Origin: Lantana camara | Taxonomy: Eukaryota > Streptophyta > Magnoliopsida > Lamiales > Verbenaceae | NCBI GenBank assembly: GCA_037501455.1 | Contig: CM074858.1 | Location: 97,994,001-98,058,000 of the forward strand | DNA length: 64,000 bases | Direction: 5' to 3' | Shown here: piece after piece, positions 1 through 64,000 of the stretch | How positions within the stretch are numbered: position 1 is the stretch's first letter | Layout: each line of letters begins with the position of its first letter | Made by a program: the position numbers and the translations under genes | Notes under the pieces: generated by a model | What the model saw: the letters and a program-made list of their open reading frames with translations, nothing else | Told to the model about the DNA's origin: nothing | Databases searched by the model: none

Positions 1-771
1 TGGAAATATCAGCTGAAGGTACCCTACAGATGGATGACCCAAACGACGATGCCACAGCCACTGTTGTCGGTCCACTATCCCGTGAGCAAGCGCTGCAGTT
101 CCTTGTTGAGCCACCTCATCGATGTAGTACAACCCTCCACTTTCAGTACCACGCCCAATCACTTTCCCCGACTGAATATCCTGTAACAAGCAGAAATCGG
201 GAAACATTAGCACGATACAATTCAACTCCTTAGTAACGTGACTAATAGACAACAATTTACAGGATAAGTCGGGAACATAAAGATAATTTTGTAATTTTAA
301 ATTGGGTGATAATGAAAGTGTCCCAGCTCTAAGAACCGGAGTGATAGTTCCATTTGCTATCTGGATCGAGGTTCTTTTAGGAGTACTAAGGTTGACCAAG
401 TCATTTCGATCATGGGTCATTGTGTCTGTGGCCCCACAATCGAATATCCACTTAGCAGACTTATTACCGGAGGTAGTGAGTGCTTTCCCTGAATCACTGT
501 TTTCGGGAAAATTTCTGTAACTTGATTGACAAGAGGTGGTGTTACAAATATCAAACTCAATTAAATTGGGGGCAGATTTGTAGAATATAGAAGGCTGTGA
601 GGTGGAGGGGCATAAGAGTCTATTCCCCTCCCCCCACTTAATACCTAGTTCACGTGAGACTCCTTCATTTCCCACTCCAGCCGCCGCTGCAAATCCTCTT
701 TCTTCTCTCTGTTCATCCGCCTGGTTCTGGGAGGCGACGGTGCTCCCGCCGTCAGCCACCTCCGCCGTTCC
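1..771 (-). CDS. pol: Copia-1 protease and GAG-pre-integrase segment, in frame with Gag after one stop, truncated by window
   Basis: Read on the minus strand in the Gag frame, this stretch has no further stop before the window edge. It contains the aspartic protease motif as WIFDCGATDT (about 421-450), then a retropepsin-like body (CKLLSISHVTKELNC). Next comes the integrase-proximal WLWHRRLGHPS block near base 20-40. The D-C-G in place of D-S-G is also present in Copia-2, so it is a lineage trait rather than damage. Integrase core, RT and RNase H would lie left of base 1. Not a host gene. Confidence 0.82.
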
Positions 772-1821
772 TCACGAGGGTCCGGCATTCCCACGTAACT
801 GACTCTGCCACCCCTCCGGCCATCCAATAATCTCGAAGCACTCCTCTCTGGAATGGCCTGTTCTTCGACATTTGCTGCATTCCAAAGCAGATCTGTTGCC
901 TCCGCCGCCGCTCCGGTGTGATGAGACCGGAGCCCTCCTCTGCGATTCTGACCGGAGCTTGGTGGTGTGTCCCTGTCCAGTCCCCTTCTCAAATCGAGAA
1001 GAATTTTGGGCGATTAGGCCCGCTCCGATGCCTGAGGCGGTCACCGCCGATGATGGGCTATTTTCGCCGGTATGCTCCGTGCCCAAGATGCCTCGCCGGA
1101 CTCCCTCTCTCCGAATAGCTGCGTAAGCTTTTTCCACAGACGGCAGTGGGGTTTCCTTGAGAAGTTCCCGTCTGTCTGCATCGAACTTATCATCGATTCC
1201 ACCCAGGAACTGAAAAAGGCGTGTTTCTGATCTTAACCGATTGAATGTGGAGATGTCTCCCTCACACATCATCGGGTTAGGCTGTCGTATTTCAATCTCC
1301 CTCCAGATTCTCTGTATATTGTTATAGTACTGCTCTATAGAGTCTGTGCCCTGTTTGAGGTTGTTGGCCCGGAGGGTGAGATCGTAGATCTGTAATCCAT
1401 CGCCGCCCTGACTGTAGGTGGCGTTGAGCCCGTCCCATAACGCCTTAGCTGAGGGGTATTCGGCGTAATATGTGACGAGTTCAGGCTCCATATTCTCGAG
1501 AAGCCATGTGCAAACTATGAGATCGTTCTTTTCCCACCTGGGAAATTCTGGGTGACCCGAGGTTGGTGGTGTGGGGGTTCCTATGAGATGACTGAGTTTC
1601 CCCCTTCCGCCGATTGCTAATTTCATCAGGCGTGCCCAGAGGGTGTAATTGAACTGGTTGAGTTTGACATTAATCAATAGGTTCTGTGGTATGTGATTCT
1701 GAATGTTTTGTGTTTGGGGTTGCAGGTTCTGAAGGAGATTGGTCAATTGCATGACTATGGAATCGGACTGTGATTCCTGGGGACCGCCGGAACGGTTACT
1801 GCTGCTGTTTTCTTCGGCCAT
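772..1821 (-). CDS. gag: Copia-1 Gag (UBN2-type, CCHC zinc knuckle)
   Basis: This 349-residue frame starts at MAEENSSSN. It encodes the capsid-nucleocapsid protein that packages the element RNA into cytoplasmic particles. The conserved copia Gag core is seen as LWARLMKLAIGGRG, KALWDGLNATYS and a FQFLGGIDDKFD block. Near the C-terminus a complete CX2CX4HX4C knuckle (CSKCRRTGHSREEC) is followed by the usual IIGWP. The frame ends at TGA (772-774), but the same frame stays open past that codon into protease. The stop is therefore either a single nonsense mutation or a read-through codon. The start is the first ATG downstream of the primer-binding site. Confidence 0.88.
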   Translation of the reverse strand: MAEENSSSNRSGGPQESQSDSIVMQLTNLLQNLQPQTQNIQNHIPQNLLINVKLNQFNYTLWARLMKLAIGGRGKLSHLIGTPTPPTSGHPEFPRWEKNDLIVCTWLLENMEPELVTYYAEYPSAKALWDGLNATYSQGGDGLQIYDLTLRANNLKQGTDSIEQYYNNIQRIWREIEIRQPNPMMCEGDISTFNRLRSETRLFQFLGGIDDKFDADRRELLKETPLPSVEKAYAAIRREGVRRGILGTEHTGENSPSSAVTASGIGAGLIAQNSSRFEKGTGQGHTTKLRSESQRRAPVSSHRSGGGGNRSALECSKCRRTGHSREECFEIIGWPEGWQSQLRGNAGPS

Positions 1822-1886
1822 GGCCGTGAAAGGTTTGCCGGTACGTGATGAGCAAGAAAACCGATTTTACTGTTAGATCGGATTCC

Positions 1887-1898
1887 GCTCTGATACCA
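1887..1898 (-). promoter_or_regulatory. Copia-1 primer-binding site
   Basis: On the minus strand the LTR end ...AACA is followed directly by TGGTATCAGAGC. This is the standard plant copia primer-binding site, complementary to the 3' end of initiator tRNA-Met. It fixes the inner boundary of the LTR. Confidence 0.92.
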
Positions 1899-2068
1899 TG
1901 TTTTCTTTAGTAGGTGCCATAGTTTGGGAGAAAACGTAATTTCTGTATTGCTTAATTGAAGAATACAATGTACACCCTTTACACTAAATAATACAATCCT
2001 AGCTAGAAAAGGAAAGAGATCAATTAGGCTACAAATAAGGGATTAACCCTAATTTTCCTTTGCTAACA
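1899..2068 (-). repeat. Copia-1 5' LTR (170 bp)
   Basis: On the minus strand it begins TGTTAGCAAAGG and ends AAAGAAAACA next to the primer-binding site. The TG...CA ends and short length fit a small-LTR copia lineage. It would carry the promoter and RNA start of Copia-1. The flank at 2069-2073 (CCACA) should be one TSD copy; the partner is outside the window. Confidence 0.88.
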
Positions 2069-3434
2069 CCACATCCACCGCACTATAGCCTCAATCCACA
2101 TATGAAACGGAAATTCATACATGAACCAAAACTATAGCGAACGGGAGACAATAAAAACTCAAAAGCTAGACGGGTACCCTCAATTAATACCACTAAACAA
2201 TTATATCAATAAAAGCGGAAGCAATAACATTCAATACTTATAGGTACCATATTTACATATTTATTAATAGATACCAACATTTCATACAATATAATATCAC
2301 CTCCAATATTAGGTAAGGCATAATACAAAATGTAAGAAGTATCAATACATGAGCTACAATATGAAGGTGAAGTGCTAGACCCGAATAAAAGACAGGCTAG
2401 ACTCTAATTCCCGCCTAGCACGAACCTGCAAAAGCTGAAAAGTTGAGGTGTCAGTCCAACACGGACTGAGCGAGGGGGGTATAAATAAATATTTGCGCAC
2501 ATACATACAAGTTATAATCTCGGGTAATAATTTTGGAAGATAACAACATGATTTAGAACAGAAGAGATAATATCGCCCGAGGTTACAACTAATCCATTTT
2601 ATCAATTCAATACAATCAATTTGTGGTCCGACGAGTGAGGGCAAATCTCCAACCTTTCACCGACTGTGTATAATACTTCAATTTATTAGTGGATTAGGTG
2701 ATCACACAACAATTCCGTGCACAATTAGCAATTTCAATCAATAAATCCTTCTTCCTCCTGGTGATGGTGGGCTTCCAAGACTCAGCCATCCAATCATGGT
2801 GTACGTCGGGAACATGACTCCCACGCACGGGATTTCTTCCTCCACCAAACCTCCTGGTGGATTCAGAGGTGATCCCACAATGGTGAGAATAGTGCAAGAG
2901 TTACCCGTCAGCCCTTGCTTTCCTGGTTCGCTCAATACACTACCCTCGGGCCCAACGTGAACAACAGTTACTCGCCAAAACTATCAATGAGTCAATCAAT
3001 CAATCAATCAATCCATTTTCGTGAAATCAATTGAAAATCATAAGGTTCGAAAACTATAGATATATAGATACGTTTTGGACGAAAATCACATAAGGGTTGT
3101 AAGGTTCTATATATCTAGAATTTAAACCTCGCCTGAACGACCCAAAATAACCAAGGAATCAGCTCACGGAGCCTGCTCCTCGTCACCAGGAAGCTGGTCT
3201 GTGCAAGAAAGACAACTGCCCGTGAAACTCGACTCAAAATGCACCAAATAGGACGAACGGCGAAAATGCAATGATCATGATATGCATATGTAAAAGATAA
3301 GATTATGTTCATGTGTACTATTAGGAAATTAACTCATATAATCAATTAACCCAAATAACAATTAATACGTAACCAATATATCTAACCCATGCATGTACAG
3401 TAGCATGCAACCAAAATATGCATGAAAACAGAAG

Positions 3435-3640
3435 GTGACATGCCCGTATCACCAATATGCACTAAGTCATGACACCCCCGTGTCTAGGTACAGCGGACAA
3501 TATGCGTGAAAAGAAGGTGACACGCCCGTGTCACCAACACAAGGCAAACCATGACACCCCCCGTGTCACGGTACAGAAAAACCAACCCATCATGCACCCC
3601 CGTGTCACACAGAACAGGGCAAAGCTGATACGCCCGTGTC
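3435..3640. repeat. Palindromic GC-rich repeat block inside LTR-A
   Basis: About six short palindromes lie 30-50 bp apart, the best being GTGACACGCCCGTGTCAC at 3517-3534. The others are degenerate versions ending CCCGTGTCA. LTR-B carries a different palindrome family at the corresponding place. Confidence 0.75.
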
Positions 3641-4130
3641 AACTGTGCGTAACAAAAAAACAGGGCAGAAAACAGGGGTTTTCCATGCAAAACCAACCCA
3701 AACAATTATATTTCCAAATTCCAACCACAACAAATGTTGAAACACCTCATATATGCATCATACTTCAAGTATTCATCAATTCAATCAAGAAATAAACATC
3801 AAAGTGGTAAAATCCAACTTGAAACCCTCATGTATGAACATGCTTCCAATCTTCATGAACTTCAATATATCCATGCAACTTCCACTTCTCATGATCCTAA
3901 CATGCTTCTAACTCCAAATATTGTAAGAATTCATTACATAATTCATGAACCCTACTTCCATGTCAAACAAGAAATTCATCCAAGTTCATGTCATACCTTA
4001 AATTCAAGCAAGAAATAAGATGAAGTGGAGAAATGATGATGAGGATGCTCCTAGCTTCAATGATCCTTCAAGAATTTAGCTTGAAATGAGATAAAATTTC
4101 CTCCTTCTCCTTGGTGTTGTAATCGGTATT

Positions 4131-4151
4131 TAGTGTGTGTGTGTGTGTGTG
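4131..4151. repeat. (TG)n microsatellite
   Basis: A run of about ten GT dinucleotides within LTR-A. LTR-B has a corresponding (AC)-rich stretch near 5881-5897, as expected for an inverted homologous copy. Confidence 0.85.
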
Positions 4152-4575
4152 GAAATTGGATGAAAATGGAATGAAGTAGAATGCAATGGAAGAAGAGATG
4201 ATATAATCCAAAGTCTTGAAAGAATAGACATGAGTCATCATATTTTGCACATAATTCCTCCTAATATTTGAATTCATTCAATCAAATTTCCTCTCTACAC
4301 AAAAGATCAAGTAGCTCCAATTTCCTTAATGCAATTAGGTCCATAAATTTATACAAAGGGTCAATCAAGGACATTTAGTGCAATTAGGTCACATATAGCA
4401 ATTAGTTCATATAATTCACGTAAATGACAATTTATATAAATGCATAGAGATGTAATGTATATAATATGATGAAGGTTGTAAATAATTGAATGAAATGATT
4501 ACATTAAATTCCCCCAACTCCCGAAGACCCGCTCGTGGCGTGCTTACCTGAACTTCTGGAAATTGGGGCGTTACA

Positions 4576-5456
4576 GAATACTTAGTTGAAAATGTGTTAG
4601 ATGAACACGATGAGTTACCGGGTTGTCAATAATTTTCCAGGATCAAATAAGTATGATGAAAGATTGAATACTAAGATTTGAGCTACTGAAAGATAGGCCG
4701 AGCATCCAAGAAAATTAGGAGTGATTTGGGGAAGTGAAAGAATTAGGGGACAACATATCACATGAATAATACAGGTTACAGACTCGTCAGTGGTTTTCGT
4801 GATGAACCGAGAATACTTATTGGATTAGAGGTTTAAATTCAAGCTACCAAAGACTAATTCGAGTATTCAAGAAGTCCAAGTGCAGTTCGTTGTGAAGAAT
4901 GGGGAATAGAACTAATATCACTTAAGATTGAGAACTTTGGCCTTGGTGCTAGTTAGGATAAGGGAATCAATTATGGAAGCAGGATTGAATTATCAATTAA
5001 GTATTGGATATCGAAGATTCAGTATTTGGGTGCTTTGGGTGAAGAAATCTTCAACCTCAAATCAAGTGTTGAAACGGATCACTACCATGGAAGATTCCTG
5101 AACAACGGTGAACGGTACATCAAATATTTATGGCATATGCATACATGTAATATAAATTTAAAGAATTTCATGATACTAAGTGCTTTGATCGTTGATTGTA
5201 TTCCTTACTTTTATATAATTAATTGGTGTACTTTATCTTTTATACTTGCTCCTTACATGACGGGTTGTGTGACACTTATTCACTTGAGCTTAGGTTGTGT
5301 GTTTCTTGTTGGGAGACGGGGTTCTCTTATTGTTCGTTTGAGAGACGGGGTGCTCTCGTTGCTTGTTTGAGAGAAGGGGCTCTCTCACCGCTTGTTTTAA
5401 AGTTTTAGAACTCGAGTATGGACCTGGGGACCAGGTCCTCTTAAGGGGAAGAGTGT
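4576..5456 (+). other. Gypsy internal remnant between inverted LTRs, 3' untranslated spacer with polypurine tract
   Basis: This 881-bp stretch has no convincing coding frame. At 5311-5397 there are three tandem 29-bp units (GAGAGACGGGGTGCTCTCGT-like). A purine-rich tract AAGGGGAAGAG (5443-5453) lies 3 bp before the TGTAACGCC start of LTR-B, which marks LTR-B as a 3' LTR. I infer this is the tail of a gypsy element whose pol region has been lost by rearrangement. An unrelated 0.2-kb junction next to LTR-A cannot be excluded. Confidence 0.6.
5443..5453 (+). promoter_or_regulatory. Polypurine tract of the LTR-B gypsy element
   Basis: AAGGGGAAGAG lies immediately upstream of the LTR start, the usual position of the plus-strand DNA primer in LTR retrotransposons. 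Confidence 0.7.
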
Positions 5457-7914
5457 TGTAACGCCCCAATTTTCAATTATACATTACATGATATTATGTG
5501 ATATTATATTACTAATTGTTTACCTGAAATTATTGTTAACGTGAGAATTTATGTGAAATAATTGTCGAACATGTCTTATTTGATTAATGTCCTTAACTGA
5601 TCATTTTCCATAACTTAAGACGTGCATTAATTATCGAATGTGACTTAAGTGCTCATACGTGTCCTTACTTGATCGTTTCTTAAATATGTGGACTTAATTG
5701 CATAATATGATTTGGAGTTAAATGATCATTTTACATGGATTAAAACTTGATTGCGTACACTCATACATCCCAAGGACTTAAGTGCAAATAATGATGATTC
5801 ATGCATTTAGTGGGAGATATAATATATCTTATATGCATCCCCTCTCTCACATTTCATACATTACATTTCATCAAGAATCTCACACACATACACACACCAA
5901 ACACCGACTTTTACACCAAGGAAGGGCAAGAGGATTTCATCTCAATTTCAAGCTAGACTTTTGGAGGAATTGTGAAGCTAGGGTAATCATCAACATCATA
6001 CTACCATCTCATCCCATCTTTCTTCCATTTCAAGGTAGTTTGGAGAGTTATATGATTTCATGGATTCATGCTCAAGTAGGGTTAATGAGTTATGTTATGT
6101 TTTTTGTTCATTCTTGGTTAGAAGCATGTTTAGGGTTATTATATTCCAAGACTTACATGAAACATGAGGATATGTTAAGGTTGATTAATATGAATTTTAT
6201 GGGGTTTTATGGATAGATTTTCGATGATCTAAGCATGTTTTGATGGTTGGTTTGTGGTATATTGAAGTATATTGTGTATATGCTATGTTGGATCATTTCT
6301 CATGGATTGAAGTTGGATTTTCTGTTGGTTTTGCATGAGTTTAAAACTCCCCTGCTGCTACGCTGTTTCTCGAGTAATGGGTCCCGGCCGGGACCCTTTT
6401 CCTTATAAAAACGATCGCGGACAGGACATTAAAATCGGGGGGCTGCCTGCCTGTGATCCCGGACAGGACCCTTTTCAGTGTAAAACCCTTCCCGGCCGAG
6501 ATAGTTGGTCAGGAGACCCTTCTGTAAGGGTATCCCGATCGAGACACCTTTTCTTCTAAAACCAATCCCGGCCGGGATTGATCTTGGCAGGGGAGGTTTT
6601 TGTAATTTTTTCAAACTTTACAATTTGAATTGCATGATTCATTCTCGTTTATGGCTTTTAATGATTATAACGACATGACTGACATTACATGACATTGTCG
6701 TTCGTCTTAAGTGGTTCATACGAGTCGAGTCTTACGTACACTTGTCCTTGTTACACAGATCACGGTCCTGCAGACGAGGAGCACGCTCCATAGGGTGTTC
6801 TTGTTGTTTTGGTTGGTAAAGGTGAGGTTTAATTCTAGATATATAGAACCCTTACAACCCCTATGTGATGTTTTTGGCCAAAATATATCTATATATCTAT
6901 AGTTTTCCAAACTTAATTGATTTCTAACGGATTTCATGAAATGAACGGATTGATTGATTGATTGATTGTTTTGGCGAGTAACTATTGTTCACGTTGGGCC
7001 CCGAGGGTAGTGTATTGAGCCAACCGGGAGAGCAAGGGCTGACGGGTAACTCTTGCACTATCCTCACCATTGTGGGATCACCTCTGAATCCACCAGCAGG
7101 TTTGGTGGAGGAAGAAATCCCGTGCGTGAGAGTCATGTTCCCGACGTACACCATGATTGGATAGTGGGGCCTTGCAATCCCAACATCACCCAGAGGAAGA
7201 AGGAATCATTGAAACTGCTAATTGTACACTGTAAATTAATTGCTTGATCACCTAATCACTTAATGATTGAACTATTGTATACTTTTGGAGAAAGGTTGGA
7301 GAATTGCCCTCACTCGCCGGGCCGCATATTGAATTGATCATGATTGAATTATTAATTGATTAGTTGTAATCTCGGGCGAGTTCTACTTTATTATTGAACT
7401 TATATTGCTTCCTTTTATAAAACCTTACCCGAGATTATGGCTTGCATGGTAATTGCGCTAATATTTATTTATAAACCCCTCACTCAGTCTTGTGTAGACT
7501 GACACCTCACATTTTCAGGTTTGCAGGGTGCGTGCTAGGCGGGATTGAGTCGGTCTTTTACTTTGGATCTAGTACTTGTCCTTCTCGCTTTCATATGTAT
7601 TTATTGATGCATATCTATTACTTATGAATTGATTTGGGTATCTATGTGTATTATGACTTGTGATTGAAGAAGTTAAAAATTGTATATTTGGATAATGAAA
7701 CTGGATTGAAATAATGTAATGTATATAATTATGCTGCCGCATTATTCTTTTTGCATTGTGGTAATTAATAGGGTTGGTCCCACCTAGCTAGTGAGTCGTT
7801 TTTTTTTATTGTCTCCCGTTCGCTATAAGCTTGATTCATGTATGGGTGCTCGTTCCAAATGTGGATTGAACTATAGTGCGGGGGATGTGGCTACCTAGCG
7901 TTCCGGGTGCTACA
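5457..7914 (+). repeat. Gypsy LTR-B, 2458 bp, plus orientation (3' LTR)
   Basis: It begins TGTAACGCCCCAATTTTC after a polypurine tract and ends GGGTGCTACA at 7914. Sequence after 7914 switches abruptly to a MOT1-like gene fragment, which confirms the boundary. LTR-A is its diverged inverted homologue. A 5' LTR in the same orientation is not present in the window. Reading frames inside it, such as 7053-7247, are mirrored in LTR-A but have no recognisable domain. I treat them as chance frames. Confidence 0.85.
6369..6595. repeat. Palindromic GC-rich repeat block inside LTR-B
   Basis: About six imperfect palindromes of the type GGGTCCCGGCCGGGACCC (6379-6396) are spaced about 40-50 bp apart, separated by T-rich spacers such as CTTTTC and TAAAAC. 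The block sits at the same relative place as the CCCGTGTCA palindromes of LTR-A, but the palindrome sequence is different. Confidence 0.72.
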
Positions 7915-8440
7915 ATTAGGCCCTCTTATGATGGCTAGAACCAATCCCACCAAAAAGATTATGAAAGCAGAGGGAAGTGAGCAGATCACTTTTTTGACTT
8001 TCTTCCATTTTTGATCCCTCATCTTCAAATCATCAACCTCACAGTTAGCTTCGTTTTCGGCTTCTTCTTGCCTTGGCCCGTTTACTATTATGATGAAACA
8101 GGAACAAATGAGGGCCAAAATCAATCCATCCGACCCGAGCTATGGCCTATCTCCAAAAGATTTCGACTTTGAGAAATTTTGAACCTTTCTGATGTACTTA
8201 ACAACCATCATTGCGAACGTCAAGCCCTGAGCAAGCTGAATGCCTCTAACAACGGATGATGGAATCAATTTAAGCCGTCATTGCGAAATTCAAGCCCTGA
8301 GCAAGCTGAATGCCTTTGAGAAATTAGGCATTGCTCCGAACTAGCACCCAATGAGGTTCATAAGTCCAACAGTGATGGAAACGGATGTGGCCAAAACATC
8401 CTTATACGGGAAAAGGCCAGTTGACAGCTTACAATTCGCC
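7915..8440 (-). pseudogene. Molybdate transporter (MOT1-like) fragment, scrambled and broken
   Basis: Minus-strand translation of 7920-8280 reads VVRGIQLAQGL, KYIRKVQNFSKSKS, GDRP-stop-LGSDG, LALICSCFIIIVNG, then a charged loop and PSAFIIFLVGLVLAIIRGPN. This order and wording match the central part of plant MOT1-type molybdate transporters of the sulfate-transporter superfamily, which are plasma- or endomembrane proteins. A C-terminal block (TSVSITVGLMNLIGC-stop-FGAMP, about 8345-8430) lies upstream of it on the minus strand, so the domain order is rearranged. The GIQLAQGL segment is duplicated with a 70-bp period. Two conserved Trp codons read TAG. Gypsy LTR-B cuts off the rest at 7914. Not functional; probably carried by a transposon. 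Confidence 0.75.
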
Positions 8441-9517
8441 TGAAACTGTAATTTCCGTTACATTTAACGGCAAGGCTGACGGCGGGACCACCAATTGTGT
8501 AAAAAAAGTGGTAGTTCAGTGACCATTCTTGTAAAATTGAAAAGTGGGGGACCAAAAGAGAATAAGTTGCATAGTTGGATGACCAAAACTGTAATTATCC
8601 CGAAATGGATGATTGATTATGCGGCGAAGAAGAAATCGGACCATCTTGTGGATTTGGGTGCTTTTCATGAATTAAAAAAAAAAACTTTTAATGGCTAGTT
8701 GAAAATATTTACGTACTGATTAACAATATTAATATTTAGTAAATTGATAAAAAATTTGTAATCAATGAAAAATCAAAAATATTTATATAATAATTAGAAA
8801 TATTATATTTATTAAATTAATAAATAATTTGTATTTAATCATTCATTAAAACTATTTACATAATAATTAGCAATATTATATTTATTAAATTAATAAATAA
8901 TTTATATTTAATGATTAGTTGTAAATATTATATAATATTAAAAATAACTCCCTAATATTTTTGATCTATAACAAAAAGATCCCAGACTTTTATGAATATT
9001 ACAATACAATCCCTGGGGCATTCTGGTATTTTGCAAAAAATAATAAAATATTCAGAGGTATTTTTGGAAGAACAGGTAAAAATATAACGGAACCCTGACG
9101 GTTCTCAGGGATCTCTAATGGAATCAAACCTTAGGGACTTCTATGTAAAATCCAGAAGAATATGGACCGGATTGTTATTAGGCCTAACCTCAGGGACCCA
9201 TATGTAATTATCCCAAAAAAAAAAACATCATTATATACCCAGCACTAGTCAATTATGTCAACAAAGGGCCAATTAAAAAGAAATTATTAGTCCCAAAAAA
9301 AGAAAAAACATGAAATTATTGTTAAGTGTCTGCATAATTCGTATAAAACACATTCAAACCAAATTTATATTTTGTGCCTAAAAATGAAATTTCAAAATTG
9401 GAAAAAATATATAAATGTCACAAGGTTGCCTTGTGCCTCGATATCAACAAACGAGCCCAACTAACATGAAATTATTGGTTAATGGTCCTAATAAAGTGGC
9501 AGTAAAAGATCATAAAG
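8441..9517. other. AT-rich intergenic repeats, no gene
   Basis: At 8441-8620 there is a sequence (minus strand beginning GGGATAATTACAGTTTTGG) that looks like the outer part of a non-autonomous TIR element holding the MOT1 fragment. A similar GGGATAATTACA start occurs at about 9216 on the minus strand, suggesting a second such end. In between are AT-rich tandem units (8719-8935). I see no coding frame with recognisable content. Confidence 0.5.
8719..8935. repeat. AT-rich tandem repeat, about three 73-bp units
   Basis: A unit containing TAATTAG, AATATTATATTTATTAAATT and AATAATTTGTATTTAAT recurs with a period of 72-73 bp, at about 8719, 8791 and 8864. The first copy is the most degenerate. Confidence 0.75.
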
Positions 9518-9522
9518 TCGTG

Positions 9523-9701
9523 TGTTAGAAGATACGTCTATTTTAGGATGTTATGTGATTACCTAAATTAGAGTATAATCAATCCCTGACTTGTAGGGAT
9601 TAGTTGCTATTTATCTAAGAGTTTCTCCATACTCTGTAATCAATCAATTCACGATGAATAACACAAGATTTCTTTCTTCTATATTCCTCTGTACTTTAAC
9701 A
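9523..9701 (+). repeat. Copia-2 5' LTR (179 bp)
   Basis: It begins TGTTAGAAGATACG and ends TACTTTAACA directly before the primer-binding site, and matches 14334-14511 at about 97 percent. The TSD copy TCGTG precedes it. Confidence 0.95.
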
Positions 9702-9713
9702 TGGTATCAGAGC
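9702..9713 (+). promoter_or_regulatory. Copia-2 primer-binding site
   Basis: TGGTATCAGAGC lies immediately after the 5' LTR and is complementary to initiator tRNA-Met, as in Copia-1. Confidence 0.93.
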
Positions 9714-9780
9714 TATATCGACACCCTTGGGACTCAGTTTTAAATCATCATTGTCCCGAACCCTCACAAACAACCCAACC

Positions 9781-10900
9781 ATGTCAAAAAACGTTGAAAC
9801 CAAAACCACCTCACAAAAACTCATCCTAAATCCGATGAGCAACAACTCAAACATATCCAATTCGGAAAACCTGTCAATTGGATTCAAACTCAGCAACGAC
9901 AATTACCCGATATGGGCGAGATTGATGCGAATGGCAATTGGAGGCAGAGGGTGCCGTTCCCACCTTACCGGAACCCCACCCGCTCCAGACAACACAGATC
10001 CGAAATTCGATCAATGGGAACAAAGAGATCAGTTAGTATTCACATGGATAGTCCAAAATATTGAAATCAACTTGGTCAATAATGTCTTACAGTATCCCAC
10101 GACGAAATCCCTATGGGATGGTCTTGCAACCACCTACGGCACAGGCTCCGATCCGCTCCAACTATCTTCACCGAAGAGCAAACACCCAAAAACAGGGGCG
10201 GGAAACGCTGGAGGAGTTCTAGAACACCCTTTAAGGAATATGGATGGCAATTGATCGCCGGTAAGCCAACCCCGTGAAGTGCCCGAAGACATTACCTCCT
10301 TCAACAAAATCATACAAGAACAAAGACTCTTATCAGTTTCTCATCGGCATCGACGAGAAATATGACCATATCCGTAAAGATCTGCTAAAACTTGAGCACC
10401 TTCCCTCAGTCGAATCGGCCTATGCCACTATCTGGAGGGAGGCTGCTCGAATCCAAATCTTGAATCCGGCAGCCGGTGGCAGAGACGATGGATCATCACT
10501 GGGAATCGGAGCTGGGTTGGCGGCGAGAAGAGAGAAGGGAGGCCGGTTCAAATCGGACGGCGGAGCCCGCTCAGACAGAGGCGGTGGCCGACGGCCATCC
10601 TCGCGGGAAGACAGATCTGAGTTGGAGTGTTCCCACTATGGGAAACCTCGCCACACCAAGGAAGGGTGCTTCGAACTCATTGGGTACCCAGAATGGTGGG
10701 AGGGGAATCGGAAGCCCAAGCAAACCAGTACGGCGGCGGGAGGCGGAGAAAATCGCCGCACGAACGTAGCCATCACGGAATCCCAGGCTGGGGCCGTGGG
10801 CGACGCCGGACGGGAAGGCCCCACCCCTGACATCACCACCACGGCGGCGACCGAGGCAGGAGTTAGGCGGAGAGGATATGCAGCCGCCGCAGCCTCTGTC
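9781..10900 (+). pseudogene. gag: Copia-2 gag, frameshifted
   Basis: The start is the ATG at 9781 (MSKNVETKTT). The UBN2-like Gag core reads YPIWARLMRMAIGGRG and KSLWDGLATTYG. The frame fails at about 10.15-10.25 kb and resumes in another frame around 10.33 kb (YQFLIGIDEKYD), which implies at least two indels. The zinc knuckle at about 10624-10665 reads CSHYGKPRHTKEGC: the second Cys is Tyr and the conserved GH pair is altered, so RNA binding would be lost even if the frame were intact. Copia-1 keeps the canonical residues. Confidence 0.88.
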
Positions 10901-10949
10901 GAGAAGATGGCAGAAATGGATGGAGGTAAAGGGTTTGGGGGTAATGACC

Positions 10950-11463
10950 CAAACCCTAATTACTCTTGCACTTTATTCCCAAATAAATGTCATTTTGTAC
11001 ATTGCCCCCCACAGTTTGAGCAGTCTATATTTAAACCCCTTGGAATTAATGACTCACCCAAAACAAGCCCTAAATTGACACAATGGATTTTTGATTGTGG
11101 GGCTACAGACACAATGACATTTGATGCCTCTGATATAATTAATCCCACCACTCCGGGAACATCTCATATCCAAACTGCAAATGGGGACTGGGTAGAAGTT
11201 AAACAAGAAGGATCAATTGCTATATCTCCGAAGATAAAACTGAGAAATTGTCTCTATATTCCTTCATTGTCTTGTAAACTTTTGTCTTTAAGTCATGTGA
11301 CGAAGGAATTAAACTGTGTGGTTCTGATATACCCTCACTTTTGCCTGATACAGGACATTCATACGAAGGAGATCATTGGGCGTGGTACTGAGCGGGATGG
11401 TCTCTACTATGTGGAAGAAATGAAATCTCCTTCTAAAGTTTTTCTGTCCAAAGGAACCACCTA
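10950..11463 (+). pseudogene. pol: Copia-2 protease and pre-integrase region
   Basis: This continues in frame with the second gag segment. The active-site motif WIFDCGATDTMTFD (about 11082-11120) is followed by the retropepsin-like body ending in LIQDIHTKEIIGRGTERDGLYYVE. The polyprotein stops at 11462-11464 just before the HKRLGHPS block, which continues in another frame near 11485. In the family this domain cleaves Gag-Pol in the particle. Confidence 0.85.
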
Positions 11464-11469
11464 GAAACA

Positions 11470-12385
11470 AATTTGGCTCTGGCACAAGCGTCTTGGACAC
11501 CCGTCTGTGGGGTATCTTAAGTTGTTATTTCTTACTTTGTTTAAAAACAATCCGAATTTGAGTTTTTGTTGTGAGACATGTTCAATTGCAAAAAGCCATA
11601 GAACTTCGTTTAAGCCCACCAACACTCGGGTTGAGTCTGTTTTTGGTCTTGTTCATTCAGATGTTTGGGGCCCAGCCCCGATTACGAATCAAAGTGGTTT
11701 TCGGTATTTTGTGATATTCATTGATGATTTTTCCCGTGTGACTTAGATTTATTTTTTGTGGCACAAATCTGAGGTCTTTGATACATTTGTGGCATTCTTT
11801 GATATGGTTCACACTCAGTTTAATAAGAAAATCAAGGTTCTTCGCTCGGACAATGGGCGAGAATATGTTAACCAACAAATGGCAGCATTCACAAAGAAAC
11901 ATGGCCTCATCCACCAAACAACCTGTCCCAATACACCCCAACAGAACGGCGTGGCCGAACGAAAAAACCGAACCCTACTAGAGATAACCCGTGCCCTCTT
12001 GACAGAGTCTCATGTACCAAACCATTTTTGGCCTGAGGCAGTCACCACTACAACCTACCTTACAAACAGACTACCCATAAAAATCCTTGACCGCCAAACA
12101 CCACTTTCGGTCTTCCAAACTCAATCCCCTGTTCCACAGTCTCTCACTCTGCCCCCATGGATCTTTAGATGCTCAGTCTACATTCATATTCCGAAAACAG
12201 AATGCACAAAGTTGGATCCCTGTGCAATGAAGTGTGTGTTTGTCGGCTATGCACCTTATCAGAAAGGCTATCGGTGCTATAACCCAGTCACACGCCGGAT
12301 CCACGTCACTATGGATTGTGAATTTGTGGAAACCGAGTACTTCTTTCAGCACCAGCATAGTGCTCAGGGGGAGACTCTCAGCTAG
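11470..12385 (+). pseudogene. pol: Copia-2 integrase, stop in core
   Basis: The zinc-binding part ends CETCSIAKSHRTSF. The catalytic triad residues are visible in HSDVWGP (about 11660), RSDNGREY (about 11850) and QQNGVAERKNR (about 11942). A TAG at about 11744 splits the core right after the conserved FIDDFSRVT. The C-terminal part runs to the 25-bp duplication at 12358, where the frame is lost. It would insert element DNA into the genome, but is inactive here. Confidence 0.9.
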
Positions 12386-12406
12386 TGCTCAGGGGGAGAC
12401 TCTCAG
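12358..12406 (+). repeat. 25-bp tandem duplication that breaks Copia-2 pol
   Basis: The unit TAGTGCTCAGGGGGAGACTC-TCAG occurs twice in a row (12358-12381 and 12383-12406) with one extra C between. The added 25 bp shifts the frame and brings an in-frame TAG, ending the upstream integrase frame. The reading continues in the frame of the RT segment. Confidence 0.9.
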
Positions 12407-12589
12407 TGACTCCCTATACTGGCTCAATGATCTCGACGCCGGTCCTTCTTCTGGTTCTGGTCAAAGCAGTGAAGAGCTCAGTACCACCACCAATCATCCT
12501 CCTCCGCATGATGTCCAAGATGAGGTAATTGAACCTGTAAGCCCTTCCCCCTCCTCTTTTACTCCGGTTTATAATGAAGTTATACCTGT

Positions 12590-13463
12590 AGTTACAGTTA
12601 ATCCTGCTTTAGATGATGTAGTAAACAACAGGTACAACTTACCCCCAAGAGCCAACAGGGGGGTTCCTCCAGCCCGATTCTCTCCTGATCAAACATCTCG
12701 CTCTAGCAGATATCCAGTGGGAAATATGGTCAGGGGGAGTATGTCTAAACCAGTGAAGGAGTTTTTGGGCAATCTCTATAAAGAGGAGGTCCCAAATACA
12801 GTACAGGAGGCCATTAAATGTGAAGAGTGGTGGAAAGCTATGAAAATAGAGATGGATGCCCTGGAAAAGAATGAAACTTGGGAAAAGTGTGAATTACCTC
12901 CAGGAAAGAGACCAGTAGGCTGCAAGTGGGTGTTTACCATCAAACACAAAGCAGACGAAACAATCGAGCGGTACAAAGCTCGACTAGTGGCAAAGGGGTA
13001 CACTCAAACATATGGAATTGACTATTCCGAGACCTTCTCTCCAATGGCAAAAATAGACACAGTTCGTGTTTTACTCTCAGTGGCAGCAAACAGGGATTGG
13101 CCTCTCCATCAGTTTGATGTGAAGAATGCCTTCTTACATGGAGATTTGGTAGAAGAAGTATATATGGAAGCTCCACCGGGATTCGCAGATCACTTCAGAG
13201 GGAATGACGTGCGCAGACTTCGGAAAGCCCTGTACGGGCTCAAGCAGTCCCCACGAGCGTGGTTTGGGAGGTTCACATTGGCTATGCAGAGGTATGGGTA
13301 TAAACAAAGCAACTCTGATCACACTCTATTCCTAAAACCCAGAGGAGGTCTTATCACGTGCCTGATTATATATGTTGATGACATGATAATTACTGGAAGT
13401 GACAAAGAAGAAATGGAGAGACTCAGGGAGAATCTGTTCAAAGAATTCGAGATGAAGGACTGA
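12590..13463 (+). pseudogene. pol: Copia-2 reverse transcriptase
   Basis: The copia RT (RVT_2) blocks are clear: GCKWVFTIKHK, RYKARLVAKGYTQ, IDYSETFSPMAK, QFDVKNAFLHGDL, LRKALYGLKQSPRAWF and the catalytic YVDDMIITGS (about 13370-13400). Catalytic residues are intact, but the frame hits TGA at 13461-13463. Downstream sequence resumes in the next ORF from about 13490 without loss of homology. It copies element RNA to cDNA in intact relatives. Confidence 0.93.
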
Positions 13464-14321
13464 GGAGGACTGAAATATTTCCTAGGGATTGAAGTGTTAC
13501 GATCCAAACAGGGGATCTTCATCTCTCAGAAAAAATATGTCCTTGACCTTCTAGCAGAAACAGGAATGGTGGATTGCAAACCAACAGATACTCCAATTCA
13601 AGTGAATCACAGACTCAGGGTAGAAGAGAATGGAGAACCCACAGAGAAGGACAGATATCAGAGATTGGTGGGGAAACTAATCTATCTATCTCACACTAGG
13701 CCCGACCTTGCTTATGCTGTGGGAGTTGTCAGTCAATTCATGCACCAGCCTCAGAAGGGTTATATGGAGGCTGTGATGAGAATAATACGATACTTAAAGG
13801 GCTCAGTAGGGAATGGAATCATGTTTGGAAGGCATGGCCACTTGGATATTGAGGTATACACAGATGCAGACTGGGCTGGGAACCCAAATGACAGGAGGTC
13901 CACCTCTGGATTTTTTACTCTGATTGGTGGAAACGTTGTGACGTGGGGGAGTAAGAAACAGAAAGTGGTGGCCCTGTCCAGTGCAGAAGCGGAATTTAGG
14001 GGAATCGCAAAGGTGGTGACCGAGGTCATATGACTGCGAAAATTGATGACCGAAATTGGCATGGCTCCAGGGGGACCGGGTCAGATAAAATGTGACAACA
14101 AAGCTGCGATCAGTATCTCAGAGAATCTTGTGCAACACGATAGAACCAAACATGTGGAGGTTGACAGGCATTTCATAAAGGAAAAATTGGAGAGTGGTGC
14201 CATTGAGCTTCCCTTCGTCAGATCAGAAGATCAGCTGGCTGACATTTTGACTAAAGCAGTGTCCCGGAACTTCTTCGAAGAAACATTAGACAAGTTAAGC
14301 ATTGACGACTCCATTACTTAA
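13464..14321 (+). pseudogene. pol: Copia-2 RT thumb and RNase H
   Basis: LDLLAETGMVDCKPTDTPI and YLSHTRPDLAYAVGVVSQFM are the conserved linker. RNase H is seen as VYTDADWAG, STSGFFTLIGGNVVTW, SSAEAEFRG, then after a TGA at about 14031 continues as KCDNKAAISISEN, KHVEVDRHFIKEK and DQLADILTKA. The single stop is the only break. The frame ends 12 bp before the polypurine tract. Confidence 0.92.
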
Positions 14322-14322
14322 C

Positions 14323-14333
14323 TTGAGGGGGAG
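14323..14333 (+). promoter_or_regulatory. Copia-2 polypurine tract
   Basis: TTGAGGGGGAG lies directly before the TGTTAG start of the 3' LTR. It is the typical plant copia second-strand primer. Confidence 0.92.
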
Positions 14334-14511
14334 TGTTAGAAGATACGTCTATTTTAGGATGTTATGTGATTACCTAAATTAGGTTATAATCAATCCCTGA
14401 CTTGTAGGGATTAGTTGCTATTTATCTAAGAGTTTCTCCATACTCTGTAATAAATCAATTCACGATGAATAACACAAGATTTCTTTCTTCCCTATTCCTC
14501 TGTACTTAACA
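14334..14511 (+). repeat. Copia-2 3' LTR (178 bp)
   Basis: It is about 97 percent identical to 9523-9701. Differences are AG/GT, C/A and two changes near CTTCTATATT/CTTCCCTATT, plus one T deletion. It is followed by the TSD copy TCGTG at 14512-14516. Confidence 0.95.
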
Positions 14512-14516
14512 TCGTG

Positions 14517-15065
14517 GACAAAATGGATCTTTGATGCTAGGATAATGTTGTTTGATCACTTTCAGAGTTAGCGTAATTGTTTGCAGATACTATGGTCAAT
14601 AATAATGAATTAAAACAAAATATCTAATATATATATATATATACAAACGAGTCAATACATTATAATAAAATTCAAAAGTAAAAAATATGCACGTCACTTT
14701 TTTAACCACTTTTTTTTGACTGAATTGTTCATCTTTTTCCGGTTATTTTGGTCTTTTTGTAGGAAAATATGATATCTGACGGGTTGAAGTTGAACATTTT
14801 TTTTTTTTTTTTGAACAATTGTCTTTTTTCGTCAATGTAGCTGATTTGATTTATTGTAATGTTAGATAATAGTTTCATGAGTAACTAAGTTTATAGTAGG
14901 GGTTTGAAGTTTATGTTAAAATATTGTGAGATCTGACTTTTTTAGATTTCAGCTTATAATATTATATTCTACTTGTCAGAATTTTTAATGAATTTATTTG
15001 CGTACCATGTACTACTGTACTCAGTCAATTTATCAACTAGTGTTAATTTGGTATTTGAAAAACGT
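14517..15065. other. AT-rich intergenic stretch, no gene seen
   Basis: It contains an (AT)n run at about 14625-14642 and poly-T tracts near 14800. I see no coding frame or transposon end. This is the pre-insertion sequence shared with the left flank of Copia-2. Confidence 0.5.
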
Positions 15066-15114
15066 GACGATCAATACTTTTTTTTTTTTTTTGACAACCA
15101 GCCAAACGGGCCAA

Positions 15115-15700
15115 CTAAACACAACCCTCGAGAATCAAATCAAAAACAAATATCGGACTATTTAACGAGCCAACGTAGGCCGAAACCGCATTACGAGTCA
15201 ATTTATGGGCTACTAAAAGAGCACCAGGTCTAGTAAAAGAAAATCGAACTTGCTGGAAGCATCTGCAAATGAGTTTTATGTCCAAAACAAGATTATCAAT
15301 ATCCGAGAGATCTTCATCACCAATAAGAAGGCTGTTAATAAGATCCAAAGAGTCACCTTCAAGGATAACCTTTCTCCAACCAAAATCTCGGTCGAAGATA
15401 GCCGCGGAGAGGGTAGCTTTGGCTTCCGCAACTGCTGGATCAACCATGTTGCGTCATACATCCGTCTTCCATCCTAGGCACTTGCCGTCAAAGTCCCACG
15501 CCACCACACCAATGCCAATCGATCTTCTCTCCACGAAAATGGTCCCATCGAAATTGATTTTAACCCACCTACGTTCCGATCGATGCCACCTATGATTCAT
15601 AGGTGGCTGTTGCTGAAGGGTCAGCTCCTCATCAATGGTGGTGTGAATTAACAGATTTTCCATCGCAAAACTCAGAACTTCATGAGGCTGTCTAATCATA
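15115..15700 (-). pseudogene. LINE RNase H domain and 3' end
   Basis: The minus strand reads RRWVKINFDGTIF and VVAWDFDGKCL (first catalytic Asp region), then AEAKATLSAAIF and VILEGDSLDLINSL (catalytic Glu and Asp region), ending near ARPGAL-type C-terminal sequence. One frameshift lies near 15.45 kb. The end of the frame runs into the poly(A) tail at 15078-15094. Typical of plant L1 ORF2 C-termini. Confidence 0.85.
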
Positions 15701-15702
15701 TC

Positions 15703-16068
15703 TTCTACCCGCTTCTTGATCCTGTGGGACTAAATTTCTCGAGAGATAGATGGAGTTCTTCACGAAGTTCGAAAGAAAGGAATAAAAAAGAGTTTCTCTA
15801 TCGCCTCCTCGTTTTGAGACATTATGGCTTTTGGGTCGACCTCGGTAACAAATGCCCGCGTGTTTTAACGAGAACACCGAAAAAACCTAATTCAGCTCTA
15901 CGTAAGATAGGCAAGGTACAGTTGAGCAATAAACATGATATATTTACTCATATTCCAGGCGAAGGTCATAATTCTCAGGAACATTTTAAGGTCTTAATAA
16001 GAGGAGGTAGAGTAAAAGATTTGCCAGGTGTGGAATCCTATTGTATTCAAGGAGTCAGGCCATAAAAT
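15703..16068 (+). pseudogene. rps12: Mitochondrial-type ribosomal protein S12 fragment inserted in the LINE
   Basis: The plus strand at about 15853-16060 reads [36 protein letters not shown] and [14 protein letters not shown]. The [11 protein letters not shown] wording is that of plant mitochondrial S12, not plastid S12 (which reads IPGIGHNLQEH). The N-terminal third and the C-terminal tail after QGVRP are missing, and several conserved residues are changed. It is therefore a pseudogene of a small-subunit ribosomal protein. LINE coding sequence on the opposite strand resumes on both sides (zf-RVT from 16069, RNase H to about 15700). I infer nuclear mitochondrial DNA captured during LINE insertion or break repair. 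The frame 15682-16065 is open but starts in LINE sequence. Confidence 0.85.
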
Positions 16069-16902
16069 GATAACCAGTTTACCTCCGGCATCCCTATCTA
16101 ATTCCTTCAAAGCCTGCTGTAATCCAACCTGGAAATCAGAAGCTATCCCATGTACTACCCACCATGGAAGCTATGAAATCACCCATATTTATCGCGCAAA
16201 AGGGCAATTTACCAGAGCATGAGGAAGGTCCTCAGTTGCATCTTCACAAATGGGGCAACCCTCTTCCACACTACAATGGCGGTATTTCAAGAAAGCACCT
16301 GTTAGCAAGATTCCATGACAACATGCCCACACAAAATTCTTGATCTTTGGTTGAGCCTGGAGTTTCCATATCTCGCCCCAAATAGGGTGATGAGTGGAGG
16401 AGGGAGAGGCTCGTTGTCGGGCAGCTAGATCCATTACAATGTGGTAAGCACTCTTCAGCGAAAATGTACCATTTTTATTAAAGTGCCAAACCAATAAGTC
16501 ATCTCAAATCGTAGACCCAAGCAGGATACTAAGAATCATGGTGGCATCCCGTTCCTGAACTACATTTCTAACTAGTCGTCATCCCACTTCATAAGACCCG
16601 GCTTAAGGAGATCCGCACCCATTCTGGACATAAAGAAGCATCCGGTCTAAAAGAAGGCCTGTAATCAAGGTTCTGAGGTAGCCAACAATCCCTCCAAATA
16701 TATATACTCGTATCGTTGCTAACCCGCCATCTCGAACCCGCAGCCACCAAGTACCGAGCCTCATACAAGCTTCTCCAATTGAAAGATGGAGAGCACCCCA
16801 AAGAAGCATCCCACACTTCCGAGTTTGGGAAATAGCAAGCCTTAAGGATCTGGCTAATAAGGTTATCCGACTTATGCACGATCCTTCACAGTTGCTTAAC
16901 AA
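16069..16902 (-). pseudogene. LINE zf-RVT and RT C-terminal region
   Basis: The minus strand of 16189-16494 reads GTFSLKSAYHIV, WGEIWKLQAQPKIKNFVWACCHGILLT and CPICEDATEDLPHALVNCPFAR. This is the zinc-binding RT-associated domain with its C-x2-C...H...C pattern. Upstream, 16589-16902 carries the IWRDCWLP and ISQILKACYFPNSE blocks in two overlapping frames, so there are frameshifts. Confidence 0.85.
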
Positions 16903-17308
16903 GAATAGCTAAGTTGAATAATTTAAGCGGTGTAAAACCTAAGGCACCAGCTCCTTAACTATGGCACAACTTAGACTAGGCGATCCAATGAACTTTTCTA
17001 GCATCTTAACTATTCCACCAAAATTGAGAATTAGAGGATTCCATATTGATTATAAGGTTATTCGGGAGGAGGAAACAGTTTATTGTGTAAGTAGGAATAG
17101 CCTGAAGCACGACCTTAATGAGAATCTCTTTGCCCACTTTGGATAAGAACTTTTCAGAATAACACCAAATACGCCGTTAACCTCTGTTTAGAACACTCGA
17201 AAAAAACCTCTTTCTGGGACCTCCCCACTATCGAAGGAAGTCCTAGGTAGAGGTCCAACTTGTCAACACAATGAACACTAACTAATCTGACGAACTCCAT
17301 TCGTCTTC

Positions 17309-17668
17309 TTATTTTACATTATTGTTGAATACGATGAAAGATTTATGACAGTTGATATTTTGGCCCGAAAGGGTCCTGTAACGGTCCAAAACCTCGCAAA
17401 TACACTGCATAGCCTCGTGGTTAGCTTGGCCACATATCAAGGTATCATCTGCGAACAAGAGATGAAAAACACAGGGAGTATTTTGACAGACAACAATGCC
17501 CTTCAAATTCGCAGCCATCTAGCTCAAAGGAATAAGAGACTGGAGAAATGCAAGTCGTAATACGGTATATAAAGGAAGGGAAAAACCTAATTTGATCAAC
17601 AACCGTTCCACGAACCGCCATTCGACACGATTATAAGCTTTGCTCATATCGAGCTTCAGGATAAAACC
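17309..17668 (-). pseudogene. LINE reverse transcriptase, catalytic part
   Basis: The minus strand reads FILKLDMSKAYNRVEW near 17.6 kb, then VFHLLFADDTLICGQA (about 17440-17470), the FADD catalytic motif of LINE RT, and LSGQNINCHKS. Sequence between these blocks is shortened compared with intact LINEs, so an internal deletion is likely. The N-terminal half continues at 21042 beyond the solo LTR. Confidence 0.88.
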
Positions 17669-20600
17669 TGTAGCACCTCCCCAACACTACAACCCCCGCA
17701 CCGTAATAATCCCCAAGTGGTGTTTAGACCCAACACTCAGGAAATACTATGGCGAACGGCCAAGATAATACATTAGTGAGTGCATGTCACAGTGCAGCGG
17801 AAGATAAAGAGATTCAAACTTTGCCAATGAACGGGAGGATAACGTGTAAAGAACAAGGATTATCATTGTTGATCAAAGTGGTTCGCAAATGAGTACAACA
17901 GGATGACATGCAAGGATAAAGTATGAGATAGTTTATTTATAGGGAGAGGCTCAAGATAGTGTACTCTTAGGAGCAATCCTGACCTATAAGTTGTGACACC
18001 TTAAAGCTTTAAGATGCCGCTAGTGTCGTTTCGTTGATTCCTGAAATCACGTATTTTAAAGCAGGCGAGAGGGTTAGTCAAAGTGACTAAGTGAAGGGGG
18101 TATGATAGTTTATTTATATACGTATATATATTTATATGATCAAGGAGATCTTGATCTAAAATATTAGCAATAGAATATAACAAATATGAAACGGTTCATG
18201 ATATGTGTAAAACGGGGTTAGGGGTAGTTTGGAATATTTGTAGATATATAAACCGTTTGTAACAAGACTTTAATGCCCGCAAGCTAGGCCCTCCATCCGT
18301 AACACCTTAAAACAGGATAAAACAGTAACGGCATTGATCAAGACACCGATACTTCAATAAGATCACGTATGATAAGAACTCTGCTACTCCTTGGTGTCAA
18401 TAAGGGAGCAAACCCTAGAGACCATGAACACGATTCAGCAGGTAGCTATCTCTCCCACATCCCTTGGTGTGGAGTAACTAACCTCCAATTAAACCACTAC
18501 CAAGAGGTGGTAGCGGTCCGTATCACCAATAATACCCTCGGCCCGATACCTTCTGGGTAATTGCTCGATACGGCTGCGTGCCGGGGCCCATAACATGAAT
18601 CAAGAAATAATATTTTGCTTGCGTAACCCGGACTCAATGTTTTGATAAAGTGGACTTAGACTATATAACATCCTAGTAAAACGTTGATTCCGGCATGAAA
18701 GTATTTTTCCCCTTTGAAGGGATATTGTAGTATAGTATTATGTATATAAGGTAAGAAATCGTAAATAATAGGTAGGCTTGAAAATAATTTTATATAGATA
18801 TATATGTATAGGCATGATTCCAGTTTAAAGCATTTTAGCCCTCACCTATACCGGTAGTTAGACATTGTAATGTGGATTCCAGTGTGCCTGAAAGTATTAA
18901 CTACTATAGGCTTAGGACTAGGTTCTTTATTCTAATCAAATAAATACATAAAGTACATAATATTCTAATCAAATAAGATACATAATATGTAACATGTTAG
19001 AGAATTCTTGTAACATATTAGAGAATTCCTAGTAAACCCTAATTTTAACTGTTAAGGGAATTTAATTAATCAATTAGGTTTTAATGAATTCTTTAACTAC
19101 TTAAATATTTATTAATCACATTATGATCCTAATTAGAATATTAGAAAGGAAATTTAAGGTTTAATTCGACAATGTAGGTTAGGTTTTGAAATTAGTTTAC
19201 AATTTATCAATTTTTGGAATAATTCGGATAAAATCTTTCTTCAAAAATTCCAAAACCTATTTTATAATAATTTCTAAAATTAATTGAATATATGTTGACC
19301 AAAAAGTCAAAATTACTATTGAAAACATTTACTATTCAAATTCTTATGAATTAAACACTTTATCACATAAAATCGAACACACACACACACACACACACAC
19401 TCTATCACACGTGCACATCATTTTGATTCAAGAATATTATTAACATATTCTTAGACTTATTATGGTGTTCATATTATTTCATGATCATATTTATTAATTT
19501 CTAAGTTCATAACACATAATTAAACTTAAAATGTAGCACTTTATGTAACTTTAATCATAAATTAATTCTAAATAAATTATTCTAGGCATGAATTTAATCA
19601 AACAAGATCATAAATATTTAAATACATAATCACAATATATCATATCATAATTCATGCGTTTAGTAAAATAAAATTCTATAATGTAGACACATTGCACATA
19701 AAACTAACAATTATGCACATATTTCATAAAATAAAATTTCTAAAACATAATTTAAATAAACCTAGGCATGCTATAACTTTATTATACTAAGAACATTATA
19801 TAAAACATGAAATAATAAAAGAAAACAACACACCTTAGAGAGAGAGAGAGAGAGGGTTTGGCCGTGAGCTCTGGAGAGGAAAAGAGTGATTTGTGTATGA
19901 ATTTTGTGATCAAGTCTAAGGTATTTATAGGTATGGTTTGGGGGCTCAAGGTGCAATTTTGGATAGTTAGATGTGTGAGTCATGGTTTAGAGTAAGCTAG
20001 GTGTATTTATTAGAGTGGTAAGGTGTATACTTAGATGTGTAAGTGATGTAAGTGCATATGTATACATATATTATGTAATAAATACATCATAATAAAATAA
20101 ATCTAAAATAGGGTAAAAATAATAATGAAAACATAGGAGAATATTCAGATTTTAGTCTGAAAGGGTAAAAGTTTCCAAAAAAAAGAGGATTGAAAGGGCT
20201 TTCCGATGGTAATAAACACTTAACGTTTAAACGTCTAACTTTAAAGTAGTACACGTTTGGAATTTTGAAAAATATGATAAAATTTGTAAAACGAAGCTAG
20301 GATGTGAATTAATTTCCGAGAAAGTGTTCACGATTCATAAAATAATTTAAGGATTATTTTGAATACAATATTGGATACCAAATGTTGTACGGTTTAAAAG
20401 TTAGTTTTTACGGCTGGAATAGTACTTTAGGAAAAATAGGAAAAATTTATAAAACAAGCTAGCATTTGAAATAAGGTTTGGAAAAGGTCTTATAATTCAT
20501 AAAATAATTCAAGGATCATTTTGGTTATAATATTGGATAGGGAAAACGTTAAAATTCGAAAATCACTAAATTAGGGCAAAACTAGGGTTTCTAGCCGGTT

Positions 20601-21041
20601 TTGGTTATTACGGGAGCTACGATGAGATTTAGGGTTTGGGAATGATATCATAATTCATAAAATTTCATAAGGATTCATTTGAACCTAATATTTGATAGGT
20701 AAAAGTGCCCCGATAAATTTCTACGTTTGTGAAGTAAATGGTAACTAGGGACCTAATGGTAATTTTTGACAAATAATATTCAAAGTGTGTTCTGAGGTAA
20801 CAAAAGCTAAGATATGAATCCGAAAAATGTGAAATATGATTTTCTAAGGTTTCATAAGGAATATGTGAAGATTTTGACTTGGTGAATGAATAGTGATATG
20901 AGTCTTGTAATGAAATAACATTCAATAGTCGAGGCATAAAGGCACATTGTTCACATAAAATGAAATGCATAATGAGTTGATGCTTCCTTCTAATATTTGA
21001 TTTACCTATTTTTTCTTTGCCCCGAAATCCTGGATGTTACA
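17669..21041 (-). repeat. Solo gypsy LTR, 3.37 kb, inserted in the LINE RT
   Basis: On the minus strand it starts TGTAACATCCAGGATTTCGG at 21041 and ends GGAGGTGCTACA at 17669. The LINE RT frame continues directly on both sides (KEGCF and GFILKLD), which proves insertion. Flanking 5-mers TGTTT and GGTTT match at 4 of 5, probably a mutated TSD. No internal retrotransposon coding sequence is present, so it is a solo LTR left by LTR-LTR recombination. Its ends resemble LTR-A/B (TGTAAC...GGTGCTACA), so it may be a related lineage. It contains (AC)n at about 19378-19400 and (AG)n at about 19837-19854. No genes inside. Confidence 0.85.
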
Positions 21042-22086
21042 AAACAACCCTCTTTTCCTGTGTTCTTACGCTTCAAAAAATGATTAATCTCAAATGCAAC
21101 CAGAACATTATCACTGATGAGACGATTGTAGATAAAAACACATTGGTTATGAGAAATAAAAACTATCAAGCAAAGGTTTGATATGATTAGCCAAGGCTTA
21201 TGAAGCTATTTTGTAAACCACATTGCAAAGACTAATGGGTCTAAATTGGGTAATAATCTCCGGATTTTACATTTCGGGATAAACACAATATGGGTAAAGT
21301 TAAGCTACTTATAAAAACTCCTATTATTCAAAAAATCCAACATGTAACAAACCACATCCCGCCCCACAATATCCTAATAATGCTGGAAAAAATAAAGGGG
21401 AAAGCCATCTGGGCCCCGGGATTTGAGAGGGTACATATTCTTAAGAGCACAGGTTACCTCATCGGGGTGAGAAGGGAAGAAGGAGTTTGTTTCCCATGTC
21501 ATCACTTATCCTACGAGGAACCTATCGGATACCATCATCAATCTTCATGTCCGAGCAACGGTTCGAGGCAAAGATATCCCCGCAGTAGTTCTCGATAATC
21601 CTCTAAATCCCCTATTGAAAAGTGCATCTACCATTATCATCACACAAAGCTTTAATATGGTTGTTCCTTTCTATTTGTTTTGCTTTCGAGTGGAAGAATT
21701 CGGTATTCTTATTACCTTCCTGAAGCCATTGGGTCTTAGCCCGCTGCTTCCAAGCTATCTCTTCTTGGAGTAGGATGGATTCAATTTTCAAACGCAACCT
21801 CTGAGTCTCTTCTTTGGTTTTCAGAGTAATATCACACTCCTTAAGATGTTTGAGCCGTTCTTTCAAAAACTCCAAGTCATTATCCTTCGAATTCCGAATA
21901 CGTTTGTGCCAATTAAGGAGGATAATTTTGTAATTTTTTGCTCCATCCAGGACAGTCGCTATGGCAGAATTTTCCAGTGAATTTCCCCACGCCTTCGTAA
22001 TGATGTTGTGACAATCATCGGACTTAACCCAGCATGCCTCGAAACGGAAAGGTCGAGTCTTCTTCTGACGCTAACTGCACTGGTGG
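21042..22086 (-). pseudogene. LINE ORF2 region between endonuclease and RT, and RT N-terminus
   Basis: The minus strand at 21612-21875 reads EEIAWKQRAKTQWLQEGNKNTEFFHSKA, a very typical plant L1 block just upstream of RT. Downstream (about 21.1-21.6 kb) are broken frames corresponding to IPKI-type and KNTGKEGCF RT blocks. Several frameshifts and stops make it non-functional. Confidence 0.85.
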
Positions 22087-22094
22087 GTCAGGGA

Positions 22095-23015
22095 CATGGT
22101 TCACCGGAACGGTCGCGGGGAACGGAACGGAGGCCACCGTTCCAGTTCCGTTGCAATGATGCGGAACGGACGCGGCAAAAACGCGGCCACTTCTCAAAAA
22201 GACGTATAAAATCCCAAAAAATTGTTTTAAAACTCATTTTAATTTCTAATTTTATATTAGAATCAATTAGTATTATATTTAGATTTGTTATATTTACTCA
22301 AATAAGAGATTGTACATATTCTTATAATGACTACCGAACCATACAATAAACATAGTTGTGTAACAAAAGGAAAGTTGTTCAACATACTACAATAGGAATG
22401 TCGAAATAGATATATAATGATACATTATTTATTAATAAGAAGTGGAATGACGGGGGGTAGAACATCAGAATTGTCTCTCTCTTCTGAGGAGTTTCGAACA
22501 TAATCACAGTATAAAATCTCTAAGTCAAAGAAGAAAATTCTGACGGCAACTTGATTGGATAAGAATCAAATATAATCACAGGTCTCTCTCCTGGCGTATA
22601 TATGAACTTGAGCACAATTCCTGTCAAAAAGCAGTAAGATTAAATTACTACAAACAGGCCATCTGTATTGAGTATAACTTATGCTCAACAATAGTTTCAT
22701 AGGAAGTAGAAACTAAATCTTCATTCCTCTACCAAATAGATAATCGAAACTCTCTGCCACTAATATTTGATTAGAAGTTTGCACATTATTATTCATCAAT
22801 TTCTTTAGCATATATACATTTTCATCTCCTTTTATTCCGCATTATACAGAGCAGCAACAGACATTTTCTTCTCTTTTTTGGCCGTTCCGTTCCGTTCCTC
22901 CGCTATAACGCCACGGGACGGCGTTCCAATGCAAAAAAACACCGTTCCAGGTTGATTTCCGTTCCATACCGGAACAGCGGAACGGAGACTGCCGTTCCCA
23001 TTCCGGCGAACCATA
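22095..23015. mobile_element. Non-autonomous hAT-like DNA transposon, 921 bp, inserted in LINE endonuclease
   Basis: It is flanked by a perfect 8-bp TSD GTCAGGGA (22087-22094 and 23016-23023). Terminal inverted repeats are CATGGTTCACCGGAACGG at the left and TATGGTTCGCCGGAATGG at the right (reverse complement), matching at 15 of 18. Both ends carry several GGAACGG/CCGTTCC subterminal repeats. An 8-bp TSD and subterminal repeat clusters fit the hAT superfamily. There is no transposase frame inside. LINE sequence joins cleanly across the empty site. Confidence 0.88.
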
Positions 23016-23023
23016 GTCAGGGA

Positions 23024-23800
23024 GGGTAAAATAGGACAATGATCGAAGCACGAAGCCTTAAGATGAGTAACATGCGAATTTAGAAAAATGGCCCACCACT
23101 CATCAGAAGCTACGGATCTGTGATGCCTTGCTCTCAAGGTGTTTGGTGTTGAGCAATTTCTTAACCAAGTGAAAGAAAAACCAGAGAAGCCTAGATCAGA
23201 AAGACCTATATCCCTTAAGGCATTAATGAAATCTACCATTTGCAAAAAAGTCGGATCATTCCCACTTTCTTTCTCCCCGTTATCCAAAATCTCATTAAAA
23301 TCTCCACTAACCAACCACAGAACATACAATTGAGAGTAAAGAGAGCGAAGAAGATCCCAAGATCTCTCTCTATTCTGACGTTCTGGATAGCTATAGAAGC
23401 CCGTGCATCTCTAAGAATCTTCATGAATATTATCAGCTACCAAGACATTAATATGATTCAGAGAAAAGCTTTGGAGAGATCCCGACGTCCTTGTGTCAAA
23501 GCAACGCAAGACCGCCACCCTTACTAACCAAATTGACACCAATACCATACATATCAAGTGGAAGTTTCAATCTTTCAATCCTCTACTACTTGCACGTAGT
23601 TTCAGAGAGGAATATAATCGAGGGATTATGGTCCCGAATAAGAGACTTGAGATTGTGAACTCGACAGGGATCGAGAAGAGATGAATGGTAGTGAAGCTAA
23701 TTACTTTGGTGGGGGCTGTTACCATAGGTGTGGAGAAATCTGAGATGAGGGCAGGGTTAGTCGAGTAGGATTGGGGGGGAGGGGTCATTTAAGTAACGTG
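23024..23800 (-). pseudogene. LINE endonuclease (EEP fold) remnant
   Basis: The minus strand reads LVSGDFNEILDNGEKESG, MVDFINALRDIGLSDLGFSGFSFTW and CFDHCPILPSL, the conserved second half of the apurinic-type endonuclease of plant L1 ORF2. The first half (about 23.35-23.8 kb) shows IRDHNPSIIFLSET and FYSYPERQNRE in shifting frames. The hAT-like element interrupts right after the HCPILPSL block. Confidence 0.85.
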
Positions 23801-24045
23801 GAGGAGCTGTTTTTGGTAGGATGTTATAGAGGAATTCTCCTTGTCTCGAGGGAAAGGAGAAATATGGTGTGTGAGCGAGGGGGACCGAAGACTAGTGGGA
23901 TTAGGAGTGGGAAATTGATTATGCAGAGGGAGTTTACCCTTATCGCTGGCTGTTAAGTTCTGGTAGGATTGGAGAGGATGAGTGCGGTTAGATTCAGAAG
24001 GGTTGCTACGGAATAGGAACTGATGTTCTTCTTGACAATCAATAC

Positions 24046-25100
24046 TAGGATGCAGGAATATATCTGATTATATGATGAGAATTGTATCTACACGGAGCAT
24101 GATTAGTCATTTATGATTGTGTTTCGTTGTATTGTGTAGTGATTTCCGAATTATATATTATTTTTATGGTTAAATGGTCAATTTAGTTTCACAACAATGA
24201 TTTCTCGTTAATTTAGTCTCCTATTTTTTTAGAATTTAATTTAGTTTTAAATTATAAAATTCCCAACAAATATGATCCCATATATTAATAAAAGTTAGAA
24301 AATTAATGGAATTGGCCAGGTGATTATCAAAATAACATATTAAAAGATTTTGCTTGTGTCAGAACCTCCATTTCAAACAAAACCTTAAATTTTCCTCTAA
24401 ATATTATCTAAACAAAACAAAAACAACACAAGTTAGCTATATCAAAACACACCAATAACAACCAATATATTGAATAATTGAAGTCCAGTTTCATCATACA
24501 CAATTACTATAATTTTAGCAACATCACAAAATTCAAGTCCAGTTTCAGCATAAAAATAAACCATATGCTACATAATTCAAGAACAGTTTCAACGTCAACT
24601 ATAAATATATTATATAATCTAAAAACAAAGAGTTTTATAAGCCAAAAAAGACAACATAAAATCATACTACGACACCATTTTAAAAGAACTACTTATTAGT
24701 CCTCATTATTATTTTTTTCTGAACAGATAGACTTTGCACAACTGCATTCAAGTTTCATCTTGTAACATACTTTCTCCCACTCTTGTCAAGTACTGGAACA
24801 CCAACCCCACTAGGTTGAGTACTTACACAACTTGTGGATTGAGATATTATAGGCTCTGGAGGTGGTTGATATCCTGGAGTAGGGATTATGATGATGGTTT
24901 CTTCAGGAATAGTTTATCTTGGTGGTGTGTGGCTAAATATAATAAAGCCAAGTCAATATCTCGTATCCTATCAGATCAAATCACAGCCGGTCATTTTGGA
25001 GCCATCTATTGGAAACACAACCATTTTTTATTGTTTTCAGATTAATAAACATAAGCTCCAACATGATTATTTCTACCAGATCCAACATGCAATGCAAAGA
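24046..25100. other. AT-rich intergenic stretch, no gene seen
   Basis: The left half is very AT-rich. The right half (about 24.7-25.0 kb) has a less biased composition. On the minus strand a short stretch reads SQSTSCVSTQPSGVGVPVLD followed by a KYVTR-like motif, faintly reminiscent of transposase C-termini. I cannot assign it, and the frame is broken. Confidence 0.4.
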
Positions 25101-25444
25101 AAGTAACACCGCCGTAAAGAACGCTGAGAACGCCAATGCAAGGTGCCAAGGAAACCGTCAAGATCCATCTATCAATCCAAAGGAAATCGGGGACAACACA
25201 AACCCCCAAGATCCAAAGGGTTAAGGTAAGGATGTTCCCCTAGATCCTCTTACCTTTAGAGTCCCTATCGGATCTGGATCGTCATTCCTTCAAACCAGAA
25301 ATGTTTCTTTCATTGCCGTTGTCGGAGTTCAACAAGGTGTAACTCCCCTCCTCCAGGGCTATATAGCAAGCACAAATCCTTTTCTTATTTTATAAGGAAT
25401 TGAAATCTACCATCTATCCCCCTCTACCATAGGGAGAGGATGCA

Positions 25445-27060
25445 ACTTCCTACCACTTTCCCTCGGAAGATAGCAAGGGTAGAAATGCCTGAAATGATCT
25501 CTCTCCAACTCCAAGAGATGTATACTCAATATGAGATCCGAGCGGCATAATACGCTTGGAGAAACTACGTAGCAGTTTTTGGCTTGATAAGTTTAACCAC
25601 TCGGTACTACCCTCAAATGATGGAATGGAAAGCCCATCCCTTGATGGTAGCTCAAGCCGCTCTGCAAGCTCAACCACCTCCACCGACACTTGCAAATGGC
25701 GCCCCCGCTAAAGATGGCCAAGTGCCTCCTAAGAAAGAAGGTAAAGGAAAAGCCACAGCCAACGCGAGGACCCCTGACGAGGAAGTCCATTTGTAGGCCT
25801 TAAAAAGGGAAAGTAAGAAGAATGTGGAAAGTCCTAATGTGCTCGATGTTGTTCAAAATCAGCTAGAGAGCTTCCAGGAGTTGGTGGTACAACTCTCTCG
25901 AGCAAGGTCTCAAATGCCCAAAGAAAGGGATGACAGACCTTATACCAGTGACGTCCGCCGATAGTGCGATAGAATCCTCAAAGAAGGTGTGAAGAGAAAA
26001 TTTTACGAGGATCATAATGTTAAAGGATATTAGCCCCACTGTAGAGGGATTCACCCCTCGTGAATGAGGTACTGATTGCTCAAGCTGGCGGCGGGAAAAT
26101 TCCAACGTTTATAAACCACTATGATGGAATCATTTACCCCCGAGGAACACTTGGATCATTTCTAGCATTAGATGTACCTTTATGAGCATTCAAGCCATTA
26201 TTGAACTAAGTTTTTATCACTTACCTCACAGGGATCCCCAAGATTGGTACAAAAGGTTGCCTCTTTAATCTATTAAGGGATATAATGTTCACACGAACGC
26301 GTTCGCCAATCACTTCAACTCATTCAAAGTTCCGAACACTGAGAGCTACTATCCTATACGATTTTACTCAGGACGAGGCAAATCCTTAAGGAATTTCTTA
26401 GGCCAATTTAATAGAAAAGTACTACAAGTGAAACGTCCTTCGATTACTATCTTGGTCCATGTCCTGTTCAAATCTCTAAACCATAAGTACCCTATCAGCA
26501 AGAAGTTGCTGAGGCCATCGTGGAGAGAGGGCCTAAATCACTTGTTGATATTCGAAGGATTCTTGAGTCGTTCTTTGAGCTCAAAGATATGTATTGAGCT
26601 GAGGGCCCCAAAAAATTAGAGTCATCCTAAAAGTGATAGACATCATAAATGCAACGGTCGAGATCGCAAAGAGGGCTCTTCCCCATTTTGAAAATTTGAT
26701 GGAGAATACATTTTCCTTAATAGAACCGTCTCGGAGGTTTACTCTTTGGAAGACAAGAAGTTATTCAAGAAACCCCACAAACTAAGAGAAATCGAGGCTC
26801 AACAATAGTTGGGAAAGTACTACGCGTTTCATAAATAAAAAGGTCATGATACTGATCAATGCTTTCAACTGAAGAATGAATACAACGCATTATAGCTGGG
26901 GAACACCTCAAGGAATTTGTTAGGACCCTTGAATATTATGATGAGCAATTTCAAGAACGCGAGTGAGTCCCTCGGAGAAGTAGATCTCAATCTAAAGCTC
27001 TTGGAATTGTCACCCAAGAGAAAAGAGTTGGGGCAAGCTGAAGGCTCCCTTGATTGAAAG
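25445..27060 (+). pseudogene. Tat gag remnant (plus-strand copy)
   Basis: Broken frames correspond to the intact Gag. MISLQLQEMYTQYEIRAA matches the LTTQQLRALYAQCEVQAA region. Others are AQPPPPT (25670), FANHFNSFK (about 26310) and GKSLRNFLGQFNRKVLQVKRPS (about 26380-26440). A degenerate knuckle region lies near 26830-26870 (YAFHK...GHDTDQCFQ). Stops occur every 50-150 bp. No function. Confidence 0.8.
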
Positions 27061-27256
27061 CACTCTTTTCACATTAATTCACATAATTTTTGGGGGGCCT
27101 GCTAGAGGAGATTCACGTGCGTCAAGGTGTCAGTTCGTTCACAACTATAATCAAAATCCCACAGTGCAGAAATAAGTTTATGCTATCAAGAAAGGAGAGG
27201 CTCCGAGCTGTGAGGCCAATTAAGTTATAGGGTTTAGTGATAAGGATTTGGATCAT

Positions 27257-27820
27257 ATTGTAACACCCCATGGGATCGGTTAAAACTCTGACTGCCCCAT
27301 GGTGGTTAGCATTGATATTCACACCCACTTTGTAAGGAGGGTTCTTGTGGATAATGGTATTTTATTGAATGTTCTTTCCCATGCAAATTTTGTCAAAATG
27401 AATGCTATAAATGTGCTCCTCAAACCTCTTAAAACAGCACTCATAGTCTTTGGATGGTCTAAGATGTTACCAAGAGGAAAAGTGAAGTTGGTCACTTCCT
27501 TGGGTCTGGCTCCACAAAGGAAAACCCTAATGCTGACTTATGATGTGGTTGATATTGATATCCCCTATAAGATAATAATAGGGCAAACAACGTTGGCCGA
27601 CTTCAAAACAATCATCTTTACCTATCATCAAAAGCTAAAATTTCCTACCCCACAGGGAGTTTTGGAGGGAGTGTGCAATGTCAAGGAAGCATGCAAATGT
27701 TATCTGCTATCCTTCAGAAAACCCAAGGTAGAAGTAGTTTTCCAACAAGGCTTAAACAAGAAAGCTATGGAGTTTCCCTACCTTAATGAGGATGGTCCTC
27801 TCAGGAGAGAGCGAAGCTGA
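27257..27820 (+). pseudogene. Tat protease remnant (plus-strand copy)
   Basis: An open stretch of about 170 codons reads MVVSIDIHTHFVRRVLVDNG, then PYKIIIGQTTLADFKTIIFTYHQKLKFPTP. This is the aspartic protease region of Tat elements. The active-site triplet is D-N-G instead of D-S-G, and the downstream hydrophobic loop is altered. The length of the open frame is probably chance survival. Confidence 0.85.
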
Positions 27821-28099
27821 ACAAGAAAAGGAAGAAAAAGAAATGTCTGAGTGAACTTGGAGTGTCATTGCTCTAAAAACAAAAGGCGGGCCTCTCGGGA
27901 CCTATCGAAACATCTACCTCATATGATAGCAGCTCCTGCGATGATTCCCAAACAGAAAAAACTAACGAGCTTATATGGAAAAGCGTGCTCTCAAGGCTCC
28001 CAGGCCGGAGATACTCGTTGAACCTACTGAGGAATTATTAATTGTTGAACTAGAGCCTGGCAACAAGGACAAGACAATGTAAACAGGATCTGGGCTCAA

Positions 28100-28900
28100 C
28101 CGTCCCTTACATCTCCTGATGATAATTTTTATGGGAAAACAAGGATATATTTGAATGGAAAGCATCAGAACTCACAGGCACTGGTCTGAACTTAATCGCG
28201 CATAGGCTAAATGTCGACCCCGCCTTCAAACCTATTAACCAAAAGAAAAATAGGGGCCATCGATGCTTAGAAGATCAGGGTCAAAGAAGACGAAGTAACA
28301 AGCTCCACGATGCCAAGTACATCGAAGAAATCCTTTACCCTGAGTGGCTTTGGAATGTTGCCCTAGTTCCCAAGAGTGCCAACAAGTGGAGGATGTGTAA
28401 CAACTTTATCGATCTGAATAGGGCATACCCAAAGGATCCATATCTACTGCCCAGAATAGATCAACTTATTGATTCCAAAACTGGATGCGAGTTGATGAGT
28501 ATGATGGATGCCTTCGAGGACTGCTATTAAATCTTTATAGCCCCTGAAGATCGACCAAAGACATCCTTCATTATTCATATTGGGATTTGTTACTTTCTTG
28601 TCATGCCTTGTGGCATGAAGAAGGCAGGAGCTACATATCAAAGGCTCATTAACAAGATGTTTAAAATAGAAATTGGAAAGTCCATGGAGGTATATGAGGA
28701 TGATATGATAGTCAAAAGTTAGAAACAACACTCTCACTTAGAAGATCTCAAAAGGACCTTAGCATCCTGAGGTCATATGGAATGAAACTCAACCCATAAA
28801 AGTGCACGTTCAGTGTCTGAGAAGGTAAGTTCTTAGGACACCTGGTCAGCCAACAAGGGATTGAGGCGAACCTGAAAAAGATTGAGGCTACCATGGACAT
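28100..28900 (+). pseudogene. Tat reverse transcriptase remnant (plus-strand copy)
   Basis: Blocks NKWRMCNNFIDLNRAYPKDPY, CELMSMMDAFEDCY, KTSFIIHIGICYFLVMPCGM and the catalytic box reading YEDD (about 28691-28702, normally YVDD) are recognisable. Stops and frameshifts are frequent (for example TAA at about 28527). It corresponds to residues about 1090-1260 of the intact Tat polyprotein. Confidence 0.85.
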
Positions 28901-28979
28901 TCTCTCCCTAAAGAATCTTCGAGAAGTTCAAGTGCTGGTAGGGATGATAATCTCCCTAAATAGATTCATCTCTCGATCC

Positions 28980-29516
28980 GACGATAGGAACTTACCCTTC
29001 TTCAAGGTCTTTTGAGATGGAAAGAACTTTGCATGGAAAGATGAATACGAGAAAACCCTACAGGATATGAAGGTTTATCTTTTGAGCGCTTCCTGATTAG
29101 CCAACCAACCATAAAAGAAAGGCTTTATGCGGTGAGCATACAATTGGTGACTATTAGGGACAAGAAGGATTTGCCTATCTATTAACTCAGCAAACCCTCC
29201 AAGGAGCTGAAAAGAAATATTTGGAAATTGAGAAGTTCGCCTTGGCTCCGATCAATGCCTCACGAAAGCTGAGGCCCTACTTTCAAGCCCATTCAATAAC
29301 AGTACTCACGAATCAGCCCTTAAAGTAAGTTTTGACAAAGTCGGATGCCTCAGGGAGCCTGATTAAATGAGAAATGAAATTGGGTCCATTTAAGATTTTG
29401 TTCGAGCTAATACATGCCTACGTGATCGTAGATTTATTGGTCGAGTTGTTTAATCTTGACGCACTAATAGAGAAATCCCAAGACTTGTGGGTCCTTCATA
29501 TAAATGGATGCTAGAC
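28980..29516 (+). pseudogene. Tat RNase H remnant (plus-strand copy), cut by insertion
   Basis: It contains the FFKVF, KKYLEIEKFAL and RKLRPYFQAHSITVLTNQPLK blocks of the gypsy RNase H, then the start of the second RNase H (WVLHINGC). There the 3.25-kb insertion interrupts. Coding continues at 32773. Confidence 0.82.
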
Positions 29517-30710
29517 TATTGGAATAGTGCCCTAGAAGGCTAATTCGACATAATCCATTTTGGTACTTTCTTTATATCACAGATAATCTTTAAATAATAG
29601 ATGTATGATATTGATCATAGGCAAACACTTTATATGAAATTGTGTGTTTTGTGTGTTTCCTATTACGTGCGCATGTATTAGAACTCCCCTCATCCATCAG
29701 GTCGTTAGGGACTTTTTGGTTAGGTAAATGACACATGAAACAAGCCCAAACTCAAGTTGGAGTAGAAACTACTCCAAGTTGATGAGCCTAATGAACTGTG
29801 GGAGTGTCAATTAGGCTCAATCGAGGCTTACTTGTGGGATTGTGTCCTTACGAAGGATCACCCAATTTCATGAGGTGTAAAGTGCATAAGCTGATGCATA
29901 CATAATACATGAGGCTCGCTAAGAGAACGAGTACACTGAGTTGTCCCTCGTGACAAGACTCCTAAATAGGAAAGGAAGTTTCCACTTCTAGAAGAGAAAA
30001 CTTCCAGATTAAGAAACATCTCACATGTCAATGGAGTGAGTAATTAATCCTTTAACTTGAGATTCTATTGATGTCTCGTGTGAGCAAACTAAGTAATTTT
30101 AGATATAGGTCTAAAAGGGGTAGCTCGAGACAACTGAAGTATAACTTATGTCGGGGTTACAAAAGTGGCACATGGAGGCATGTGAGAATCAATAAAGGAC
30201 CTACACTTGTTTAAGGCAGAAAATGTCGTATTGTATAAGTCATTCACATACCATCCCAAAACCTTCGGCGGAGGTAGTGGATCAAGACATGAAGAAAAAT
30301 GTTTGTTGGATAAGATCAAATGGATATGAAACGAACTTAGCTCTAAGATTAAGATTAATATGGCTCTCATTATTCCCATGCCCTATGCCTTAATCGAGAG
30401 ATAAAATAGTAGGAGGATTACATCTCATGGATGTCACTGACAGAAAGGTTATTTCGATTTAACTCGTTTTTCGGGTAGGGGTTACACACCTGTTGCTAGA
30501 CTATGTTCCTGATATCTGTGAGTTAATTAACTAATTAGGCTCACTGCTAACTAAATAATTAACCTACAGGGTCACACACAAATGCCAAATTCAAAGAGTA
30601 TTGTTGGAAAGATCAAATAATTGATCGAAACGAGACCACACATGTAAAGTACACATGTGGCACGGGAGCATTTATTTGGGCGCATGGAAATGAGAAATTG
30701 GACCATGTAT

Positions 30711-30850
30711 TAATTAATTGGAGAATTAGTTATAAAGTCCAAATATAATTAATTGGAGAATTAATTATAAAGCCCAAGTATAATTAATTAGAGAATTAAT
30801 TGTAAAACTCAAATATAATTAATTGGAAAATTGATTATAAAGGGCCATTA
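30711..30850. repeat. Tandem repeat, four 35-bp units
   Basis: Units beginning TAATTAATTGGAGAATTA and ending AAAGCCCAA start at 30711, 30746, 30781 and 30816. A fifth partial unit is split by the solo Tat LTR and continues at 31718 (AATTCTAAAGCCCAA). Confidence 0.88.
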
Positions 30851-30855
30851 GAATT

Positions 30856-31717
30856 TGATGAGACCAAAATACAGTTGAGCCACGTATACTACACATGTCC
30901 CGATTAAAGCGTGACACCGAGGCATCTTCTGGCTCTTATCTTAAAGCGCCCCCTCGAAATTAACTGTTCCCCTCGAAGGAGCAGCCATTCCCTCCTCAGA
31001 AAGAATCCTAGCCTTCTCCCGAGCCAGCAAACAAGGTTAAATATACAACTACAGCATGGCCCTCGAGGTCATCTCAGAGTTCACGGTCGAGATCACTCCT
31101 TGGCAATAAGGGCAAAGTTATTCCCACAATGCCATCGCTTTGTGCCTAGGCATCCCCCCGGACCTACGAGCCTCCAAAGCTTATTATAAACCCGAGCGTG
31201 ATTGGCCCTCGGTAACAACCCCAAAAGGCTTTCTGACAAACAGTACACCAATGCGCACCTGCCACTGTTGTCCGCCACCAACCATTTTGCAGGATATTGC
31301 AGGAGGTTCTTCTCAGGAGCTCCTCATCACGCCACGTGTCTAGGGCAACACCCATACAGGACTACTTGGTGATAAATTACCAAAGGGCCCTGACACTCAC
31401 CTATAAATACTGAGAATTCTTCAAACTCTATAAGCAAGCTTCATACATTTAAGCTCTGTTTTACTTTCATCTTCTTCTTCACCGGATACTAACTTAAGGT
31501 CGAAGAGCCAAACTGGGTCTAAACCCCTCCCCCCTCCCCCCCTCCCTTCCATTTCCCCAGCTTGGCCTTCTAACATTTCTAGCGTGCTTTCTTCCTAGCA
31601 GGTAGAACCCGCTCATTCCGGCGACCCTCGTCTGAGATTTGATCCCTATTTCCCTATCTAAATAAATTCTATAGTGTTGGAGTTTGCCATATGCCCATAT
31701 CGGATCAAACCCCATCA
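30856..31717 (+). repeat. Solo Tat-type LTR (862 bp) with exact TSD
   Basis: It starts TGATGAGACCAAAATAC and ends CCCCATCA, and is flanked by perfect GAATT repeats (30851-30855 and 31718-31722). Shared blocks with the LTRs of the intact Tat element (read on that element's minus strand) are GCCACGTGT, AGGGCAACA, CCAAAGGGCCCT, a TATA box CCTATAAATA (about 31399), GAGCCAAACTGGGT and CCCCAGCTTGGCCTTCT. No internal sequence follows, so it is a solo LTR formed by recombination. It contains a C-rich run at 31527-31545. Confidence 0.92.
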
Positions 31718-31797
31718 GAATTAATTCTAAAGCCCAACTCAGAATAAAGAAGACTAATAAATAATTAATTATTAATTAATTATTAATTAAAATTGAC

Positions 31798-32155
31798 ATT
31801 ATTTATTTATGAAATAAATATTACTTTATCTTATTTTATTTGTTTCAGAAATAAATGAAGGATATTATCATCCTTATTTTAGAAGTAAAGGAAAAGATAT
31901 TGTCTTACGTTATTTAAGAAATAAGTGACAAAATAATATCAAGACTTAGTTATTTATAAAATAAATAATTGAAATAATTTCAAGTTGTTATTATTAGCAT
32001 TTATTTATGAAATAAATACAAAGATAATATCAAGTTGTTAGTATCATAAATATTTATTTATGAAATAAATAAATGGATAATATCATTAAATATTTATTTA
32101 TGAAATAACTAATAGATAAAGTCATAAGTTATTTACTTATGAAATAAATAATTAT
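31798..32155. repeat. Tandem array of AT palindromes
   Basis: A near-palindrome of the form ATTTATTTATGAAATAAAT recurs about nine times, roughly every 40-50 bp, with degenerate middle copies. The spacers often contain GATAATATCA. Each unit could fold into a short hairpin. Confidence 0.75.
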
Positions 32156-32772
32156 GAGATAATATCCTAAAGTATTAGTATAATTATATTAATTAATAAT
32201 ATGATTATTAATTAATGTATCTTAATTCTCTCATTAAATAAAATAAAGTTGGAGAAGAAAAAGAATCTTTTTCCTCTCTCTCTCTCGAAGTTAAGTTTCT
32301 TCTTAGATAAAAGAGAAGAGTTTTCTCTCATTCTTTTCAGACTGGCATTCGTGAAGTGTCATTCTTTCTCAGCTCTAACCCGTAGTAAAGATGGAGCTTT
32401 TAGTTTGAAGATCATGTGTGAAATTGGGTTTTAACGGGAAAAATTTCTTGCTTTCTTTATCTCGTTTCTGTTTCTTCAATACACAGATTATAGTACTACC
32501 ATACTTAGTAATCTGATTTGTACCTAGGACAGGTGTGAATACATTCTAGAGGGTTGCTTGTTTGATGTCTCAAAGAAAGAAACCAATCAAGGAACGGGAT
32601 ATTCATTACCGCATGAAGAACTTTTGAGGGTGGCTCAAAACGTTTCAAGAAAGCTTCTAGTAAAGTAAGTTACTGAGAAACTTGAGTTTCAAAATAAAAA
32701 TTGCAAGTTGATGATATCTTGCAGGAAAAATTTTAAATTTCTGCTACGTTTTAACTCGTTTTTCCAACATAA

Positions 32773-33440
32773 TAGACCTCCTAAGGGGGAGGAGTAGGGA
32801 TAATACTCCTAAGAGACCCAGAAGGGATTAAATTAGACTATACGATCAAACTAGACTTCCAGGTCACCAACAAGCCAGATAGAAGGGTCTTATTACGAGG
32901 CTTGAGAAACCACCATGATTCAATATTTGAATTAAACGCAAGAAGCCATATCTAAGTTCAAAGTTTCATGTTAAACTAAGTTCCCGAGCAAAAAATGAAC
33001 AAGATGATATGCTCTCTAAATTTGCTTCAGCCTTGGGTGGATCAGGGGATAAACCCATTAATTTCTTTAAAACTAAGGAACCCCTCATAATAGTCAGGAT
33101 TCCAGCGAAAGAAGTGAAAACTATTGATCCTGCCGAGCTATCTTAGCTCGATCATTTTGTGAGATTCTGTAAGGATGGAACAACCCCAATGGTCAAACTG
33201 GTAGCTAGGAAAAGCAAAAACAGAGCTCTAAGGTTCGCTCTTGATTGCAAGGGCCGCCTCTTCAAACGATCATTTCAAGAACCCCCCCATGAGATGATTG
33301 AGGCCTTCCCAAGATAAGGAAGTACTACAATACATTCATAGTGGGAGTTTCAAAAACCACTCTATTGGACGCTCATTAGCCAAGAAAGTTATGAGGAGCA
33401 GATTCTATTGGACCAATTTGCTTAAAGATGTCGTCAGTTT
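32773..33440 (+). pseudogene. Tat second RNase H and integrase N-terminus remnant (plus-strand copy)
   Basis: It resumes with GGGVG, LDYTIKLDFQVTN, then SKFASALGG and FRDG-like blocks. LFKRSFQ and a broken integrase zinc region (SGSFKNHSIGRSLAKKVMRSRFYW) follow. Homology to the intact Tat pol fades around 33430-33450. The catalytic core of integrase is absent. Confidence 0.8.
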
Positions 33441-33769
33441 ATCTAGGTTCCACAATAATATTCCTCAATAACCTGTAACCATCTGCATCGTCTTGTCTTT
33501 TTTACGGGGATCTAACTTTATATTTAAGAATTCTTTTATGGGTTTAATGCGCGTCTTGATTCGCAAAGTTTTGAGAGCATATTTTTCTCCCTATCTACTT
33601 CTCTGATCGGGAATCATCCTCGAGGATTTCCTCAGACAAGGTCATTTTAAAAGGACCCAAAGGTCTTGTCTTTTGTTTTCGAGCGATGACGCTCCAGGTT
33701 CTTTGGAACCTTTCATTTTTTTTTTTTTTTATTTAGTTTCGCTCTCTTCCTGTATGGGTCGTCTTCATC

Positions 33770-34252
33770 CTAGTTGGGGAAATTCGTTGTTTTTTTTGTC
33801 GAGCCCTGAAGAGCCCTGTGAGCCATAGGTTTCCATAAAGATAGCATATAGCACTCCAAGACTTCTTTGATGTTGCAAAGTACTTTTCCCATGCCCATGG
33901 GAGTAGGGAACTTTATCTTCTGATAATAGGTGGAGATGATAGCTTTGAAATCCACCAAGGTCGTACACCCTACGATGATGTTATTTGGGATCTCTATCTC
34001 CACCACAACATAGGTCTCCATGAGTGTTTTCCTTTGAGGGGCTCATCGCATGAACGTGGCTAGTTTTACCTGCCCTCGAGGGACCACCTCGGATGCTCCA
34101 AAGCCTATGAGGGTTATTTTTAGAGGTTCAAGGGGTATGTTAGCAGCATTTATTTTAACAAATGTAGAGTACAAGAGAACATTCACTGAACTACCACTGT
34201 TCACAAGAACCCTCTTTACAACGTGGTTATGCACATTAAGGCTAACCACCAT
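33770..34252 (-). pseudogene. Tat protease remnant (minus-strand copy)
   Basis: Two frames read MVVSLNVHNHVVKRVLVNSGSSVNVL and VVEIEIPNNIIVGCTTLVDFKAIISTYYQKIKFPTP, matching the intact protease. The active-site Asp is Asn (V-N-S-G). A frameshift lies at about 34030. Confidence 0.85.
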
Positions 34253-34259
34253 GGGGCAG

Positions 34260-36540
34260 TCAGAGGTTTCACCGACCCCATGGGGTGTTACAATATGCTC
34301 GAGGTCCTTATCACTAAAGCCTATGGCTTCATTTTCTTTCTTGTTAGAGGCTTCACCTTCTTTGATGGCATAGACCGAACCCTGAATGAAGGGCTGCTAG
34401 TCATAGCTTTGAACAAACCGATGTGAAGAGGCTTTAGAATTTCCATCGGTAGGCTCTCCTGAAATCATGTTGATCATATCAAAGGGGGCATTATTGAGAA
34501 CTGGGTCTTTCAGTTTCCCAGCATCCTTATCATCTTGGTGCCACCCTCGAGGACTCTTGGATTTGGAGCGACTCCGACTCCCTCCTCGGCCATGCTCATT
34601 GCAGCCTTCATCATAATATTCGAGGGTTTTGATGAACTCTTTCAAGTGACTCCCTGCAATGAGCCTTTGGATCTCGTTCTCTAGCTGGCCGCACTAATTA
34701 GTATCGTTCTCTTTTTTTTTTTTTTTTTTTTTTGTGGAAAGCACAGTACTTCCCAGAACGTTGTTGAGCCTCAGTTTCTCTTAGCTTGAAAGGGCTTTTG
34801 AACAACTTTTTGTCCTCCAGAGAGTAAACTTCAGAAATGGGTCAATTGAGGGAGATACGCTTTCCCTTGAATTTTCAACCATTGACTGGGCCTAGTGGTA
34901 CTTGCTGCTTTTCCTATTTCGGCTGCACCATTACCAATTGAAAAATAGATTCTAGTTAGTGAAGATCCTTTTCGATGGACTTGACCGCCAGTTTTGCAAT
35001 GTTTATCACTTTTTGGGTGGTTTTGATGTTTTGGGGCTTCCATCCTATACATACCCTCGAGCCCAAAGAATGGCTTGACAATCCTCCTGATCTCAACAAG
35101 TGATTTAAGCCTCTCATTCACAATGGTCTCTGCAAACTTCTTGCTGACAATTTGCTCGTGATTAAGGCTTTGAATAGTACGTGGACCAAAAAATCCATTG
35201 AGGGTTGCTCGACCTGAAGGACCTCTCTGTTAAAGCGGCTGAAGAAGTCTCTAAGGAATTCATTTTCACCTTGGATCAGACTATGCAAAGGAGTGGCCAG
35301 CTATACCAGGGGTCTTTAAGGAGTTGAAGTGATTAGCAAAAGCTTTCATATGGTTCCCATACCCTCTAATGGATCGAGGGGGCTGTCTTTTGTACCAGTC
35401 TTAGGCAACTCCTACCAAAGAAGTGACAAAGACTTTGGTCCAGTAATGGCTCGAGTGCTCATACAGGTACATCAAGTGTTGGAAGTGATCTAGATGCTCC
35501 TTGGGGTCGATGGTATCATTATAATGGTTGATGGACGTAGGGATCTTTTCTCTTCCAGCCTGAGCCACCAACACTTCATTTACGAGGGATGAGTTCCTTA
35601 TCCAGGGCTGGTAATAACCCTCAACATCATGATCCTCTTAGTCCTCATCGTCCCTCATTCTTCGAAGAGCTCTATCACGCTCTCGTAGGCGGTGGGCATC
35701 TCTGGCATGAGGTCTGACGTCCCTTTCTTGGGGAACTTGAAGCCTGGCTTAAGAGAGCTATCCCACGATCTCTTGTATGCCTTCAAGTTGGTTCTGAACC
35801 ACGGCTAGCAAGTTAGGGTTGTTCACATCTTAAGTGGGCTTCCACCTCATGCACCCTCTCAACAACCTTTCTCTTACCCCCCGTTCAGGTTTCCCTTGGG
35901 CGTCCTTTACAGGGATCTCCCTTCTGAGCGCGAGTGGAGGAGGTTGGGCTGTAAGGTGGCTTGGGCAACTATGAGGGGATATACCTGCCATCCCCTCATT
36001 TGAAGGGTATACTAACGGCTAAGCCCCACTAAATTGAATCTAGCCATGTAATGTCCCTGGGTATTCTGTGCAGCTTGAACTTTGCAATAGGTGTAGAATG
36101 TTGCCAGCTAGAGAGAAGTTAACTTTGGGTTCTACCCTGCCAATCTCTTTTGGGATTGTGATGGGGAGCTGCATTTGACCAGCATGGTAGGGAGGAACAA
36201 AGGACATGACCCTAGCTGTAGAAAAAATGGGTATACATTAGGCATATAACTTGGAGGTGGAACTAACATTCCTTGTTGTCCTCCATTGGTAGCTATAGCG
36301 AAAATAACATTGATTTGGGGGATAGTGGACCCTGATCCACCAGCTCCACCTCCGACCAAGGGGTCTTGTGGCATATTTGTCCCCTTTCCATTTGGATCTT
36401 GAGGGTTGGGATCTTTAGGAGGATCCTAATGATTTCCCTCACGCCCAATGATAACATTCTCCATATCCTTTTGGGTCGGATCATCCCCCTTGCCATGCAC
36501 GTTAGACCTAGTAGACATGACCATGGTGGAATTTATGTTT
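34260..36540 (-). pseudogene. Tat gag remnant (minus-strand copy)
   Basis: Recognisable pieces are MKEFIKTLEYYDEGCNEHGR with an Arg/Ser-rich tail (34397-34645), the knuckle region near 34660-34760, EIRRIVKPFFGLEGMYRMEA (about 35060-35110) and the YEHSSHYW-like region near 35440-35460. A Pro-rich N-terminus lies at 36132-36374. Poly-T at about 34710-34732 interrupts the knuckle. Many stops. Confidence 0.8.
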
Positions 36541-36585
36541 GTAAGGCTTCTAGCAGTAAAAAAATAAAGAAGAACGTGAACAGTT

Positions 36586-36605
36586 TTCCACAGACGACGC
36601 CAAAA
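36586..36605 (-). promoter_or_regulatory. Primer-binding site of the minus-strand decayed Tat copy
   Basis: The minus strand reads TTTTGGCGTCGTCTGTGGAA next to the LTR. It matches the site of the intact element (TTTTGGCGCCGTCTGTGGGA) with two changes. Confidence 0.85.
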
Positions 36606-37301
36606 TGACTATGCTTGATTCGATATCACTGCACAATCATTCAAAATTGATATAGTGGAAGTGGTTCGAGCAAAAAGGGGCACTCGAGAAGATGAACAAC
36701 AGTTTAATCTGAGCGAGATCTTGGTTATGCCTGCTAGACAAACACAAATGTTAGAAGGCCAAACTGAGGGAATATGGGGGATGCCCATCTTTGGCTTTCT
36801 GACGCTCACGTCCGTAAACCTTATATGAAGATTTAAGTGAGCTAGAGAGAATGTAAGAACTGCTAAGAGAATAAGGTAGAGGCCTTTGCGTAATTCCATG
36901 ACGTGCAAGTGCAGGAATATTGCTCTAGACACGTGGCCTAATGGATGGGGGTTAGGGTAAAGCATCTGTAGGCTAGGAAAAATAGCCGTAAAGATGGTTG
37001 CAGAGACGGACTACTGTGTACGGAGCGTCAGAGTGTACTAGGCTATCTCCAAGGGACTTGGTTCTCGAAGTAATCAAGGGGGGTATTTTGCCCCAAGCTC
37101 ATTCATGGCTTAGTTGTTCGAGGGATACTCATGCGGTATCAAGCCTCCTGCGGCCGAGGGGCACCTTAGAGGCGTTCTGTTGAGCTTAGCCCGCAAGGAT
37201 TGGGTTTTGAAGTGGTCCTGAGGTGGAACATGGATCCGTATGTCTCGTTCTCATAGGTTATGGGGTGGTGACATGCCTCAATAGTATTTATGCCACATCT
37301 A
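36606..37301 (-). repeat. 5' LTR of the minus-strand decayed Tat copy
   Basis: The inner end is fixed by the primer-binding site (minus strand ...GCATAGTCA). The outer end, about 37301, is placed by alignment of TATTTATGCCACATC with the TATTTTGGCCCCATCA end of the intact LTR. Shared blocks are GGCCACGTGTCTAGAGCAA and AGTTTGGCCTTCTAACATT. A (TA)n run at 37300-37319 follows. Confidence 0.75.
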
Positions 37302-37460
37302 TATATATATATATATATACCATAAGCCGATACACTAAAACACTAATCATGATATTGACTAATCATGTTCCGTATGGACATAATTCTCATTATACAATCT
37401 GATGTTTTCCTACATCTTAGTATTGATTGTCACATTTATCGAATATCAAGATAACACCAC

Positions 37461-38640
37461 AGGTGATTTTCTAATTTTAGTGCATGCTTTTGTGTGACCT
37501 TCAATTATGGTGTATTTTTTAATATATTTGAATTTTAGTATGAACCGCTTTCATAGGAAATAATTTCATCATTTTTTTTAGATTCTTTATAAAGTCGCTT
37601 TTGTCGACTTCATTAAAAACTCAACACCAGCTACGGTAAATAGGATTAAAAAGAGTAGGAATTTCTAATAAAAAAGAATATTTATCACAAAAAATAAGAT
37701 ATAGGACAACGCAAGAGTCTAAAATTTTTTATCCGTCTGCGCGAGTTCGAGAGGATGGAAGAGGTAGAAAAATTCAATTTTTTATTCATAAACTATATAT
37801 GTCTCATGACACAAAAGAAAATGATTCTTCGGTCTAATAAAAAATGCCACAATTTTTGCTCGTAAACCATATGTCATGGGTCTAACATAATTTTACAAAC
37901 AATAAATCCCAAAAAATTACTAAAAATGACACAATTTGTTTCTAATCAAATATGACACAACAAATGATTCCAACTTTTGCTCGTAAACCATATTTTATGG
38001 CCTAACATAATTTTGCAAATAATAAACCCAAAAAAAAAATCGCTAGAAACATAAAATAACACACACAAAAGAAAAAAAAAATTATATAATTTTTTTTTAA
38101 AAGGAAGATGGTTATAACTAAATAACACACAAAAACAAAATTCAACTTTTATTAAAAATCACATTCCATGGATCTAACTTAATTTGAAAACAATAAACCA
38201 AACAAAGGAGCAAAACAATAATCCAATTTTTGTGTGTTATTTAGTTAGAACCCTTTTCTTTTTCTTTTTTTAATTAAAAGTTGTATTATTGTTCTTGCAT
38301 TATTTTTTGTAAGAGTTTGTATTATCTTTTCTTTTTCTAATTAATATTTTTCTATTTCTTCCTTCCTCTCAAACAGATAGATAAGAAATTTTGGACTCAC
38401 ACATTATCTTATATCTTATCTTTTGTGATATATTTTATTTTTCTATTTACTGCCATGGATGTTGAGTTTTTAATGAAATCGCTTTGAAAAAATGGCTTAG
38501 CAAAAAATTTGAAAAGAAAAAGAATATAGGTGATGAACCCACTTTATATAAAAACGACTTACACCAAAATTCAAATATACTAAAAAATAAACCATAATTA
38601 AAATATACATTAGAAAACGCACTAAAATTGGAAAATCCCC
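37461..38640. mobile_element. Foldback / MULE-like element with long terminal inverted repeats, 1180 bp
   Basis: The left arm starts AGGTGATTTTCTAATTTTAG. The right arm, reverse-complemented, starts GGGGATTTTCCAATTTTAG. Homology continues for several hundred bases (shared CATTAAAAACTCAACA, GATAAGATATA, and AACTAAATAACACACAAAAA at about 38118 and its inverse at about 38228). Flanking 9-mers TAACACCAC (37452-37460) and TAACACGAC (38641-38649) match at 8 of 9. Long arms and a 9-bp TSD suggest a Mutator-like non-autonomous element. The centre has degenerate repeats of GCTCGTAAACCATA with TAACATAATTTT. No transposase. Confidence 0.75.
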
Positions 38641-38798
38641 TAACACGACTTGATAAGTCAAAAGGTTAATACGCAAATTAATTAATTAAAAAATTGAGAC
38701 CATAATTAAGAATTCAATTAAGCAAACCGATAAACACAGAAACGTACGTCATAAATTGAAATTCGAGGAGATATATTACCTCTCACGATATTTGAATA

Positions 38799-41250
38799 TA
38801 GGGGTGGTAAATGGGCAGGTTAAGCTGGGTTCATATGGGTTGTGTTTAAATGGTTTGGTTTCAAAACGAGTTCCATATTAATGGGTTGAGATTTAGATGG
38901 ATTTAACACGTTTTGGGTCCGTTTAACCCTTTTTTACGACCTATTCGACTTATTTATAACTTGTTTGACCCATTTCGGGTTCGTTTAACCCGTTTCTTAC
39001 TTGTTCAATCTATTTTTGACTCGTTTGGTTTGTTTTGCACCCGTTTCACTTATTAATCGACCTGTTTGGCCTATTTTAGATTCTTTTGACATGTTTTGGG
39101 CCAGCTTCACCCATTTTTCAACCTGTCCGACCTATTTTCAACTCGTTTGGCATGTTTCAGGCCCGTTTCACCTATTTTTTGACCTAGTAAGGACTCATTT
39201 AACCGTTTTTGACTCGTTTAACCTTTTCTAACTTGTTCAATCTATTTGTGACTCGTTTGAATTGTTTTGGGCTCGTTTCACCCTTTTTTCAACTTGTTCG
39301 GTCTGTTTCAAACTCGTTTGACATATTTTGGGCCTATTTCACCCGTTTTGGGCCTATTTTTGACCTGTTTGTTCTATTTTGAAATCTTTAGATCTATTTT
39401 GGCCGATTTCACTGGTTTTTCAACCTATTCAACCTGTTTTGAATTTGTTTGACTCATTTTGTGTTCATTTCACCAATTATTTTTGCCCGTTTGACATAAT
39501 TTAGGCTCGTTCAACATATTTTTCGATATGTTTGAGTTATTTTGGACTTACTTGACCCATTTTGGAAGCATTTGATCCATTTGATCAATTTGGATCCATT
39601 TTACTAATTTTGAATCAATTTGACTCATTTAGATCTATTTGTGTCATTTTCGATTAATTCCACCCATTTGGATTGATTTTACCTATTTTGGATCTATTTC
39701 ACTCATTTAGATCCGTTTGACCAATTTAGGATCTATTAGATCCATTTGGATCCATTTAACCCGTTCGAATCAATTTTACTCATTTTGGATTTATTTTATT
39801 TATTTAGATCCTTTTGATCAATTTTGAATCCATTGGACCCTTTTGGATCTGTTTGACCCGTTTCGATTTATTTTATCCAATTTGGATCTATTGGACCCGT
39901 TTGGATTAATTCTAACCATTTTGGGCTCATTTCACTCTTTTAAATCCATTTGACCCATTTGGATCCATTTAACCTGTTTATCCTATTTGATCCATGTTGA
40001 ACCCATTTTCGACTTGTGTGTACTCATGAAAGAGGTCTAAAATGTGTGAAATTAGCCCAAAATAGATTAAGTGGATAAGGTTAAACAAGTTTAAAAAATG
40101 GGTGAAATAGGTCCAAAATGGATATAACGTATCCAAAATAGGTGAAATAAGTCCAAATTTTGTTAAATGAGTCATAAATAGATTGAACAAATGGAAAAAT
40201 GGTTGTAACAGGTCCAAAACAAGTCAAACAAGTCAAAAATAGGCCAAACTGGTCGAAAAAGGATCGACCAAGTTGAAAAACAAGTCAAATTGGTCTAAAA
40301 TTAGTCGAATATGTTAAAAAATGGGTGAAACGGACCAAATGAGTTCAAAATAAATTGAGAAATGGGTGAAACGTGTTTGAAATGGGTTAAACGAGTCCAA
40401 AATAGATCAAACAAGTAAAAAAAACAAGTCTAACGAGTCCAAGATGGGTCGAACAATTCAAAAAACGGGTCAAACTGGTCTAAACAAGTTTAATTGGTCT
40501 AAAATAGGTCTAACATGTCGAAAACTAGGTGAAATTGATCGAAAACTTGGTCAAACAAGTCCAAAATAGTTCAACCAAGTTGAAAAATGGGTGAAATTGG
40601 TCCAAAACGGATCAAATAGGTCTAACATAGATTGAACAGATTGAAAATGGGTAAAATGGGTTCAAAATAGGTCAAACAAGTCCAAAATGGGTTGAACAAG
40701 ATAAAAAATGTATTTAAAACAAGCCAAATTGGTCTAACAAGTCAAAAACTGAGTGAAATGGATCTAAAACGGGCCAAACGAGTCCAAAATATATCGAACA
40801 AGTTGAAAAACAGGTGAAACGAATGCAAAATGGGTCAAACAGATCTAACGTAGATCAAAAAGGTTGAAAAAATGGGTAGAATGAGTCAAACGAGTCCAAA
40901 ATTGTATTTATGTGTAAAAATAGATGTAAAATTGTTAATGTGTATAAATGTATGAAAAAATGTGTTAATGTATATATATATATGTAAAATCGTGTTAGTG
41001 TATGTAAAAAATATATTACTGTGTGTAAATGTATCTTAGTATGTGTATAAAAAGTATAATTACATGTAAAGGATTTATGAATAGAAATATAATGCTTAAT
41101 TTATGAGAAGAGTAAAATAATAATAAAATATTAAAATTAAATAAATAAATTTAATCATTAAAAATTCAACTTAAACTCCGGTATCAACTCATTAAAAACC
41201 CAACACTCTCCCAACTCATTATTGATCCAATCTAAATTTGAACCAATTCA
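38799..41250. repeat. Giant inverted minisatellite (foldback), about 2.4 kb
   Basis: From about 38,830 to 39,990 the plus strand repeats variants of a roughly 20-nt unit (CGTTTGACCCATTTTGG). From about 40,020 to 40,900 the reverse complement form dominates (CCAAAATGGGTCAAACGAGT). The switch is near 40,010. The left end AGGGGTGGTAAATGGGCAGG resembles the starts of plant hAT-like non-autonomous elements, and the right end has CCCAACTCATTATTGATCC-type sequence. Long frames inside are products of the repeat. 40.9-41.2 kb is TG-rich low-complexity DNA. Confidence 0.75.
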
Positions 41251-41311
41251 AATTTACTAAGCCACAGAGTACTTTATCGATCGACCATAACTCATTCTGC
41301 CACATATGAAC

Positions 41312-41338
41312 TTATTATTATTATTATTATTATTATTG
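41312..41338. repeat. (TTA)n microsatellite
   Basis: About nine tandem TTA/ATT triplets. Confidence 0.9.
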
Positions 41339-41887
41339 TAAAAACACAACAAACAAAGGCTGAAAGGCTGCACAGCCTCTCTTTTAAAAGTCACTAGACC
41401 TTGTAGTCTAACATCACAATAACTGAAATCAACATAACTCAAAATAAAGCACTGAATGTGTTCGATCAAGCCTCCATATTTTATTAAATAATATAGGACA
41501 AATTACATCTAATTATCTCAAAATTAGATCTAATTATAAATTAATTCTTCAAATTTTATTTATTATCATATGATTTTTATTTTTTTTTATTTCAGTTAGT
41601 AATCCCCCAAATTTAATCATTTATTAAGGCAGCATTAAATTTTTTTTATAATTTTCATAAAATAATATCTCAACATTTTTGTATTATTGGAAATAACCCT
41701 ATGAACTATTTTGTTATATTGTTTTATGTCAAATGTTACGGGCTCATTTTATTAATATTTGTAGATTTGAAGGATTATTATGAATATCACATATTATCTC
41801 TCTTTTTTAAGAAAAAAAATTATATTAAAGATTAATATTTATATTTTATGTACATAATTAAAAAATTTATGCTTGTTGTGTATAATG

Positions 41888-42708
41888 TGATGGGTCCGGG
41901 AATGGATGGTCCGAATCCGATCACTTTACGATTTGTATTTTGTGGAGGAAACCACCGGAGCTTAGCCGGAAAAGAGGAAGTGAGTTCAACCTGTTGGGAC
42001 AAGCACAAGAAAGTCAGAAGGCCAAGCTGGGGGAACTGGGGGTGATACCCAGTTTGGCTCTCCGACGCTCAAATCAGTTCAGTGTATGAAGAAAATGTAA
42101 GTTCAGTCACAGTTGCAGTGATGAAGAAAGCTTAAAGAATGCTTACAGTGTAGAAGATGACTTGGGTTATTTATAGTTGAGGGTCAAGGGCCCTTTGGTC
42201 ATTTGCCTCAAGTGGTCCTGGCCGAATGTTGCCCTAACACGTGGCGCTGTGAGAGAGAAACCTAGGAGGAATCTTCTGCAAAAGCGGCCCAAAAGTTAGT
42301 GCTAGCAACAGTGGCAGGTGCGCGGGCATGTACGTTGTGTCAGAGAGCCATGTGGGTGGTTGGTAACGAGGGCTTGAGAGCGCGCTCGTGACAACCTTGA
42401 GTCTTGGAGGCCAAGATATCCACTGAGGGGAATGTTGGCTCCAATTCAAGTGACGAGCCAAAGGAGAGGCCACTCTGAGGGAGTGTGACGCTCGAAGAGG
42501 GCTCCCTTGGCACGTAGGCGTACCCATCGTTTGGTGTGTAGGACGCTCGTTGGAGTGATAGCGCTCGTTGGGCTTAACTCCTGAAGAAGATCTGCGCTCG
42601 TTGGGTTCAGCGCTCGTGAACAGATGGCGCAGCCTTGGGGAGACAGATGTCATCATCTCGGTGATGCCACGTGTCTTAATGTGGGACGATCGTATTTTGG
42701 CCCCATCA
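41888..42708 (-). repeat. Tat-1 3' LTR (821 bp)
   Basis: The plus-strand text begins TGATGGGTCCGGG and ends GGCCCCATCA, with TSD TAATG on its outer side. It is nearly identical to 53882-54702. A 199-codon frame on the minus strand (42234-42833) is the LTR read through. Its mirror exists in the other LTR, and I do not call it a gene. Confidence 0.95.
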
Positions 42709-42719
42709 TTTTGCCCCCC
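42709..42719 (-). promoter_or_regulatory. Tat-1 polypurine tract
   Basis: The minus strand reads TTGGGGGGCAAAA directly before the 3' LTR. The same tract occurs in Tat-2 at 62493-62506. Confidence 0.85.
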
Positions 42720-42819
42720 AATTCTGTAGTCCTTAATGATAAGGACTGTAGAATTTTGACACGCTGAATCTCTTGCACGCAACGCTCGTATAGAACTTGG
42801 CGTGTTGAGCAATTTTTCC

Positions 42820-43057
42820 TCTGAATGCGCCATTAATGCGGTCTTTTCAATTGACCGTTCGTATCACTTCCGCATTAAATGCTGGTACTATTCTGAAGCC
42901 CTTGAAACGTCAGAGCATTAAATGCGGGTGCGCGTGGGGCGCGTGAGCATTGGGAAGCATGTGCCGGTTCCATAAAGTGGGCGGTTTCCTAGGCGGGAAA
43001 TGATTGCCATTTTGAATTTATTGCCTAAAACGGCACCAACTTCCATCCCTATAAATA
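42820..43057 (+). promoter_or_regulatory. Promoter of the antisense gene: GCATTAAATGC boxes, E2F-type site, TATA box
   Basis: Elements in order are GCATTAAATGC at 42872-42882 and 42915-42925 (and a related CATTAATGC near 42831), GGCGGGAAA at 42992-43000, and TATAAATA at 43050-43057. GGCGGGAAA is the complement of TTTCCCGCC, which fits the E2F/DP consensus TTTSSCGC. Tat-2 keeps the same set with similar spacing (62636-62667, 62737-62745, 62794-62801) although surrounding sequence differs. This lies inside the element but outside the LTR, so the antisense gene appears to have its own promoter. Function is inferred from motif and position. Confidence 0.72.
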
Positions 43058-43307
43058 CGGGATTCTGAGATCTCCACACTCTTTACGCATTCAGAACTTT
43101 CAAGCACCCTTTGCAAAAAAAGAAATCTCTCGCATCTTCAACCTCTTCTCCAGTTTTCTCCCAGAACTTTCAAGGTAAATTTCCATTGAAACTTTTTAAC
43201 TTTACTAACCGTAGATTCGGACTCTAGGATTTTGTAATCCCTCAGATTTTTGCCTTTCCGAACCCTAATCTTTTTCCAAGAAAACTCCCAAAAACTCCTT
43301 TTCTGCC

Positions 43308-45276
43308 ATGGCCGACCAACACGTTGAAGAGTTTGCCCATGAAATCCAAGAGATGGCCACGGAGAGTTCTTCTTCCCCTGATTCCCTCAGAGACGAGGAG
43401 TTGGGGGCGGCAATGATGGCTGTGGAGGATAGAAATCCAGGAGGAACGGATCCTCTCTTTGAGGAGATGGATCTGGTGATGGAGGCAGAAAGACAAGGAG
43501 TCACCCTCCCCATAACTCAAAGTGCCACACATCCCCACCGCCACAGAGTGACCGTGGCCGTTGCAAATCCGCTTCCAGTGGCGGAAGCCGTAACCGGGCC
43601 TTCAGAAAGGGCCCGTGTTGCAAATCCGCTTCCAGTGGCGGAAGCCGTGACTGGGCCTTCGGAAAGGGCCCGTGACAAGGGCAAGAGTAAGAAAACCCAG
43701 AAATCCAAAGGGCCCAACGAGGGGGAGGGCTCAGGTTATCAGGCTACCGAGCGCACGCCAGATGAGACTCCCAGCACCGTCACTGTGGGAGATGTAAAGA
43801 CAATGATGGCCCCCATCTACTGGGACGAGCGGTATACATGGAGAATTCCTCAAAACCACGAGCGTGCAAATAATCCGCCTCCTGGGGAAATGGCAGTGTA
43901 CGTGGACACCGTGCGCTCAGGAGGCCTGAGGTTCCCCATTTCAGTCTCAATGGCCCATTTGCTGAATGACTTGGGCTTGTGTCCATCCCAAATAGTGCCC
44001 AACGGCTTGGCCCTCCTGACCTGTTTCGTAATTCTGATGAGGACCATGGGTTACGAGCCCTATTTGCGGAACTTCAATGCCCTTTTCCAAGTGGTCAGCT
44101 CCTCTCGCTCTTCTCCTGAGGCGGGTTTTTATTACGTCCAAGCGAAGGCCCACATGAAGCTGATCAACTCGCCCTCGAGCACTTATGGCATTGATTGGAA
44201 AGAAAAATTCATCTTTGTCAAGGCTCCAGCAGGAGAGGGCTTTGGGGTGATCACGGAATGGGGCTCGTACTCAAAGAGCCGTTTGCCACCCTCACTCCCC
44301 CGAGACTGGGCTAAAAACCTGGCAACAACCCTAAGGGACGAGGGTCACCTTATACAAGCAAAGGACTGGATAGACGATGCGGAACTCATGTTCTTGTGTG
44401 GTCTTACCAACGACCCTCATTTCCTTGAGAACCCTCCGGCTCGTGACATAGAGAGAGACGGTTAGATTCTTAGGGCACTAACCTTAGATAGGAATGAATA
44501 CTAACTGCTTTTCTTGTACTTGTAATTTGCACTTAACAATTCTTGTCCAAGGATTTATAACCTTCGTACTTTCATTTCTGCAGGAGCCGCTATCTTAGAA
44601 ATGGCCGGTGGAATCAGACAAGCGGCTCGTTTCGCCAACGCTCAGAGGAATCAAGCCACCCAGGGGAACCAACAGCGCGAGCCCCAACGCCCCCGTAACC
44701 GTAATGATAGAGGGGACGCTCGTGGGGGGGCCAGTTCAAGCGCCAACCCTGAGGTGCAACCCCCTCGTGGCCGAGGGGAACGTAGATTGGTCCCCAGGGA
44801 GACCAGGCGATCGGAGAGAGCAGGAGATGTTCAACCTCTCCTTCCTGCAGAACCAACGAGGCCAAACACCACTTTGGCGATTACTGAGGCTCCTCCGAGC
44901 GCGATCGCAAATAGACCTTCCCGCAAGAGGAAGAGAATGCCTGACTCCGCCGCGATCAAAGGAAAGGGCAAACAAGTGGCTGAGGGCCCCCGAGGCGAGG
45001 GGGACACTTCCTCTTCAGAGGAAGAACACATGTGGGAGTTCCCTCGCCGAGGGGACAGAGACTTTACTGGCGCCCCCGACGGCGGGCCGGTTTTGCTGAG
45101 GCCGGGCTCGGTCGCCCTTAGTCTTACTCAGGATTTGTTCAGCCGGGCTCAATTCTCAGCAGACCACAGGCATCTCTACAATGAGTCTGTAGAGAAGGTG
45201 ACGCTCGACGCAGCCCACGCCCTGATTTCCGTAAGTCTCCATTCCTCGCATTCTTCTTTTCTTTTCCGTAAATCAC

Positions 45277-45310
<34 letters not shown>

Positions 45311-46235
45311 GCTAACACTTTTCCTCTCGTTTACGCAGCAAGTTCTCCCCCGGCTCCAGAATGTGCAAATGCGAGCCTCCACCTACGCCGAGCGCAAAGC
45401 CAAATACAAGAAGGTGGCCCGCTCGAATGATCCGACCCATATCCAAGGGGAGCTGGATGCTGAGATAGCTAAGTACGAAACCCTCAAGGGTTTGTACAAC
45501 AAAAATGAAGAGGAGCTGTCAAAGCTGAAGGAGGACTTTGTGGCTGTGGACGGCGCTCGGATCCGTTTGGGCAACGAGCTGGCCCAAGCTAACGAGCGGG
45601 TCAAGAAGGCTGAGGCAGAGAGGGAGAGCTTGAGAGCAAGGGCTCTGGAGGCCGAGCGCAAGTTTAATGATACTGTTAGCGAGTGGCCTCGGAGCTTGGA
45701 GCGTGCGACCAAGGAGGCGTTGATCAAGTTCTGTCATTCCAAAGCTTTCAACTTCGCGGCCTCGTTACACTGCTTGGACGAGGCTCAAAATGCTTTCAAC
45801 CTGGCAGTGGATCAGGGCATCCACAAAGGACTGACAGATCCAGCAATGAAGGGTGCTGAGGGTACGGGGCTCATGTTTAATGAGCGCTGTGAGGAGGCAG
45901 ATGAGGATCCAAACGACCCCGCAGACAGCATAGCGGAAATGGAGTACGACTTCCTGGTGAAACTGATCCAGGATGAGTACACCGATGCCCACAGGGAAGG
46001 GGGTGTGGGTCCATCTGATGCTCATGAAGACGAGCCCCAAGCGCCGATCATAGAGGATGCCCCAGTTCAAGTCGCTGAAAACGCCAACGCTCCAGATGCC
46101 AATGCGCCTGCCCCAGATGCCAATGTCCCCAACGATCTGCAAGCCCATCCGCAAGAGCCTGAGGGTCCAGTTCATGGCCCAATTCAAGGCCCTGTTCTGG
46201 TGATTGTTGATGAGGACATCGCCCCAGCTGCTTAA
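43308..46235 (+). CDS. Antisense accessory protein of Tat-1, three exons (43308-44460, 44584-45230, 45339-46235), 898 residues
   Basis: The start ATG (43308) has CCATGGCC context. Exon joins keep frame: 44460/44584 makes a Gly codon and 45230/45339 falls between codons; both introns are GT-AG. Residues about 190-330 (GGLRFPI, HLLNDLGLCPSQIVPNGLAL, SSPEAGFYYVQAK) resemble the plant 'putative gypsy type transposon' domain (Transposase_28, PF04195). A nuclear-localisation-like RKRKR lies near residue 499. A coiled coil (about 630-720) has ELDAEIAKYETLK and LKEDFVAVDGARIR heptads. The tail is acidic and Pro/Ala-rich with NAPDANAPAPDANVP repeats. Role unknown; antisense ORFs of this type are known in Tat elements. 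Residues 85-122 are a 19-residue tandem duplication. The homologous frame in Tat-2 supports real coding. Confidence 0.85.
43560..43673 (+). repeat. 57-bp in-frame tandem duplication in exon 1
   Basis: Two adjacent copies (43560-43616 and 43617-43673) encode VANPLPVAEAVTGPSERAR twice. They differ at 3 of 57 bases, all leaving the residues unchanged. The Tat-2 homologue lacks the duplication. Confidence 0.92.
44461..44583 (+). other. Intron 1 of the antisense gene (123 bp)
   Basis: Donor GTTAGA follows GAGACG, and acceptor TTTCTGCAG precedes GAGCCGC. The first base of the intron frame would give an in-frame TAG, so splicing is needed to join exons 1 and 2. A T-rich tract precedes the acceptor, and TACTAAC (44501-44507) is a candidate branch site. 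Confidence 0.82.
45231..45338 (+). other. Intron 2 of the antisense gene (108 bp)
   Basis: Donor TCC|GTAAGT is a strong match. Acceptor TTTACGCAG precedes CAAGTTC. The interior has a (TA)n run and about 20 T. The length is a multiple of three without a stop, so unspliced RNA would still translate with a hydrophobic insert. The composition and splice signals argue for an intron. Confidence 0.85.
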
Positions 46236-46348
46236 AATCCTTCCTTTATCAATTTTCCTGTATTTCTCAATTTTTCTGCTATTTCTTGTAAAAGAATTTC
46301 ATGGGCCTTTGAGCCCCTTTTGTCTTGTAATATGCTTCCTTTTTAATG

Positions 46349-46354
46349 AATAAA
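46349..46354 (+). terminator. Polyadenylation signal of the antisense gene
   Basis: AATAAA lies 114 bp after the TAA stop, within a T-rich 3' region (TTTTTAATGAATAAAATG) and followed by TTTGTTGTT-type sequence. A typical plant near-upstream element. Confidence 0.65.
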
Positions 46355-46448
46355 ATGTCTCTTTTTTGATGACTTTGTTGTTCTTCTTGTCCATTTATAA
46401 TAAGACTGTGTAGTATACTCCTGTGAATGCTTTATTCCTTTGATGCAA

Positions 46449-46965
46449 TGAAAATTTGCCTAAGTCTTGAGCGATCGTGGGGGTCTTATTGTGAGATTGC
46501 CCCCCACTCAAGACTTGCACAAATTTTGTTTTTGCTCTTGAAATTGAAAAGTTGTCTAAGTCTTGAGCGCTCGTGAGGGTCTTACTGTGAGATTGCCCCT
46601 ACGCTCAAGACTTGTATAAATTTTTCCTTTTGAAAATTTGTCTAAGTCTTGAGCGCTCGTGAGGGTCTTACTGTGAGATTGCCCCTACGCTCAAGACTTG
46701 TATAAATTTTTCCTTTTGAAAATTTGTCTAAGTCTTGAGCGCTCGTGAGGGTCTTACTGTGAGATTGCCCCTACGCTCAAGACTTGTATAAATTTTTCCT
46801 TTTGAAAATTTGTCTAAGTCTTGAGCGCTCGTGAGGGTCTTACTGTGAGATTGCCCCTACGCTCAAGACTTGTATAAATTTTTCCTTTTGAAAATTTGTC
46901 TAAGTCTTGAGCGATCGTGAGGGTTTTACTGTGAGATTGCCCCTACGCTCAAGACTTGTATAATT
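46449..46965. repeat. Six tandem 86-bp units, each a potential hairpin
   Basis: TCTTGAGCG starts at 46465, 46561, 46647, 46733, 46819 and 46905 (first spacing 96 bp, then exactly 86). Each unit has inverted arms AAGTCTTGAGCG and CGCTCAAGACTT (12 bp, perfect in the four central units) around a loop of about 32 bases containing GTGAGATTGCCCC. The array lies between the converging 3' ends of the antisense gene and pol. No coding content. Very high similarity between units indicates recent amplification. Confidence 0.93.
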
Positions 46966-47029
46966 CCTTTTTGATTCTGAGACCATCGTTCGAGCGCCTT
47001 GGCTCCTGTCGTTTTCTTGGTTCTGCAGA

Positions 47030-47310
47030 AAATCCCATTTCCGAGCGCAAGGTGTTTTAAGAAACGACCAAGGCCCACTAGGACTTTTTCTGTGGTAGAT
47101 CCCGTTTTCGAGCGCAAGGCGTTTTAAGAAACAACCAAGGCCTACTAGGATGCGTTCTTGTAGGAGATCCCGTTTTCGAGCGCAAGGCGTTGTAAGAAAC
47201 AGCCAAGGCCTACTAGGATGCGTTCTTGTAGGAGATCCCGTTTTCGAGCGCAAGGCGTTGTAAGAAACAGCCAAGGCCTACTAGGATGCGTTCTTGTAGG
47301 AGATCCCGTT
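47030..47310. repeat. Four tandem 67/68-bp units
   Basis: CGAGCGCAAGG occurs at 47042, 47109, 47177 and 47245 within units containing GATCCCGTTTTC and GCCAAGGCCTACTAGG. Like the hairpin array it lies in the spacer downstream of both convergent genes. Minus-strand frames across it (such as 46900-47274) are repeat artefacts. Confidence 0.92.
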
Positions 47311-47598
47311 TCAACTTGCCTAATTGGTTGTGAGCGTAACCAGTCTATCCTTATGAGGGCGTCCCCCCATGCGGAGTAGAGTGCTGGCCAGCGTAACCCA
47401 TAAGAGATAACAGCATCCATATTGGAATGGGTTGCCAACCACGCTCGAGAAGACGAGGGACGTGGGACTTATCCATTCAAGCAACCAAAGAAACCGGAAT
47501 ATTACAGAAATTAAAAAGATTATGTTACCTTTCACTTTGATTTGAAGTACATAGAACCCGTCAAAGTGGGTTGTTACATCAGAGTTTGCAAAGAGCTT

Positions 47599-50500
47599 TT
47601 AAACATAAAACCGCCGGAGGTTACATGCGTTCCAAGGGCGAGGCAAGCGCTCGCCTTGAAGTGTCTCCAGGGTGTAAGTGTTGTTAGCTCTGAGTTGTAT
47701 GACCTTGAATGGGCCTTCCCAATTGGGGTCCAACTTGCCCACGTGTTTGGATACTTCCACTTTCTTCAAAACCAAGTCTCCCAGCTGGAAAGTTCTTTCC
47801 TTCACCCGCTTGTTGTACTGTTGGGCTACAGAGGCTTTATAGTGGTGGATCTTAGCCCACGCTCGGTCTCTCCTTTCATCCAGCAAGTCCAACTCCAAGC
47901 TTCTGTTGCCATCGTTGAGCTGAGGTTCGAAATAGCCGACACGAGCGGATTCATTTACTATTTCCGCAGGTATCATTGCCTCTGATCCATAAACGAGCGC
48001 GTACGGGGTTTCTCCAGTGGCTGCTCGTGGGGTGGTGCGATAAGCCCAAAGCGCTCCTTGCAGCTCCTCAGCCCATTCACCTTTCTTGCTTTCAAGCATG
48101 GTTTTCAGATGTCGCAAAATGATCCTGTTGGTAACTTCTGCTTGTCCGTTAGATTGTGGATGTCCTACAGAGGTAAATCGCTGTTCTATCCCCAACTCAG
48201 AACACCACTCTCGTGTGTCAGCTGCTATGAACTGGGATCCATTGTCAGATATGAGCACCCTCGGTATTCCGTACCTGCAAATGATGTTCTTCCAAATAAA
48301 GTCCCTTACAACCTTGAAAGTGATTTTTGCAACGGCTTCAGCCTCGGCCCACTTGGTGAAGTAATCGACGGCTAAAATGACAAACTTCCTTTGTCCCGCA
48401 GCCATGGGCATGGGGCCCACAATGTCTATTCCCCACTGGTCAAACGGCCAAGAGACATCTATTGGGATCATTTGTGCGGCTGGCAATTGAGGGAGATTTG
48501 AATGAAATTGGCATTTGGGGCACTTCCTTGAAAATTCAATGGCATCCTGGAGAACCGTAGGCCAATAAAACCCACTTCTCAGAATCTTCTTCGCCAAGAT
48601 ACGCCCTCCGGAATGATTCCCGCAACTTCCATTGTGTATGAGCTCGAGCGTTTCCTTCGCTTGGGAGGGCCTTAGGCATCTCATTGGGGGTCCTTGAAAT
48701 GATTTTTTGAACAATCTCCCCTCGGGATCCAGAGCGAAACGAGGGGCCTTATTCCTGACTTTCCTGGCTTCCACCTTGTCAGTTGGAGTGATTCCATCCC
48801 TCAGGAAAATGATGATGTCGTCAAGCCAACAGGGCTCGTTTGGATCAATCATGGCGACCATCTCAGTGGCGACCCTTTCCTTGATCAAAGGTTCCTCAGT
48901 TCTGAGGAACGTAACAGAGCGCTCGGAAGTGCCTTCTAAAGCTGAAGCAAACTTGGACAGAGCGTCCGCACGCTCGTTTTCTCCTCGCGGCACTTGAAGT
49001 AGGTGAAACTCCTTGAACTTCCCAATGATTTCTCTGGCTTTCTTTAGGTACTGTACCATGGTGGTTTCTCGAGCCTCATATGCTCCTTCAATCTGGTTCG
49101 CTATTAACTGTGAATCCACGTAAGCAGTGATTCTGGAGGCTCCATTCTGAAAAGCTATGTTCAACCCTTGCACGAGGGCTTCATATTCCGCTTCATTATT
49201 AGTGACTTGGAAGTCCAGCTTGATCGCAAAGTCCAGTTCAATCCCATCGGGGCTTCTGAGGGCCACTCCTATTCCTCCCCCTTGAGAGGTTGAGGAACCA
49301 TCTGTGTGCAGTACCCATAACCCCTCATTCTCCGCGATGGTGGGCTCGAAACCAAAACGCTCAACCAACAAATCCGCCACAACTTGAGCCTGTATCGCGG
49401 TCCTGGGTTCGAAGCATAAGTCAAACTGACTCAATTCGATGGCCCACTTGATTAATCTGCCAGATACGTCCGGCTTGGATAACACTTGCTTCAAGGGTTG
49501 GTCGGTGAGAACTGTTATTGAGTGCGCTTGAAAGTAAGGCCTTAGCCTTCTTGAGGCGTTAATAAGAGCGAACGCAAATTTCTCAATCTCCAAATATTTC
49601 TTTTCAGCTCCTTGCAAGGTTTTGCTCAGGTAATATACGGGTAGGTGTTTCCGTTCCCGCACAGCGATCAGAACGGCGCTTGTGGCTTCTGGAGAAACGG
49701 AAAGATACATGAATAATCTCTCACCTTCGACGGGCTTAGTCAGCAGTGGTGCGCTCGATAAGTAAGCTTTCATATCCTGCAGCGCCTTTTCACATTCTTC
49801 GGTCCAAGCAAAGTTACGTGCGTTCCTCAAAATTTTGAAGAAGGGAAGGTTTCTGTCCGCCGAGCGCGAAATAAACCTGTTCAATGAGATGATTTTGCCT
49901 ACCAGGACCTGCACCTCCCGCAAATTTCGAGGGGAGGGGATCTCCAGGATGGCCTTGATCTTCTCCGGATTGGCCTCAATTCCTCTCTGACTGACCATAT
50001 ATCCCAAGAACTTTCCCCCTTGTACTCCAAAGGTGCATTTCGAGGGGTTCAACTTCATTCCATATTGTCGCAGGATAGAAAAGGCGCGCTTGAGATCTTC
50101 CAAGTGGGAGTCCTGGCGCTCGCTTTTCACAATCATATCGTCCACATAGACCTCCATGGACCTCCCAATTTCACTTTCAAACATCTTGTTGACGAGCCGC
50201 TGATATGTAGCTCCGGCGTTCTTAAGTCCAAAGGGCATGACTAAGAAGCAATACACCCCTAGATGGACAACGAACGAGGTTTTGGGGCGATCTTCTGGAG
50301 CCATAAAGATCTGGTAATATCCCTGGAAAGCATCCATCATGCTCATGAGCTCGCAGCCAGCGGCCGAATCCACCAATTGATCAATCCGGGGCAACGGGTA
50401 TGGATCTTTAGGGCAGGCCTTGTTGAGATCCGTGAAATCGTTGCACATGCGCCATTTATTTGCGCTCTTGGGCACCAAGACGACATTACACAACCATTCC

Positions 50501-53500
50501 GGGTACAAGATGGGCTCGATATACTGAGCCTCCAAGAGCTTATTGACTTCCTCTTCAATGACTTTCTTTCGAAAGCCATGTACATCCCGTTTTTTCTGCT
50601 TGATAGGCTTGAAAGATGGATCCACATTAAGTCTATGGACAATGACGCTCGGGTCAATTCCTGTGAGATCAGAGGCTTTCCACGCGAATACATCTTTGTT
50701 CTCCCTTAGAAAATCAATCATCATGATCTGAGAGGGCCCTGAGAGGTTTGAGCCGATCTGTGTAGTCTTATCTTTGTTTCCAGGTTCCAGCTCAATGGTA
50801 AGGAACTTTTCCGAGGGTTCGATCCTTACCTCAGGGCGAGGAAGTTCGAGCGCCCTCTTCTTTCCTGTCAAACGATCGCCAGATGCTGGTTCACTCTCTT
50901 TCGGCTCGTCTTCTCCTGAGGACGATTCACCAACGACCCCTGGGGGGACATTTTCGAGGGGATTCTCCCCGTTGTCTCCCCTCTTCTTCTTATTCTTCTT
51001 CTTGTTCAATTTCGCCCGTTTCCGTGCTGGGCTGTCCTCGTCTAGATTGGGGAAATCCACTGCCTTCTTGGTGGATCCGACTTGGAAGGTTTTCTCCGCT
51101 TTAGGCTTTCTGAGGGACAGCATGTAACATTCCCAAGCCTCTCGTACATTGCAGAGCACTTCTCCGATGCCCTCGGAAGTAGGAAACTTAATCTTCTGGT
51201 GGTATGTGGAGATGATGGCTTTGAAATCAACGAGGGCAGGGCGCCCAATTATGATGTTATATGGAATGTCTATCTCCACCACCGCGTACGTCACCAGGAG
51301 TGTTTTCCGTTGAGGGGCTCGGCCGAATGATGTAGCCAGGCGTATTTGTCCTCGTGGGACAACTTCTGAGCCTCCAAAGCCAATGAGGGCTGTTTTAAGA
51401 GGCTCGAGCGGGAGATCAACCTTCATTTTTAAGAATGTAGAGTAAGGCAAAACATTAACGGAGCTTCCACTATCTACCAATACTCTTTTTACAACATGGT
51501 TATGAACATCTAAGCTAACCACCATGGGGCAATCTGAAGTTACACCCTCCCCATGGGGCGTTACAATATGTTCTAGATCCCTATCATCAAAGCCTATTAC
51601 ATCATTTTCTCTTGATTTCGGAGCGCTTGATCTCTGGATAGCGTAGATAGGCTTGGGCATTGCTGGGCGTTGGTTGTAGCTCCGAACGTGCCTTCGTCGG
51701 GAGGCGTTTGAATCCCCTCCAGATGAACCTCCCGCAATCATATTTATGACTGCGAAGGGCTCGTTTTCTTGCTCAGGGGCTTTGCCTTTGTTGCCTCGGC
51801 GACCGCTGCTTTCAGGGGGTCCCCTGCCCCTTGGGCTCTTTGACCGGGAAGGACTCCTTCTTTTCCTTCCGGAGCGCTCGTTGCATTGTTCATCGTAGCG
51901 TTCGAGCACCCGGACAAATTCTTTCAGATGGCCCCCTGCAACGAGCCTTTGGATTTCAGCCTCCAACTGTCGGCACTCATCCGTGTCGTGCCCTCTTTGC
52001 TTGTGAAAGGCGCAGTATTTGTTCGAGCGCCTGAGTGAGTCCGTTTCTCTCATTTTGATGGGTCTTTTGAAGAGCTTTTTATCGGAGAGATTGTAGACTT
52101 CTGAATTTGGCCGGGTGAGCGGAATGCGCTCGAATCGACGAGGGGGAGGTGGCGACCTTTTGCGCTCTTGAGGGCGCTCTTTCTTTACTGCCACATCCCG
52201 CCCCCGCTCGTGATGAGGTCGCTCGTTCCTGGCCGGGCTGTGATGTCGGGGACCATTCGTCCCATACATATCTTCGAGCGCGAAAAATGGCTCGGCTATT
52301 TCTCTCAGGCCCATGAGGGTTCCAGGCCTTCTCTCCACGATGGCATCAGCAAATTTTTTGCTCACATACTGCTTGTGATCCACAGCCTGGAAGAGCACTG
52401 GGATCAAGAAATCCATCGAGGGCCTTTCCACCTGCCAGATCTCCTTATTGAAGCGGGCGAAGAACGAGCGCAGTGATTCGCTCTTGCCCTGCACCACGTT
52501 GTAAAGGGCTGTGGGTGCGGTGACTGGTGCCTTCAAAGAGTTGAAGTGGTTGAGGAAGGCATCGGCCAGTTCTTCATATGAGTGGATCGAGCGCGGTGGC
52601 AGGCGCTTATACCACTCTTGAGCCATCCCTACCAAGGAAGTGACAAACACTTTCGCCCAGTAATGGCTGGAATGCTCGTAAAGGTGCATGAGATGCACAA
52701 AATGATCCAGGTGCTCCGCTGGATCGGTTGTCCCGTCGTATCTGTTGATGGATGTGGGGACTTTGGCCATGCCGGCTTGGGCCATCAAAACTTCTTCGAC
52801 GAGGGGTGAACCTCTCGCCAGCGGGTGATATTCGTACGTGCCGAAGTTTTCCTCCGGCTCCTTGCGACGGGGGACCCTCGGTGGAGGATCCTTGGTGTGG
52901 GTGCTCCTGGCGTCAACCCGTTCATCCCGAGTATGGGAGATCTGAGTTGAGCGCCCTCGTGAGAGCTGTCCCACCATATCCTTGAGGCCCTGCAGCTGGT
53001 CTTGCACAGCCGCGAGGACATCAGGATTTACTTCCACTTGCTTGTCCTTGTGGGCTCGTGAGCCCCTCCTGGAGACATGAGAGTCTCCTTCGTTTTTGTT
53101 CACTCGCTCCGTGGGCTCCTTGTTCCTGCCCACGGAGGCACGCTCGTTGCCCTCTTGCTGGGGCACTTCTCTGGCTGGTGGTGGTGGTGGTTGTGCCCTC
53201 AAGACAGCCTGAGCTTCTCTGAGGGGAAAGTTCTGTTGTCCGCCCAAAGGGGCGGCAATCTGAGTGGCCTGCCCAGAGGGGAAATACATGGAATGGAATC
53301 TTTCCCATGCCCCCTGAGCCGCCTGAACCTCACACTGGGCATAGAGAGCCCGTAGCTGTTGAGTGGTCAACGGAGGTAGCTCCACTCCTTCAATTTCCCT
53401 GGGGACCACCACTGGGAGTTGGAGCTGTCCGGCATGGTATGGCTGGACCGGCGGCGTCATCATAGCCGGAGTAAGAGTGTAGCCAGGCGGAGGCATCATG

Positions 53501-53790
53501 TAACCTTGTATTCCAAGATTCATCTGGGGATGGACCCAGGAATTCTGTGCAAGCGGCGGTGGAGCTGAGAAAGAAACTCCTCCCGCGGTGGTGGGAATGG
53601 GCATCACCGGCGGTGCAGGCGGCGGCGCAGAAGATTCAGCTGGCGGAGTTACTCCTGCGGCGGGAGGTGTTCCACCAGCGGCGACAGAAAGAGGTGGTGC
53701 TCCACCAGTAGCGGTGGAGGGAAGAACGATGTTTGCGTCTTGGGAGGTGTTTTCTCCTCCTCCCACAGCTCCAGATCTCGTTGCAACCAT
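47599..53790 (-). CDS. gag-pol: Tat-1 Gag-Pol polyprotein, intact, 2063 residues
   Basis: This single open frame starts at ATG 53790, about 70 bp after the primer-binding site. A Pro/Ala-rich N-terminus is followed by the Gag capsid (about 340-480, EWYKRLPPRSI), then a knuckle CAFHKQRGHDTDEC from residue 593 (C-x2-H variant usual in Tat). Protease has LVDSGSS (Asp 773). RT carries YVDD at 1215-1218. A gypsy RNase H (about 1310-1440) is followed by a second RNase H (HTDGSS, Asp 1497; NNEAEYEAL; VDSQL). Integrase has CPKC (1757-1760) and the triad Asp 1789, Asp 1849, Glu 1885 with the D-D-35-E spacing. The C-terminus has WEGPFKV. All catalytic residues are present, so the copy may be active. 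Its 3' end faces the antisense gene. Confidence 0.96.
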   Translation of the reverse strand: MVATRSGAVGGGENTSQDANIVLPSTATGGAPPLSVAAGGTPPAAGVTPPAESSAPPPAPPVMPIPTTAGGVSFSAPPPLAQNSWVHPQMNLGIQGYMMPPPGYTLTPAMMTPPVQPYHAGQLQLPVVVPREIEGVELPPLTTQQLRALYAQCEVQAAQGAWERFHSMYFPSGQATQIAAPLGGQQNFPLREAQAVLRAQPPPPPAREVPQQEGNERASVGRNKEPTERVNKNEGDSHVSRRGSRAHKDKQVEVNPDVLAAVQDQLQGLKDMVGQLSRGRSTQISHTRDERVDARSTHTKDPPPRVPRRKEPEENFGTYEYHPLARGSPLVEEVLMAQAGMAKVPTSINRYDGTTDPAEHLDHFVHLMHLYEHSSHYWAKVFVTSLVGMAQEWYKRLPPRSIHSYEELADAFLNHFNSLKAPVTAPTALYNVVQGKSESLRSFFARFNKEIWQVERPSMDFLIPVLFQAVDHKQYVSKKFADAIVERRPGTLMGLREIAEPFFALEDMYGTNGPRHHSPARNERPHHERGRDVAVKKERPQERKRSPPPPRRFERIPLTRPNSEVYNLSDKKLFKRPIKMRETDSLRRSNKYCAFHKQRGHDTDECRQLEAEIQRLVAGGHLKEFVRVLERYDEQCNERSGRKRRSPSRSKSPRGRGPPESSGRRGNKGKAPEQENEPFAVINMIAGGSSGGDSNASRRRHVRSYNQRPAMPKPIYAIQRSSAPKSRENDVIGFDDRDLEHIVTPHGEGVTSDCPMVVSLDVHNHVVKRVLVDSGSSVNVLPYSTFLKMKVDLPLEPLKTALIGFGGSEVVPRGQIRLATSFGRAPQRKTLLVTYAVVEIDIPYNIIIGRPALVDFKAIISTYHQKIKFPTSEGIGEVLCNVREAWECYMLSLRKPKAEKTFQVGSTKKAVDFPNLDEDSPARKRAKLNKKKNKKKRGDNGENPLENVPPGVVGESSSGEDEPKESEPASGDRLTGKKRALELPRPEVRIEPSEKFLTIELEPGNKDKTTQIGSNLSGPSQIMMIDFLRENKDVFAWKASDLTGIDPSVIVHRLNVDPSFKPIKQKKRDVHGFRKKVIEEEVNKLLEAQYIEPILYPEWLCNVVLVPKSANKWRMCNDFTDLNKACPKDPYPLPRIDQLVDSAAGCELMSMMDAFQGYYQIFMAPEDRPKTSFVVHLGVYCFLVMPFGLKNAGATYQRLVNKMFESEIGRSMEVYVDDMIVKSERQDSHLEDLKRAFSILRQYGMKLNPSKCTFGVQGGKFLGYMVSQRGIEANPEKIKAILEIPSPRNLREVQVLVGKIISLNRFISRSADRNLPFFKILRNARNFAWTEECEKALQDMKAYLSSAPLLTKPVEGERLFMYLSVSPEATSAVLIAVRERKHLPVYYLSKTLQGAEKKYLEIEKFAFALINASRRLRPYFQAHSITVLTDQPLKQVLSKPDVSGRLIKWAIELSQFDLCFEPRTAIQAQVVADLLVERFGFEPTIAENEGLWVLHTDGSSTSQGGGIGVALRSPDGIELDFAIKLDFQVTNNEAEYEALVQGLNIAFQNGASRITAYVDSQLIANQIEGAYEARETTMVQYLKKAREIIGKFKEFHLLQVPRGENERADALSKFASALEGTSERSVTFLRTEEPLIKERVATEMVAMIDPNEPCWLDDIIIFLRDGITPTDKVEARKVRNKAPRFALDPEGRLFKKSFQGPPMRCLRPSQAKETLELIHNGSCGNHSGGRILAKKILRSGFYWPTVLQDAIEFSRKCPKCQFHSNLPQLPAAQMIPIDVSWPFDQWGIDIVGPMPMAAGQRKFVILAVDYFTKWAEAEAVAKITFKVVRDFIWKNIICRYGIPRVLISDNGSQFIAADTREWCSELGIEQRFTSVGHPQSNGQAEVTNRIILRHLKTMLESKKGEWAEELQGALWAYRTTPRAATGETPYALVYGSEAMIPAEIVNESARVGYFEPQLNDGNRSLELDLLDERRDRAWAKIHHYKASVAQQYNKRVKERTFQLGDLVLKKVEVSKHVGKLDPNWEGPFKVIQLRANNTYTLETLQGERLPRPWNACNLRRFYV

Positions 53791-53860
53791 GGCTGTTGAA
53801 AGTGAAGTTGTGCTTGTTTCTCTACCAACAAAAAGAAAGGAAGAATATGGAGGATTGGTT

Positions 53861-53880
53861 TCCCACAGACGGCGCCAAAA
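53861..53880 (-). promoter_or_regulatory. Tat-1 primer-binding site
   Basis: The minus strand reads TTTTGGCGCCGTCTGTGGGA directly after the 5' LTR. TGGCGCCGTCTGTGGGA is a common site in plant Tat-type elements. I do not assign the tRNA with certainty. Confidence 0.88.
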
Positions 53881-53881
53881 A

Positions 53882-54702
53882 TGATGGGTCCGGGAATGGA
53901 TGGTCCGAATCCGATCACTTTACGATTTGTATTTTGTGGAGGAAACCACCGGAGCTTAGTCGAAAAAGAGGAAGTGAGTTCAACCTGTTGGGACAAGCAC
54001 AAGAAAGTCAGAAGGCCAAGCTGGGGGAACTGGGGGTGATACCCAGTTTGGCTCTCCGACGCTCAAATCAGTTCAGTGTATGAAGAAAATGTAAGTTCAG
54101 TCACAGTTGCAGTGATGAAGAAAGCTTAAAGAATGCTTACAGTGTAGAAGATGACTTGGGTTATTTATAGTTGAGGGTCAAGGGCCCTTTGGTCATTTGC
54201 CTCAAGTGGTCCTGGCCGAATGTTGCCCTAACACGTGGCGCTGTGAGAGAGAAACCTAGGAGGAATCTTCTGCAAAAGCGGCCCAAAAGTTAGTGCTAGC
54301 AACAGTGGCAGGTGCGCGGGCATGTACGTTGTGTCAGAGAGCCATGTGGGTGGTTGGTAACGAGGGCTTGAGAGCGCGCTCGTGACAACCTTGAGTCTTG
54401 GAGGCCAAGATATCCACTGAGGGGAATGTTGGCTCCAATTCAAGTGACGAGCCAAAGGAGAGGCCACTCTGAGGGAGTGTGACGCTCGAAGAGGGCTCCC
54501 TTGGCACGTAGGCGTACCCATCGTTTGGTGTGTAGGACGCTCGTTGGAGTGATAGCGCTCGTTGGGCTTAACTCCTGAAGAAGATCTGCGCTCGTTGGGT
54601 TCAGCGCTCGTGAACAGATGGCGCAGCCTTGGGGAGACAGATGTCATCATCTCGGTGATGCCACGTGTCTTAATGTGGGACGATCGTATTTTGGCCCCAT
54701 CA
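53882..54702 (-). repeat. Tat-1 5' LTR (821 bp)
   Basis: TGATGGG...CCCATCA ends in plus-strand text, with TSD TAATG at 54703-54707. It carries the element promoter. Confidence 0.95.
54161..54170 (-). promoter_or_regulatory. TATA box in Tat-1 5' LTR
   Basis: CTATAAATAA on the minus strand, conserved in the solo LTR (about 31399) and in the 3' LTR (42167-42176). It is preceded by CCAAAGGGCCCTTGACC. Likely start of genomic RNA about 30 bp further. Confidence 0.75.
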
Positions 54703-55247
54703 TAATGCATATTTTTATGTTTTGAGAAAAATATAATATATTTTTAATAATTTAATAATAAATAAATATTGCTAATAATTATATAAATTTTGAATTGATT
54801 AAATTATACATGTAATAATATTATAAGCCGAAATTTAAAATTTAAAGAAAAAAGTTGAAATCCACCTTCGAGTAATTTAGATTTTTATGATCTTACGTTA
54901 GAGCAAATCATATCTTAGACCACAAGATCAAATCATATCTTAGAAACTATATCATAAAAAGTAAAAATGGGCAAAGTGACTTATAATTAGGTGAAACTTC
55001 AGGATAATGGGATATAATTTCAGAAAGGGTAGGAACATCATCATTTTAACTTTTAAAATTAATATTTAATATAAAACATTAAGGGCAGTTTAGATTTTTA
55101 TCATTTTATGTCAGGGATTACAAGATCAGCAAATCAAACTTTAGAGACTGTATAGTAATAAATGGAAATAAAAAGATTAATTTGTAATTAGGTCTAATCT
55201 TGAGTAGGGATGTAATTTGCCTATAATATATTGACTCAATTATCTTT

Positions 55248-55490
55248 AATCAACTAATATAAAACTAAAATCTTTTTATATATCTTTTAGAATTACACAT
55301 GACCTCATCCCATATGTATTTAATTACCTATAATCAACTAATATAAAATTGACATCTCTGAATATATCTTTTAGAATTACACATGACCACATCCCATATG
55401 TATCTATTACCTATAATCAACTAATATAAAACTAAAATCTTTGTATATATCTTTTAGAATCACACATGACCTCATCCCATATGTATCTAG
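55248..55490. repeat. Three tandem units of about 84 bp
   Basis: AATCAACTAATATAAAA starts at 55248, 55332 and 55415. Each unit also contains TATATCTTTTAGAAT and CACATGACC-CATCCCATATG. AT-rich and non-coding. Confidence 0.9.
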
Positions 55491-56805
55491 ACTTTGCGTG
55501 TGGGGGTTAATTCAACAATTATCTCAGTAAGGTTAAATACAATGCCAAAGTTAGTACGTAACATTTTTTTTTGGTGAGAGTTAGTACGCAACATATGCAT
55601 ACAAGTCAAAACGTCGATTATTGGATAATTTTAGATTGAACTTAGTTTTGTCAAATTAATATTGTAAAAGAATAGTATTTTAGATTTTATTATGTGGTTG
55701 ATAGATAATTTAATAACAGTAAAACCAAATAACAAATATAATATACTTGCTCTCATAATTAGTCGAGTTTGGATCATATTTGAATTAAAATTTCATACAT
55801 ACCACTTGGCAAGTGATCCGCAACATTTATTCTCCAAGATAATGATTCAGGTTTAAATTCCACTTTGGGAGTACGTGTGAAAAACCAAAAGAAAAAAGTG
55901 ATCCACAATTTTTATGCATTCAACCAACCATTAATGATAGCCATGAGGATGCAAGTAATATAGATACGATCAACCGTTATCAGACTTTAGCTTGGAAGAT
56001 TGGGTGCCTCAAATTGAGACCAGCAGATGATTCGTTAGATTCGCTTTGTAAGAGGGGTTGTAGTACGCCTATTTATTATATCATGGGTGGCATTGACTCA
56101 AATGTTTTTTGGATGATGGTCCACATGTTCATTATTAATTACTTTCCTGGACATTCGAGTTTAAATAGTGTTAATGATCTGCGGATTATGAATGATTGTG
56201 TCCCTTCTGGGACGGTTTGATTGATATATATGAGATAGGGTTCACGGTAATACTCCACGATAATTAGGTCTAAATATAAGGTAGTCAAGTATATATATAT
56301 ATATATACACTAGTGAAATTAACGTGCGTTGCACGTTTATCATTTATTTTATTTCAATAAATTTAGTTATTATGTTTATTAAGTAAATTAATATATTAAA
56401 TTGGAATAAATATAGTAAAATTTTTAATGAATTAATTTGATTTTATAAAACTACACATGTAAAATATTTTATTTGAAATATCTCTTTCGAACCATATACA
56501 ATAAGTAAAAATTCAAATTAGAAAAACATTCGATTAATAAATAAACTATCAAAATATATATTTGAAACTATGTTACTGTGTAAAAATAAAATATTTAAAA
56601 TGGATAATGTAAGTGAATAGACATATATAAAAAATATAAATTTAAAATTTTAAAATATCATATAAAATACTATGTTAATTATATGTACTTTATTTTTTCT
56701 ATTATTTGGTTTTCATTAATATTATTTATGATTTATTTTTAATTTTTATATAAAGTTTTGAAATGTTTCTTCGTTATAACTCAAAATGTGAAGGTTATTG
56801 TATTT
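55491..56805. other. AT-rich intergenic stretch, no gene seen
   Basis: A 68-codon frame at 56014-56220 has no recognisable domain. A (TA)n run at about 56290-56310 is followed by ACTAGTGAAATTAACGTGCG and the palindrome ACGTGCGTTGCACGT, a motif of a type often seen at ends of plant repeats. A weaker version occurs near 60580 (AATGTGTATTGCACATT). Confidence 0.45.
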
Positions 56806-59800
56806 TTTTATAGGAATCACCCTCTTCAAATTTTTATGTTAATGTATTGGATTCTTTGAATAATAACCTTAAGACTTATTCAACTCCGTTGGTGGACCAT
56901 CATAGGCCCAGTAACTATCTTGAACCTTGTGGTCTATCCTCACCAATTTATCCACCATGATGTTTCTTTGTCTCGGGATGTGCTCAATCTTAGCTTCTTA
57001 GGGCCTGAGTAAATTTCGGCAATGAAGTATTAAATTTTTCTTGGGATACTCTTTATAATCCTTCTTTGTTATATATTTCACCAACGTCTTCGAATCAATC
57101 TCCATATTAATCTTTACAATGCGCCTCTTCTAAGCTAGCTTTAATCACTCACGTAAGCCTAATAACTTCATCACTTTTGTTGGAACCCTACCAAAATTTA
57201 TAGAGTATCTTAACACCCATCTTCCACTGTCATCTTTAATGACCCTCCTAGTCAAAGCATTGCTGGATAAAAGCTTCCATCTAAATCTTGTTTCACCCAT
57301 CTCTTCTTGTATTTATCAAAAGGCAACTCAATGCATGTTTTCTTTTGCTTGTGTTTTTTGTCCTCACTAATTAGTACCAAGGATTCAGGTAACTCTTTTA
57401 TGTGGTGAAGAGTAACGTTTCTAGACTTCATAATATTCTAATAACTTCATCAGTTTCGTGTTTCTCAAAGATTGCAGAGCATTGAGATCAATACAATCTA
57501 CCCAGGATATTCTGGTAACATGTTGAATAAACACACCCGAAGTGCTAACGGACAGCTTCTCAGCACGTGACTCACATCTTCACGTCTTGTAAGACAATTT
57601 GTACATATATCGCTTTCTCGAAATTTTCAGTCATACTTCAATACATTAGTGTGCAAGCAACGTTATATTAAAATCTTAAACTTTTAAGGGCAAGATAATT
57701 TTCAAATTCATTTTTAGTATTTTCTTGCATATCTCATTCGATACCATAAGTAGATTATAGGTCATTTCATAGGAGAAATTGTCGTTAGTTTCACCATACT
57801 TTATATTATTTATATTTAATTTTTGTTAACTTTTGTTTTCAATGTAGCTACGTTCCATTTTTTATTTATTCCAATGAGATCACATGCCATAAGAGCTTTA
57901 TTCTCCTCATAAATGTTATCTTTCAATACCTCGGCTAGTTTGCCTTGTGATAGCCATCTATCATTCTATAAAGACACCCCGTTACCGTTTTCAATCCTCC
58001 AATATTTGTAAAATGGTTCTGCCAACCAAATACTTCTAACAATCCTCTTTCATGCTCTAGAAACCAAAAGTTGAGGGTTACTTTAAAAAATATCTCTTCC
58101 CCCCTCTTTTAAATATCTTTTCTTATATATCTAGCTCCGCAGAGTTGTCTCCTTATTGAGCATTCCCCATTCTATTTTAGCTAACATCACTATTCTGTTT
58201 TTTTGGGCTTCCCTAACACTCAGTCCCTATTCTCGCTTCTTTCTAGTCACCTTCTTTCGCCCTATATGATGGGTACATTTCTTTGTTATATTAGTCACCC
58301 TAAGAAAATTGTGATTGAGTCGATCAAGTTGATCGCTCGCGTGATTAGGGGGCCAATTTATGGGCATATGGTAGATGGGATTCAAGTTTATGATAAACCG
58401 AATAAATTTAATTGTTTGACAATATTTAGCATTTTGACTTTCTATCCCGAAGGAGGCTTTTTACTCTCTCAATCACCTTCGAGAAAGCTCACTATAGTTT
58501 CGACCAAAGTTCGTCTACACCCCCTAGTTCCCTAAGTTAGTTATACTTTCCATACCCAAAATTCCACTAACCAGTTGTTCTAAATTATTTGACACATAAG
58601 GCGCGAACAATAGGTGTGATTTGCTCAAGTTCAATTTGAGGTCTAGTACCTTGCAAAAGCCTAAACCTCACTTTTGATGCACATCGCTCCATCCACGATA
58701 ACTTTGGCTCAAAATATTAAGTCGGCCACAAAAAGCAAGTGTGAGATCTAAGGGTCTCCCTGACATACCGCAATTGGCCTCCGTTATTTGGTCAAAACAA
58801 CTTTCTCAATCATATACGTAAATCTTTCCTACAAAGCACAAACAAATAACGCGAGAGTGGATCCCCTTGTCTAATGCCACATGTTAAGCGTATAGCCTTC
58901 GTCAATTCACCATTCCATAGAATCTTCGATTTTATCCCCTCCACTTCGCTCATGATAATATTGATGATTTTTTTTGTAATTCGAAGAAAGTTAGAGTTTC
59001 CCTAAAAAAATTCCACCAAACTTTGTCCTACGTCTTTTGAAGATCCAATTTTAGCATCATGCGCCTCTTTTGTCTTTAGAGTACATGTAACATGTGTAAC
59101 ACTTTTTAAAGTACCAAGATATTGTCATGGCTACTTTGGTCGGTAATGAAGTTATTCTAGTTCGGGCTCATAATTTTATTGATATATGGCCTAAGCTAGA
59201 GTAAATCATCTTGATGATTATTTTGAGCAATACGTTGCACAACGTAATGGGTCGAAATTAGCTTATTTTTTTTGGAGCATTAACTTTCGAAATCTGGCAA
59301 ATAAACGTTTGATAAGCCTCCATGGGAATTGATTTTCTCTCCATGCAATCATTGATGAATTTTACCACCGAGAGCCTCTTGTTATGTCCTAATAAGTCTT
59401 GAAAAAGTATGCTCAGAAACCATCTGATCCTAACATTTTATATGGTTGGATGTACTTCACTACCTTTAGGGTTTCCTCATTTGAGGTCGTTCTTGTTAAG
59501 TTATCTTTCCACTACCGCCTTAGGGTTCGTGACCTCTTTGATGGTATATCTCTCAAATAGTTTGATGTAGTACTCCCAAGTATGTTGCTTCAGTTGATCA
59601 TTATTCCCTTCATCACCTATTTTTAAGCATTTATCCAATTCCTTCTTCTGGTTATGTTTGAGAGATGAAAGAAGCGTGTACTTTTATACCCGGATTGGTG
59701 TCAATTAATTCTCGACTTTTGAAACCAAATAATATCGTTTTGTTTCAATAGTTTGTTACATTCCGCCATCAATTCTTTCTTCGAATCTATTCAATATTTA

Positions 59801-59870
59801 TCTTGTTTATAACGCTTTGAAAATTCTTTTTAAATATTTTCTTACTTTTTTATTTTTCGAGCATATTAAA
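56806..59870 (-). mobile_element. Second L1-like LINE, minus strand, strongly decayed
   Basis: Minus-strand fragments include a broken RT block (RQGDPLS-like, about 58840-58880), and FYKYWRIENGNGVSL with NDRWLSQGKL (about 57930-58030), the usual region downstream of RT. An RNase H segment reads INMEIDSKTLVKYI and KIEHIPRQRNIMVDKL (about 56930-57110). Stops and shifts are frequent. The 3' end is near an A-run (plus-strand T-run) at about 56806. I cannot place the 5' end or a TSD. Confidence 0.7.
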
Positions 59871-61647
59871 AAGTGTTATTTGACCATTGTATTAGAACAA
59901 TGATTCCAACTTAAATTATCATTGGGGGTAGTTGGAGAACCAACATTGATTCTCCTTAAATAAAACATAAAATTAAAAAAACCCTTAAAGTATCATTGAA
60001 AAGTAAGTGTTCACTAACTGTTGTTTTAGAGCGCTGGTTCAAACTTGAAGAGTCATTTTTTTTATTAAACTGATGACAAACTTTTAATTACTTACCTTAG
60101 TATATTTGTAATAGTCAAACTTAAAGTTATGTTTTTAACTTAAAGAGTCTTTTTTTTTTTGTTAAACTGATGACAAAGTTTTAATTACTTAACTTAAAGT
60201 TACATTTTAAAACTTCCATATTTTGTGGATGATATTTTTTCTCACTTAACAAATTCAATTATTTAATAGATTGTATCCAATTATAATTCATATAATAAAT
60301 GTAAATTATAATTAATAATTTAAAAAGAATCCTCATTATGATACTCTATATATTGTTTTATGTATATTGGAAGAGTTTTAATTCTAATTTATTAAAGAAC
60401 TATAAAAAACTGATAAGTTTATTTTGAAATTTTGAATATAATAATATAGATGAATTTATCAATTCACCTTTTAGTTAAACATTGTTAAAGGTATAGTCAT
60501 TAGGATATTTTGGGTGAACAATGAGTTGTAAGAAATCAAAAACTCTATTTGCACTTTTATAGTATAATAATTAGTAAAAATAATGTGTATTGCACATTAA
60601 ATATACGAGTTGTCTAAAATTTTTAATTATTAAATTATTAAAATAAAATTATTTAAAAACATCAAATATTTAAATTTTAAATATAGTAAGAATTAATTTA
60701 TAACTCTCTATATATTATCAAAATTGTATTTTTCCCGCTCTATATTGTTAAAAGAATTTTTCAATCATAAAATATGTTATTTAATTAAAACTCTTATATA
60801 TGATTTTTGTATAAAAATGAGAGATACACTTTTTACCAATATATAATTTGAAACGTCCAATTATCAAATTTATAACGTGAATTAATTTATTATCTTATGA
60901 TTCATTAGACACCTCTTATTATAATAAAATTTTCAAATTTAGGCCTTAAACGAAAAAAAAAATGGGTAACTTATATTATCAAATTTAAATACGTTTAACT
61001 AATATATTAACATAAAGAATTCTTGTTGAACTACCTATAGCCTTTTTTTATAAATTAAAGGAATATTAATTTTACTCTACGAAAAGTTCTATTTTAAGCC
61101 ACGAAGTACTTTTTTTATTATTTTAAATTAATAATTTATAATATGTATTTACATAATTATTTCTAATTAAAAATTATCAACATAATTATTATTTTGGCTC
61201 CCTTCTCTCTAAAATATTATTGTTCGTTCTTTGTGAAATATGCATTCAACATATATAACTTCATTTTTGTTAATGTATTGTATTTGTGATTCTTATCGGA
61301 TGTGTTAGTAAATATTACGTTGGGTTTAAGTAACGAAAATTTTATATAACGGGAAACTAATCCAAAATATTTCATGCACGGGAAATAATATATTAAGAAA
61401 CATGTCTTTTTACCGTTAATGATATTAAAATTATATATATATTTTTTAATTATCGTTGTTGAAGGAATTTTTTAATCACAAAACATGTGATTATATATAT
61501 TCGATGTAAGATTTTTTATATAAAGATGGAATATACACACTTTAAACATCTCATTATCAAAACTTATGAATTGAATTAATTTGTTATCTTCCAATTCGTC
61601 AGCATTTCTTATTATAATAGATATTTCAGATTGTTGAACAATATATA
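59871..61647. other. Very AT-rich intergenic stretch, no gene seen
   Basis: At 60030-60200 there is a duplicated stretch of about 95 bp (AAACTGATGACAAA with TTTTAATTACTTA). Otherwise there are only low-complexity AT tracts. It is the pre-insertion flank of Tat-2. Confidence 0.5.
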
Positions 61648-62492
61648 TGATGGTGCAAAGAATCTGAGTTTCCTAATGCAACAACACTTTAGAATTTGTT
61701 TAAAAAGGGAAAGACCATCACAGGCGTGAGAGCCTCAGGATCTGGGTTTCCTTTCGAGCGTGGGTTCTTCCAGCTAGGATAACACCAAATGCGCAAGCTA
61801 CAATGGTAGTGTTAGGGTGGCGAAATAAAAAGCTTGAGAAGGTCAGCCGAGAAATGCCCAGAACAGTGTGTATGGTTTTTGTGCAGAAGATTACTTGGGA
61901 GAGAATGCATGTCTTCTCTCTTATTTATATGTTAGGGATGGGGGCAAATGGGTAAATTGACCATGTGGTCCCAAACCTGTGTTGCCCTAACACGCGTCAG
62001 ACTTTGGTGGAATGAGAATGACATCCCTGAAAAGGGTGACGGCGTGTCAGGTGCGCGGGGCACAGTACTTTTGTGTCAGAGGTTGTTGACGAGGGTTATG
62101 CGGGGGATGGGCCTAGGATTCTTTCTGCCGAGGTTCGGATCCAACGAAACGGGGCATGGTCATGCCCGAACGTTGGTGGCGCTCGAAGAATGCATGGATG
62201 GCCTCCCCGCGCCATATGACCCTTGAGCGTCGGAATCCCGAGCGTATCAGTGTGGGCCCTCATGTGGGTGCTTCCCTGTGAAGGATAACCCTGAGGGCCG
62301 CTATCCGAGCGTCAAACCCATTGGTTAGGGCCCTTGGCCCGAATGGTCATCCGCTGACTGATGGGTGACATTAGCTGGCATTCGAGCGGCGTGAAGGCCC
62401 ATGAGCCCATTAAGGCGAGCGTCAGGGTATTAGTCAGCGGTGTGCTGCCACGTGGACAGCTCTGATTCGAGAGTGATTTTCAGGCCTCATCA
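61648..62492 (-). repeat. Tat-2 3' LTR (845 bp)
   Basis: The plus-strand text starts TGATGGTGCAAAG and ends GGCCTCATCA directly before the TTTTGCCCCCC polypurine complement. It shares CTTATTTATATG (TATA on the minus strand), TTGCCCTAACACG and several CGAGCGTC words with Tat-1. Confidence 0.85.
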
Positions 62493-62506
62493 TTTTGCCC
62501 CCCAAA
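62493..62506 (-). promoter_or_regulatory. Tat-2 polypurine tract
   Basis: The minus strand reads TTTGGGGGGCAAAA next to the LTR, like Tat-1. Confidence 0.82.
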
Positions 62507-62629
62507 TTCTGTAGTATCGCGTCGAGCGTACTGTAGAATTTATAAAGGAGGGATCCTGAATTTCAAATATCCGAGGGATGGGGCATTACCCTCGAGGAGA
62601 CTGCTGGCCTTCTGTAACGGACACAAACT

Positions 62630-62801
62630 GACATCGCATTAAATGCTGTCAAGTCCGCATTTAATGCTGAGTGGAAACGTGGGCGCGTGGACTCCGGGAG
62701 ACGTGAGGCGGTTACCAAAAGTGGGGGGATTTCCCAGGCGGGAAATGATTGCCCTTTTTGAATTTTCAAACCTAATCCACGTTCCATCCCCCCTATAAAT
62801 A
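62630..62801 (+). promoter_or_regulatory. Tat-2 antisense promoter
   Basis: GCATTAAATGC (62636-62646), GCATTTAATGC (62657-62667), E2F-type GGCGGGAAA (62737-62745) and TATAAATA (62794-62801). The E2F-type site is 49 bp before TATA, compared with 50 bp in Tat-1, and the flanking AGGCGGGAAATGATTGCC is identical in both. Confidence 0.72.
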
Positions 62802-63084
62802 AGGGTTTGCAGGGCCTTGGAAGCTTTTTCACGCATTCAAACTTCCTTCAAGCAAGTCCATAGCAAGAGCCCTTTGCTCCGGCGAACTTTCTTCTACTCC
62901 ACATCTTAGGTAAAGAATTCCTGATTCTTCTTCTTACTTTTCCCGTACTAACATTAGCTTTAGGTTTTGTGAGACAAACCTTTGAAGGAGAAACCACTAT
63001 CCACCGTTGAATTTGCTTCCGAAAGTTTATCCCCCCTTAATCTTTCTGTGAGAAGTCTCATTTCCGAAAAATTGAAAATTGACC

Positions 63085-64000
63085 ATGGCCGGAAATCAAG
63101 CCGATGACTATGTGCGGGAGATTGAGGAGATGTCCGTGGGGAGCTCTTCTCCTCATGGCGATGTCCCTGTGGCCGTTCCCCTAACTAGGGCGCACCCAGT
63201 TGGAGGTATTCCCATGGCTATATCGGTGGCCCAGGCTCCAATCGACGCCGGGGAGGAAGAGGTGAACGCTGTTGTTCAAGGGATGGACGAGCGTGTTCTC
63301 GGTGAGCAGGAAGATCCTTTTGAGGAAATGGAAAATGTGATGGAGATGATGAGACAAGGGGAAAGAGCCCTCCCAGTTTTGAACAGTGCTGTGAGACCTC
63401 AAGATCACAGGATCACAGTAGCGATGGCGGCTCCCGAGGGTGAAGCGGGACCATCCGGGCGTCCATTCGAGGCTGAACCTTCCAGGAGGCGTCACAGGAG
63501 AGGCAAGGAGCCTGTCACTCGAGTAAGGCAAGACAACCGCCATCAGACTGACAGGTCTCCGGATGAAATTGAGAGTATCCTGACCCTCGGTGACTTGGAT
63601 GAGTTGAGGGCGAAGGCATATTGGGATGAAGCCGTGTTTCCCATGAGGCTCCCGGAGGAGGGAGAAAGAGCCAATCTACCACCGCCTGGGATGTTGACTG
63701 TATACTGGGATGCCGTTCTTGCTGGGGGTCTGAGGTTTCCCATCGCTCGCGAGGCCGCCAACATCTACCAACACTTAGGGCTTTGCCCTTCACAAATTCT
63801 TCCCAACGGCATAGCGTTAATCAACACGTTCGTAATAACGATGAAGGCCCTGGGCAAAGCACCCTCGATCATCAATTTTGACAGCTTGATCCAAGCGGCC
63901 CGCTCACCACGCTCGTCGCCCACAGATGGATTTTACTACGCTCAGGCCAAATCAGGCTTTAAGATGATAAATTCTCCATCTTCCTCATATGGCGAGCACT
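63085..64000 (+). CDS. Tat-2 antisense accessory protein, exon 1, open to the window end (partial)
   Basis: The ATG at 63085 (ACCATGGCC context) opens a frame with no stop for 305 codons up to base 64000. It begins MAGNQADDYVREIEEMSVGS, parallel to MADQHVEEFAHEIQEMATES of Tat-1. It later shares PPPG...YWD/YVD, GGLRFPI, HLGLCPSQILPNGIAL and SSPTDGFYYAQAK, the PF04195-like domain. The variable middle (residues about 30-180) differs by insertions and deletions that keep the frame. This pattern is expected for a protein under selection. The 5' leader has an AG|GTAAAG donor-like site at about 62910, like Tat-1 (43174), so a 5'-leader intron is possible. Confidence 0.85.
   Translation, partial: MAGNQADDYVREIEEMSVGSSSPHGDVPVAVPLTRAHPVGGIPMAISVAQAPIDAGEEEVNAVVQGMDERVLGEQEDPFEEMENVMEMMRQGERALPVLNSAVRPQDHRITVAMAAPEGEAGPSGRPFEAEPSRRRHRRGKEPVTRVRQDNRHQTDRSPDEIESILTLGDLDELRAKAYWDEAVFPMRLPEEGERANLPPPGMLTVYWDAVLAGGLRFPIAREAANIYQHLGLCPSQILPNGIALINTFVITMKALGKAPSIINFDSLIQAARSPRSSPTDGFYYAQAKSGFKMINSPSSSYGEH

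Follow-up and report, generated by a model that had tools for sequence, protein, structure and literature searches.

A putative spliced antisense gene with an internal promoter in a Tat/Retand-type retrotransposon of Lantana camara

A Tat/Retand-type LTR retrotransposon of Lantana camara appears to carry a real accessory gene of three exons, with an internal TATA promoter, on the strand opposite to gag-pol. We put the probability of this reading at roughly 0.85. The element lies in a 64 000-nucleotide stretch of contig CM074858.1 that was analysed as a whole and is termed here the window; positions are those of the window unless a residue or another locus is named. Judging from its DNA, the antisense unit is almost certainly a spliced protein-coding gene with three exons. 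An earlier note, made from the letters of the window, had described such a unit, with a TATA box, an E2F-type site, a leader, a stop and an AATAAA, and each of these was found where the note had placed it.

The host element reads on the minus strand, with its 5′ LTR at 53882–54702 and its 3′ LTR at 41888–42708 (821 bp). The two LTRs differ at 2 of 821 sites, and a target site duplication (TSD), TAATG, flanks the element at 41883–41887 and 54703–54707. It is a young plant-type retrotransposon. The ORF list and a Pfam profile search show gag-pol as a single minus-strand ORF of 2063 aa at 47599–53790. Two tandem arrays (units of 86 nt and of 67–68 nt), located at 46458–47311 by a repeat scan, separate pol from the antisense gene. 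A second RNase H-type domain is a mark of the Tat lineage, and one is found here after the RT-RNase H (RT_RNaseH at residues 1359–1456, RVT_3 at 1496–1615; Pfam). The placement in the Tat lineage, implied by the name 'Tat-1' that the earlier note had coined, therefore seems sound. Retand-type marks are also present, namely a long region between pol and the 3′ LTR, an antisense PF04195 ORF and tandem arrays. By coordinates, the distance from the end of pol to the LTR is 4890 bp, which is inside the range of 2933–6566 printed for Retand (PMC11963269).

Three tandem AT-rich units of ~84 nt occur at 55236–55489, just outside the element. The window also contains fragments of further related gag-pol elements at 25425–29517 (plus strand) and 32776–36198 (mixed strands), and Copia-type element fragments (gag, Pol_BBD, integrase and RVT_2) at 9727–13463 (plus strand) and 772–1821 (minus strand).

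The antisense gene lies on the plus strand, between pol and the 3′ LTR. Its exons at 43308–44460, 44584–45230 and 45339–46235 join to 898 codons and a stop without any internal stop codon, from an ATG at 43308 to a TAA at 46233–46235, and thus predict a protein of 898 aa. The three exons are joined in frame by two GT-AG introns (44461–44583 and 45231–45338), just as had been proposed. Exon 1 encodes an acidic N-terminus and a PF04195 (TRP28) domain at residues 203–262; a Pfam search with the 898-residue model places this domain above the gathering cut-off (30.6 vs 26.2 bits), so that what the earlier note called PF04195-like can be taken as PF04195. Intron 1 is in phase 1, is 123 nt long and has an in-frame TAG at 44463. 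Exon 2 encodes an R/P-rich part and the predicted basic RKRKR patch, which is indeed at residue 498; its KRKR, within the string KRKRMPDS, is common to a sister family described below. Intron 2 is in phase 0, is 108 nt long in the window copy and has a CTAAC 27 nt ahead of its end. Exon 3 encodes a charged, probably coiled-coil region and an acidic/proline tail, and the 3′UTR (46236–46354) has the AATAAA at 46349. It should be pointed out that intron 2, whose 108 nt are a multiple of three, is open in frame in the window copy, where an ORF at 44601–46235 spans it. The window copy alone therefore cannot prove intron 2, but other copies can.

Two further features of the plus strand can be mentioned. 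The leader layout suggests a possible third intron, in the 5′UTR, tentatively at 43175–43245: GTAAAT is present in 30/30 genomic copies, a CTAAC is at 43205 and an AG at 43213, 43226 or 43244, and GTAAAG and CTAAC occur in the sister leader too. In exon 1 there is an in-frame 57-bp tandem duplication (43560–43673), the unit number of which varies among copies, as 57-nt indels. All three differences between the units are synonymous (P 0.025–0.029).

Copies of the gene were collected from the 1.27-Gb assembly, which has at least eleven large contigs, with a 700-nt query across intron 1 (44161–44860); the best 40 of 2752 first-look candidates gave 30 loci, i.e. the window copy and 29 others. Since the copies were picked by similarity over 44161–44860, low variation in or near intron 1 is to some extent a product of this choice; the query does not cover intron 2 or exon 3. 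Of the 30 copies, 25 have an open spliced frame. The frame that retains intron 2 is open in a single copy, the window's own, and the unspliced frame in none. One of the 25 open copies (L010) has TT in place of AG at the second acceptor; an open frame with all splice dinucleotides is thus found in 24 of 30, and five copies are broken. The ATG, the GT and AG of intron 1 with its TAG, and the GT of intron 2 are each kept in 30/30 copies, the AG of intron 2 in 29 and its CTAAC in 27. The stop is kept in all 30, as TAA in 20 and TGA in 10, and AATAAA in 26.

The distribution of indels follows the proposed exons. Within exons, 11 distinct indels are multiples of three and one is not (in exon 3 the ratio is 8/8), compared with two and nine, respectively, in intron 2, which ranges from 78 to 143 nt among copies. 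Outside the gene body the corresponding numbers are 2 and 10 in the leader, 1 and 11 in the 3′UTR and 0 and 5 upstream; intron 1 has no distinct indels among the 30 copies. Exon indels differ from those of leader, intron 2 and 3′UTR together with Fisher p = 2.6e-6, and from those of intron 2 alone with p = 6.4e-4. Shared variable sites fall at codon positions 1, 2 and 3 in the numbers 63, 46 and 240 in exons, 2, 4 and 3 in intron 1, and 8, 8 and 6 in intron 2 (chi-square p = 8e-44, to be read as a large effect and not as an exact value, as the sites are not independent).

Comparison of dN/dS among copies, a test that the earlier note had suggested, gives a result that is not neutral. With codons containing gaps or stops masked beforehand, omega is 0.20 by maximum likelihood and 0.173 by counting over all pairs; by counting it is 0.095 for exon 1 after residue 160, 0.257 for exon 2 and 0.170 for exon 3. 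A 1266-codon piece of pol, compared in its own 30 copies from the best 40 of 6968 first-look candidates, has an omega of 0.105 by counting, and constraint is thus stronger on pol than on the antisense gene. The two proposed introns do behave like introns across copies in their splice dinucleotides, indels and frames. They have GT/AG ends and are T-rich, and length and frame vary freely, in intron 2 within the family and in both introns between families. At the level of DNA, these comparisons demonstrate that selection preserves the frame of the predicted spliced product and that intron 2 evolves as non-coding sequence.

The putative promoter block is at 42914–43065 on the plus strand and is recognized from the copies and the sister family. 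It has an E2F-like GGCGGGAAA at 42992, where the window sequence shows the E2F-type site as GGCGGGAA, and a TATA sequence, TATAAATA, at 43050. TATAAATA is kept in 28/30 copies, and GGCGGGAAA likewise in 28. The block aligns between the window and sister families with a local score of 94, against a shuffle maximum of 26, and the E2F-like site and TATA are 58 nt apart in the window family and 57 nt apart in the sister. Among copies of the family, conservation of the E2F-like site does not exceed that of its flanks. In the upstream 1.5 kb of eight distant loci (L001–L008) there is no such E2F-like site and no matching TATA pair, in fetched stretches that may fall short.

The sister element begins at about 62.5 kb in the window (62530–64000), and its gene continues in locus L039, with pol on the other strand (ORF judged by eye). 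Joined at GT-AG sites, the sister gene encodes 886 aa that are 36% identical to the window protein over nearly the full length (E 1e-144). Its introns match those of the window gene in position, intron 1 being in phase 1 with 125 nt and intron 2 in phase 0 with 79 nt. Between the two families, introns and 3′UTR are alike no more than shuffles; the leader scores 30 vs 29 for shuffles, i.e. one point above.

A more distant clade was reached by a PF04195 search of the genome that scored the best 150 among 7705 first-look candidates, of which eight loci (L001–L008) were examined; identity is 27–36% in the matched part. The intron test did not include L002, the downstream part of which read unlike the others, or L007, which is nearer to the sister. 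All six loci tested fit a phase-1 intron behind the TRP28 exon, the splice sites having been set by eye. The side of exon 3 could be found in three of them (the pattern matched an unrelated place in L004 and L006, and L005 was without the exon 2 end), and a second intron in phase 0 fits, by eye, in 3/3 where both sides were located. The simplest reading is that both introns predate the splits from the sister family and from this clade. Locus L008 with its neighbour L070, the one distant locus tested for this, has pol on the opposite strand. In L070:1687–3391 (G000:C11) a gag-like match stands directly before an integrase match, with protease and RT skipped; this element looks internally deleted and is possibly non-autonomous.

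Other explanations have been considered for the antisense frames. The window copy could be read as having two separate, unspliced antisense ORFs, one of 385 aa with TRP28 and one of 544 aa downstream, with intron 2 translated, since both ORFs exist there and intron 2 is open. However, the intron-2-retaining frame is open in 1/30 copies, nine of the 11 indels in the 78–143 nt of intron 2 are frame-breaking, codon periodicity is lacking there, and the exon 2 frame in distant loci opens without a nearby methionine (by eye); two independent ORFs are therefore highly improbable. It may also be asked whether constraint on the opposite strand produced the frame as a side effect, with no gene involved, as overlapping strands can mimic ORFs. 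This is scarcely credible, because gag-pol stops at 47599 and does not reach the gene, the minus strand within 43308–46235 is without an ORF of at least 150 aa, and codon periodicity continues in the same register past either intron.

Antisense transcripts are able to supply silencing pathways or to repress retrotransposition (PMC7264820, PMC12786077), and the transcript might work as RNA, e.g. as dsRNA with the genomic RNA, the protein being incidental. Frame-keeping indels, the third-position excess and the low omega need a protein under selection, which makes an RNA with an incidental protein very unlikely; the data leave room for an RNA role in addition to the protein. Introns and a promoter amount to a gene-like architecture, and this raises the question of whether a cellular gene was captured recently by this family. 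The exon 1/intron 1 boundary has 1740 matches in the genome, though, and the same gene is in the sister family. The distant clade has the same first-intron phase, with pol on the opposite strand at the one locus tested, and no host gene was among the matches of three protein searches of limited sensitivity. Because diverged families share the gene, a recent capture has next to no probability, while an ancient capture of a cellular gene is compatible with these findings. The three-exon gene thus remains our preferred reading.

New retroelement copies are made from gag-pol-sense RNA. In this RNA the antisense introns are reversed and unspliceable, and hence are not lost. Patterns of the spliced junctions with up to 3 mismatches have 0 matches in the whole 1.27-Gb genome, a search that more diverged intron-less copies would escape, against 1740 matches to the unspliced boundary for intron 1 and 263 for intron 2. 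These numbers fit the idea of the earlier note that antisense orientation protects introns. Intron-less processed copies were considered as direct proof of splicing; as no spliced junction was matched in the genome, there is no processed copy to provide it. The accompanying claim, that RNA-templated elements normally lose introns of sense genes, holds as a rule that has exceptions in Ogre and EVADE (PMC12786077).

We consider it rather probable, from the sequences compared, that the phase-1-then-phase-0 introns are ancestral to Tat/Retand antisense TRP28 genes with their own promoter, and have been present since before the ~30%-identity clade split, being held because they are reversed in genomic RNA. 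The TRP28 and Smc-like ORFs annotated separately across flowering plants would then belong to a single gene as its exons, and the need for splicing would make the full-length protein dependent on the transcription of integrated copies in the nucleus.

What the protein does can be proposed only tentatively. The coiled-coil heptad score of residues 601–760 is reached by 17/500 shuffles, and the Pfam coiled-coil matches, with E 0.67 and 0.75, are below cut-off. Of the parts listed in the earlier note, the coiled coil is the most weakly supported. The AlphaFold model is poor (pLDDT 40.6), and Pfam gives no bZIP family match at E up to 1. Protein database searches returned remote matches, P0001 from Rubroshorea and P0002 from Sesamum, from the 7997 and 7995 candidates, respectively, with the most shared words, and none for residues 160–412. 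P0001 aligns over residues 184–486; its exon 2 part alone is non-significant (E 0.14 and 0.10), and P0001 is therefore not counted as evidence for the exon join. A scan of viral contigs found no relative.

TRP28 is predicted to bind DNA (PMC11963269). RNA polymerase II would transcribe the antisense strand of integrated copies, driven by the internal TATA promoter, with the E2F-like site perhaps favouring expression in dividing cells, and the host spliceosome would remove both introns from the transcript. The TRP28 domain, the conserved basic patch and the probable coiled coil hint at a protein that partners the element in the nucleus, in a regulatory or preintegration capacity, and associates with DNA or RNP, although such a role is at present somewhat doubtful.

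An abundant lineage of plant elements is marked by its antisense TRP28 ORFs, which were reported in 61/63 clusters of Retand (Vicient, 2025; PMC11963269). Retand elements resemble the window element in having an antisense PF04195 ORF between pol and the 3′ LTR and tandem arrays, and the LTR, internal and POL-3′LTR sizes of the window element are within the Retand ranges (PMC11963269). The Retand survey, which used ORF Finder, lists its antisense ORFs separately, 104 in 63 clusters and some of them Smc-like, whereas those of the window would be exons of one gene; a term search of its text gave no instance of the word 'intron'. The use of ORF Finder, the ORF number and the Smc-like domains together lead to the proposal that many of these ORFs are exons of one gene, and the window gene suggests the same for TRP28 and Smc-like ORFs annotated apart. 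If so, the proteins have been studied in pieces so far, it is the full-length product that ought to be expressed and tested, and the function of antisense TRP28 genes becomes directly testable. A 2020 review calls for a search for antisense and spliced transcripts (PMC7264820). Introns in plant antisense TRP28 genes are not reported among the literature matches listed, with a prior mention possible in papers outside this scope (Gomez-Orte, 2013; Steinbauerova, 2011; Kejnovsky, 2006). An antisense TRP28 gene that has a promoter of its own is on record, and what is new, as far as searched, is the conserved spliced architecture.

The window gene offers a clear genomic example of orientation letting an RNA-copied element keep introns. 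The introns of Ogre and EVADE lie in the gag-pol-sense transcript, unlike those of the window element, which are antisense to the genomic RNA. Both are plant LTR retrotransposons with functional introns, as is presumably the window element, and a 2025 review regards them as notable intron-bearing exceptions (PMC12786077). That antisense ORFs are known for Tat elements such as Grande, as the earlier note stated, is in print (PMC7264820, PMC11963269). Grande gene23 of maize is an antisense accessory gene that is transcribed from its own upstream promoter and has a nuclear protein product; it shares with the window gene its accessory nature, its antisense orientation and the possession of a promoter, putative in the window, and the account available makes no statement on introns (PMC7264820). 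In HTLV-1, the antisense gene HBZ is spliced, and its transcripts start in the 3′ LTR, which holds exon 1 (PMC2386809). With its putative internal promoter, two coding-region introns and no bZIP match in Pfam, the window gene is unlike HBZ and not a member of its kind, and the two are alike in layout, as antisense genes of a retroelement that are spliced in HTLV-1 and predicted to be so in the window.
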